A stretch of DNA of 43,217 nt, from NCBI GenBank assembly GCA_017656185.1, contig JACDOK010000019.1:1-43217 (forward strand), written 5' to 3'. The DNA comes from Peptococcaceae bacterium. GTDB taxonomy: Bacteria; Bacillota; Desulfotomaculia; Desulfotomaculales; JACDOK01. Every line of letters starts with the position of its first letter. Position 1 is the first letter of the stretch. A program made the translations under genes and the position numbers. The notes under the pieces are model-generated. The model did no database searches and was not told where the DNA came from. It was given only the letters and a program-made list of their open reading frames with translations. Of this stretch, positions 1 to 43,217 are shown piece by piece.

Positions 1-53
1 CGCACGTCCGGTTCTGTGAGGGGCATAAAGAGTAATCGATATGTCTACTCGAC
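1..53 (+). ncRNA. 3' end of a group II intron (domain V 3' strand and domain VI)
   Basis: The first 14 bases look like the 3' strand of a domain V hairpin. They are followed by a domain VI-like stem in which GGCATA (22-27) pairs with TATGTC around a loop that could hold the branch-point A. The segment ends with CTACTCGAC, a typical bacterial group II intron 3' terminus ending in AC. The rest of the intron lies left of the window. Family assignment is from recognised intron end patterns; no covariance search was possible. Confidence 0.7.
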
Positions 54-88
54 AATTTAAGCGGGGTAGAAACCCGGTTTTAATTTTA

Positions 89-94
89 TATAAT
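89..94 (+). promoter_or_regulatory. possible -10 element for vapBC
   Basis: A perfect TATAAT lies 31 bases before the antitoxin start in an AT-rich stretch. No good -35 hexamer is visible at the usual distance, so this is a weak call. VapBC operons are usually autoregulated by the antitoxin, but no clear operator palindrome was found. Confidence 0.3.
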
Positions 95-125
95 AGTAAG
101 AAAGATATTGAAAGGGGGAAGGTAA

Positions 126-371
126 ATGGAAAAAGCAATCGTGAAAGTTTCCAGTAAGAGGCAAATAACCATTCCGGCACATATCTACCGGGCTCTAAAT
201 CTTTATCCCGGTGCAAAGCTAGAAATGCAGCTGAAAAAAAACCAGCTTATCCTTTCTAACCCGGCTAAAACCTATACGGATTTGCTTGCTGGCTCCCTGA
301 AGGGGGTTTATGGCAATACCAAAGAAGAAGTTGATGAGTATATCCGTAAGGAACGAGAAACATGGGAATAA
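126..371 (+). CDS. vapB: AbrB/MazE-fold antitoxin of a VapBC-type pair
   Basis: This 81-residue protein starts with the swapped-hairpin AbrB fold: residues 4-50 contain the characteristic KVSSKRQITIP and a following GAKLEM-type strand. Such proteins bind DNA as dimers and repress their own operon, while the charged C-terminal tail (about 60-81) neutralises the partner toxin. A strong Shine-Dalgarno (AAAGGGGGAAGG) lies just upstream of the ATG. The stop codon overlaps the start of the PIN-domain gene by 10 bases, the translationally coupled arrangement usual for antitoxin-toxin pairs. The family call is confident; the gene symbol is by role only. Confidence 0.88.
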   Translation: MEKAIVKVSSKRQITIPAHIYRALNLYPGAKLEMQLKKNQLILSNPAKTYTDLLAGSLKGVYGNTKEEVDEYIRKERETWE

Positions 372-814
372 GCACATTTAACAAGGAAATACTTAAATGT
401 TCCAAAGTTTTATTAGATACCAGCGCCATTATCTATTTCCTTAATGACACTCCACCCTACCAAGATGTTTTAAAGCAGTTATTTACCTTAATCGAAGATG
501 GAGCAATAGAGGCCGTTATTTCTCTAATTACAGAAATAGAATTATTGGTAGGTCCGATGAAAAGGGAAAATGAACAACAACTCGAAGGGGTGAAATTGTT
601 TCTGAACGAGTTTCCCAACTTAACTGTTGCCTCAGTGTCTCGGGATATAGGTTTCCAGGCAGCTCGGATACGGGCTACTACGGGTTTAAAGCTTCCAGAT
701 GCTCTAATTATTGCGACAGGTATAGTATATAATTGTGATACCTGTATAGGAAATGATCTCTCATGGAAAAAATGCAAAAAATTATCGTTTATATGTCTGG
801 ATGACCTGGTTTAG
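362..814 (+). CDS. vapC: PIN-domain ribonuclease toxin (VapC family)
   Basis: The 150-residue protein has a PIN-domain pattern. An early acidic motif LLDTSAIIYFL (about residues 17-27) carries the first metal-binding Asp. A central acidic segment (EIELL, near residue 60) and a late LPDALIIATG motif (about 110-120) supply further metal-site residues, followed by the conserved asparagine/aspartate in GNDLSWKK. VapC toxins are Mg-dependent endoribonucleases, often cutting initiator tRNA or rRNA; the target here cannot be read from sequence. The gene overlaps vapB and ends just before a hairpin terminator, so the two form a closed bicistronic unit. The pair sits directly beside the group II intron end. 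Confidence 0.87.
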   Translation: MGISTFNKEILKCSKVLLDTSAIIYFLNDTPPYQDVLKQLFTLIEDGAIEAVISLITEIELLVGPMKRENEQQLEGVKLFLNEFPNLTVASVSRDIGFQAARIRATTGLKLPDALIIATGIVYNCDTCIGNDLSWKKCKKLSFICLDDLV

Positions 815-828
815 ATTAATCTGCCGTG

Positions 829-855
829 CCGCCTGCGGGCGGTTTTAATTTTCCT
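829..855 (+). terminator. Rho-independent terminator after vapC
   Basis: CCGCC (829-833) and GGCGG (838-842) form a short GC-rich stem with a 4-base loop, followed by a T-rich tail starting TTTTAATTTT. It lies 15 bases after the vapC stop and separates the toxin-antitoxin unit from the marR promoter. Confidence 0.6.
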
Positions 856-856
856 C

Positions 857-885
857 TTGCAATCTGCATAATGCTGCCATATTAT
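857..885 (+). promoter_or_regulatory. sigma-A-type promoter for the marR-RND operon
   Basis: TTGCAA (857-862) and TATTAT (880-885) are separated by exactly 17 bases. The promoter lies about 55 bases upstream of the MarR gene. A small palindrome, TGAAtacTTCA (895-905), overlaps the expected transcription start and could be an operator for the MarR protein, but this is only an inference. Confidence 0.6.
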
Positions 886-938
886 TAGGGGTAGTGAATA
901 CTTCAATTGTTTAACTATTTAGGGTGTTTCGAGGAGAG

Positions 939-1406
939 ATGACTTTGAGCGAGGAAAGGACAGACCAGTATCTAGAAAGAGTGGAAAGAGTAATGGCCGG
1001 GCTGATGCGCCATATGCACCTGACTTTAAGGAAATGCGCGCCACCGGATGTCTCTCACAGCCAGTTGATACTCTGCAAACGGGTGCGTCAGGCCGGGCGG
1101 ATGAGAGTTTCTGATCTGGCCGAAAATCTCGGTGTATCCTTGAGTGCGATAACGGCGGCCGCCGACCGTCTCTGTAAAAACGACATCCTGCGGCGTACCA
1201 GAGATGAGCGGGACCGCCGCCAGGTATGGCTGGAGTTGACGCCGCAGGGAGAAAGAATTGTTGGGGAAGCCCTCGACAAGTGGCGTGATGCATTGCGGCA
1301 GTATTTTTCTCAACTGCCGATGGGTGATATGGAACGACTGACGATAATTTGTGAGAAGCTGATGAACATTATTCAGCGGGATAAAGGCAAGAATGCACCC
1401 GATTAA
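939..1406 (+). CDS. MarR-family transcriptional regulator
   Basis: The protein (about 155 residues) is a winged-helix MarR regulator. Dimerisation helices are followed by the helix-turn-helix around RVSDLAENLGVSLSAITAAADRL split across about residues 55-80, then the wing with the family signature RDERDRRQVWLELTPQG (about 88-104). MarR proteins repress nearby genes and release DNA on binding small ligands or on oxidation. It sits 51 bases upstream of an RND adaptor and pump, so it most likely controls them. The start is uncertain: GAGGAG at 931-936 is only 2 bases from this ATG but 8 bases from an in-frame TTG at 945, which may be the true start. A GTG at 924 has no ribosome site. Confidence 0.88.
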   Translation: MTLSEERTDQYLERVERVMAGLMRHMHLTLRKCAPPDVSHSQLILCKRVRQAGRMRVSDLAENLGVSLSAITAAADRLCKNDILRRTRDERDRRQVWLELTPQGERIVGEALDKWRDALRQYFSQLPMGDMERLTIICEKLMNIIQRDKGKNAPD

Positions 1407-1457
1407 TCCATTGTATATTCTACTGTATATTCTACCGTGTGGATTGGGGGAGTAGTT

Positions 1458-2549
1458 GTGGCGCGTGGAAAATTGTTGGTGTTGGTATTAGCTGGCCTGC
1501 TTTTACTGACTGTAGCCGGTTGTGGCGCTAAACAAGAAACGGCTTCCAAGGTAGAAGATAAAGGTGTCGCCGTAGCCGTAGCAGAGGTTAAAGAAGGGCG
1601 TTTGAGTGAAGGCGATATTTTGACAGGAAGGATCGCGCCGCGCGATGATCTTTACCTGGTGCCCAAGATGCCCGGTAAGGTAGCGGAGGTTACGGTTGAC
1701 GTCGGGGACAAGGTGCATAAAGGACAGGTGTTAGTACGGTTGGAAGCCGATGAGCTCAAGGCCGCCGTGGAAATGGCAGAGTCGCAGCTACTCCAGGCCG
1801 AGCTTAACTTCCAGGACGCCTCCCGCAACTACGAGCGAATGAAGTTTTTACTGGAGCGGCAGGCCGTCTCACAATCCGAGTTTGAGCAGGCCGAAAAGGC
1901 CTACCTGCTGGCCAAAGATAATTATGAGCGCCTGGCACCGGCGCAATTGGCCCAGGCGCGTACCAACTACCAGAATTCTATTATCAAGGCGCCCATCAAC
2001 GGCTTGGTGGCGGCCTGCGACGTTGAACCCGGGGAAATGGCGTCTACGGCCCAACCAGCCCTTCGTATCGTCAATATGGACGAAGTGACGGTAGAAGTCG
2101 GTGTGTCTGAACAGCTGGTCAACAGGATCCGGCCGGGACAAAAGGTGCAGGTAACTGTAGCAGCTGCTGGGGCCGAACCCTTCAGCGGGACGGTAGCAAG
2201 CGTCAGCCCGGCTGCCGATCCTTTGAGCAAAGCTTATCCCGTAAAAATCACTATTTCCAACCCCGAACACAAAATAAAGCCGGGGATGTTTGCCGAAGTT
2301 GATTTCGGTTTCCAAGACAACAAAGCCCTGCTGGTGCCGCGGGATGCCGTAGTGACCCGGGACGGCAGGACGGCTGTCTTTGTGGCGGAAAAGGGTAAGG
2401 CGCGCCTGGTGCCGGTGGTGACGGGAGCCTCCGACGGCAGGAATGTCGCGATAAAAGAAGGTCTCAGCGAGGGTGACCGGGTCATTGTGGCCGGCCAGGA
2501 TAAACTGGAAGACGGTACTAAGATTGAAGTCGTGCGGGTGGAGGATTAA
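1458..2549 (+). CDS. RND efflux periplasmic-adaptor (membrane fusion) lipoprotein
   Basis: The 363-residue protein belongs to the HlyD/AcrA adaptor family. It begins with a hydrophobic signal ending in the lipobox VAGC, so it should be lipid-anchored on the outer face of the membrane. A biotinyl-lipoyl-like half motif (GRIAPRDDLYLVPKMPGKV) is followed by an alpha-helical hairpin (about residues 90-165), the second half motif (IIKAPINGLVA), a beta-barrel and a C-terminal membrane-proximal domain (LLVPRDAVV). GTG 1458 is chosen because GGGGGAG lies 5 bases upstream; an in-frame GTG at 1437 has no ribosome site. It is followed 2 bases later by the pump gene. No TolC-like outer-membrane factor is encoded nearby. 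Confidence 0.9.
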   Translation: MARGKLLVLVLAGLLLLTVAGCGAKQETASKVEDKGVAVAVAEVKEGRLSEGDILTGRIAPRDDLYLVPKMPGKVAEVTVDVGDKVHKGQVLVRLEADELKAAVEMAESQLLQAELNFQDASRNYERMKFLLERQAVSQSEFEQAEKAYLLAKDNYERLAPAQLAQARTNYQNSIIKAPINGLVAACDVEPGEMASTAQPALRIVNMDEVTVEVGVSEQLVNRIRPGQKVQVTVAAAGAEPFSGTVASVSPAADPLSKAYPVKITISNPEHKIKPGMFAEVDFGFQDNKALLVPRDAVVTRDGRTAVFVAEKGKARLVPVVTGASDGRNVAIKEGLSEGDRVIVAGQDKLEDGTKIEVVRVED

Positions 2550-2551
2550 TT

Positions 2552-5500
2552 ATGAAACTGGTTGATTTTTCGGTACGCCGCCCGGTAGCCGTTATCATGG
2601 CCGTTCTGGCCGTAATTGTAGTAGGCGCTGTTTCCTTCAGCCGCCTGGCCATTGACTTGTTTCCGGAGATGGAAATTCCGGTGGCGGCGGTAATCACGAC
2701 GTATGAAGGAGCTGCTCCGCAAGAGGTGGAGCGGCTGGTAACCAAGCCTTTGGAAGAAGCGCTGGCCACCATTGAAAACGTCAAGGAGATTACTTCCATA
2801 TCCCAGAGGGGCACCTCAATAATTACCGTCGGGTTTAACTGGGGTACCGACGTAGATTTTGCTACCTTGGACATGCGCGAGAAGATTGATTATGTCAAGC
2901 GTTTCCTGCCCGACGGTGTGGAAACGCCGATGGTTATGAAGTTCGATCCCTCCCAGATGCCCATCAGCATAATTTCCTTTACCGGCGAACAAAGCCAGGA
3001 AGAACTAAAACGCTTGGCTGAGGATACCGTTAAGCCCCGGCTGGAACGTATCGAAGGTGTGGCTTCGGCAGCCGTGTTCGGCGGCCGGGAACGCGAGATA
3101 CAGGTGATCGTTGACCCTGCGGCGCTAAGCGGGTACGGTATTTCTCTTAACCAGGTCGTGCAGGCGCTGCAGGCCCAAAACCTGGACTTTTCGGCGGGTA
3201 AGGTGCAGGAGGGAAGCAAGGATTACCTTGTGCGGGTTGTGGGTGAGTTTGAGGACCTGAAGGATATCGGCAATATTACGGTGGCGGTGCCCGGCGGTAC
3301 GGGCGCCAGGCTGCTGGATCTGGCCGAGATCCGTGACGGCTACAAGGACCAGGACATCAAGGGCCGTTTGGACGGAAATCCCGCCCTCGCCTTAATTATT
3401 CAAAAGCAGCCTACGGCAAATACGGTGGAGGTTTCAGAAAAGGTTGATGAGGTTCTTAGTGCCTTAAGTGCGGAGTTGCCAGGTAACATTAAGTTCAGCA
3501 AGGTCTTTGACCAGGCCGACTTTATTAAGGACTCCATCGCTGATCTGCAGAAAGATATCATCCAAGGGGGGCTGCTGGCGGCTTTCGTTATTTTTATTTT
3601 CCTACGCAGCCTGCGCAGTACCCTGGTAATTTTAACCGCCATCCCCATTGCCATTATCGGCGCGGCCAACCTGCTGTATTTTTCCGGGGAAACCATTAAT
3701 ATCATGACCCTCGGCGGCCTGGCGCTGGGGGTTGGTATGATTGTCGATGACGCCATTGTAGTACTGGAAAACATCTTTCGTCACCGCCAGGAGGGGTATG
3801 GGCTTATCGACGCCGCCACGTTAGGCGCCTCCGAGGTGGGAAGTGCGGTTACCGGGGCTACCCTGACCTCGATGGCCGTGTTTATTCCCATCATCTTCGT
3901 AGCGGGGTTGGCATCGGAGCTGTTCACACCACTGGCTTTGACGGTTTCTTTCGCTCTCGGCGCTTCTCTGCTGGTAGCCCTATCCCTGGTGCCGATGCTG
4001 TCTGCGCGCCTGCTGGCCAATGTCGGCCGCGAAACCCGTTCGGTGCGAGGTCTGCTGGGGCGTGTGCTGGACGCGACCGGAAGGGGCCTGCAGCGCCTCG
4101 ACGAGACGTACCGGAGCATACTGGACTACAGTTTGCGCCACCGTAAGAAAGTCCTGTTGGTGGCCGCGGCGGCCTTTTTCGGCAGCCTGGCTCTGATACC
4201 GCTGGTAGGGGCTGAGTTTATTCCCAAAATGGATGAGGGTATGGTCAGTGTCTCGCTGCAAATGCCCAAGGGTACAAGTATCGAGAAAACAGATGAGATC
4301 GTTACCTCTATCGAACAAATGGCCCTGGAAATCCCGGAGACGGACAGTGTTTTTACTTCCCTCGGGGCAGGCAGCCACGAGGAACGGGCCGGGTTTGGCG
4401 GCGGCAGTCCCGACCGGGCCATGGTTGACATCAAACTGAAACCCCTGTCGGAAAGGAAACGCAGTTCCGAAGAGATTGCCTCCGTCCTGCGGCGTGAACT
4501 GCAGGACATTCCCGGAGTTGAGGTTAATATAGAGGCCACCGGTATGATGACGATGGACACGGGCGGTCCTCCCCTGCAGGTGATTCTTAAGGGCGATAAT
4601 CTCGATACCCTGCGCGAATTAGCTGCCAAAGCGGCGGAGATAGTGGCGGAGGTCCCTGGTACCGTTGAGGTTGAATCGAGCCTTGAGGAAGGACGCCCCG
4701 AGTTGAACCTGGTGGTTGACCGCGACCGGGCGGCTGCTTACGGTTTGAGCGTGGCGCAGATCGGTTCGGCGGTACGGGCGGCGGTGCAGGGTCAGGTTGC
4801 AACCCGGTACCATGTGTCCGGTGATGAAATAGACGTGCGGGTGCGCCTGGCGGATGACGCGCGCCAAAACATCAACGATCTTGAGAATCTAATCCTTACT
4901 ACACCTTCCGGTGGGCAGGTGCTGCTGCGGGATGTTGCCAGTGTTGAGCCCGGTACCGGTCCTACTGCCATCCGGCGCCAGGACCAGTCCCGCATCGCGG
5001 TGATCTCGGGGAAACTGGAAGGGCGCGACCTTGGCAGTGTTATTGCCGATATCAAGGAACGCCTGCGCGACTTTCCCCTGCCGCCCGGGTACCAGTTTGA
5101 ATACAGCGGCGAGGCCAAGGAAATGGCCGAGGCCTTTGGCAACCTGGCGGTAGCCTTCGTGTTAGCCGTAATCCTGGTCTATATGATCCTGGCGATTCAG
5201 TTTGAATCTTTATTCTATCCCTTTGTGATTATGTTTTCCGTGCCGGTATCCTTTACCGGCATTGTACTCAGCCTGCTGGTTACGGGCCGGACCTTTAACC
5301 TGCCGGCTTTCATCGGCGTGATTGTGACGGTCGGCATTGTAGTAAAAAACGCCATCGTTCTGGTGGACTATATCAATATTCTGCGCAGCCGCAACCTCTC
5401 CCGGGACGAGGCTATCCTCAAGGCGGGACCGACCAGGCTGCGGCCGATTTTAATGACGGCGGGGACGACGATAGGCGCGATGTTCCCTATCGCTCTGGGC

Positions 5501-5680
5501 TTGGGCGAGGGTTCCGAAGTCGAAGCGCCCTTGGGTACGGTAGTGGTGGGGGGACTGCTCCTCTCTACGCTGGTGAGCCTGGTTCTGGTCCCTGTGGTTT
5601 ACAGTATTTTTGATGATTGGGGTCAAAGAATTATGCGGCGGTTCAGGCGTAGATCACAAGAAGCCGAACTTCGAACTTAG
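2552..5680 (+). CDS. RND-family efflux transporter permease (AcrB/MdtB/SwrC-like)
   Basis: The 1042-residue protein has full RND length, with two six-helix halves each followed by a large extracytoplasmic loop. The N-terminus (FSVRRPVAVIMAVLAVIVVGAV) is the first membrane segment. The proton-relay pair in helix 4 is intact (VGMIVDDAIVVLEN) and the helix-10 lysine is present (TVGIVVKNAIVLVDY), so the pump should be proton-driven. These features fit the hydrophobe/amphiphile exporters rather than SecDF. The start is 2 bases after the adaptor stop, so the two are translationally coupled. In Firmicutes the nearest described relative is SwrC/YerP, which exports surfactin-like lipopeptides; the substrate here is unknown. 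Its stop codon overlaps that of the convergent next gene by 4 bases. Confidence 0.93.
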   Translation: MKLVDFSVRRPVAVIMAVLAVIVVGAVSFSRLAIDLFPEMEIPVAAVITTYEGAAPQEVERLVTKPLEEALATIENVKEITSISQRGTSIITVGFNWGTDVDFATLDMREKIDYVKRFLPDGVETPMVMKFDPSQMPISIISFTGEQSQEELKRLAEDTVKPRLERIEGVASAAVFGGREREIQVIVDPAALSGYGISLNQVVQALQAQNLDFSAGKVQEGSKDYLVRVVGEFEDLKDIGNITVAVPGGTGARLLDLAEIRDGYKDQDIKGRLDGNPALALIIQKQPTANTVEVSEKVDEVLSALSAELPGNIKFSKVFDQADFIKDSIADLQKDIIQGGLLAAFVIFIFLRSLRSTLVILTAIPIAIIGAANLLYFSGETINIMTLGGLALGVGMIVDDAIVVLENIFRHRQEGYGLIDAATLGASEVGSAVTGATLTSMAVFIPIIFVAGLASELFTPLALTVSFALGASLLVALSLVPMLSARLLANVGRETRSVRGLLGRVLDATGRGLQRLDETYRSILDYSLRHRKKVLLVAAAAFFGSLALIPLVGAEFIPKMDEGMVSVSLQMPKGTSIEKTDEIVTSIEQMALEIPETDSVFTSLGAGSHEERAGFGGGSPDRAMVDIKLKPLSERKRSSEEIASVLRRELQDIPGVEVNIEATGMMTMDTGGPPLQVILKGDNLDTLRELAAKAAEIVAEVPGTVEVESSLEEGRPELNLVVDRDRAAAYGLSVAQIGSAVRAAVQGQVATRYHVSGDEIDVRVRLADDARQNINDLENLILTTPSGGQVLLRDVASVEPGTGPTAIRRQDQSRIAVISGKLEGRDLGSVIADIKERLRDFPLPPGYQFEYSGEAKEMAEAFGNLAVAFVLAVILVYMILAIQFESLFYPFVIMFSVPVSFTGIVLSLLVTGRTFNLPAFIGVIVTVGIVVKNAIVLVDYINILRSRNLSRDEAILKAGPTRLRPILMTAGTTIGAMFPIALGLGEGSEVEAPLGTVVVGGLLLSTLVSLVLVPVVYSIFDDWGQRIMRRFRRRSQEAELRT

Positions 5681-6438
5681 ATTTCGCGTTCGCTGTAATA
5701 GGTATCAATGTTGAACTCGAAGATTTCTCCTGTTTCAAGGTTTTCAATTTTATAGATCGAATAAATGCGGCGCGGGAGCAGGGTATCAGGGTAAACCAGC
5801 ATTTTAATCGTTCCTTCGGTAAATTTCACCGGAAAGTCATAACCGTATGATTCGAATATGGTAGGAAAGGTCCTGGACAGGTAATCCGGATCGACAGAGA
5901 AGAAAAACACGACGAATTTGCCGCGATTTTCTGATTTGTAATGTTTAGCATACCGGTTTAAAAGTTCTGCGTTAAACGGCAGTAATTCTAAAAGGTCAAA
6001 CGAATCTTTTTGCTGCGCGGTCCATGTTTTCGTTTGCCGGTCTTTGGTCAGATAGACCCCGTCTTGAAAATAGGCTTCTTCGACCGGGAGCAGGACCATA
6101 TTGCCTTTTGGTTCGGAAGATAAAGAAGTCTTTTCTTCCACTTCTTTTTTATCTTTTTCTTTAAGATGGGAAAACTGCAGCACATTCCGAAAGTTCAAGT
6201 ATTTGCTCCAAGCATTATAAGTGCCTTCGCGTTTCATTTGCCACTGATTGACAATTTCACCGTTTTGATATTGAGTGATGATAAATCCGGATTTAAAATT
6301 AATCACATGAACGTGATTGATTTTATTAATCACTGCATCATATAGTTGGTCCATCGGGTGCTCACGTTGTATCGCCATTCCGATATAAAGAGCGAGAATG
6401 ACGGCAGCAAATGAGGACAGCATCCAGATTTTTTTCAT
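5677..6438 (-). CDS. membrane-anchored extracytoplasmic protein, unknown function
   Basis: I do not recognise this 253-residue protein. An N-terminal hydrophobic segment (WMLSSFAAVILALYIGMAI) is a signal anchor without a lipobox. The rest is rich in predicted beta strands, and the last part (YPDTLLPRRIYSIYKIENL, then a TGEIFEFNIDTYY strand) resembles the closing strands of LolA/LppX-like lipid-binding folds; that is a weak structural guess. The start at 6438 (MKKIW) follows GAAAGGA about 12 bases upstream. Base composition is AT-rich like the polysaccharide cassette to its right and unlike the RND gene to its left. It is transcribed away from that cassette, and its stop codon overlaps the RND pump stop by 4 bases. 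Confidence 0.7.
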   Translation of the reverse strand: MKKIWMLSSFAAVILALYIGMAIQREHPMDQLYDAVINKINHVHVINFKSGFIITQYQNGEIVNQWQMKREGTYNAWSKYLNFRNVLQFSHLKEKDKKEVEEKTSLSSEPKGNMVLLPVEEAYFQDGVYLTKDRQTKTWTAQQKDSFDLLELLPFNAELLNRYAKHYKSENRGKFVVFFFSVDPDYLSRTFPTIFESYGYDFPVKFTEGTIKMLVYPDTLLPRRIYSIYKIENLETGEIFEFNIDTYYSEREI

Positions 6439-6489
6439 AAGATTAAGTTCCTTTCTGTAAATTTTTGCTGTAAAGTAAGAAAATTGTTC

Positions 6490-6519
6490 TTGTTTTTCGT
6501 ACAATTTTTATAATACAAT
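6490..6519 (+). promoter_or_regulatory. probable promoter of the polysaccharide cassette
   Basis: TTGTTT (6490-6495) and TACAAT (6514-6519) are separated by 18 bases. A TATAAT at 6509-6514 overlaps and could serve instead. It lies about 85 bases before the first glycosyltransferase, upstream of a leader hairpin. Confidence 0.45.
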
Positions 6520-6548
6520 CCGGTTTGGATTAAATCCAGGGGATTTTT

Positions 6549-6582
6549 TCTTTCCCTTTTATGGGAAAGATTTCTTGTTTTA
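6549..6582 (+). terminator. leader hairpin with U-rich tail before the polysaccharide operon
   Basis: TCTTTCCC (6549-6556) pairs perfectly with GGGAAAGA (6563-6570) across a six-base loop. TTTCTTGTTTTA follows. It lies between the likely promoter and the first glycosyltransferase, so it would act in the leader as an attenuator or stop for short transcripts. Long polysaccharide operons in Firmicutes are often controlled by antitermination at leader hairpins (LoaP-type systems); whether that applies here is inference. Confidence 0.45.
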
Positions 6583-6600
6583 GGTGAAAGGAGCAGGGAC

Positions 6601-7803
6601 GTGGAACGACTTATGCTTGCCATTTCCGCCGGGGAATGGGAAGGGATCAAGCATCGACCGCAGCATTTTATGCAGCGATGCGCAAGAAGCGGGTGGACCG
6701 TTATTTACTTGGAACCACCTGCAACCCTCATTGCGCCAATCAAAAATAGAAAGATGTTAAAACGCTGGAAAAACTGGTTTAAAGGACTGCGCAAAGTAGG
6801 AGAGAATTTATATGTTTTAGCACCGCCACCGGTTCTTCCTTTTGGTAATAAATACCGGATCGTCAATAAAATCAATCAGTGGTGGATGGCAAGGACGATT
6901 AAAAAAGCCATTAAGGCATGTAAGACAGAAACAGTCGACCTGTATACTTTTCTGCCGAATGCTGTCGATCTTCTGCCTTACTTTTCCTTCCATCGGGTGA
7001 TTTATGATTGTGTGGATGATCATGCCGCTTTTACAGGCTTGATCAATGCCGGTGTGGTATATCAGATGGAAAAGGAGCTGATGGCTGAAGCCGATCTCTC
7101 CTTCGCAACCGCAAAACGACTGCTTGAGGATCGTAAAGATTGGAGCACGCATCTCTATTTAATTCCCAACGGGGCAGAGTATGAACATTTTGCCGCAGAA
7201 GAGAAAGAGGAAAAGAAAAAAGAGGTACCTGCCGATTTAGCAGGCGTTCCTCATCCGATTGCCGGCTTTGTGGGTGGAATTAGCGATTGGGTCGATATTC
7301 CTCTCCTTACCAACGTGGCCAAAAAAATGAAAGAGGTCTCCTTTGTCCTCATTGGTCCTGTATCTACCAATGTGGATGCTCTAAAGCAATTGCCCAATGT
7401 TAAGTTGCTTGGGGCCAAACCCTATCGACAATTGCCGCGGTATATCCGTCAATTTGATACGTGTCTTATTCCGTTTCGCATCAATAAATTAACAGAAAGC
7501 GTCAATCCCATTAAGCTGTTTGAATATCTATCCGCTGGAAAACCTGTTGTCTCAACCCCGTTACCGGAAGTGTTCGCCTATCGTGAGGTGGTTGAGATTG
7601 CCGGCGATGAAGAGGAGATGATTCAAGCGATTAACAAAACGCTGGAACCAAAAGCAAGAGAAAAAGAAAACGTCCAAAAAAGACAACAAGTAGGCAGGGA
7701 AAATTCATGGGATGCAAGGTGGCAGTTGGCCCTGCATTATATAAAAACCGTAAAAGACAGCAAAGCGGGTCGATCCAGGGAGAATCAATATGTCACAAGT
7801 TAA
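6601..7803 (+). CDS. glycosyltransferase, TuaH-like (GT-B fold)
   Basis: The 400-residue protein resembles the TuaH/family-1-like glycosyltransferases of wall polysaccharide operons. The N-terminal half opens with SAGEWEGIKHRPQHF and contains VIYDCVDDHAAF (about residue 140), a hallmark of this group. The C-terminal half has the nucleotide-sugar-binding pattern ending TESVNPIKLFEYLSAGKPVV (about 299-318), where the E of LFEYL matches the second glutamate of the EX7E-type motif. No membrane segment is visible, so it should act at the cytoplasmic face on a lipid-linked sugar. GTG 6601 follows GAAAGGAG at a good distance. It overlaps the flippase gene by 14 bases. Donor and acceptor sugars cannot be read from sequence. 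Confidence 0.85.
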   Translation: MERLMLAISAGEWEGIKHRPQHFMQRCARSGWTVIYLEPPATLIAPIKNRKMLKRWKNWFKGLRKVGENLYVLAPPPVLPFGNKYRIVNKINQWWMARTIKKAIKACKTETVDLYTFLPNAVDLLPYFSFHRVIYDCVDDHAAFTGLINAGVVYQMEKELMAEADLSFATAKRLLEDRKDWSTHLYLIPNGAEYEHFAAEEKEEKKKEVPADLAGVPHPIAGFVGGISDWVDIPLLTNVAKKMKEVSFVLIGPVSTNVDALKQLPNVKLLGAKPYRQLPRYIRQFDTCLIPFRINKLTESVNPIKLFEYLSAGKPVVSTPLPEVFAYREVVEIAGDEEEMIQAINKTLEPKAREKENVQKRQQVGRENSWDARWQLALHYIKTVKDSKAGRSRENQYVTS

Positions 7804-9346
7804 AAAGCTGTTAGGTGCTGCATTTCTTTTGATGGTCGTCACTTTTTTAGGCAAAATTGCCGGTTTTTTGCGCGAAGTGTTTATTGCCGCGGAGTTTGGC
7901 ACAAGCCACAATGCCGATATTTTCGTGGCCGTCTCCACCATTCCCAATCTGCTGCTGACCATTACAGGCGGGGCTTTATCCGCTGCTTTAATTCCTATGG
8001 TTGTCCGCCTCTGCAATCAAAAGGAAACGATTCGTTTGAAACGGTTAATCAGCAGCATGTTTTCTATCACCGGTTTATCGATGATGGGCTTGGCGCTGCT
8101 TTTGTTTTTCTTTGGCGAAGAGTTTACCGGTCTTTATGTGGTTGGTTTTTCCGAAGAAGCAAAACAATTAACCTTGCAAATGATTCGGATTATCTTGCCG
8201 GCTCTTGTCGCGATCGGGTTAATCAGTTTGTTTTCATCCATTTTAAATGCTTACCAGCACTTTTTTATTCCGAGTTTAGGCCCCGTTTTTTACAGTCTCG
8301 GTGTGATTATTGCTACCGTTTTTTTCGCAAGCACGTACGGCGTGAAAAGCTTGATTATCGGTATGGCCATCGGTATTTTTGTACAACTTTTTCTTGTCAT
8401 AACCGTTACAATAAAGAAGGGTATTCCCTTTTTCCCCTCTCGAATATGGTGGAACGAAGATATTCGGCAAGTCGGCAAGCTGATGCTTCCCATTTTCATC
8501 GGGATAGGGGCGTTTCAGCTTAATATCCTGGTGGACCGGATGATGGCTTCCACTTTGCCGGAAGGAAGCCTGGCGGCACTGAACTACGCTTATCGCGTTA
8601 CACAGCTTCCGCTGAGTTTATTCGTCGGTTCGATGGTGCTGCCCTTATATCCAATGATCGCTGATAAAATCGCAAACCAGGATATGGACGGGGCAAAGGA
8701 GCTTTTGGCGAGAAGCTATCACCTGTTAGGGATTTTGCTGCTTCCGGTTATCGGGGTATTTGTTGCTCTTGCCGAACCAGTTATCGCGATCCTTTTTCAA
8801 CGAGGGCAATTTGATGCCGGTGCGGTGAAACTGACCAGCCTGGCCCTGATTCTTTATTCTTTTACCATTTTGCCGTTTGCCATGCGCGATGTGATTACCA
8901 GGGCGATGTATGCTTTACAAGACACATGGACTCCCGTGATCAACAGCGTTTTGTTAATCGCTTTGAATATTACCTTGATGGTGATATTTGTTCCCAAGTT
9001 AGGGATGATTGCCATAGCAGGCTCGACTTCCATTTCTTTCATCTTTGCTTATTTTCGTTTAAGGTATAAATTGATTAGAAAAATAGGAAAGACGGGTGGT
9101 AAAGAAGAACAGAAGTTATGGTTTAAAATTTGGCGCAATGCCTTTGTTTTTACGATCATTACTTGGGGAAGTTATCACGGGTTGATGTTTATTTGGTCCA
9201 AACCCATTGGAATGGAACTATGGCTTCGAACGTTAGTTAGTTTAGCAATTGGTGGATTTGTCTATCTTTATTTAACATTTCAAATTAATACCCCTGAAGT
9301 AGATTGGTTGAAAACGCGCTTGCAACAGTTGCTTGGCAGAAAATAA
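7790..9346 (+). CDS. MurJ/MviN-family lipid-linked polysaccharide flippase
   Basis: The 518-residue multi-spanning protein has the MviN/MurJ signature: an opening helix with GKIAGFLREVFIAAEFGTS, conserved NLLLTITGGALSAALIP in helix 2, and FQRGQFDA near residue 340. MOP-superfamily members of this type flip undecaprenyl-linked precursors across the membrane. A second full-length MurJ is encoded at 25709-27262 in the GC-rich part of the window. This copy sits inside a glycosyltransferase operon and so is more likely a Wzx-like flippase for the polysaccharide repeat than the essential lipid II flippase; that is inference. It overlaps the preceding gene by 14 bases, has GGGAG upstream and shares the AT-rich composition of the cassette. 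Confidence 0.87.
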   Translation: MSQVKKLLGAAFLLMVVTFLGKIAGFLREVFIAAEFGTSHNADIFVAVSTIPNLLLTITGGALSAALIPMVVRLCNQKETIRLKRLISSMFSITGLSMMGLALLLFFFGEEFTGLYVVGFSEEAKQLTLQMIRIILPALVAIGLISLFSSILNAYQHFFIPSLGPVFYSLGVIIATVFFASTYGVKSLIIGMAIGIFVQLFLVITVTIKKGIPFFPSRIWWNEDIRQVGKLMLPIFIGIGAFQLNILVDRMMASTLPEGSLAALNYAYRVTQLPLSLFVGSMVLPLYPMIADKIANQDMDGAKELLARSYHLLGILLLPVIGVFVALAEPVIAILFQRGQFDAGAVKLTSLALILYSFTILPFAMRDVITRAMYALQDTWTPVINSVLLIALNITLMVIFVPKLGMIAIAGSTSISFIFAYFRLRYKLIRKIGKTGGKEEQKLWFKIWRNAFVFTIITWGSYHGLMFIWSKPIGMELWLRTLVSLAIGGFVYLYLTFQINTPEVDWLKTRLQQLLGRK

Positions 9347-9371
9347 AAAGGACAGGAGAAGGTTATGCGTC

Positions 9372-10598
9372 ATGAAACATCTACACCGCTTGTTGTGGAT
9401 CCTTGCGTTTTTCCCGTGGCTGGATTTTATCATCCGCACCAATCTTCCTTCCGTGATCGGGAGCATCTGGGATGATATCTTTTTGCTCTTGATCCTTGTA
9501 ACCTTATGGCTGTATAAACGCCGTGAACCGAGGTACTTGTCGGTTCCAGGATCGGTTAAATGGCCGTTTTTGCTCTTTTTGTTCTTTTGTTTAAGCTCTG
9601 TCGTTGTTCATATCGTTCCGCTGCCGGTAAGCATCGATGCGATACGGGTCATCTTTCAGCCGGTGCTCTTTGCTCTCATCACCATGTATCTTCTAGATGA
9701 CGAAGAAACATCAGCCCGGTTTATGAACTTTTTACTTATCAGTACCGTTTTAATCGCCGTTTTCGGCATCATCCAATACGTGTTTAAAATAGATACCGGG
9801 CTTTGGAAACATGCGAAAGACACCGCTCAGTTTCGCATTGTGTCCATTTTCAGCAACCCCAACGCCTTAGCTGCCTATTTTAATATGATCTTAGCGTTTA
9901 CAGTAGCATCAGTTCTATTACTTAAGGATAAAAAGCAAAAGCTGTTATATCTCCTGGTATCACTCGTTATTTTTGTGGCGCTGCTTCTTACCTTTTCCCG
10001 CAGTGCCTGGATTGCCTTTGTCATAATGGTGCTTTACTTTGTCTTTGTCTGGAACAAAAAATGGTTAATCGCAATTCCCGTTTTCCTTGCCTCGACGCCG
10101 TTTATTCTGCCGCAGGGTATGATCAACCGTTTTGCCAAGCTGTTTGATCCAACGTATTATCAAATGAGCAGCGAGTATGGGAGGCTTGCCTTTTGGGCTG
10201 CGGCATTGGAAAAGATTAAAGAAAATCCACTCCTTGGCGTAGGACTGGGCATGTTTGGGGATTCGGTAGCCCTGCGGCATAATATTCCCTTTGCCACTTG
10301 GGTGGATAACCATTATTTAAAATTAGGGGCAGAAATCGGGGTCCCTGGTTTAATCTGCTTCATGCTCTTGTTGTTTATGCTGTTCCGCTTGGCGCATCGA
10401 TTGTACCTGACAGCGAAAACGGATAAACAGCGCATCTATGCCTTGGGCGTTGCCGGTGTGATTATTACCATGAGTATTCAAAACGTGACGGCAAGCATCT
10501 TAGAAGCACTCGCCGATGCCATTTACTTTTACGCCCTGACCGGTATATTATTTGCTTTTGTTTTTAAAGCCAAAAAGGAAGGTAAGTGCAGCCCATGA
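9372..10598 (+). CDS. O-antigen ligase/Wzy-like polysaccharide polymerase
   Basis: The 408-residue membrane protein has about ten hydrophobic segments and the Wzy_C/O-antigen ligase landmarks: SNPNALAAYFN in one helix, TFSRSAWIAF, then a large extracytoplasmic loop and the conserved NPLLGVGLGMFG and DNHYLKLGAEIGVPGL. Such proteins polymerise or transfer lipid-linked glycans on the outer face of the membrane; TuaE of the Bacillus teichuronic operon is a comparable case. ATG 9372 is preferred because AGGAGAAGG ends about 10 bases upstream; an upstream TTG at 9333 lies inside the previous gene. Polymerase versus ligase cannot be separated from sequence alone, but the position between a flippase and glycosyltransferases favours polymerase. 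Confidence 0.82.
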   Translation: MKHLHRLLWILAFFPWLDFIIRTNLPSVIGSIWDDIFLLLILVTLWLYKRREPRYLSVPGSVKWPFLLFLFFCLSSVVVHIVPLPVSIDAIRVIFQPVLFALITMYLLDDEETSARFMNFLLISTVLIAVFGIIQYVFKIDTGLWKHAKDTAQFRIVSIFSNPNALAAYFNMILAFTVASVLLLKDKKQKLLYLLVSLVIFVALLLTFSRSAWIAFVIMVLYFVFVWNKKWLIAIPVFLASTPFILPQGMINRFAKLFDPTYYQMSSEYGRLAFWAAALEKIKENPLLGVGLGMFGDSVALRHNIPFATWVDNHYLKLGAEIGVPGLICFMLLLFMLFRLAHRLYLTAKTDKQRIYALGVAGVIITMSIQNVTASILEALADAIYFYALTGILFAFVFKAKKEGKCSP

Positions 10599-11740
10599 AG
10601 GTTATGCAGGTGATTGGCGGCGGGGAAAAAGGTGGGTCTCGCAGCCATATCATTACGCTTGGCAAGGAACTACGCAAAAAAGGCGTTCATGTAGAGCTCG
10701 TTTGTTTTTTGGATGATGTCGTCGCCAAATCGGCACGAGATGAAAATATCCCCGTTACCGTTTTTCCCATGCAACATATTTTTGACCTGCGTGTGATTAA
10801 GCAACTGCATGCATATATTAAGAAGAAAAAACCTCACCTTGTCCATACCCATGGGGTAAGGGCCAATTTTATCGGCCGGCTGGCGGCAAGACGGGCGGAT
10901 ACCCCTGTCGTTACCACTGTCCACAGCTCCATCTACCACGATTATGCCCATCTGTTAAAGAAGTTTTTTTACCACCGGATTGAAAAATTAACAAGACCTT
11001 ATACCAGCAAATTTATTGCCGTGGCCGGTTCATTGAAAAAAGAGCTTGAAGCAGACGGAATCAAAAGCGAAAAGATCGCAGTGGTATATAACGGTTTATC
11101 GCCGGATTTTCCCTTGGATACAAAACCGGCGCCGTTTTTACGAAAAGAATTGGGGATTGCCGAGGAGATTCCCGTCTTAATGACCATTGGCCGGATGGAA
11201 AGCGTAAAAAACCAGGCGATGCTGTTACAAGTGTTTGCGCTGTTAAAACAAAACGGAATCCCTTTTCACGGGGTCTTGGTAGGGGATGGGCCGTTATTAT
11301 CCGAACTGAAAGAAATGGCTGCTTCTCTTGAGATTGAAGAGGAGGTAAGCTTCTTAGGATTTCGCAAAGATATTTTTCCATTGTTATCAGAAGCCGATTT
11401 ATTTTTGCTAACATCCAAGATGGAAGGGTTACCCGTTACGCTGTTGGAAGCGATGGCTGCTTCTACCCCTGTGGTGGTAACAGGTGTAGGTGGGATGCCG
11501 GAAATTGTTCAACTTGCCCAAAACGGCTATGTGGTTCCCGTGGACGATATGGAACAATTTGCAGCAAGGATTCAAGCGCTTCTCGTCCAACCAGACTTAA
11601 AACAAAAACTGGCGGAAAACGGCCGCCAAGCCCTGCGGAAACATTTTACGGCAGAACAATTTATTAAGCATACGCTGCAAGTATATCAAGAGGTCCTCGC
11701 AGAAAAGAGCAAAGCGGGGAAAAAAGAGGCGGGATCATGA
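10595..11740 (+). CDS. GT4-family glycosyltransferase
   Basis: The 381-residue GT-B glycosyltransferase shows the N-terminal MKVMQVIGGGEKGGSRSHI loop, the LVHTHGVRANFIGRLAA acceptor-side motif, and in the C-terminal half the donor site with VLVGDGPLL and the EX7E pair in EGLPVTLLEAMA. This retaining GT4 family includes TuaC and many capsular or wall enzymes. The start ATG overlaps the previous stop as ATGA; an in-frame GTG 9 bases earlier is possible because GGAAGG lies close by. It is followed by csaB with a second ATGA overlap, so the three genes are tightly coupled. The sugar specificity is unknown. Confidence 0.87.
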   Translation: MKVMQVIGGGEKGGSRSHIITLGKELRKKGVHVELVCFLDDVVAKSARDENIPVTVFPMQHIFDLRVIKQLHAYIKKKKPHLVHTHGVRANFIGRLAARRADTPVVTTVHSSIYHDYAHLLKKFFYHRIEKLTRPYTSKFIAVAGSLKKELEADGIKSEKIAVVYNGLSPDFPLDTKPAPFLRKELGIAEEIPVLMTIGRMESVKNQAMLLQVFALLKQNGIPFHGVLVGDGPLLSELKEMAASLEIEEEVSFLGFRKDIFPLLSEADLFLLTSKMEGLPVTLLEAMAASTPVVVTGVGGMPEIVQLAQNGYVVPVDDMEQFAARIQALLVQPDLKQKLAENGRQALRKHFTAEQFIKHTLQVYQEVLAEKSKAGKKEAGS

Positions 11741-12855
11741 GAAAAGGGGTCGTGATCGTGGGTTATTACGGGGCCAACAATACCGGGGATGAAGCGATAC
11801 TGACCGGGATGATCCACGCCTTAAAGGCGCAAGGAATTACGGATATTACGGTTCTCAGCCGGGATCCGGAACAAACGAGAAAAATCCACGGCGTAAACAG
11901 CATCTATATTGGCCGCCGGTTTGACGGGTTAATAGAAATTTTTCATAAGATGCGCAAAAGCAAGCTGTTTATCTTGGGTGGCGGCGGCCTGCTGCAGGAT
12001 TATTCAAGGCGTGTTGTTCCATATTGGTTAAGCCGGGTGTTATTGGCCCTGTTGGCTCGTACTCCGGTGATGTATTATGCCCAAGGAATCGGACCGCTTC
12101 GGACCAAAGAAGCAAAGCGCCTTGTTCGCCTTATTTCAAACCGTGTCAAATGGATTACCGTTCGCGATGAAGAATCATTAAGTCTTTTACAAGAGCTCGG
12201 CGTTTTTAAACCGCGGATGGAAGTAACTGCCGATCCTGCTTTGGGGATAAAGGTTACTTCCAACGGGCTTGATTTGTTGCGCCAGGCAGGGATAATACTT
12301 GATCCCCGTAAAATTAAAGTAGGAATCTCTTTGCGTTCTTGGAAGGGGGAAGAAAGCTATCTTCCCGTATTGATTCAGGCGCTTCAGCGGTTAAAAGAGG
12401 AATATGACGTGCAATATATCTTTTTCCCGTTCCAATTTGGAGAAGATGAAGGGATTAGTCAAAAAGTGATGGAAGCAGTAGAGGCGGAAGATGCCTGTCT
12501 TCTAAAAGGGACTTATACCCCGGAACAGGTGGCGGCGATGTTAAAAGAGATGGACGGCGTCATTGCCATGCGCCTGCATGCGGTCATTTTAAGTGCTGTT
12601 TCCTTTGTTCCCTCTTTTGGCTTAATCTATGATCCCAAAGTGCTTCGATTTATGGAACGGGCCGGAATTGCAGCATATAGCGTTTCGCTGGAAAGGATGC
12701 AGGAGAAAGAAGAAGCATTTAACAAGCAACTCGTCGATTGGTTAGCTGCAAGGCAGCAGATCAGCGAACAGATGGAACCACGCGTTGAAGCGATGATGCG
12801 ACTCTCACTTCGCAGCGCAGAGATTGCAAAACAATTGATGAACGATTTTCAATAG
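11737..12855 (+). CDS. csaB: polysaccharide pyruvyl transferase (CsaB-like)
   Basis: The 372-residue protein matches the CsaB pyruvyltransferase family: VIVGYYGANNTGDEAIL near the N-terminus, the glycine-rich LFILGGGGLLQDYSR (about residues 77-91), YYAQGIGPL, the DPAL segment (about 165), and the C-terminal MRLHAVILSA. These enzymes transfer pyruvate from phosphoenolpyruvate to a sugar, often ManNAc, of secondary cell-wall polymers. The ketal is the ligand for SLH domains of S-layer proteins. Its presence is the best clue that the cassette makes a peptidoglycan-linked secondary polymer. It overlaps the upstream GT4 gene as ATGA. No CsaA-type or S-layer gene is seen in the window, so the link to an S-layer is inferred. 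Confidence 0.88.
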   Translation: MRKGVVIVGYYGANNTGDEAILTGMIHALKAQGITDITVLSRDPEQTRKIHGVNSIYIGRRFDGLIEIFHKMRKSKLFILGGGGLLQDYSRRVVPYWLSRVLLALLARTPVMYYAQGIGPLRTKEAKRLVRLISNRVKWITVRDEESLSLLQELGVFKPRMEVTADPALGIKVTSNGLDLLRQAGIILDPRKIKVGISLRSWKGEESYLPVLIQALQRLKEEYDVQYIFFPFQFGEDEGISQKVMEAVEAEDACLLKGTYTPEQVAAMLKEMDGVIAMRLHAVILSAVSFVPSFGLIYDPKVLRFMERAGIAAYSVSLERMQEKEEAFNKQLVDWLAARQQISEQMEPRVEAMMRLSLRSAEIAKQLMNDFQ

Positions 12856-12882
12856 AGACCAAATCATAGAAAAGAAGGGATT

Positions 12883-14193
12883 ATGGTGATGGAAAGAAAG
12901 AAAATTACCGTAATTGGCTTGGGATTTGTCGGTTTACCACTTTCCTTAAGTTTTGCCATGCGGGGTTATCCGGTGATTGGGCTTGATGTAAACCAATCTT
13001 TAATTGAAGATTTAAATCAAGGGATTACCTATCATTTAGAGCAGTATCAAGGGAAAACCATTCAAGAAATTCTAAAAGAAGCACTGGCAAATGGAACCTT
13101 TAAAGCAACAAGCAACTACCGAGAAGCGTTTGCTGAATCGGATACTTATATCGTTACCGTCAGCCTTCCTGTCAAAGAAGGAATGCCGGTTTATGACTAT
13201 TTTGAAGCTGCGATGATGGATTTAGGGAAAGGACTAAAACAAGGCGATCTTGTTCTTATCCGCAGTACCGTTGTACCGGGGACGACGGAAGAAATTGCCA
13301 AACCGATTCTGGAAAAAGAAAGTGGACTTAAGGCAGAAAAGGATTTCTATCTCGCCTATGCATCAGAACGTATTGCCGAAGGGAAAGCATTTGAAGAGTT
13401 TGAAAACATGCCGACCATCGTAGCTGGGATTAGCCCGGAAAGCGCAGAAAAGGCGAAAGAAGTTTTGCGCTTAATTTCAAAAGCAGAGATTCATGTCGCT
13501 TCCGATATGAAAGTGGTAGAGACTGCCAAAGTGTTTGAAAATGTTTCCCGTGACGTCAATATTGCCATGGCCAATCAATTTGCCCAGTTTTGTCAGGCTT
13601 TAGGGATTGATACGATGGAAACCTTCCGTATGGCAAACACCCATAAACGCGTTAATCTCTTAACCCCCGGCCCTGGTGTGGGCGGCTGTTGTTTGCCAAG
13701 TGCCTATTATTATCTTCGTCCTAAACAAGTGGAGCTAAATATCGATCTTTCTCTACTGCAAATGGCACGGATGATCAATGATCAAGTGCCGGCGCGGATT
13801 GTGGACATGATCGATTATATGCTTAAAAAACAAGGAAAATTACTCCAAGGGGCGGAAGCCGCCGTACTTGGATTAGCGATGAAAGATTATTCCAATGATG
13901 ATCGCAACAGCCCTGCCCATTACGTATGCAGGCGTTTAATAGAAAAAGGTGTGATAGTAAAGGCATATGATCCTGCTGTTCATTCCCGTGCCGCTTATGC
14001 CGTCGATTCGCTGGAGCAAGCGATTGAACAAGCAGATGCCCTGGTCGTGCTTGCAAAACAAAAAGCCTTTGACGGTTTAAATCTTACTTCCATTAAAGAG
14101 AGGATGAAAGATCATCCTATTTTAGTCGATACCAAACATCTATTCAGCAAAGAACAAGCCCAAGAATTAGGCTTTGATTATTTTGCCATCTAA
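12883..14193 (+). CDS. UDP-sugar 6-dehydrogenase (UDP-ManNAc/UDP-hexose dehydrogenase family)
   Basis: The 436-residue protein has the N-terminal NAD-binding motif VIGLGFVGLPLSLSFA (about residues 10-25), the STVVPGTTEE central motif and a UDP-binding C-terminal domain. The VGLPLS variant fits the WecC/TviB group acting on N-acetylhexosamine nucleotides better than UDP-glucose dehydrogenases. The catalytic loop is odd: it reads GPGVGGCCLPSAYYYL (263-278). C270 aligns with the catalytic cysteine, but the usual His before it is Cys and the conserved Asp four residues later is Ala274. That could weaken thioester hydrolysis or signal altered specificity. Starts at 12883 and 12889 are both possible. 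It precedes a TagA/WecG transferase, which suggests UDP-ManNAcA production and use, an inference. Confidence 0.85.
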   Translation: MVMERKKITVIGLGFVGLPLSLSFAMRGYPVIGLDVNQSLIEDLNQGITYHLEQYQGKTIQEILKEALANGTFKATSNYREAFAESDTYIVTVSLPVKEGMPVYDYFEAAMMDLGKGLKQGDLVLIRSTVVPGTTEEIAKPILEKESGLKAEKDFYLAYASERIAEGKAFEEFENMPTIVAGISPESAEKAKEVLRLISKAEIHVASDMKVVETAKVFENVSRDVNIAMANQFAQFCQALGIDTMETFRMANTHKRVNLLTPGPGVGGCCLPSAYYYLRPKQVELNIDLSLLQMARMINDQVPARIVDMIDYMLKKQGKLLQGAEAAVLGLAMKDYSNDDRNSPAHYVCRRLIEKGVIVKAYDPAVHSRAAYAVDSLEQAIEQADALVVLAKQKAFDGLNLTSIKERMKDHPILVDTKHLFSKEQAQELGFDYFAI

Positions 14194-14206
14194 GTAAGGG
14201 ATGGAT

Positions 14207-14938
14207 ATGCAGCTAAAAACCGTACGCGTCTTGGGAAAACCAGTTCATCTGGTCAATATGCAGGAAGCGGTTTCCTATCTTCGCGGGCAAATGGCAGAAG
14301 GGATCAAACAATTTGTCATTGCCCAAAATCCGGAAAAAATAATGAAATCCCTGCAAGATGAAGAATTGTCTGCTATTATGGAAAAGAAAGCCACTTTACT
14401 GATCGCGGACGGCGTAGGCCTTGTCATTGCGGGGAGGATTTTGGGCCTGCCTCCCATTTCCCGCGTTACCGGGGTCGGGTTGTTTGAAGAAATGGTAAAA
14501 GCGGCCAATGAAGAAGGGAAAAAGGTCTTTCTCTACGGCGCCGCAGCGCAAGTGGTGAAAAAAACGGGAGAGATCCTTCAGCAGCGCTATCCTAATTTGC
14601 GAATTGTAGGGACGCAAGATGGTTACGAGAAAGATATGGAGAAGATCATAACCAAAATCCAACAGGCAAAGCCTGATTATTTATTTGTGGCGTTGGGTTC
14701 GCCAAGGCAGGAAAAATGGATTGCCAAATATTTTGACCGGCTTCCGGTACAACTGGCGATGGGGGTAGGGGGAACGTTTGACGTTTTGACGGGTAATGTT
14801 AAACGCGCCCCTGTCTTAATGCAAAAGATCGGCTTAGAGTGGCTGTACCGGTTGTTAAAACAGCCTTCGCGAGCAAAAAGAATGATCAACCTTCCTAAGT
14901 TTTTGTGGCGAGTGATCAAAGCAAAGTTTAATTTCTAA
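14207..14938 (+). CDS. TagA/WecG/CpsF-family glycosyltransferase (GT26)
   Basis: The 243-residue protein has the GT26 features: NPEKIMKSLQD, the ADGVGLVIAGRILG motif containing the catalytic-base Asp, ALGSPRQEKWIAK, GVGGTFDVLTGNVKRAP and GLEWLYRLLKQP. TagA adds ManNAc and WecG adds ManNAcA to undecaprenyl-PP-GlcNAc, the second step of wall or antigen chain assembly. The following membrane-binding C-terminal tail (KRMINLPKFLWRVIKAKF) is also typical. The upstream dehydrogenase makes a ManNAcA donor plausible, and a WecA/TagO homologue at 19386 could supply the acceptor. AAGGG at 14196-14200 touches an ATG at 14201, so ATG 14207 is the better start. No MnaA/WecB epimerase is present in the window. 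Confidence 0.87.
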   Translation: MQLKTVRVLGKPVHLVNMQEAVSYLRGQMAEGIKQFVIAQNPEKIMKSLQDEELSAIMEKKATLLIADGVGLVIAGRILGLPPISRVTGVGLFEEMVKAANEEGKKVFLYGAAAQVVKKTGEILQQRYPNLRIVGTQDGYEKDMEKIITKIQQAKPDYLFVALGSPRQEKWIAKYFDRLPVQLAMGVGGTFDVLTGNVKRAPVLMQKIGLEWLYRLLKQPSRAKRMINLPKFLWRVIKAKFNF

Positions 14939-14972
14939 CTTTTATCTTCTTCTTAATGAGAGGATTTTTTTG

Positions 14973-17078
14973 ATGAGGAAAATTGGATTTGTATTACTTC
15001 TAACAACATTTCTAACTTTTATATTCTATCATCCTTTACCGGCAAAAGCAGAAGGAATACTTCAAGAAGGTTTTTTAGATATAGATGGGGATCAGACTAA
15101 ACAAATATACATCATACAAAAGAATAATAAGGTATATATACCACTCTGTACAATTGCAAATTGTCTTGGAATTAACACAGAGTGGGATGGGAAAACAAAT
15201 ACGATAACCCTTACCTATCCGAACCAAAGACAAGTAAAGATTAATCTCAAATCAAAAAAATTTTATAAGGAAGCCCTGTGGAATTCCCTTGGTGTCATAG
15301 TCTATGAAGGGACTACCTATGTTTTGAAAGATGATTTAGAGTCTCTTATCGAACGAAAAACGGGCTGGGATGATCAAACCAATACCTTCTATGTTTACAT
15401 GTATGTACATCCACAACAAGGATACTCTGTCTTAAAAGTTCTACCCTATGAAGGGTTTCAAATTAAAAGAAACACGATTTTTTTCAACGTAGAAACATTG
15501 CCTCAAGCATCCTGGAAACTAAACGGGGAGTTACGAGACTTTCGACTAATCAACCATACGAAACAATCTAACATTGAAGAGGTTCAGTATGCTGCTTTTT
15601 ATAAAACAGATGAGGGCTTAAACAATCAATTACTCATTACTCAAAGAAAATTACCAAACGGCGACCAAATAATCTTTATTAAAGGATACGCTCCAAAAGA
15701 AGATCAGGTTTTAGAATACAAAGCAACACCATCTGATCGAATCTATGGCAGTGCCGCTTATCATTATATCGACCACGGTCCCTTACATACGTTATTAGCG
15801 GAAGAACCATACAGGCACCATCAACGTCTAACAATTAAAGCAGGAGAATCGTTAGATCAATGGTATCTTTTTAGCCGAGAAAGCCTGGCTGTCCAAGATA
15901 TTTATATTAAAAGAGCTTGGGAGGTTAGCGAAAATTATCATAAAACCAATACTTGGGTGACGGCAGAAGGTACCCATCGCCGTACCCCTGTGGCGTATCA
16001 AGACAAGAAGAAATACTATAACAAAAACATTAATAACATTAACCTGCAGGCATCCGTACCAATGCTTTTATTGGAAACGCTGCAGGTGAAACATCACCGC
16101 TTGTTAGAAGATGTGGTTCATAATGCAAAATTTACTTTAGTGAAGTGGTTGGGGAGAAATAGATTTTGGCATGCAGGACTTGATGCTGCTTATTTAAACC
16201 GAGCCTATGGACTAGGGCGAAATTATATCGATACGAGGATGTCTGTTGATGCTTCGTTATTTTTAATTCGATATGGCTTAATGTTTGATGATCAGGAAGC
16301 AATCGAAAAAGGCAAACAGTTTAAACAATATTTTTTGATGCTTAAAGAAAAAGGGTTAACCTATCAGTTAAATGGAGGATATTTATATCCTGATTATTTT
16401 TCCGAACGGCAGAAAAAGAAAACATTAGTTTCCTTAAATCATGCATTATATGAAATGAATTATTTATATACTTTATATCACTGGCTGGGAGATGCCGAAG
16501 CCAAACAGTTAGCAGATGAAATGCTGCGATTTATCCATCACAGTGCGAATCGGTGGATTACAGCAAATGGAGATTTCTATTATGCCTTAAGTCCGGAAGG
16601 TAAATATTACGGGAAAGATTATGTAAATATTACTTATATGGATCTTTTTGTAACCCAAAGTATTTTACATTACGCTGGACTGGAAGATCCTGTGATCCAA
16701 CAACTATTTAAGCAAAAAGGAAAGTATCTCGATCAAATAAAATCTCCGTTATATGAATCCCATTTACATATGGATAAGATTTTTCAAACTTTTGATCAAA
16801 AAATAAGTACCAAAGGGGGTCTATTCTTTTCGTATCCTTTGCAAGTTAAAATGGCGGCTGAATATGATTCTGCCTATTTTGCTTATGGTGCCTATCATTG
16901 GATAAAAGGTGCCGAGCGTATCACCTTTAAACAGCAAACTATACCACTTGATCCAAAGAAAAAATATATGGTGATCTTAACTAAAGAAAAATTATATCTT
17001 TTAGATAAACCTATCCAAGAAATTAACGTTAAAGCAGGTGAATTAATCTTTAAAGCAAAGGACAGCAGCATAGAATAG
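14973..17078 (+). CDS. large secreted protein: copper-amine-oxidase-like N-terminal domain plus uncharacterised toroid-like region
   Basis: The 701-residue protein begins with a clear signal peptide (hydrophobic stretch, then PLPAKA before E). Residues about 33-125 look like the Cu_amine_oxidN1 stalk domain, a non-enzymatic wall-associated module (VYIPLCTIANCLGINTEWD, then NTITLTY). A beta-rich middle (about 140-310) follows. About 320-640 is helix-rich with repeated aromatic and His/Asp residues (NRFWHAGLDAAYLNRAYG; NHALYEMNYLYTLYHWLGD; EYDSAYFAYGAYHWIKG), reminiscent of alpha/alpha-toroid glycan-active enzymes such as lyases or C5-epimerases. I cannot name the family. It is the most AT-rich gene here and closes the polysaccharide cassette. 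ATG 14973 follows GAGAGGA by 8 bases. Action on the exported polymer is inference. Confidence 0.75.
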   Translation: MRKIGFVLLLTTFLTFIFYHPLPAKAEGILQEGFLDIDGDQTKQIYIIQKNNKVYIPLCTIANCLGINTEWDGKTNTITLTYPNQRQVKINLKSKKFYKEALWNSLGVIVYEGTTYVLKDDLESLIERKTGWDDQTNTFYVYMYVHPQQGYSVLKVLPYEGFQIKRNTIFFNVETLPQASWKLNGELRDFRLINHTKQSNIEEVQYAAFYKTDEGLNNQLLITQRKLPNGDQIIFIKGYAPKEDQVLEYKATPSDRIYGSAAYHYIDHGPLHTLLAEEPYRHHQRLTIKAGESLDQWYLFSRESLAVQDIYIKRAWEVSENYHKTNTWVTAEGTHRRTPVAYQDKKKYYNKNINNINLQASVPMLLLETLQVKHHRLLEDVVHNAKFTLVKWLGRNRFWHAGLDAAYLNRAYGLGRNYIDTRMSVDASLFLIRYGLMFDDQEAIEKGKQFKQYFLMLKEKGLTYQLNGGYLYPDYFSERQKKKTLVSLNHALYEMNYLYTLYHWLGDAEAKQLADEMLRFIHHSANRWITANGDFYYALSPEGKYYGKDYVNITYMDLFVTQSILHYAGLEDPVIQQLFKQKGKYLDQIKSPLYESHLHMDKIFQTFDQKISTKGGLFFSYPLQVKMAAEYDSAYFAYGAYHWIKGAERITFKQQTIPLDPKKKYMVILTKEKLYLLDKPIQEINVKAGELIFKAKDSSIE

Positions 17079-17125
17079 ATCATTTTTAAAAAACAGGAAA
17101 AGACCATAAAGTGTCGAAAAATGAT
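17079..17125. repeat. 9-bp inverted repeat at the right edge of the AT-rich cassette
   Basis: ATCATTTTT (17079-17087) and AAAAATGAT (17117-17125) are perfect inverted repeats 29 bases apart. They start one base after the stop of the secreted protein gene and end just before the LCP gene. They might form a weak stem-loop or mark a recombination scar; there is no T-run after the second arm. Confidence 0.4.
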
Positions 17126-17144
17126 GTTCTAAGAGGCGATAAAT

Positions 17145-18494
17145 ATGCGTAAACGGTATAGATTGAAAAACGTTTGGCGCTTGGCAGCGGTTTTGGCCGT
17201 TTTCTTTGCCTTGGTCTGGTGCGGCTACCAGGGTTCTTTGTACTTGATGGAATATTTGTTTGGACCGCCGCCGGCTGCTGTGGGGGAAAATTCCGCTGAC
17301 GAAGATCCCAAGGTAGTTTTACCTTCCGAGCGTTTGAATCTTCTGGTTCTAGGTATGGACCGGCGGCAGGGGGAAGAGTTTAACACGCGCTGCGACACTA
17401 TCATGTTCGTCAGTGCCGACCCTAAGAAAAAGCAGGTGGCGGTTTTGTCGATTCCCCGCGACACCCGGGTCAATATCCCCGGGTACGGTTATGACAAGAT
17501 TAATGCCGCCACTGTTTACGGCGGTCCAGAGTTGTTACAACAAACCGTGGAGGAATTCCTGGACCTGCCGGTTGATTATTATGTGGTGACGGACTTTCAG
17601 GGTTTTGAGAATATTGTCGATATCCTCGGCGGCGTGACGATAAATGTGGAACAGCGGATGTATTATGCTGAAGGGCCCAATAATAATGTCGTAGTGGACC
17701 TTTACCCGGGGGAACAGCGGTTGAACGGGAAACAGGCCCTGGGATACGTACGCTATCGTGGTTACGAGTGGGCCGACATTACCCGTACCGAAAAACAGCA
17801 AAAGTTTTTGCGAGCCCTGGCCGGCGAGGTCATGCAGGCGAGCACTATTACGAAAATCCCCAGTTTAATCAAGGAAATAAATAAGTGCGTGGAAACAAAC
17901 CTGAGCTTAAAAGAAATGCTGCGCTGGGGAGCCCTGGCCAGGAACATGGAGCAGTTCGATATGGTAACAGCTACCCTGCCGGGTTATCCCATAACGATAG
18001 ACGGTTTGAGCTATTGGTACCTGGAGCCATCCCGGGCCCATGAAGTGGCGGTGAACCTGATGAACGGGGAAAAGGTGGCTAGTCACATCGAGCCCCCTCC
18101 GCCTAACAGTATTGCCTGGCGTTATATCCGTGAGGCCGAAGAGAAAGAGAAAGAAGCGTCCGGGCAAGACGCTGCTGGTACTGGTACGACCACCGGTGGA
18201 CAGGTCGCTTTGGATAATGCCGCTAAGACTGACAACGGTAACGATAGCCCGCAGCCGCAGGCGGGTTCCGGCAATGACGGTGATGCCGGTCAACCGGAAG
18301 GTGGCGGCGTTATCATAATTGTTGACGAGCCTGCGGGTCCGGAGCAGGATACCGCTGGGGGAACGCAGAATACAGGTGAGGGCACGGATGGTGCGCCGGG
18401 TCAAAGCGGGCCGCAAGGCGACACGGGAACGGCTGCGGAAGGTGAACCTTCTGACACGCTTTTGCCCCAACCCGATACCGTGCAAACGGGTTAA
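17145..18494 (+). CDS. LytR-CpsA-Psr family wall-polymer ligase
   Basis: The 449-residue protein has a short cytoplasmic N-terminus, one membrane segment (about 10-30) and an extracellular LCP domain (about 60-300). Domain landmarks are LLVLGMDRR, RCDTIMFVSAD, the conserved SIPRDTRVNIPGYGYDKINAA and the arginine-rich YVRYRGYEWADITRTEKQQKFL. LCP proteins transfer lipid-linked polymers to peptidoglycan. The final 130 residues are a low-complexity Gly/Thr/Glu/Gln-rich tail, probably disordered. Composition is GC-rich, unlike the cassette to its left, so it belongs to the host backbone, yet it is perfectly placed to attach the cassette product. AGAGGCG precedes the ATG. Confidence 0.9.
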   Translation: MRKRYRLKNVWRLAAVLAVFFALVWCGYQGSLYLMEYLFGPPPAAVGENSADEDPKVVLPSERLNLLVLGMDRRQGEEFNTRCDTIMFVSADPKKKQVAVLSIPRDTRVNIPGYGYDKINAATVYGGPELLQQTVEEFLDLPVDYYVVTDFQGFENIVDILGGVTINVEQRMYYAEGPNNNVVVDLYPGEQRLNGKQALGYVRYRGYEWADITRTEKQQKFLRALAGEVMQASTITKIPSLIKEINKCVETNLSLKEMLRWGALARNMEQFDMVTATLPGYPITIDGLSYWYLEPSRAHEVAVNLMNGEKVASHIEPPPPNSIAWRYIREAEEKEKEASGQDAAGTGTTTGGQVALDNAAKTDNGNDSPQPQAGSGNDGDAGQPEGGGVIIIVDEPAGPEQDTAGGTQNTGEGTDGAPGQSGPQGDTGTAAEGEPSDTLLPQPDTVQTG

Positions 18495-18554
18495 CCGGCC
18501 ATGATGATAGCAGGTGCTCGCCTATCACCTGACGGGCGGGCCTTTATTATACTG

Positions 18555-18642
18555 ACAGGATTAACAAGATGGACAGGATTATATAAGGAACTAGACGCAT
18601 TCCTTTGGGGGTCTTTGGTTTTAGACAGGATGAACAAGAGCA
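18555..18642. repeat. 9-nt tandem repeat family (ACAGGATTA-type), two clusters
   Basis: ACAGGATTA, ACAAGATGG and ACAGGATTA run head to tail at 18555-18581. Two further units (ACAGGATGA, ACAAGAGCA) lie at 18625-18642. The same unit recurs at 23671-23688. The rest of the 278-base spacer between the LCP gene and fabZ (18495-18772) shows a weak hairpin pair (CAGGTG/CACCTG near 18511) but no convincing terminator or promoter. Confidence 0.6.
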
Positions 18643-18772
18643 CTCAGGGTTGAATAAGCGCACATAGGAGCGCTAAAACGGTCGTTGGGAAAACGAATTG
18701 GACATTTGAACTTTTAATTATTCACTGAGTGCTGGGGAACGAAACCCGTCTTTTCAACGCGGAGGGCTGAAA

Positions 18773-19201
18773 ATGCTAGACATTAAGGAAATCAAAAAGA
18801 TCCTACCGCACCGCTACCCCTTTTTGCTGGTGGATAGGATCATAGAACTGGAACCGGGGAAGAGGGCTGTAGGTATCAAGAACGTTACCGCGAACGAGCC
18901 TTTCTTCCAGGGGCATTTCCCGGACTACCCGGTAATGCCCGGCGTGTTGATCCTGGAAGCCCTGGCCCAAGTAGGGGCGGTGGCGGCCCTGAGCATGGCT
19001 ACGTTCAAAGACAAAGTGCCGCTCTTTACCGGTATCGACGGGGCGCGGTTTCGCCGCCAGGTGGTGCCGGGGGATCAGCTGCGCCTGGAAGTTGAGATCA
19101 CACGCCTGCGGGGAAAAATTGGCAAATGCCGTGCAGTGGCCTATGTTGACGAGACCAAAGCGGCAGAAGCCGAGTTAATGTTTGCGGCAGGTGATAAATA
19201 G
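18773..19201 (+). CDS. fabZ: 3-hydroxyacyl-ACP dehydratase FabZ
   Basis: The 142-residue hotdog-fold protein has the FabZ signature: [13 protein letters not shown] at the N-terminus, the catalytic histidine in [21 protein letters not shown] (split about residues 47-66, with the catalytic Glu in LILEALAQ), and a C-terminal strand [17 protein letters not shown]. It dehydrates 3-hydroxyacyl-ACP during fatty-acid elongation. A strong ribosome site (GCGGAGGGC) precedes the ATG. It is alone here rather than beside other fab genes. In diderm bacteria FabZ often neighbours lpx genes, but no lipid A gene is present, so it says nothing about an outer membrane. Confidence 0.95.
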
Positions 19202-19385
19202 GCCCAGATTACAAAATCCGCATAATAACACGGTAAATGTCATTAATCCTGCTTTTTCCGATTTTATTCAACTATTGTAAGTTGCTTGATATTAAGGTAA
19301 ACTTGGGAATAGCGCGGGATATGCTTGTCTATTATCAGCTAACTAACCAGCATGCAACAGATCCGCATTTGTAGGAGGGAACGTT

Positions 19386-20456
19386 GTGGAGAAGCTGGTG
19401 CTGCCGCTGCTTCTTGCCCTTACGTTGGGCCTGGTGTCGACGCCTTTTGTGATACGCATGGCGCACCGGTGGAACGCAGTGGATTTTCCCGACAGCCGTA
19501 AAGTACACCGGCAGCCTATGCCCCGTCTGGGAGGGCTGGCCGTTTATATCGCCTTTGCTGCTACCCTCTTGCTGACCCAGGATCTTTCCCGGGAAATATA
19601 TGGGTTGCTTCTGGGCGCGACCCTGATCGTGCTGCTGGGTATTCTGGACGATATCCGGGGTATTAGTGCCCGGCAGAAGCTTTTGGGCCAGATTGTGGCC
19701 GCAAGTGCAGTCATTCCCTTCGGCCTGCAGGTTGAGTTTATTACGAACCCCCTGCAGGGCGGGTTGATTACGCTTGGGTTCTGGGGTATCCCGATCACTG
19801 TTTTCTGGTTGGTGTCTGTAACCAACGCCGTTAACCTGGTGGACGGTTTGGACGGCTTGGCGGCCGGTACGGGGGTCATTGCTTCTATTACCCTGGCGGT
19901 CATTGCCTGGATAGAGGGACAGGTTCCGGCGTTTATCCTGGCTTGCATTCTGGCGGCTGCCACTCTGGGATTTTTACCCTATAATTTCCACCCGGCCCGC
20001 GTGTTTCTGGGGGATACCGGATCGATGTTCCTCGGGTTTACGCTTGCTGCCACGGCCGTGCTTGGTTTAACAAAGAGTGCCATGGCCCTGTCGGTAATCA
20101 TTCCGGTGGTTATCCTGGGCATTCCTTTGTTTGATACGGCTTTTGCCGTTCTGCGCCGTTACCGCAAGCGGCGGCCCATATTCTATCCCGACCGGGAGCA
20201 CCTGCATCACAGGTTGTTGATGGCCGGCTTGAGCCACCGGGGAGCCGTGCTGGCGGTTTATACCGTGAATTTGGTATTGGGCGCTAGCGCCGTATTGGTG
20301 ACGATGTTGAGTAGTGACCAGGCAGTGGCGCTGTTGGTGATTGTGGCTTTCGTCTTATTGGTTGTGGCGAACCGTGTTGGCATCCTGGAGGAGCCTTTAC
20401 CGGGGCAGAAGGAAAGCGCCGAAGATTTGGAAGGATACAAACGTACCGGGATGTAG
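19386..20456 (+). CDS. undecaprenyl-phosphate GlcNAc-1-phosphate transferase (WecA/TagO family)
   Basis: The 356-residue polytopic protein belongs to the MraY/WecA/TagO superfamily. Landmarks: FPDSRKVHRQPMPRLGG (about 36-52), the metal-binding DD in LGILDDIRG, NAVNLVDGLDGLAAG, the catalytic FLGDTGSMFLGF, and HLHHRLL near residue 275. The enzyme transfers GlcNAc-1-P from UDP-GlcNAc to undecaprenyl phosphate on the cytoplasmic face, starting wall teichoic acid or related polymers. The neighbouring AT-rich cassette has no initiator of its own, so this may prime it. GTG 19386 follows AGGAGGG by about 7 bases. A hairpin terminator follows. The spacer 19202-19385 has no strong signal. Confidence 0.92.
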   Translation: MEKLVLPLLLALTLGLVSTPFVIRMAHRWNAVDFPDSRKVHRQPMPRLGGLAVYIAFAATLLLTQDLSREIYGLLLGATLIVLLGILDDIRGISARQKLLGQIVAASAVIPFGLQVEFITNPLQGGLITLGFWGIPITVFWLVSVTNAVNLVDGLDGLAAGTGVIASITLAVIAWIEGQVPAFILACILAAATLGFLPYNFHPARVFLGDTGSMFLGFTLAATAVLGLTKSAMALSVIIPVVILGIPLFDTAFAVLRRYRKRRPIFYPDREHLHHRLLMAGLSHRGAVLAVYTVNLVLGASAVLVTMLSSDQAVALLVIVAFVLLVVANRVGILEEPLPGQKESAEDLEGYKRTGM

Positions 20457-20483
20457 GGAGTGTTTTTACCCCCGGTAGATAGC

Positions 20484-20509
20484 CCGTCCGCAAGGACGGT
20501 TATTTTTAT
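20484..20509 (+). terminator. Rho-independent terminator after the WecA/TagO gene
   Basis: CCGTCC (20484-20489) pairs perfectly with GGACGG (20494-20499) around a GCAA tetraloop, followed by TTATTTTTAT. It ends the transcript 28 bases after the stop codon. Confidence 0.8.
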
Positions 20510-20561
20510 ATCTTTCATTGTATTACAGCACCATTAAGGCGCGTTATGGGAGGCATCGCAT

Positions 20562-21431
20562 ATGAAGGTCAGAAAGGCGGTTATCCCGGCCGCGGGATAT
20601 GGCGTAAGGTTCTTGCCCGCTACCAAGGCCCAACCGAAGGAAATGATCCCTATTATCGATAAGCCTACGATTCAATATATCATCGAAGAAATAGTCGACT
20701 CAGGCATTACCGACATTTTGATTATTACCGGTCGTGGTAAACGGGCGATTGAAGACCATTTTGATCGGGCGATGGAACTGGAAATGCATCTCAGCGCCAA
20801 GGGAAAGGAACAAGCCCTGGAACAAGTACGGGCTATCAGCGAAATAGCCAATATTTACTACGTCCGCCAGAAGAACCCCCGGGGTCTGGGACACGCGGTT
20901 TCATTTGCCAGAACTTTTGTAGGTGACGAACCCTTTGCCGTGCTTTTAGGGGATGACGTCGTGCGAAGCGATGTTCCCTGCCTGAAGCAGATGCTTGACG
21001 TGCACGCGCAAACGGGGGGCAGTGTTATTGCCGTGGAAGAAGTACCGGAGGAACATGTCAGCAAGTACGGTGTGATCAAAGGGGTTGAAGTGGAACCGGG
21101 ACTTTACCGCATTGAAGATCTGGTTGAAAAACCGCCTGTGGAACAAGCTCCTTCGCGGATGGCTATAACGGGCCGCTACATTCTTGACCCGCGGATTTTC
21201 ATTATGCTTGAAGAGACAGGTCCCGGAGCGGGTGGGGAGATCCAATTGACTGATGCCTTGCGCAAGCTGGTTGGGGAGCAGCCCCTTTACGGGTACGCTT
21301 TTAAGGGGCGGAGATACGATGTGGGCAGCAGTTTAGGTTACCTCCAGGCTACGGTAGACCTGGCCCTGGAGAGGAACGACCTGCGTGAACCTTTGATGGA
21401 GTACTTACGTGCGCTGGTAACCAGGAAGTAA
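20562..21431 (+). CDS. galU: UTP-glucose-1-phosphate uridylyltransferase
   Basis: The 289-residue nucleotidyltransferase matches GalU/GtaB: IPAAGYGVRFLPATKAQPKEM at the N-terminus (G-X-G-T/V-R nucleotide loop plus catalytic Lys), IIDKPTIQYIIEE, LGHAVSFA, the metal-binding LLGDDVV, and VEKPP near residue 195. It makes UDP-glucose from UTP and glucose-1-phosphate in the cytoplasm. It is followed immediately by a GalE-like epimerase, and a phosphohexomutase lies about 3 kb further on, so hexose-6-P could be channelled to UDP-Glc and UDP-Gal here. GGGAGG precedes the ATG. Confidence 0.94.
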   Translation: MKVRKAVIPAAGYGVRFLPATKAQPKEMIPIIDKPTIQYIIEEIVDSGITDILIITGRGKRAIEDHFDRAMELEMHLSAKGKEQALEQVRAISEIANIYYVRQKNPRGLGHAVSFARTFVGDEPFAVLLGDDVVRSDVPCLKQMLDVHAQTGGSVIAVEEVPEEHVSKYGVIKGVEVEPGLYRIEDLVEKPPVEQAPSRMAITGRYILDPRIFIMLEETGPGAGGEIQLTDALRKLVGEQPLYGYAFKGRRYDVGSSLGYLQATVDLALERNDLREPLMEYLRALVTRK

Positions 21432-21446
21432 GTGAGGGTTTTGTAC

Positions 21447-22352
21447 GTGCGGGTATTGGTAACAGGTGGGGCCGGGTTTATCGGTTCACATATCGTGGAC
21501 GCGCTGCTGGAGAGAGGCGCCGATGTGGCCGTCGTTGATAATCTCAGCCGGGGAAAAAGGGAATTCGTGCCGCGCGCGGTTCGATTCTACGAGGTCGATA
21601 TCAGGCATCCGGATCTCCGGGACGTGCTGGAACATGAAAAACCGGAGGTCGTCATTCACCAGGCAGCGCAGGCCAGTGTCGCCGCTGCCGTAAAAAAGCC
21701 GGCGGCCGATGCCGGGATCAACGTAGTAGGTACCGTTAATCTTCTTGATGCCTGCCGGTTAGCGGGAGTAAGAAAAATTGTATATGCCTCGTCAGCGGCG
21801 GTATATGGCAACCCTAAGTATTTGCCGGTGGACGAAGATCACCCGGTGGCACCTTTGTCGGGATACGGTATTTCAAAGTATGTTCCCGAGATGTACCTTG
21901 CGGTGTACCGGGCCGGGTACGGGTTGGATTATACGGTATTAAGGTATGCCAACGTGTACGGGCCGCGCCAGGACGCCCAGGGCGAAGGCGGGGTCGTGGC
22001 CATTTTTACACGCCGTATCCGGAACGGTGAGGCGGTCGTTATTTTCGGTGACGGAGAGCAAACACGTGATTTTGTGTATGTCGAGGATGTGGTCCGGGCC
22101 AACCTGGCTGCTTTGCATAAGGGCTCCGGTGCCATTTTGAACGTCGGTACCAACATTGCAACTTCAGTAAACAGGTTGTGTGCCATATTGAAAGAAGTGG
22201 CGGGTGATTTTGAAATCTCTTATACTAAACCGCGCCCCGGCGATATCCGGCACAGCACCCTGGATAACCGCCGTATTAGGAATGTGCTGGGGTGGAAGCC
22301 GCAGTATTCTTTACGGCGGGGTATTTTGGAGACGTACCGGGCGGTACGGTAG
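21447..22352 (+). CDS. NAD-dependent sugar-nucleotide epimerase (GalE-like)
   Basis: The 301-residue short-chain dehydrogenase has the Rossmann motif VTGGAGFIGSHIVDALL at the extreme N-terminus, the catalytic Ser/Tyr/Lys set (YASSAAVYGN and SGYGISKYVPE, i.e. YXXXK) and the YANVYGPRQ motif typical of UDP-glucose/UDP-GlcNAc 4-epimerases. GTG 21447 is preferred because TGAGGG lies 8 bases upstream and the protein then starts exactly at the Rossmann strand; an earlier GTG at 21432 follows the galU stop directly. Exact substrate cannot be assigned; the link to galU favours UDP-glucose 4-epimerase. The stop codon lies in the first unit of an 11-nt tandem repeat. Confidence 0.88.
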   Translation: MRVLVTGGAGFIGSHIVDALLERGADVAVVDNLSRGKREFVPRAVRFYEVDIRHPDLRDVLEHEKPEVVIHQAAQASVAAAVKKPAADAGINVVGTVNLLDACRLAGVRKIVYASSAAVYGNPKYLPVDEDHPVAPLSGYGISKYVPEMYLAVYRAGYGLDYTVLRYANVYGPRQDAQGEGGVVAIFTRRIRNGEAVVIFGDGEQTRDFVYVEDVVRANLAALHKGSGAILNVGTNIATSVNRLCAILKEVAGDFEISYTKPRPGDIRHSTLDNRRIRNVLGWKPQYSLRRGILETYRAVR

Positions 22353-22406
22353 AGACACGGTAGTGATACAGTGGAGACACGATAGTGGCACAGTGGCGAT
22401 ACAGTA
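22341..22406. repeat. 11-nt tandem repeat, six units, starting in the galE-like stop codon
   Basis: Six consecutive 11-mers can be read: GCGGTACGGTA, GAGACACGGTA, GTGATACAGTG, GAGACACGATA, GTGGCACAGTG and GCGATACAGTA. The stop codon TAG (22350-22352) is in the junction of units 1 and 2. The array fills the spacer to the MFS gene and overlaps the earliest possible MFS start codons. A related pair occurs in opposite orientation near 37130-37150. Confidence 0.7.
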
Positions 22407-22450
22407 GAATGCATAAGAGATACATGTTACGAAGCAATTACGAATCAAGG

Positions 22451-23680
22451 ATGGATAGAGGAGGCTGGCGAGAAACGAAAAAACTAGCAGAAGATGCTCA
22501 TGAGGGCTACCTACCCGGTAGCCCGGCTTTTTGGCGCGCAGCGGCGGCTCTGACCATTGCGTCATTCATCATATTCGCCAATATATACCAAACCCAGCCC
22601 CTCTTACCTCTTTTCTCGCGGGATTTCGGTGTGTCACCGGCGGTCTCCAGCCTGGCAGTATCAGTGACGATTTTTGCCCTCGGGGGCGGGCTTCTGTTTT
22701 ACGGCCCGCTGTCCGATATGGTAGGTAGAAGACCGGTCATGCTGTGGACGATGGCTTTGTCAGTGGTACCCGCCCTGGCAGCGCCTTTGGTCCACGATTT
22801 TAACCTGCTGCTCGTTATCAGAGTTTTACAGGGGCTTACCCTGGCTGGCCTGCCTTCGGTGGCTATGGCTTATCTGAGTGAAGAGTGTGCGCCCAAAGCC
22901 CTGGGGTTGGGGATAGGACTCTATATAGGGGGCAACAGTGTCGGGGGTATGTGCGGGCGCATCATCAGCGGTGTCGTAGCGGAACATTTCGGTTGGCGGG
23001 CGTCGTTTCTGGTCATGGGCGTCATGGGCCTTGTGGGGGTGGTGGCTTTTTACCTGCTGCTGCCGCCGTCACGGAACTTTAAACCGAAAGCCACCGGTAT
23101 CCGTCCCGCGCTGGCGGGCTATGCCGGGCACCTGCGCAACCCGGTCCTTTTAAAGGCTTTTTTTATCGCCTTTTTCCTTATGTTTACCTTTGTGGGCGTC
23201 TTCAACTATGTAACCTACTTGTTGAGTGCCGAGCCTTATAACCTTTCCCCGTCCTTCCTCGGTTGGTTATTTGTAACTTATGCCGCGGGAACCGTCAGTT
23301 CAGCCGTGGCGGGACGGTTAGTGGATCATTTGGGCGGGCGTCCGGTTATCGCCTGTGGCGTCTGTATCGCCATAGGGGCCCTGGTCTTATTGCACCTGCC
23401 CTTGCTTTGGCAAATAGTAGTGGGACTTTTGGTATTTTGCTGCGGTTTTTTTGCGGCTCACGCGGCCGCCAGTGCCTGGGTGAACGGCCATACTGCGGAG
23501 TCGAAGGCCAGCGCGGCAGGTTTGTACCTTATTTTCTATTATCTCGGCGGGAGTACCGGCAGTACCGCCCTCGGGATATTGTGGGGGTTGTGGGGCTGGG
23601 ACGGCGTCATTGGGGGAGCGCTTGTCGTGCTGCTGGCCGCCCTGGCAGCGGCATTGAGTCTCAAGCATAGACGGGATTAA
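22451..23680 (+). CDS. MFS transporter (YnfM-like, drug/sugar efflux type)
   Basis: The protein (about 409 residues from this start) has 12 hydrophobic segments and the MFS loop 2-3 signature in GPLSDMVGRRPVML. The phrase ASFIIFANIYQTQPLLPLF followed by FGVSPAVSSLAVS is typical of the YnfM/arabinose-efflux branch of proton-driven exporters. The start is uncertain: in-frame ATGs occur at 22409, 22424 and 22451, and earlier ones lie in the 11-nt repeat array, so the latest before the first helix is listed. GAGGAGG sits just downstream of 22451 with no usable in-frame start after it. No regulator is adjacent, and the substrate is unknown. Confidence 0.87.
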   Translation: MDRGGWRETKKLAEDAHEGYLPGSPAFWRAAAALTIASFIIFANIYQTQPLLPLFSRDFGVSPAVSSLAVSVTIFALGGGLLFYGPLSDMVGRRPVMLWTMALSVVPALAAPLVHDFNLLLVIRVLQGLTLAGLPSVAMAYLSEECAPKALGLGIGLYIGGNSVGGMCGRIISGVVAEHFGWRASFLVMGVMGLVGVVAFYLLLPPSRNFKPKATGIRPALAGYAGHLRNPVLLKAFFIAFFLMFTFVGVFNYVTYLLSAEPYNLSPSFLGWLFVTYAAGTVSSAVAGRLVDHLGGRPVIACGVCIAIGALVLLHLPLLWQIVVGLLVFCCGFFAAHAAASAWVNGHTAESKASAAGLYLIFYYLGGSTGSTALGILWGLWGWDGVIGGALVVLLAALAAALSLKHRRD

Positions 23681-23688
23681 CAGGATTA
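23671..23688. repeat. two 9-nt units (ACAGGATTA family) over the MFS stop codon
   Basis: ACGGGATTA and ACAGGATTA run head to tail. The stop codon TAA (23678-23680) is formed at their junction. It is the same unit as at 18555-18581. Confidence 0.5.
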
Positions 23689-23730
23689 ATTGAGAAAGGG
23701 ATTATAATTAAATAAGGGTATTCCATAAAA

Positions 23731-23765
23731 GAACGGGACCGGTAACTTACTTACCGATCCCGTTC
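23731..23765 (-). terminator. strong Rho-independent terminator for the minus-strand small ORF
   Basis: GAACGGGACCGGTAA (23731-23745) and TTACCGATCCCGTTC (23751-23765) form a 15-bp stem with a 5-base loop. Read on the minus strand the only non-Watson-Crick pair is a G-U wobble and the stem is followed by TTTTATGG. On the plus strand the same position is a C-A mismatch, so the hairpin is better fitted to minus-strand transcription. It may also stop MFS readthrough. Confidence 0.75.
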
Positions 23766-23768
23766 AAT

Positions 23769-23900
23769 TTACCGCGAACCCGGTGTTTTTGAAGCAGGTA
23801 CCTGCTTAGTATTCTGTAGGTTTTTCAGGTAGGTCTGAAACATCCGCTTGCGGCGGTTCAACTCTTTCAAAAGAACTTTACGTTTATCTTTCCTTGGCAT
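23769..23900 (-). CDS. small basic protein of 43 residues, unknown function
   Basis: An ATG-to-TAA frame encodes 43 residues with sequence starting MPRKDKRKVLLKELNRRKRM and ending TPGSR. The first 30 residues are strongly basic and likely helical. GAAAGGATGG lies just upstream of the ATG, and a strong terminator matched to this strand follows four bases after the stop, so it is a plausible self-contained gene. It contains a perfect 16-base palindrome, AAGCAGGTACCTGCTT. The family is not recognised; nucleic-acid or ribosome binding is possible from charge alone. It is one of only two minus-strand genes in the window. Confidence 0.6.
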   Translation of the reverse strand: MPRKDKRKVLLKELNRRKRMFQTYLKNLQNTKQVPASKTPGSR

Positions 23901-24156
23901 AACAACCATCCTTTCAATTAACTAACTTATTATCCAAGTTTATCCAAGCTTGACTGTTTTTATAACTACACATGTATTTATCTCCAAGAACCCAAGAGAA
24001 ATGCCCTCCTCACTCCTCACACCGTATAGGATTAGGGTCTCTGGGTAATTTTAACTGCGAGATGGTTAGCGGTTAGAGGTTGACACCAGGCATGAAATCG
24101 GAGATAGAGCAGGGAAATACTAGTAAAGCCCGAAATACAATAGCAAAGTCTGGAAA
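23901..24156. other. spacer with short heptamer repeats
   Basis: This spacer holds two CCTCAC-type heptamers (24008-24021, reverse complement of the units found after secA), three GGTTAGC/GGTTAGA/GGTTGAC heptamers (24064-24084) and a degenerate pair of 20-mers (24121-24140 and 24141-24160) reaching into the next gene's first ATG. No convincing promoter was found for the mutase gene. Confidence 0.5.
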
Positions 24157-24171
24157 ATGGAGGTTGGATTA

Positions 24172-25596
24172 GTGACGCAAATTGCTTTTGGTACTGATGG
24201 ATGGCGGGGTATTATTGCCCGCGACTTTACTTTTGACAATGTAGCCTTGGTGGCTGCGGCTATTGCCGATTATATTGAGGAGGAAGGTATCGGAGGCAAG
24301 GGTGTCGTCATTGGTTATGATTTCCGTTTTCTTTCACGGGATTTTGCGCATACCATAGCCGGGGTACTGGCGGACCGGGGCATTCCGGTGTATATTGGGG
24401 ACCGTCCCATGCCTACCCCCGCGACGGCCTTTGCTGTCCGGCATTTCAAGACGGCCGGTGCGGTGATGCTGACCGCCAGTCACAATCCGCCGGAATATAA
24501 CGGGATAAAATTCATCCCGTCTTACGCCGGGCCTGCTTTGCCGCATATTACGAGGGAAATAGAGCATCATATCGCGCGGCGTTTAAAGGAACGGGATGGG
24601 AAAGGGGGCAACCCGGCGCAAACTGCTAATAAGACCGCGCCCCGCGAGGAAATCGACATCCGCGAGGAGTATTTTAAACACCTGAAGACCCTTATCGACG
24701 GCGAGGCTTTTCGCCGTACCGGGATGCACGTGGTGGTTGACGCGCTGTACGGCTGCGGGCAGGATTACCTTGACCGGCTGCTGCGTGAACTGGGAGCCGA
24801 GGTAGAGGTACTGCACAACTACTGCGATCCCTTGTTCGGCGGTTCTCTGCCGGACCCCTCGGCCGAAAAACTGGCCCCGCTGCGGGAGGCGGTACTGGAA
24901 AAGGGTGCGCATCTCGGGCTGGGCCTTGACGGTGACGCCGACCGCCTCGGCATCATAGACACCGACGGTACCTATATTTCGCCCAACCAACTGCTGGCCC
25001 TGGTATATTATCATTTGCTCGAAGTGCGGGGGTGGAACGGCCCTGCCGCGCGCACGGTAGCGACGACCCACATGGTTGACCGTATCGGCAGGGCTTACGG
25101 GCAGCAGGTGCTGGAGACCCCGGTGGGCTTCAAGTATATCGGCCAGGCCTTAATGGAAAAAGGCTGCATCGCTGGAGGCGAAGAAAGCGGCGGCCTTTCC
25201 ATCAAGGGGCACGTGCCCGAGAAAGATGGCATTCTGGCGGGGTTGCTGGCCGTGGAGATAGCTGCCTTGAGCGGCAGAAGCCTGGGGCAGCTTTGGAGCG
25301 AACTGGAGGAACGCTTGGGACGACTTGTAAGCCGCCGTATTGATGTCCGCACCTCCCCCGGGGTGAAAAAACGGGTCCTGGAGAGCCTGCGTGACTATGC
25401 CCCTGAGAGCCTGGCCGGCAAGAAGGTAACGGATCGTATGACGGTGGACGGCACCAAGCTCCTGTTGGACGACGGTTCGTGGGTGCTGGTACGTGCTTCG
25501 GGTACTGAGCCTGTATTCCGCATTTATGCCGAGTCGACTTCGGAGCAGGAGGTCCGCGCCATTCAGGAGGAAGTCAAAAAGCAGGTAGGGTTGTAA
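24172..25596 (+). CDS. phosphoglucomutase/phosphomannomutase family protein
   Basis: The 474-residue protein has the alpha-D-phosphohexomutase plan: FGTDGWRGI at the N-terminus, the phosphoserine loop TASHNPPEYNGIKF (about residue 100), the metal loop LDGDADRLG (about 262), the sugar loop GGEESGGLS and the C-terminal phosphate-binding RASGTEPVFRIY. It interconverts hexose-6-phosphate and hexose-1-phosphate, feeding GalU. The family includes Glc, Man and GlcN mutases and sequence alone does not settle which. GTG 24172 is preferred since GGAGG lies 8 bases upstream; ATG 24157 is an alternative. Confidence 0.92.
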   Translation: MTQIAFGTDGWRGIIARDFTFDNVALVAAAIADYIEEEGIGGKGVVIGYDFRFLSRDFAHTIAGVLADRGIPVYIGDRPMPTPATAFAVRHFKTAGAVMLTASHNPPEYNGIKFIPSYAGPALPHITREIEHHIARRLKERDGKGGNPAQTANKTAPREEIDIREEYFKHLKTLIDGEAFRRTGMHVVVDALYGCGQDYLDRLLRELGAEVEVLHNYCDPLFGGSLPDPSAEKLAPLREAVLEKGAHLGLGLDGDADRLGIIDTDGTYISPNQLLALVYYHLLEVRGWNGPAARTVATTHMVDRIGRAYGQQVLETPVGFKYIGQALMEKGCIAGGEESGGLSIKGHVPEKDGILAGLLAVEIAALSGRSLGQLWSELEERLGRLVSRRIDVRTSPGVKKRVLESLRDYAPESLAGKKVTDRMTVDGTKLLLDDGSWVLVRASGTEPVFRIYAESTSEQEVRAIQEEVKKQVGL

Positions 25597-25708
25597 AGAA
25601 GGGTTACCTTTTGTTTTATACGGTCATACTTTAATTAGGAAATTTTTGTTAAACATTTTACGTTAGTTAGTTACTATGCGGCGGAGCGAGCGGATAGGAG
25701 TGAAACAC

Positions 25709-27262
25709 GTGCTCGGCCGGATGATTTTCCAGGCCACGTTGATGATTGCCTTTTTTAATTTATTATCCCGCCTGCTGGGGCTGGTACGGGAAATTGTTAT
25801 TGCCCGCCAGTTTGGTGCTACTTCGGCTACCGACGCGTACTTGGTGGCCTTAACGATTCCTTTGCTTTTTTTCGCTATTCTTTCACAGGCTTTGGCTTCG
25901 GTGGTTGTCCCCGTCTTTACGGAATATTCCGCCCGGGGGGAGAAGCGGCAGGCCTGGCGCCTGTCGGCCAATCTTTTTAACATACTATTTATATTATTGA
26001 CCGGTGCCGCCCTCATCGGTATCGTGATCGCACCGGTGCTGGTGAAACTGGTGGCGCCCGGCCTTCCGGAAAGTACGGCCGGTTTGGCGGCTTCGCTGAC
26101 CAGAATAATGCTGCCGATGCTGGTTTTTGCCGGGATGGCCACCCTGTTTACCGGTTTTCTCAACGCCAATAATATTTTCGGTATATCCGCGTTCAGCGGC
26201 GCGGTAAATAATGGCGTTATTATTGCTTCCGCCCTTACTCTGGGTGCCGTTTTTGGTATTAAGGGTCTGGCCTGGGGTACGGTGGGCGGTATGCTAGCTT
26301 CGGTTGTGGTACAGGTGCCTGCCCTGCGGCGCACGGGGTTCCGCTTTTTACCGGAGTTAAACTGGCGGTATCCGGGAGTGCTTAAAGTTTTTAATTTGGT
26401 TCTTCCGGTTACCATCGGTATTACTATTTCCCAGGCCTTTATCGTTGTCGACCGTATCCTGGCTTCGGGCCTGCCGGTGGGCAGTATTTCGGCCCTCAAT
26501 TTCGGGCAGAAGCTGATTCAGCTCCCCGTGAGTCTTTTTGTCCTGGCATTGAGCACGGCCGTTTTCCCGACCCTTTCGACCTGGGTGGCCGAGAAAAGAA
26601 ACGACGATGTGTTGGATGCCATGCGGCGCGCCCTGCGCATCATAGTCTTGTTAACCCTGCCTGCTGCCGTGGGTTTGATCGTACTGCGGGGACCCATTGT
26701 GCGGCTGCTTTTTGAGCGTGGGGCCTTTGACGAGCGGGCTACGGCCATGACGGCGGTGGCGGTTCTTTTCTACGCCGTAGGGCTGGTGGGTTTTGCTGCC
26801 AATATCATTCTCACGCGGGCCTTTTATGCCTTTCAGGATACGCGTACTCCGGTAAAACTGCTGGCGGTAAACCTGGTTATCAACATTATCCTAAGCATCA
26901 TTCTTATGCGTCCCTTGCTGCACGGCGGCCTGGCATTGGGCAGTTCCATTTCGGTACTGGTTAATACGGCACTGTTAGTGCACTATCTTAATAAACGCCT
27001 GCCGGGGATATGGGATCCCTCGTGGTGGAGTTTCGGTTTGAAGGTAATGGTGGCTTCGGCTCTTTTGGGTATAGTTACTTTCGCCGCGGATTCATTTTTT
27101 GTGGACGTTTTTGCCCCGGTGCCGGGGACGCTGGGGCTTTTGCTGCGGGTAGGCAGCGGTATTCTTACGGGTGTGACCGTTTATACTCTCGCTTGTATAG
27201 TGCTGCGGTTTGAAGAAGTCGGGTTCGTGTGGCGAAACATCCTCCGTTTGGTTAAACGTTAG
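25709..27262 (+). CDS. murJ: lipid II flippase MurJ
   Basis: The 517-residue protein has about 14 membrane helices and the MurJ/MviN motifs: NLLSRLLGLVREIVIARQFGA, TDAYLVALTIP, LSQALASVVVPVFTEY, FERGAFDERAT and the helix LNFGQKLIQLPVSLFVLALST. It flips lipid II for peptidoglycan synthesis. GC-rich composition matches the host backbone, so it is more likely the housekeeping MurJ than the AT-rich paralogue at 7790-9346. GTG 25709 has AGGAG 8 bases upstream; the ATG at 25676 has none. It lies alone, with the phosphohexomutase upstream and ylmC downstream. Confidence 0.9.
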   Translation: MLGRMIFQATLMIAFFNLLSRLLGLVREIVIARQFGATSATDAYLVALTIPLLFFAILSQALASVVVPVFTEYSARGEKRQAWRLSANLFNILFILLTGAALIGIVIAPVLVKLVAPGLPESTAGLAASLTRIMLPMLVFAGMATLFTGFLNANNIFGISAFSGAVNNGVIIASALTLGAVFGIKGLAWGTVGGMLASVVVQVPALRRTGFRFLPELNWRYPGVLKVFNLVLPVTIGITISQAFIVVDRILASGLPVGSISALNFGQKLIQLPVSLFVLALSTAVFPTLSTWVAEKRNDDVLDAMRRALRIIVLLTLPAAVGLIVLRGPIVRLLFERGAFDERATAMTAVAVLFYAVGLVGFAANIILTRAFYAFQDTRTPVKLLAVNLVINIILSIILMRPLLHGGLALGSSISVLVNTALLVHYLNKRLPGIWDPSWWSFGLKVMVASALLGIVTFAADSFFVDVFAPVPGTLGLLLRVGSGILTGVTVYTLACIVLRFEEVGFVWRNILRLVKR

Positions 27263-27388
27263 GTTAGTTCCGTTGAAGCTAATAAGGCTTTAGGAAGTTA
27301 AAAGTTCCTCTGCTACCCGATACTTCCTCCTGCCTCATATTCACCCTTTCTTTCACGCTGCATAGTATGGGGGTGGGAGGTGGAAGCC

Positions 27389-27655
27389 ATGTTGAAGGTT
27401 ACCGACCTCAGTTCCAGAGATATTATCAATATCGTCGACGGGAAACGCTTGGGGCCGATTAAGGATATGCATATTGACCCGAATTCCGGAACCGTTAATG
27501 CCATTGTACTGCAAAGCGGCAAAAAATTAATCGGTATTTTCGGGTTCGGGAAAGACATCATTATCCCGTGGAACAGGATTAAGAAAATCGGTGTTGATGC
27601 GGTGCTGGTGGAAATGTATCCGGGGGAAGAGGTTGCGCATCAGGACGGCGCCTAA
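27389..27655 (+). CDS. YlmC/YmxH-family PRC-barrel protein
   Basis: The 88-residue protein is one PRC-barrel domain: LSSRDIINIVDGKRLGPIKD, GTVNAIVLQ and IIIPWNRIKKIGVDAVLVE. YlmC/YmxH proteins are conserved in spore-formers and several are reported to affect sporulation, but their biochemistry is unknown. ATG 27389 follows GGGAGG by 8 bases; a GTG at 27380 overlaps that site. It is separated from murJ by 126 bases without a clear terminator and lies upstream of bioY, which has its own promoter. Confidence 0.85.
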   Translation: MLKVTDLSSRDIINIVDGKRLGPIKDMHIDPNSGTVNAIVLQSGKKLIGIFGFGKDIIIPWNRIKKIGVDAVLVEMYPGEEVAHQDGA

Positions 27656-27687
27656 TTGTTAACCAAATTTTTATTTGTGGTTGACAT
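27656..27687 (+). promoter_or_regulatory. BirA-type biotin operator upstream of bioY
   Basis: TTGTTAACC (27656-27664) and GGTTGACAT (27679-27687) form an inverted repeat with a 14-base spacer. This matches the known BirA box architecture (TTGTTAACC and GGTTAACAA half-sites). The right arm overlaps the -35 hexamer of the bioY promoter, so binding of biotinoyl-AMP-loaded BirA would block RNA polymerase. Seven of nine arm positions are symmetric. Confidence 0.8.
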
Positions 27688-27709
27688 ATAAACCCTCCTA
27701 TCATACAAT
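27681..27709 (+). promoter_or_regulatory. sigma-A promoter of bioY
   Basis: TTGACA (27681-27686) and TACAAT (27704-27709) are 17 bases apart. The -35 lies inside the right arm of the BirA-like operator. Transcription would begin about 28 bases before the bioY start. Confidence 0.85.
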
Positions 27710-27745
27710 TTAGAAAAATATAGGATATGCCGGGAGGGGAAATAA

Positions 27746-28360
27746 GTGAAAGTTCTTGCGCTGGTTAATTCATACGGGGCCCGTGCCTTTGAATGGCGTG
27801 ACCGGTTGACCTGGGTGCAGAAAGCGGGTCTGGCCGTGTTGATGGCCTGCTTGGTCGGTCTTATGGCCCAGGTACGTCTTCCGGTTCCCTGGTCACCGGT
27901 TCCCGTCACGGGGCAGACTTTTGGTGTTTTTCTGGCTGCTGTTTTGTTGGGTCGTAACTGGGGTGGTTTGAGCATAGGGTTTTATGCCCTGGCCGGGGCT
28001 TTGGGTCTTCCCTGGTTCGCGGGTTGGTCCGGTGGTCTTGTCTGCCTGGCCGGTCCCACCGGCGGGTACATTGCCGGTTTTGTGATCGCGGCCTTTATAG
28101 TCGGCTATATGGTTGATAAATTTGTATGGGTGCGGAAATTCCCTTACCTGCTGGGACTGTTACTCGCCGCCAACTTTGTTGTTATTCACGGGCTGGGCTT
28201 GTTGCATCTCGGTGCGGTTACGGGAACAATGGATCTCAAGGCTTTGCTGTGGATGGGGACGATCCCCTTCATCGCGGGCGATATTACCAAGGTCCTGGCC
28301 GTGGCCGCGATAGCCTCTGTTTTGCTGCCTGACGAGGAGACCAGTCGTCACAACTCCTAA
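27746..28360 (+). CDS. bioY: biotin transporter BioY (ECF S component)
   Basis: The 204-residue membrane protein has six predicted helices and the BioY signature: VRLPVPWSPVPVTGQTFGVFLAAVLLG split across about residues 46-72, LAGPTGGYIAGFVIAAFIVG, and the C-terminal PFIAGDITKVLAVAAIA. It captures biotin for uptake, with a shared EcfAAT module if present; none is encoded here. GTG 27746 follows GGGAGGGG. The gene has its own promoter under a BirA-like operator and a strong terminator, so it forms a monocistronic biotin-regulated unit. Confidence 0.94.
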   Translation: MKVLALVNSYGARAFEWRDRLTWVQKAGLAVLMACLVGLMAQVRLPVPWSPVPVTGQTFGVFLAAVLLGRNWGGLSIGFYALAGALGLPWFAGWSGGLVCLAGPTGGYIAGFVIAAFIVGYMVDKFVWVRKFPYLLGLLLAANFVVIHGLGLLHLGAVTGTMDLKALLWMGTIPFIAGDITKVLAVAAIASVLLPDEETSRHNS

Positions 28361-28380
28361 TTTTATCAATGCCTGAGATG

Positions 28381-28414
28381 AAAAGCGGTTGCAAATTGTG
28401 CAGCCGCTTTTTTA
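28381..28414 (+). terminator. Rho-independent terminator after bioY
   Basis: AAAGCGGTTGCA (28382-28393) pairs with TGCAGCCGCTTT (28399-28410) with one wobble pair and a 5-base loop, and a run of T follows. It is among the strongest terminators in the window. Confidence 0.9.
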
Positions 28415-28635
28415 ATATTGAACTCCTGTCTAAATTAAAAACCCCACCGTAAATTCTATTCTAAGCCAAAATCCCCAAGAAATATCCTGAAACTTCTAAT
28501 ATCCGGTTGACCCGCAATCTTGAAGGTATTGCACGAGCGAAACCCATAGGTCTGAAAAACGAGCGCTGTTACTAAAGTGACATATTCCCGCCACTCCCAA
28601 TATGATACAACAGCACATTTGTGGGGGTGGCAACC

Positions 28636-29457
28636 TTGTTCCAACGGAAACTGATGGTGCTGCGTAAGGGCATGGAAATGCCTTTAGTGGGTAATGTCCA
28701 GGAGCAGCTGCTGCACCTGGGCTATGATCCCGGGCGGCTTGATAACGTATTTGATGACTATACCGAAAAGGCTGTTAAGGCCTATCAAGAAGAGGCCGGG
28801 CTGCCGGTAACCGGTATCGTTGATGCCCGTACCTGGCGGGCCTTGTTCGGCGGGCGTGGCATGCCGGAAAATTTCTTTGGCCCCTTGGGATACCTGCGTT
28901 CACGGGCTAAACCACGAGTTTCCGAGGGATACCGTATCGTAGTGGACCGGCGCGTCAGGAGACTCCGGCTTTACCGGGGCAGCAGTACGCTGGGGGATTA
29001 CCCGGTAGCCGTAGGTAAACCGTCGACCCCGACACCGGTCGGTAACTGGAGCATCCTCAACAAGCGAATTAACCCAGGGGGCGTTTTCGGAACCCGGTGG
29101 CTGCAATTTACCCACCGCGGGCATGGTATACACGGGACCAATAATCCTGGTTCGATTGGTAAGGCCGTTTCTATGGGCTGTGTACGAATGTTCAACCGGC
29201 ATGTGGAAACGATTTACCCTCTTGTTGACGTCGGCACCCCGGTAACCGTCGTTGACGGGGGCCTGCACGGCAGTTCCGGCGGCGGTAGTTCGGGCGGGAG
29301 TAAGCCGGCCGGTTTGGGGCGCATGCACACGGTGCGGCGCGGTGAAAACCTGTGGGCGATCGCCCGCAGATACGGGACGACAGTGCAAGCCCTGATGGCG
29401 GCCAATAACCTGTCTTCGACCGTAATCTATCCCGGGCAGGTATTACGTATTCCGTAG
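28636..29457 (+). CDS. L,D-transpeptidase (YkuD) with peptidoglycan-binding and LysM domains
   Basis: The protein (about 273 residues) has three modules. A PG_binding_1 domain (about 10-70; VQEQLLHLGYDPGRLDNVFD) comes first, then a YkuD L,D-transpeptidase domain (about 95-205) with HGTNNPGSIGKAVSMGCVRM, where His and Cys of the S-X-G-C-X-R motif are catalytic. After a Ser/Gly linker, a C-terminal LysM repeat (HTVRRGENLWAIARRYGTT) follows. It would cross-link peptidoglycan or modify spore cortex, as YkuD does in Bacillus. No signal peptide is visible, consistent with a forespore or mother-cell role but unusual for a wall enzyme. TTG 28636 has GGGGGTGG upstream; GTGs at 28621 and 28627 are alternatives. 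A TATGAT at 28601-28606 may be its -10. Confidence 0.9.
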   Translation: MFQRKLMVLRKGMEMPLVGNVQEQLLHLGYDPGRLDNVFDDYTEKAVKAYQEEAGLPVTGIVDARTWRALFGGRGMPENFFGPLGYLRSRAKPRVSEGYRIVVDRRVRRLRLYRGSSTLGDYPVAVGKPSTPTPVGNWSILNKRINPGGVFGTRWLQFTHRGHGIHGTNNPGSIGKAVSMGCVRMFNRHVETIYPLVDVGTPVTVVDGGLHGSSGGGSSGGSKPAGLGRMHTVRRGENLWAIARRYGTTVQALMAANNLSSTVIYPGQVLRIP

Positions 29458-29494
29458 AGTATTCCGCTTAAGAGGCCTGTTCAATACGTGAAGA

Positions 29495-29523
29495 TTGACG
29501 AGGCTGCTGATATCTGCTACAAT
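29495..29523 (+). promoter_or_regulatory. sigma-A promoter of metK
   Basis: TTGACG (29495-29500) and TACAAT (29518-29523) are 17 bases apart. The start codon is only about 54 bases downstream, leaving no room for a SAM riboswitch. Confidence 0.8.
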
Positions 29524-29576
29524 TATGCAAGCATTTGAAAAACTACTGGAATTTGGTGATATAGGGAGCGATTAAG

Positions 29577-30767
29577 TTGGCAAGACACCTGTTTGCTTCC
29601 GAGTCGGTTACGGAAGGTCATCCTGATAAGGTGGCCGATCAGATTTCCGATGCTATCTTGGATTCGATCCTGCAGAGCGATCCGATGGCCCGCGTTGCCG
29701 CTGAAACCCTGGTGACCACCGGTTTGGTACTGGTATCCGGTGAGATTACCTGCCGTTGTTATGTGGATATTCCGTCCATTGTACGGCAAACGGTGAGGGA
29801 TATTGGTTATACCCGCGCCAAATACGGGTTTGACGCCGATACCTGTGCCGTGCTGACCAGTATCGATGAACAATCGCCCGATATCGCGCGGGGTGTGGAT
29901 GAAGCATTTGAAAAGAGAACCGGGAAGGAACTTGACGACCTTTTCAACCAAATTGGCGCGGGCGATCAGGGTATTATGGTTGGCTATGCCACCGACGAGA
30001 CCCCGGAATTAATGCCCCTGCCTATTACCCTGGCCCACAAGTTGGCACGCAAGCTGGCCCAGGTGCGGAAAGACGGCAGTCTCGGTTATCTTCGCCCCGA
30101 TGGCAAGACACAGGTAACCATAGAATACGACAACGGCAGGCCGGTAAGGATTGATGCCATCGTCGTTTCGGCTCAACACCATCCCGATGTCCCTTTGAAA
30201 CAGATCGAGAGTGATATTATCGAACAAGTGATAAAACCGGTGGTGCCCGGTGAGTTTCTGGATGATAAGACCGTCTATTACGTTAACCCCACCGGTCGCT
30301 TTGTGCTGGGTGGGCCCCAGGCCGATACCGGTTTGACGGGACGCAAGATTATCATCGACACCTACGGCGGTATTGCTCGTCACGGCGGAGGTGCTTTTTC
30401 CGGCAAAGACCCGACCAAGGTGGATCGTTCGGCCAGCTATGCCGCCCGCTACGTGGCGAAAAACATCGTTGCGGCAGGTTTGGCCTCCAAATGCGAGGTA
30501 CACCTGGCTTACGCCATCGGTGTAGCGCGGCCGGTTTCGCTGCGTGTGGACACCTTTGGGACGGGCAGGGTTGATGAAGAACGGCTGAGCCGGTTGGTTT
30601 CGGAAATTTTCGACCTGCGCCCTGCCGCCATTATTCACAATTTGGACCTGCGCCGGCCGGTTTATAAACAGGTAGCGGCCTACGGGCACTTTGGACGGTT
30701 GGATTTGGACCTGCCCTGGGAGCGCACGGACAAGGTGGAAGAATTAAGGAAGGCGTTTGAGCTCTAG
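29577..30767 (+). CDS. metK: S-adenosylmethionine synthetase
   Basis: The 396-residue protein carries all the MetK landmarks: [18 protein letters not shown] at the N-terminus, [20 protein letters not shown] (about 125-144), and the P-loop-like [19 protein letters not shown]-type motif (here [19 protein letters not shown], about 265-283). It makes SAM from ATP and methionine. The TTG start is supported by AGGGAG 9 bases upstream and the usual starting residues [13 protein letters not shown]. It has its own promoter and no riboswitch. The stop is followed by a few heptamer units (30776-30796) rather than a terminator. Confidence 0.97.
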
Positions 30768-30775
30768 TGCGGTAG

Positions 30776-30796
30776 TGATACTGCTTCCTGCTTACT
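30776..30796. repeat. three heptamer units after metK
   Basis: TGATACT, GCTTCCT and GCTTACT run head to tail. The last two are the reverse complements of the AGGAAGC/AGTAAGC-type units in the array after secA. Confidence 0.4.
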
Positions 30797-30836
30797 TTTC
30801 TAATAAATGGATACGTAAGGAGGAAACGGGTTCTTT

Positions 30837-32567
30837 TTGTCGAAAAGGCAGGGTGAGGTGAACTTTTTGCGGTTCAAAACCCTGCTTCACATCATTTATA
30901 CGTGGGCGATCATTCTGGGCGGTATTGCCTTGCTGGTACGTTTCTTTCCCGGTATTAACCTTGACTACGCCCGTGAAATGGTGGTTCTCATTGCCCTGGT
31001 GATGGTCACCGAATGGTTGGTGGTAACGCTTCCTCATGGTCAGATATCCTGTGCTTATGCCGTAATACTGGGTACCTTTCTCATGTTTGGCCCGGCGGCA
31101 GCGGCCTGGGTCAACTTTTTAGGGGTGCTTTTTGCCCGCGGTATCGTGAACCACGGCAATCCTATCCGTACCACCTTTTTCGACGCCGCACAGTACGTGT
31201 TTGCGGTGGCGGCAGCTTTTGGGGTCTACATGTTTTGCGGCGGGCAGCCCGCCGACCGTATCGGTTTCGATGATATGTTGCCGCTTGGCGTGTTTACTCT
31301 AACATATTTTGCCATCAACCACCTGCTGGTTTACCTCTACCTTTTGCCCCGTAAATCATTGTTCCCCGCCGTGTCATGGTATGAGGTGTTGTACTGGGAC
31401 GCTGCCACCTACCTGGGTACCATTCCTGTCGCAGCTTTGATGGCTCTGCTCCATGATGCGGTCGGTTTTGCCGCCGCTGTTTTGCTGTTTATCCCTGTTT
31501 TGGCATTTCAACTTGTTATCCGGCGTTCAGTGCGCGTCGAACTGACCAACCGTGAGCTCAATGTTTTATCAAAAGTTGCCATGAGGTTGAGTAATCATCT
31601 GAACCTGGAAAGGCTTTTGGATTACATTTTGCGGGAAATCCGCCGCATTATTCCCTATCACACGGCAATGGTATACCTGTGGGAACACGATCAGGAACTC
31701 TTTGTGCCGGCAGCCGTGAGAAGCCCTTATGCCCGCCATCTCCGGGAAGCGGTCATGGGCCCGGAGGAGGGGCTGGTGGGTTGGGCCGTTGAACGCCGGG
31801 AACCGGACATTATCCCCGATACACGTTCGGACTCCCGGCTGCAGCGGGAACCCGGGTTGTCCCAGTTTTTACGCTCTTTTATTGTTATCCCCCTGCTGGT
31901 CGAGGGGGAAGTGGCGGGTGTTTTTTTGGTCGGCTCGCGGCGTCCCATGGCTTATGATCATCGCAATTTGCATATTTTAAGCATTATCGCAAGTCAAGTA
32001 TCTCTGGCCGTTTATAATACCTGGTTGAACGAGCAGGTGGATAAAGTGAACCGGTACGCCGATGTTGTCAACCTGCAGAGCCGCCGCGAATTTTTGCGCC
32101 AGGCCCGGGAGGTGTTTGAAAACTGCCGGCGGCATAACCTTGACCTGGCCGTCATAATTATTAACCTGGATCGTTTTCGCAAGTTCAATGAAGAATTCGG
32201 TTTGGCGGCAGGTGACCGGGTCTTGGCACAGCTGGCCGACCTCTTAAAGGCGGAGCTGCGTGAGCAGGATATTGTGGCCAGGTATGGCGGTGACGAATTC
32301 GCCGTTTTGCTGCCCGAAACGCCTGAAATGGAAGCCGCTCAAATAGCCCAACAGCTGCGTGAAGCCGTTGCCACTCATCCCTTCGCGCTGGGCGGCGGGC
32401 GTACCGGCTACCTCACGGTAAGCATTGGTTTGTCCTTTTTCCCCGGTGATGCCGACTCTTTCGGCGAGCTGATGCACAAGGCGGACCAGGCCCTGAGTTT
32501 GGCCAAAACCCAGGGAGGCGATGCCGTCGCCTGGTGTCCAAAGGATGTACAGGCGGCCCGTGGCTAA
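30837..32567 (+). CDS. membrane GAF-GGDEF diguanylate cyclase
   Basis: The 576-residue protein has an N-terminal membrane domain of about six to seven helices (residues 10-230), a GAF domain (about 250-400) and a C-terminal GGDEF domain (about 420-565). The active-site motif is intact (YGGDEFAVLLPE), and REQD five residues before it fits the RXXD inhibitory site, so it should make c-di-GMP with product inhibition. The usual DXLTGLXNRR opening is degenerate (DVVNLQSRREFL). The ligand of the GAF domain is unknown. TTG 30837 is uncertain: AAGGAGG is 13 bases upstream, and in-frame GTG 30858 or TTG 30867 have closer sites. It overlaps comF. Confidence 0.9.
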   Translation: MSKRQGEVNFLRFKTLLHIIYTWAIILGGIALLVRFFPGINLDYAREMVVLIALVMVTEWLVVTLPHGQISCAYAVILGTFLMFGPAAAAWVNFLGVLFARGIVNHGNPIRTTFFDAAQYVFAVAAAFGVYMFCGGQPADRIGFDDMLPLGVFTLTYFAINHLLVYLYLLPRKSLFPAVSWYEVLYWDAATYLGTIPVAALMALLHDAVGFAAAVLLFIPVLAFQLVIRRSVRVELTNRELNVLSKVAMRLSNHLNLERLLDYILREIRRIIPYHTAMVYLWEHDQELFVPAAVRSPYARHLREAVMGPEEGLVGWAVERREPDIIPDTRSDSRLQREPGLSQFLRSFIVIPLLVEGEVAGVFLVGSRRPMAYDHRNLHILSIIASQVSLAVYNTWLNEQVDKVNRYADVVNLQSRREFLRQAREVFENCRRHNLDLAVIIINLDRFRKFNEEFGLAAGDRVLAQLADLLKAELREQDIVARYGGDEFAVLLPETPEMEAAQIAQQLREAVATHPFALGGGRTGYLTVSIGLSFFPGDADSFGELMHKADQALSLAKTQGGDAVAWCPKDVQAARG

Positions 32568-33300
32568 ACTGTGGTCGGGCCTTTTAAGCGGCCTGCTCGA
32601 TTTGATTTTTCCCTATCCTGCGGGCTGCCAGCTTTGCGGGAGGGGACGTCAAAAGGGCATTTGTGACGAGTGTTGGGCCGCTTTACGCTGCAATAACGGC
32701 GAGCGGGCATGTGCGCGCTGCGGGCGGTTTTTCCCGCGCGGCATACCCTATGCTTATCAGCGTTGTCTTCAATGCCGCCGGCAGGGTGCGCCGTTTCTAG
32801 CCTGCCGGGCTGCCGGACCATACGAGGGTCTTTTCAAGGAAGCTGTTTACAAACTCAAGTACCAGCGCAGACGTTCTCTGGCTTCGCCTATGGCCCGGTT
32901 GATGTGGAGCGTTGTAAAGGATGACCCGCTTTTTCAAGATATAGCGGCCGTGGTTCCGGTTCCGATTTCACCGGGGCGATTGCGGGAACGGCGTTTTAAC
33001 CAGGCCGGGGACCTGGCACGCGAGATATGTAATCTTGCCGGCTGGACATACGCGCCGGTGGTGATTAAAAACCGCGATACCCGGCCGCAAACCGGCCTTA
33101 CCCGTGCCGAACGCGCTGACAATTTGCGCGGTGCCTTCACTGTGACCCACCCCCGAAAAATCAGGCAAAAAACTGTGCTGGTAGTGGATGACGTTTACAC
33201 TACGGGCAGCACACTGAAGGAAATGGCGGGTGTTTTGCGCTCTCAAGGCGCTGAGAAAATTCTGGGGCTTACTTTTGCAGCCGGGCGACTTGAGACTTAA
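32545..33300 (+). CDS. comF: ComF-family phosphoribosyltransferase-like protein
   Basis: The protein (about 251 residues) is a ComF/GntX homologue. N-terminal cysteine pairs (CQLCGRGRQKGICDEC and CARCGRF with CLQCRR) form zinc ribbons. A C-terminal PRTase fold shows VVPVPISPGRLRERRFNQA and the phosphoribosyl-binding loop VLVVDDVYTTGSTLKE. In Bacillus, ComFC is needed for DNA uptake during competence, but homologues are widespread in non-competent species and the reaction is not known. It overlaps the GGDEF gene by 23 bases. Starts at 32521, 32545 and 32560 are possible, none with an ideal ribosome site. No comFA or comFB is adjacent. Confidence 0.88.
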   Translation: MYRRPVAKLWSGLLSGLLDLIFPYPAGCQLCGRGRQKGICDECWAALRCNNGERACARCGRFFPRGIPYAYQRCLQCRRQGAPFLACRAAGPYEGLFKEAVYKLKYQRRRSLASPMARLMWSVVKDDPLFQDIAAVVPVPISPGRLRERRFNQAGDLAREICNLAGWTYAPVVIKNRDTRPQTGLTRAERADNLRGAFTVTHPRKIRQKTVLVVDDVYTTGSTLKEMAGVLRSQGAEKILGLTFAAGRLET

Positions 33301-33349
33301 TTCTACCAGGAAGTTGTCTTTCCGACAGCATTTAACAACCCGTAGAGGA

Positions 33350-33424
33350 TAATCCACAGAAAAAATTATTGAGACAGTACTTGTGCACAGATTTATCCAC
33401 GTTATCCACAGGTTTTTGTGCACA
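33350..33424 (+). promoter_or_regulatory. cluster of DnaA-box-like sites upstream of hpf
   Basis: A perfect DnaA box TTATCCACA occurs at 33402-33410, directly after TTATCCACG (33393-33401). TAATCCACA lies at 33350-33358. Two further 7-of-9 matches, TTGTGCACA, flank these at 33381-33389 and 33416-33424. All five are in the same orientation within 75 bases. The region may bind DnaA and control hpf or act as a titration site; there is no dnaA or dnaN nearby. Confidence 0.55.
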
Positions 33425-33479
33425 TGAGGCCTTTCAACAAATCCTTTTTTCGACAAATATGCTTTCACCCGAATACTGC

Positions 33480-33517
33480 AGGATTTTTTTTCTCAAAAGG
33501 GAATAATATAGTATAAT
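33480..33517 (+). promoter_or_regulatory. probable hpf promoter (sigma-H-like and/or sigma-A -10)
   Basis: AGGATTT (33480-33486) followed after 14 bases by GAAT (33501-33504) resembles a sigma-H promoter, and a TATAAT at 33512-33517 resembles a sigma-A -10. Bacillus hpf (yvyD) is known to be driven by stationary-phase sigma factors including sigma-H. The exact start point cannot be chosen from sequence. Confidence 0.4.
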
Positions 33518-33540
33518 TCGAGCGAAAGGAGATGAAGCGG

Positions 33541-34062
33541 TTGCGGGTTAAAGTTCGCGGGAAAAATATTGAGGTTACCGGCGCGCTTCGTGACTATGTG
33601 GAAAAGAGACTGAGCAAGCTCGAAAAATTCTTTGCCAATTTTGGCGAAGTTCAAGTTACCCTGGAAATTGAAAAGGATACTCATCGTGTTGAGGTTACCG
33701 TTCCCGTAGACGGTATTATTCTGCGCGGGGAAGAAGCCACGCAGGATATGTATGCTTCTGTAGATCTCGTGGTCGATAAGCTTGAGAAACAAGTTGAAAA
33801 GTACAAGGGAAGGCTGGCTAAGAGAGTACGTGTCAACCCTGCTCCCGCGGCACAGGATAACGAACTTGAAGAAGAACCGCTGCCGGTTGTCAAGACCAAG
33901 CGCTTTGCCATGAAACCAATGCCGGTAGACGAGGCTATCCTGCAGATGAACCTTTTGGGGCACAATTTCTTCGTGTTTACTAACGCTGAGACCAACGAAG
34001 TAAATGTCGTCTACAAGCGGAGGGACGGTAACTACGGCCTGATCGAGCCGGAATTCAGCTGA
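33541..34062 (+). CDS. hpf: long-form ribosome hibernation promoting factor (HPF)
   Basis: The 173-residue protein has the N-terminal S30AE/HPF domain (KVRGKNIEVTGALRDYVEKRL, then FFANFGEVQVTLEIEKDTHRV) and, after a linker, the C-terminal dimerisation domain (KTKRFAMKPMPVDEAILQM, then FVFTNAETNEVNVVYKRRDG). Long HPF dimerises idle 70S ribosomes into 100S particles. TTG 33541 is preferred: GGAG ends about 10 bases upstream and the resulting LRVKVRGKNIE start aligns with known HPFs; the ATG at 33532 touches the ribosome site. Upstream are DnaA-box-like sites and a possible sigma-H promoter; a terminator follows. Confidence 0.94.
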   Translation: MRVKVRGKNIEVTGALRDYVEKRLSKLEKFFANFGEVQVTLEIEKDTHRVEVTVPVDGIILRGEEATQDMYASVDLVVDKLEKQVEKYKGRLAKRVRVNPAPAAQDNELEEEPLPVVKTKRFAMKPMPVDEAILQMNLLGHNFFVFTNAETNEVNVVYKRRDGNYGLIEPEFS

Positions 34063-34081
34063 TCCCGGAAAGACATATCTC

Positions 34082-34109
34082 AAAGCGCCCCGGCAGGGGC
34101 GCTTTCTAT
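34082..34109 (+). terminator. Rho-independent terminator after hpf
   Basis: AAAGCGCCCC (34082-34091) pairs perfectly with GGGGCGCTTT (34096-34105) around a GGCA loop, followed by CTAT. The T-run is short but the 10-bp stem is perfect. Confidence 0.75.
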
Positions 34110-34143
34110 GTGCCGGCTATGTGTCACATATTTCCAGGTACTA

Positions 34144-34173
34144 TTGCAATATAGGCACCTAAAATGCTAAAAT
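34144..34173 (+). promoter_or_regulatory. sigma-A promoter of secA with extended -10
   Basis: TTGCAA (34144-34149) and TAAAAT (34168-34173) are 18 bases apart, and the -10 carries the TGC extension. Transcription would start near 34180, leaving a leader of about 60 bases. Confidence 0.65.
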
Positions 34174-34192
34174 TTAAGAGGTGACAGAGAAC

Positions 34193-34222
34193 GGGAACCT
34201 GCCGCGAGGTTCCCCTAATTTT
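34193..34222 (+). terminator. terminator-like hairpin in the secA leader
   Basis: GGGAACCT (34193-34200) pairs perfectly with AGGTTCCC (34207-34214) across a six-base loop and is followed by CTAATTTTT. It lies between the secA promoter and the ribosome site (GGGGGTGG, about 34225-34232). It could act as an attenuator or control ribosome access; the mechanism is not known. Confidence 0.6.
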
Positions 34223-34240
34223 TACGGGGGTGGACCCTTG

Positions 34241-36922
34241 ATGTTTAATTTCCTGCGTAACTTGCTTGACGATAATGCTCGGGAAATAAAAAAACTACAG
34301 GGAATAGTTGACGATATCAACGGGTTGGAGCCGGAGATCAAGGCCCTGTCTGATGACGAGCTGCGGGCCAAAACGGCCCAGTTTCGTTCGGAAATCGCCA
34401 ACGGGGCCGAATTGGACGATATTCTGCCTGAGACCTTTGCCGTTGTGCGTGAAGCGTCGCGCCGTGTCTTGGGGATGCGGCATTTCGACGTGCAGTTAAT
34501 GGGGGGCATCGTATTACACCAGGGACGTATTGCCGAAATGAAGACCGGTGAAGGTAAAACACTGGTGGCTACGCTGCCGGCGTATCTGAACGCGCTTACC
34601 GGGCGCGGCGTGCATATTGTTACGGTGAACGATTACCTGGCCCGGCGTGACAGCGAGTGGATGGGACAGGTTTACAAGTTTTTGGGACTTTCCGTGGGAC
34701 TTATTGTGCACGGCCTGGACGCCGCACAGCGTAAGGAAGCCTATGCCGCCGATATTACGTACGGCACCAATAACGAGTTCGGTTTTGACTACCTGCGCGA
34801 CAATATGGCCCTGCGTGCTGAGGACGTGGTTCAGAGGGACCTGTACTATGCCATTGTCGACGAGGTCGACAGTATTCTAATTGACGAGGCAAGGACCCCG
34901 CTGATCATTTCAGGACCGTCTGACAAACCGACCGCCCTTTATTACCAAATGGCGCAAATTGTGCCCAGGTTGAAGGCCGATCGCGATTATACCGTGGATG
35001 AGAAGGCCCGAACGGTAACCCTTACTGACGAGGGTGTGGCCAGGGCCGAAAAACTGCTCAATATCGATAACCTCGGCGATGACAAGAACGTCGAGATTAT
35101 GCATCATCTCAACCAGGCTCTGCGGGCGCATGCTTTGATGAAGCGTGACCGTGACTATGTGGTCAAGGACGGTCAGGTCATAATCGTCGACGAATTTACG
35201 GGCCGCCTCATGTTTGGCCGCCGTTTCAGCGAGGGTCTGCACCAGGCTATTGAGGCCAAGGAAGGCGTAAAGATCGAGCGCGAGTCGCAGACGCTTGCTA
35301 CGATAACCTTCCAGAACTACTTTCGCATGTATGAGAAACTGGCCGGCATGACGGGTACGGCGGAGACCGAGGAAGAAGAGTTCCGGAAGATTTACGGGCT
35401 CGACGTGGTGGTCATTCCCACCAACAAGGAAATGATTCGCCGTGATATGCCCGATGCCATCTTTAAGCACGAGCAGGCCAAGTTTGAGGCGGTAGTGGAT
35501 GAAATTGCGGCCAGGCATGCCAAGGGGCAGCCCGTCCTGGTAGGTACCATTTCGATTGAAAAATCGGAGAAACTCAGCAAGATGCTAAAAAAACGCGGTA
35601 TTCCGCATAAGGTCCTCAACGCCAAGTACCATGATCAGGAGGCCGAGATCGTGGCCCAAGCCGGGCGTTTGGGAGCCGTTACGATTGCTACCAATATGGC
35701 CGGGCGCGGTACCGACATCATCCTGGGCGGCAACCCAGCCTTTCTGGCCAAAGAAGAAATGCGCCGCCGCGGTTACCCGGAGGAAGTTATCGCGGAAGCC
35801 GCCGAATACGGGCCGTGTTCGGAAGAAGTGGCCGAAGCCCGGAAGGTTTTTCAGGAGCTTTACCGGGAAGCCAAAAAAGTCACCGACGCCGAGCACGAAA
35901 AGGTAGTAGCCCTGGGCGGCCTGCACATTATCGGTACCGAACGCCATGAAAGCCGGCGGATTGACAACCAGCTGCGCGGTCGTGCCGGCCGCCAGGGGGA
36001 TCCCGGGTCAACCCAGTTTTTCTGCGCCCTGGACGACGATTTGCTGCGCCTGTTTGGCGGGGAAAATATTGCCGGTTTGATGGAGAAACTGAAAGTTGAG
36101 GATAATGCGCCTCTGGAACACCCTATTCTTTCTAAATCCCTGGAGCGGGCGCAGAAGCGGGTGGAAAACCGGAACTTCAGCATCCGCAAGCACGTACTGC
36201 AGTACGACGATGTGATCAACCAGCAGCGCGAGGTAATTTACAACCAGCGCCGCCGGGTGCTGTTGGACAGCGATTTGAAGCCGGTGGTAGATCAGATGAT
36301 TGAGGACGTGGTAACACGCGCTGTCGACACCTATGCCCCCGAGGGCGTCCATCCTGAAGAATGGAACCTGGCCGGGCTTGTTGATTTTGCCGCGCAGGTT
36401 TTCCTGCCCAAACATGATTTGAAGCCGGAAGAACTGGAAGAATACAGCCGTGAGGAACTGAAGGAAATGCTCCTGGCCAAGGCCCGGGAGGTTTACCGTG
36501 CCCGGGAGGAGGAACTGGGAGCCGAAACGCTGCGCGAAATAGAAAAGGTCGTTCTTCTGCGCGTGGTGGATGAGAAATGGATGGATCACCTTGATGCCAT
36601 GGACCAGCTGCGGGAAGGTATTGGTCTTAGGGCATACGGGCAGAAAGACCCGTTAATTGAATACAAGTTTGAAAGCTACGAAATGTTCCAGAATATGATT
36701 GCCGCAATCCAGGAAGATGCCATCCGGTACCTGTTCCGGGTGCAAAAAGTTGCCCGGCCCAGGCAGCGCCGGATGGTGGAAAACCGCAGGCAGGACGGAG
36801 AGGAAGTATCCCAAAAACCCGTACGGCGCGGCAAAAAAATAGGGCGTAACGAACCGTGCCCGTGCGGCAGCGGCAAGAAATACAAGAAGTGCTGCGGTAA
36901 AGAGAAAAAACAGGCGGGGTAA
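34241..36922 (+). CDS. secA: preprotein translocase ATPase SecA
   Basis: The 893-residue protein is full-length SecA. The Walker A motif is in [20 protein letters not shown] (about 104-123), the DEAD-type motif in [16 protein letters not shown] (about 209-224), and the second nucleotide-binding half contains [15 protein letters not shown] and [14 protein letters not shown]. The C-terminal SEC-C zinc motif ([17 protein letters not shown]) is intact. It drives Sec-dependent export through SecYEG. ATG 34241 is chosen because GGGGGTGG lies about 8 bases upstream and MFNFLRNLL is the usual start; an in-frame upstream extension lies in the leader hairpin. A 7-nt repeat array begins at the stop codon. 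Confidence 0.97.
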
Positions 36923-37000
36923 GATGTAAGATAAAGCAGTAAGCAGTAAGCAGGAAGGCGTGAGGTGTGAGGGGTGAGGGGTGAGGGGTGAGGGGTAATA
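36917..37000. repeat. heptamer tandem array (12 units) beginning in the secA stop codon
   Basis: Twelve consecutive 7-mers can be read: GGGTAAG, ATGTAAG, ATAAAGC, AGTAAGC twice, AGGAAGG, CGTGAGG, TGTGAGG, GGTGAGG three times and GGTAATA. The secA TAA is in the first unit. The units drift gradually from one another. The same units occur singly elsewhere in the window (24008, 30783), indicating a dispersed family. Confidence 0.7.
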
Positions 37001-37226
37001 ATGGAACCTGTTGCGTTCTTAAGTTCTCCCCGTACTGACCCAGTAAGTTTTATCCGGCAATGTATGGTTAGCTTGGGTAATTAGTAATAAAGATACTGTC
37101 GGCTTTCCTTACATTCCCATTGTATCACCACTGTGTCTGTATCTCAGCGACCTAGCACTCAGTAAACGATAGCAAGTAATAGTTTACTTTCGTTATACCG
37201 GCTATTTAGATACTCCGACTTAAGAT
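37001..37226. other. spacer between secA and prfB, no gene
   Basis: No open frame with a ribosome site is seen. It contains two 11-nt units in inverse orientation to the 22341 array (about 37127-37148) and a 7-bp inverted repeat, AGTAAAC (37161-37167) with GTTTACT (37182-37188), without a T-run. No clear promoter for prfB was found. Confidence 0.5.
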
Positions 37227-37254
37227 TGTGAGTACTGAGTACTGAGTGCTGGGC
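37227..37254. repeat. four heptamer units (TGTGAGT/ACTGAGT/GCTGGGC)
   Basis: TGTGAGT, ACTGAGT, ACTGAGT and GCTGGGC run head to tail, directly before the 21-24-nt repeat. The pair ACTGAGT-GCTGGG also occurs near 18724 upstream of fabZ. Confidence 0.5.
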
Positions 37255-37364
37255 GTATCTCAGGGTCGTTGGGCCACGTATCTCAGCGGCCGCCAGGTCG
37301 CGTATCTCAGCGCTAAAGGCGCGTATTACAGGCCCGAAGGGCCGTATCACAGTGAGCGTAGCGA
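37254..37364. repeat. imperfect 21-24-nt tandem repeat, five units
   Basis: Five copies of CGTATCTCAG or close variants start at 37254, 37277, 37301, 37322 and 37343. Each is followed by a small self-complementary segment (for example GCGCTAAAGGCGC and GGCCCGAAGGGCC), so each unit could form a mini-hairpin. The array ends 22 bases before the prfB start. Confidence 0.6.
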
Positions 37365-37386
37365 ATGAATAAGGGAGGTTTTAACC

Positions 37387-38509
37387 GTGTTCCCAGAATT
37401 GCGTAAGGATTTAGAAGATCTTTACCAGCGTTTAAAGGACCTGGAGGTTTCTCTTTGACCTGGCAAGTAAGAAAGAAAAAATTGCAGTATTAGAAAAGGA
37501 GATGTCGGCCCCGGACTTCTGGGATGACCAGGAACGGGCACAGTCTGTTACGCAGCGTTTGGCCGCCCTGCGCGAACAGGTAGAGGTTTTTGACTGTTTA
37601 AAGCGGGATTTTGAAGATGCCGCAGTGCTGCTGGAGCTGGGCGAAGAAGAAGACGACGCTGCTATCGGCGCCGAGGTCCAGAGCGAGGTATCCGCCATAA
37701 AGAAGCGGGTTGAAAAACTGGAGATGGAAGTACTGCTCTCCGGGCCGTATGACAGCAGAAATGCCATCGTAAGCCTGCACGCCGGTGCCGGGGGGACCGA
37801 GGCCCAGGATTGGGTCGAAATGCTGCTGCGGATGTACACCCGCTGGTGCGAAAGGCGGAACTTCCGGGTCCGGATTTTGGACCTTTTGGCCGGTGACGAG
37901 GCGGGTATCAAGAGCGTCAGCTTTGAAGTAGAAGGGTTAAATGCTTACGGGTACCTGCGCAGTGAAAAGGGTGTGCACCGGTTGGTGCGCATTTCACCTT
38001 TTGATGCGGGTGGCAGGAGACATACATCTTTTGCCTCGGTTGATGTTTTACCCGAAGTCGAGGATACCGCCAAAGAAATAGAAATCAAGCCGGAGGACCT
38101 GCGGATCGACACCTTCCGGGCCGGGGGCAAGGGGGGACAGCACGTCAACAAGACTGATTCCGCCGTGCGCATTACCCATATTCCTACGGGTATTGTGGTT
38201 TCGTGCCAGAATGAGCGTTCCCAAACCGCGAACCGCCACGCAGCTATGAAGCTGCTGACTTCCAAGCTGCTGGCGCTGGAAATTCAAAAAAGGGAAGAAG
38301 AGATTGCGGCCCTGCGCGGGGAACAGCTGGAAATCGCGTGGGGGAGTCAAATCCGCTCGTATGTTTTTCATCCTTATACCTTGGTTAAAGATCACCGTAC
38401 CAAGGTTGAGAAGACTAACATTGAAGCGGTGATGGATGGCGATTTGGATGACTTTATCAAGGCTTATCTTATACATACGGCACATCTTAACGAAAAAGTT
38501 CCTTCGTGA
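37387..38509 (+). CDS. prfB: peptide chain release factor 2 with programmed +1 frameshift
   Basis: Translation starts at GTG 37387 after GGGAGG and reads 23 codons to an in-frame TGA at 37456-37458. The frameshift site CTT-TGA-C is preceded by a Shine-Dalgarno-like GGAGG, the classic autoregulatory RF2 arrangement. After the +1 shift, reading resumes at GAC 37457 and continues to 38509, giving about 373 residues. The main part contains the specificity-loop SPF in RISPFDAGGRRHTSF and the catalytic GGQ in AGGKGGQHVNKTDSAVRI. RF2 ends translation at TGA and TAA. A frame starting at 37502 is an internal ATG, not the gene start. Confidence 0.96.
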
Positions 38510-38547
38510 TCGAATGTGCGCTAAATAAATAGTAACCTCTGAAACCT

Positions 38548-38583
38548 GCCGTGCATTCTCCGGAATGTGCGGCGTATTTTTTT
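38548..38583 (+). terminator. Rho-independent terminator after prfB
   Basis: GCCGTGCATTC (38548-38558) pairs with GAATGTGCGGC (38563-38573) with two wobble pairs and a 4-base loop, followed by a run of seven T. Confidence 0.85.
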
Positions 38584-38672
38584 GTCGAATTGGCAGGAAT
38601 TAGAGCTGGGAAACAGAATCACTACCGAGTGTTCAGCCGTAAAATGGGTATTCTACCTTAAGGGGTACAAAA

Positions 38673-39533
38673 TTGGCACACGGCCTGGCCCAAAAAATCA
38701 CCGATTTTCTGGTATTAAATCTGGGCATTTTTCTTACGGCGCTGGGTTTAGACCTCTTCTTGGTGCCCAACAAGATTGCCGCCGGAGGCGTAGGCGGAAT
38801 AGCCACCATTATCTTCCATCTTGTTGGTTTTCCGGTCGGCCTTACTATGCTGGCGCTTAACGTTCCCCTGTTTATCTGGGGGATCTATCGCTTGGGATGG
38901 GCTTTCGGGGTTCGTTCTTTATACGGCACCATAGTACTGTCTGCCGCGGTCGACCTTTTGGCGCTGGTCGTCCCTGTTCCCACCCAGGACCTTTTACTGA
39001 GCAGTTTATTCGGTGGGGTTCTGGTAGGCCTTGGGCTGGGACTGGTTTTCCGGTCCAAGAGTACCACCGGGGGTACGGATTTTGCGGCCGCCATCCTGCG
39101 CAGTTATGTGGGTATCAATGTCGGCCAACTGCTTTTTATCATTGACGGGTTGGTGGTACTGGCGGCGTGGGCTGCTTTCGGGTCACCCGACTTGGCCATG
39201 TACGCCCTCATTACCATCTTTGTCGGCGCTTGGATTATCGATGTCGTGCAGGAGGGTTTTGGTTTCGCCAAGAGCTTCCTGATCATATCCGAGCATCCCG
39301 ACCGGATTGCGAAAGAGATTTTCCAGCGCTTGGACCGCGGGGCCACTGTTTTAATGGGCAGGGGTGCTTATACCGGGCAGGAGCGCCAGGTACTCCTGAC
39401 CGTGGTTAACCGCAGTGAGGTTACGCGTCTAAAGGATGTCGTACACGAGGTCGATCCCCGGGCTTTTGTGATTGTTTCTGATGTTAAGGAAGTACTGGGT
39501 GAAGGTTTTAAACGGCTCCGCGAAGTGGAGTAA
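38673..39533 (+). CDS. YitT-family membrane protein (DUF2179)
   Basis: The 286-residue protein has five to six membrane helices (about residues 12-185), with the YitT hallmark FLVPNKIAAGGVGGIATI and the conserved SKSTTGGTDFAA, followed by a cytoplasmic DUF2179 domain (about 200-286; GRGAYTGQERQVLLTVVNR). The function of the family is unknown; transport has been suggested. The TTG start follows AAGGGG. Promoter not identified. The next gene, the transketolase N-terminal half, begins 29 bases downstream and could be co-transcribed. Confidence 0.88.
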   Translation: MAHGLAQKITDFLVLNLGIFLTALGLDLFLVPNKIAAGGVGGIATIIFHLVGFPVGLTMLALNVPLFIWGIYRLGWAFGVRSLYGTIVLSAAVDLLALVVPVPTQDLLLSSLFGGVLVGLGLGLVFRSKSTTGGTDFAAAILRSYVGINVGQLLFIIDGLVVLAAWAAFGSPDLAMYALITIFVGAWIIDVVQEGFGFAKSFLIISEHPDRIAKEIFQRLDRGATVLMGRGAYTGQERQVLLTVVNRSEVTRLKDVVHEVDPRAFVIVSDVKEVLGEGFKRLREVE

Positions 39534-39562
39534 ATGGTACTAGGTAGAACGGAGGGTCTGGT

Positions 39563-40378
39563 GTGGAAGAAACAGTTAAGATGTTGGAAGAAAAGGCCCG
39601 GCAAATTCGCCGCCATGTTATCAGCATGTTGGGTGCTGCCGGTTCGGGCCATCCCGGCGGGTCGCTTTCAGCGGCTGATATTGTCACGGCCCTTTACTTC
39701 AAGGTGATGCGTGTTGATGCACAGAATTCCCGTTGGCCCGACCGGGACCGTTTTGTGCTTTCCAAGGGGCACGCTGCACCGGTCCTTTACGCGGCTTTAG
39801 CCGAAAAGGGTTTTTTCCCGCTTGACGAGCTGAACGGTTTGCGCAAGCTTGGCAGCCCTCTGCAGGGACATCCCGATATGCGCAAGGTTCCCGGGGTTGA
39901 GATGTCTACCGGTTCTTTGGGCCAGGGGTTGTCGGCAGCCAGCGGTATGGCTCTGGCCGGGAAACTCGATGGTAAGGATTACCGCGTTTATGTATTGTTG
40001 GGCGACGGTGAACTCCAGGAAGGCCAGGTCTGGGAGGCTGCGATGGCGGCCAGCCACTACGGTTTGGACAACCTTACCGCTTTTATTGATTATAACGGCT
40101 TCCAGATAGACGGCCCGGTGGAGGAAGTGATGTCTATCGACCCGGTGGCGGAGAAGTGGCGGGCCTTTGGTTGGCACGTTATTTCCATTGACGGCCATGA
40201 TTTCGGACAAATATTGAAAGCCGTGGAAGAAGCCGGTACTGCGGGGCGTCCCACGGCTGTTGTCGCCAAAACGGTTAAGGGCAAAGGTGTCTCTTTTATG
40301 GAGAACCAGGTGGATTGGCACGGGGTGGCGCCCAAGGGCGAGCAGATAGACCAAGCCCTGGCCGAATTAGCTGGATAG
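39563..40378 (+). CDS. transketolase, N-terminal subunit
   Basis: The 271-residue protein is the thiamine-diphosphate-binding half of a split transketolase: [47 protein letters not shown] and the TPP motif starting [13 protein letters not shown] and ending in DYNGFQ. With the next gene it forms a heterotetrameric transketolase of the non-oxidative pentose-phosphate pathway. GTG 39563 follows GGAGGG. The split form is common in clostridia and archaea. Confidence 0.95.
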
Positions 40379-40390
40379 GAGGCCTACCAA

Positions 40391-41332
40391 GTGGAAAAGA
40401 TCGCAACACGCGTAGCCTATGGTAAAACCCTGGCTGTTCTGGGGGAGGAAAACAGAGATATTGTAGTGCTTGATGCCGATCTGGCCAAATCTACAAAGAC
40501 GATTGAGTTTAAAAAGAAATTTCCCGACCGTTTTTTTGACATGGGGATCGCCGAGGCGAACATGGTAGGAACGGCCGCAGGGCTGGCTGCCGCCGGTAAA
40601 ATACCTTTCTGCAGCACCTTCGCTGTTTTTGCAACCGGCAGAACTTACGATCAGATCCGCCAGAGTGTGGCCTATCCCCGCCTGAACGTGAAAATAGCCG
40701 CCACTCACGCCGGTATCACGGTGGGGGAAGACGGCAGTTCGCACCAGATGCTGGAGGACATAGCCCTGATGCGGGTGCTGCCCAATATGACCGTTCTGGT
40801 ACCGTCCGATGCCGTTGCAACCGAGGCTGCCGTGCGGGCGGCGGCGAAAATAAAGGGCCCGGTTTACCTGCGGTTGGGCCGTTCTGCCGTACCGGTTTTG
40901 TATACCGGCGGGATGGATTTTAACGTCGGCAAGGCCATACGGCTGCGCCGGGGTAAGGATGCCACCATTATCGCCTGCGGTGTGATGGTGGGTGCGGCTT
41001 TGGAAGCAGCCGGCGAGCTGGCTCAGGAAGGGCTGAATGTAGGTGTCATTGACATGCATACCGTCAAACCGCTGGATGTCGATGCCGTGGTGGTGGCGGC
41101 ACGGGAAACGGGAGCCCTGGTTACGGCTGAGGAGCACAGTATCATTGGGGGACTTGGTGGTGCGGTGGCCGAAACAGTGGCCGAGCATTACCCGGTACCG
41201 GTGAAACGGGTAGGTATTGAAGATACCTTTGGTGAATCCGGCCGGCCGCCGGAGCTTCTGCAAAAGTACGGCCTTACCGCTGCGCATCTGGTGGCGGCGG
41301 TTAAGGAGGTCGTAAGGCGCAAAAACAGGTGA
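40391..41332 (+). CDS. transketolase, C-terminal subunit
   Basis: The 313-residue protein contains the pyrimidine-binding domain (VVLDADLAKSTKTIEFKKKF, then MGIAEANMVGTAAGLAAAGK, where the Glu activates TPP) and the C-terminal transketolase domain (GGLGGAVAETVAEHYPVPV). It starts 13 bases after the N-terminal subunit with AGGAGG upstream, so the two are made together. The arrangement resembles DXS but lacks its N-terminal fusion. A terminator follows. Confidence 0.95.
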   Translation: MEKIATRVAYGKTLAVLGEENRDIVVLDADLAKSTKTIEFKKKFPDRFFDMGIAEANMVGTAAGLAAAGKIPFCSTFAVFATGRTYDQIRQSVAYPRLNVKIAATHAGITVGEDGSSHQMLEDIALMRVLPNMTVLVPSDAVATEAAVRAAAKIKGPVYLRLGRSAVPVLYTGGMDFNVGKAIRLRRGKDATIIACGVMVGAALEAAGELAQEGLNVGVIDMHTVKPLDVDAVVVAARETGALVTAEEHSIIGGLGGAVAETVAEHYPVPVKRVGIEDTFGESGRPPELLQKYGLTAAHLVAAVKEVVRRKNR

Positions 41333-41362
41333 TATCCCATCCCCAAGAAGCGGACTTTACAG

Positions 41363-41391
41363 GAGCGTCGACACGACGCTTCTTTTTATTT
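41363..41391 (+). terminator. Rho-independent terminator after transketolase
   Basis: AGCGTCG (41364-41370) and CGACGCT (41374-41380) form a perfect 7-bp stem with a 3-base loop, followed by TCTTTTTATTT. Confidence 0.8.
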
Positions 41392-41476
41392 CCTTTTCTG
41401 GGTTATGAGAGGATTTTGCGGGAACCGTGTCGAAACGGACATGGCGTATGCAAACTTTGGTGTTATGAGGTAAGAG

Positions 41477-42163
41477 ATGCTTCACATGTTTAATGTCACT
41501 AAAATATATCCCAATAACGTTCGTGCCGTGCATGACGTCACCCTGCGAATCCGCAGAGGCGAGTTTGTTTTTTTAGTCGGTCCCAGCGGAGCCGGCAAAT
41601 CTACGCTCATCAAGTTAATTTACCGGGAAGAACTTCCTTCTTACGGGCAGGTTTATTTTAACGGCCGAAACACGCTCCGGCTTAAAGGCCGTGAAGTTTT
41701 GGGTTTGCGCCGCAGCATAGGTTTGGTCTTCCAGGATTTCCGCCTGCTACCCCAAAGAACCGCGTTTGAAAATGTGGCCTTGGCCCTGGAAGTAGTGGGA
41801 GCTTCAGGACGCCAAATTAAGAAACTGGTTCCGGAAGCCCTGAAGCGGGTGGGATTAGGTCAAAAGGGGTACTGTTACCCGTCCCAACTTTCCGGCGGAG
41901 AACAGCAAAGGGTCTGCCTGGCCCGGGCCATTGTCCGGAATCCCCTGCTGATCGTGGCCGATGAGCCGACCGGTAACCTGGACCCCGACACGGCCTGGGG
42001 GTTAATGGAATTGCTGGAGCAGTTCAACCGGGAGGGTACCACGGTTCTGATCGCTACCCATGCCTGGGATATTGTCAATAAGATGCAGAAAAGGGTTATT
42101 GCTTTGGAAAACGGGCGTGTAGTACGGGACGAAGAACGGGGGAGCTACGGGCATGATCTTTAA
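41477..42163 (+). CDS. ftsE: cell-division ATP-binding protein FtsE
   Basis: The 228-residue ABC ATPase has Walker A (GPSGAGKSTLIK, about 36-47), the Q-loop (GLVFQDFRLL), the signature LSGGEQQRV, Walker B (LIVADEPTGNLD) and the H-loop (IATHAWDIV). MFNVTKIYPN and YREELPSYGQVYF are FtsE features. FtsEX couples ATP hydrolysis to activation of peptidoglycan hydrolases at division or, in Bacillus, elongation and sporulation. It overlaps ftsX by 11 bases. An ATG at 41486 is an alternative start. Confidence 0.95.
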   Translation: MLHMFNVTKIYPNNVRAVHDVTLRIRRGEFVFLVGPSGAGKSTLIKLIYREELPSYGQVYFNGRNTLRLKGREVLGLRRSIGLVFQDFRLLPQRTAFENVALALEVVGASGRQIKKLVPEALKRVGLGQKGYCYPSQLSGGEQQRVCLARAIVRNPLLIVADEPTGNLDPDTAWGLMELLEQFNREGTTVLIATHAWDIVNKMQKRVIALENGRVVRDEERGSYGHDL

Positions 42164-43046
42164 TACGGTGTGGTTTTGCTTGCGCCGGACGGCTGCTTCT
42201 CTTGTTCGCAACTTTTGGCTCGGGGCAGCGTCCGCCGGTATGATTGCCGTTTCGGTAGCGATTCTGGCCGCTTTTCTCCTGGTGGCCGTAAATGCCGGGC
42301 AGATGATTAAGTTCCTGGAGTCCCAGGTGGAAATTAACGTGTTCCTAAGCCCTGAAGCCGAACGCTGGGAACTGCGCGACCGTATTCAAAGCCTCGACGG
42401 TGTGACAAGCGTTACGTTCATATCCAAGGAGCAGGCTCTTAAGGAAATGGCGGCGTCGCTGGGGGAAAAGGCCGACCTGTTGACCGGCTTGGAAGATGAC
42501 AACCCGTTACCGGATGCTTTCCGTGTCCGGGCGTCCTCGGCTGATGTCGTTCCGGCCATTGCCCGTGAGATCGAGTTTTTCCCCGGGGTGGACAAGGTGC
42601 GCTACGGCCAGGGTATTGTCGAAAAAATCGTACTTATCGGCAGATGGTTGAATGTCATTTCCCTCGGTGTAGCGGCGCTCCTGGCTTTGGCAGCCGTGTT
42701 TCTCATCGTTACCACGATTCGTCTTTCGGTAGCAGCGCGCCAGCAGGAGGTAAGCATTATGAAGTTTCTTGGTGCCAGTAACTGGTTTGTAAGGGCCCCC
42801 TTCTTATTAGAAGGTATGATCATAGGAGGCACGGGAGCGATTGCAGCCGTAACCGGTATCGGTGCCGCTTATTATTATCTGACGCTGCAGGTAGCCCGTG
42901 TGGAAAAGCTGTCACTGCTGTGGTTTTGGCAGCCGGTAACCGACCCGCAGGTACTGCTGCCCCTGGCGGGGGGGTTGCTGCTGCTGGGCATTATTATGGG
43001 AGGTCTCGGCAGTATTGTTTCTATTAAAAAATATTTAAAAGTTTAA
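42153..43046 (+). CDS. ftsX: cell-division membrane protein FtsX
   Basis: The 297-residue protein has the FtsX layout: a first helix (about 22-45), an extracellular domain (about 50-165; VEINVFLSPEAERWELRDRI and FISKEQALKEM), then three helices. The cytoplasmic-loop signature RQQEVSIMKFLGASNWFVRAPFLLEG is present. FtsX relays the FtsE ATPase cycle to a periplasm-side hydrolase or its activator. No hydrolase or coiled-coil activator gene follows in the visible part; the next features are a heptamer array and an intron end. Confidence 0.95.
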   Translation: MIFNTVWFCLRRTAASLVRNFWLGAASAGMIAVSVAILAAFLLVAVNAGQMIKFLESQVEINVFLSPEAERWELRDRIQSLDGVTSVTFISKEQALKEMAASLGEKADLLTGLEDDNPLPDAFRVRASSADVVPAIAREIEFFPGVDKVRYGQGIVEKIVLIGRWLNVISLGVAALLALAAVFLIVTTIRLSVAARQQEVSIMKFLGASNWFVRAPFLLEGMIIGGTGAIAAVTGIGAAYYYLTLQVARVEKLSLLWFWQPVTDPQVLLPLAGGLLLLGIIMGGLGSIVSIKKYLKV

Positions 43047-43092
43047 AGGTAATAGGACGATGGCCGGACCGCAACCCGTGGGAATACCTGGA

Positions 43093-43176
43093 TCTAACGT
43101 CGAACGTTGAACGTCGAACGTTGAACCTTGAACACTGAATTTTGAACGTCGAACGTTGAACTTTGAACGTTGAACT
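43093..43176. repeat. heptamer tandem array (12 units) next to the group II intron
   Basis: Twelve 7-mers of TTGAACG type can be read without a gap, including TCGAACG three times and TTGAACG three times, with variants TTGAACC, TTGAACA, CTGAATT and TTGAACT. The array starts 46 bases after ftsX and ends 3 bases before the putative intron 5' end. Confidence 0.75.
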
Positions 43177-43179
43177 TTG

Positions 43180-43217
43180 GTGCGCCACGAGGCTGGTGCG
43201 TGGCTGCCGGTGAAAGT
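43180..43217 (+). ncRNA. 5' end of a group II intron (partial)
   Basis: GTGCGCCACGAGG at 43180 fits the GUGYG-type 5' terminus of group II introns and the following GCTGCCGGTGAAAGT looks like the start of domain I. The rest is beyond the window. The window begins with the 3' end of an intron in the same orientation. The call is less certain than the 3' end. Confidence 0.45.

Follow-up and report, generated by a model that had tools for sequence, protein, structure and literature searches.

A secreted protein encoded next to a secondary cell-wall polymer operon belongs to a family remotely similar to D-glucuronyl C5-epimerases

The gene described here lies on the forward strand of a 43,217-nucleotide stretch of DNA from a Peptococcaceae bacterium (the whole of this stretch is referred to below as the window), and it is flanked on both sides by polysaccharide genes. 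The principal features are as follows, with residue numbers counted from the ATG at 14973.

6601..12855, + strand: upstream operon with genes for a glycosyltransferase, a MurJ-type flippase, a Wzy/O-antigen-ligase-type protein, a GT4 protein and CsaB (domain matches)
11737..12855, + strand: CsaB pyruvyltransferase (TIGR03609, 242.8 bits against a cut-off of 213.1)
12883..14193, + strand: nucleotide-sugar 6-dehydrogenase, with UDP-ManNAc dehydrogenase models as its nearest matches (NCBIfam/Pfam comparison)
14201..14938, + strand: TagA/WecG-family glycosyltransferase (domain matches)
14958..14964, + strand: ribosome-binding-like GAGAGGA, read directly, 8 nt before the ATG at 14973
14973..17078, + strand: gene for a 701-amino-acid secreted protein of a divergent GlcE-like (C5-epimerase-type) family (open reading frame and family comparison)
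14973..15050, + strand: signal peptide, residues 1–26, MRKIGFVLLLTTFLTFIFYHPLPAKA (by eye)
15114..15395, + strand: Cu_amine_oxidN1 (PF07833) stalk domain, residues 48–141 (Pfam match, E-value 1.2e-10)
15402..15884, + strand: beta-rich segment ahead of the helical core, residues 144–304 (secondary structure in a low-confidence model)
15948..16754, + strand: helical (alpha/alpha toroid-like) putative catalytic core, residues 326–594 (profile, model and fold search)
16785..17075, + strand: C-terminal beta-rich tail, residues 605–701, present only in the long subgroup of the family (the window protein, L001 and L034)
17145..18494, + strand: LytR-CpsA-Psr (LCP) glycopolymer transferase, 67 bases downstream of the gene (domain matches)

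The upstream genes are on the same strand as the 701-residue gene and nearly touch one another. With csaB, tagA and genes for a flippase, a polymerase and an LCP protein in line, and with several proteins of the same genome carrying SLH domains, the locus qualifies as a CsaB-type pyruvylated secondary cell-wall polymer operon; relative to the gene surroundings described in PMC6801904, used here for comparison, the window would add a uronic acid. The dehydrogenase at 12883..14193, two genes upstream of the 701-residue gene, is the only PF00984 protein of the genome, and it scores 307 bits with UDP-ManNAc dehydrogenase equivalogs and 159 with TuaD (a UDP-glucose enzyme), all of these values being below the respective cut-offs. 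A reading of the sequence without database searches (hereafter the sequence-only reading) had placed the gene at the end of the polysaccharide operon, which is nearly right, although the LCP gene follows it and FabA-like, WecA-type transferase, nucleotidyltransferase, sugar epimerase/dehydratase and phosphomannomutase-type genes lie further on. Several of the terminator-like stems found in a scan of the window fall inside genes.

The list of open reading frames gives a frame from 14970 to 17078 on the + strand with a TTG start, but the GAGAGGA at 14958–14964 fits the ATG at 14973, which is therefore the likely start of a 701-residue protein ending at the stop at 17078, as had been proposed. 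The frame is not a chance one, since the protein is conserved in L001, with 51% identity over residues 1–677. The secreted, two-part build described in the sequence-only reading—a copper-amine-oxidase-like stalk joined to a helical, toroid-like region—is borne out by the signal peptide, by the Cu_amine_oxidN1 match (41.8 bits against a cut-off of 24.2) and by a helix-rich stretch of about residues 310–600 in the structure model. The Pfam search finds the N-terminal N1 module alone, the catalytic Cu_amine_oxid domain being absent, and membership in the copper amine oxidases was rejected. Beyond the stalk no sequence match was found in Pfam, NCBIfam, PHROGs or the PDB. Matches of relatives to NlpE (E-value 0.093), AMPKBI, DUF4179 and AlkB were dropped as below the cut-off and mutually inconsistent.

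Relatives are scattered thinly, with 15 carrier genomes (the window's included) among about 500 sampled, nearly all of them in one phylum. The closest, L001 ('Clostridiales bacterium DTU086'), is from the same phylum but outside the order of the window; besides it, a dozen or so of 398 genomes of the phylum carry a relative, as does one genome (G019) of that order. No relatives were found in the viral contigs searched, and the plasmids searched yielded one, on the 396-kb Bacillus badius plasmid pPM400 (L080, 9248–11539), in which SLH domains are fused to the family domain and polysaccharide genes are absent among the neighbours. A profile built from the window and L001 proteins retrieves the other intact members with E-values of 1e-11 to 1e-66, and in full-length members the N-terminus reads, by eye, as a signal peptide or a membrane anchor. 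The order dehydrogenase–tagA–family gene is common to the window and L001, and NodB-type deacetylase genes adjoin the family gene in L037 and L038; in two further loci (L039, 7593–9944, and L040, 9035–11386) a PgaB/IcaB-like polysaccharide N-deacetylase is fused to the C5-epimerase-like domain, an arrangement reminiscent of heparan sulfate synthesis, in which deacetylation comes before epimerisation. In most other relatives the neighbours are unrelated to polysaccharides.

Several members show individual peculiarities. L035 (9602–10547; G117 C3:67391–68555) is a family pseudogene with several stop codons and frame changes, whereas the copy in G163 (L034), of the same family, is intact. One genome (G405) encodes two paralogues, L044 (9294–10853) and L045 (9508–11190), the second of which has His in place of Tyr at the position of GlcE Y578, has also lost the Tyr corresponding to Y537, and may be inactive. 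Directly after the relative in L001 there is a phosphodiester glycosidase (NAGPA) gene (5105–6742), for whose product the wall polymer may likewise be a substrate.

The family core (15 members) was compared by hhalign with a profile of ten GlcE-type C5-epimerase proteins, human and zebrafish included, and the two align over 174 columns with a probability of 89% and a score of 47.3; an earlier, smaller comparison had given 81%. Three hundred column-shuffled GlcE profiles score 13.5 on average (sd 2.4, maximum 21.8), which places the real score 14 sd above the mean, and the reversed GlcE profile scores 15.6. Control profiles of N-acylglucosamine 2-epimerases and GH88 reach 28.8 (probability 7%) and 35.6, the latter over 31 columns only; neither membership—AGE (PF07221) or GH88 (PF07470)—gives a Pfam match, and both were rejected. 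It is the short relatives that contribute most of the signal: the three-member subgroup of the window (window, L001 and L034) scores 24.8 alone and the window protein by itself 22.3, barely above the shuffle maximum. The window protein is tied to the GlcE-like signal through its family, because the window-plus-L001 profile finds the other members strongly. Two family members match the Pfam C5-epim_C model (PF06662) below threshold (E-values 0.031 and 0.14; 14.8 and 12.5 bits against 23.3), and the window protein has no match to it at E-values up to 1. At the level of the family, these sequence comparisons make homology well supported, the core being in all likelihood a remote homologue of GlcE.

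The alignment also bears on the active site. The GlcE catalytic residues are E499, Y500, N510, Y560 and Y578 (PMC13308652), of which Y578 and E499 are described as exchanging the C5 proton (PMC12834895). The conserved positions of the window protein are:

16230..16250, + strand: family signature DTRxxxD (D420, R422, D426), with little or no variation among members (alignment)
16389..16397, + strand: P-D474-Y475, invariant in 15 members; D474 aligns with GlcE E499 and Y475 with Y500
16431..16442, + strand: S-L-N489-H490, invariant in 15 members; N489 aligns with GlcE N510
16581..16583, + strand: Y537, a conserved Tyr offset by one column from where GlcE Y560 falls (alignment)
16617..16622, + strand: D549-Y550, with Tyr in 14 of 15 members; Y550 aligns with GlcE Y578

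Four of the five GlcE residues (E499, Y500, N510 and Y578) thus fall on conserved family columns, and the chance of at least four doing so is 6e-4; this probability is quoted for four rather than five because Y560 lands one column before Y537. E499 is replaced by Asp throughout the family, whereas Y500, N510 and Y578 are kept; H579 and H582, conserved in GlcE, are not retained. The YHxxH and SAxAQGQ motifs of GlcE are replaced by DYxxxTxxDL and DTRxxxD, which together with GGxLxxDY, SLNH and GDLxYA mark the family. Since those two motifs are missing and Asp stands for Glu499, the family lies outside PF06662 as defined; it forms a sister group, probably with the same chemistry. The conserved aromatic, His and Asp residues noted from the sequence of the window protein alone are confirmed.

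A template-free model of core residues 326–594 is weak (mean pLDDT 52, pTM 0.54). In a Foldseek search of 350,542 PDB chains with this model, human and zebrafish GlcE chains stand at ranks 4, 6, 7, 8 and 10, with 17–18% identity, rmsd mostly of 3.5–3.6 Å and E-values of 0.02–0.04. N-acylglucosamine 2-epimerase folds are interspersed with them and rank equally high, GH76 and GH88 toroids are also among the matches, and there are no lyases among the top 50 structures. A model of 558 residues (2 sequences, pLDDT 42), which matched mixed sugar-enzyme toroids and mutarotase-like sheets, was left out of the evidence. The sequence-only reading had proposed structure prediction and fold search of the helical region, naming a confident non-glycan match or the lack of a toroid fold as counting against it; the weak model matches alpha/alpha toroids of sugar enzymes, and no non-glycan match was found. 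That reading had also been unable to place the protein in a named family, which holds for curated models, but profile and fold comparison point to GlcE.

The likeness to GlcE (human 6HZZ/6I01, zebrafish 4PW2/4PXQ) goes beyond the aligned residues. In both, the C-terminal core is helical and its helices follow one another in the same order; a beta-rich region precedes the core in the low-confidence model, where GlcE has a beta-hairpin and beta-sandwich, a fold that the region in the family may share; and the family, like GlcE, would act on a polymer outside the cytoplasm. The differences are also plain: identity is about 17–18% and the match is below the Pfam cut-off, the window protein adds the Cu_amine_oxidN1 stalk and a C-terminal beta tail, and GlcE works on heparan sulfate whereas the window protein belongs to a wall-polymer operon. 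Bacterial GlcE-type proteins, annotated 'D-glucuronyl C5-epimerase family protein' and drawn from plasmids and genomes, belong to the same superfamily by profile, and several adjoin glycosyltransferases; unlike the present family they have intact EEYP, LNG and YHxxH motifs, and the examples compared here came from PF06662 matches or from C5-epimerase annotations, neither of which applies to the family. Enzymes of the AGE superfamily (N-acylglucosamine 2-epimerase and cellobiose 2-epimerase) are cytoplasmic and act on free sugars; their alpha/alpha toroids are the top structural matches besides GlcE, but their profile matches the family much more weakly (28.8 against 47.3). The Bermanella marisrubri enzyme is described as the only bacterial D-glucuronyl C5-epimerase identified, and Agl32, an archaeal GlcA C5-epimerase that acts on a surface glycan and has a helical domain, is reported to have none of the GlcE catalytic residues (PMC13308652). 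The present family is likewise prokaryotic with a helical domain, but differs from Agl32, as described, in the GlcE residues.

A uronic-acid epimerase requires a uronic acid, and carriers of the family are thus expected to encode a nucleotide-sugar dehydrogenase. All 15 carriers do, compared with 37 of 65 non-carriers (p = 7e-4) and 29 of 46 size-matched non-carriers (p = 3e-3), both tests ignoring phylogeny.

We consider it about an even chance (roughly 0.5) that the window protein is an exported member of a previously undescribed family sharing GlcE ancestry and acts as a uronic-acid C5-epimerase on the finished polymer of the operon. The sequence-only reading had offered a lyase, an epimerase or a hydrolase; the profile, fold and residue matches to GlcE make the epimerase the best choice and leave the other two with lower weight. 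A glycoside hydrolase or other toroid carbohydrate enzyme with chemistry unrelated to GlcE, for example one that works alongside NodB-type deacetylases on wall polymers rich in GlcNAc, is unlikely: the N-acylglucosamine 2-epimerase, GH76 and GH88 toroids among the fold matches speak for it, as do the deacetylases encoded next to the family gene in L037 and L038 and present as a fusion in L039, an arrangement like that of PgaB, where the partner domain of the deacetylase is a hydrolase, and the invariant D420, D426 and D474 could be hydrolytic, but the 2-epimerase and GH88 control profiles score well below GlcE and the conserved residues cluster on GlcE catalytic positions.

Slightly more unlikely is a polysaccharide lyase that would make the same C5 proton abstraction, eliminate at C4 and so cut the exported polymer, trimming its length or releasing chains. 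Lyases and C5-epimerases have the first chemical step in common, the beta, alpha toroid and beta tail order also occurs in toroid lyases and fits the window protein, and the Glu-to-Asp change with the family-specific DTRxxxD shows that the active site differs from that of GlcE. Against this, it is GlcE that the profile and fold comparisons point to, the top 50 structures include no lyase, both residues proposed to act on the two faces in GlcE are in place—needed more by an epimerase—and a polymer-destroying enzyme is less expected to be co-encoded with LCP attachment. We give the least weight to a wall protein without catalytic activity, which would bind carbohydrate or serve as a scaffold and whose fold would be that of an inactivated enzyme. 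We judge this improbable; the stalk is itself a non-catalytic module and the L045 paralogue suggests that inactive members exist, but the aligned Tyr is kept in the window copy and in 14 of 15 members, and the Asp-Tyr and Asn in all, which is the pattern of an enzyme under selection.

For the C5-epimerase, we infer catalysis, epimerisation rather than lysis, the substrate and action after export, and a course of events can be proposed. The flippase would export polymer material, to be polymerised outside the cytoplasmic membrane, where the 701-residue enzyme, probably kept near the wall by its stalk, would edit the polymer at C5 of its uronic acid. The chain would thread across the cleft of the helical domain, with Y550 (GlcE Y578) and D474 (GlcE E499) taking and giving the C5 proton on opposite faces and Y475, N489 and Y537 close to this pair. 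The dehydrogenase encoded two genes upstream would supply the uronic acid that is edited—probably ManNAcA (N-acetylmannosaminuronic acid), giving L-gulosaminuronic acid, with glucuronic acid, giving L-iduronic acid, as a possible substrate—and the LCP protein would then fix the edited polymer to peptidoglycan. In its most specific form, in which a C5-epimerase of heparan sulfate enzyme stock converts ManNAcA to L-GulNAcA in an exported, pyruvylated, S-layer-anchoring secondary cell-wall polymer, the proposal is tentative and on balance doubtful.

If the epimerase assignment is right, C5 epimerisation would extend to cell-wall polymers through a divergent family of secreted proteins that occurs here and there among Bacillota-type genomes, L-uronic acids would be predicted in these polymers, and a new type of enzyme would be available for remodelling uronic-acid polysaccharides; we know of nobody who has looked for L-uronic acids in such polymers. 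In the most specific form, a bacterial wall polymer would be matured in a heparan-like way, for which we know of no precedent among Gram-positive wall polymers. These unannotated proteins would gain a curated home as a new Pfam family placed next to C5-epim_C.

Two minor observations concern the start of the window. A 275-residue open reading frame on the − strand (5677–6504), which has no Pfam match and may be spurious, separates the polysaccharide operon from the genes upstream of it, and these (924–5680) encode a MarR regulator, an HlyD-type adaptor and a full RND (AcrB-type) pump.
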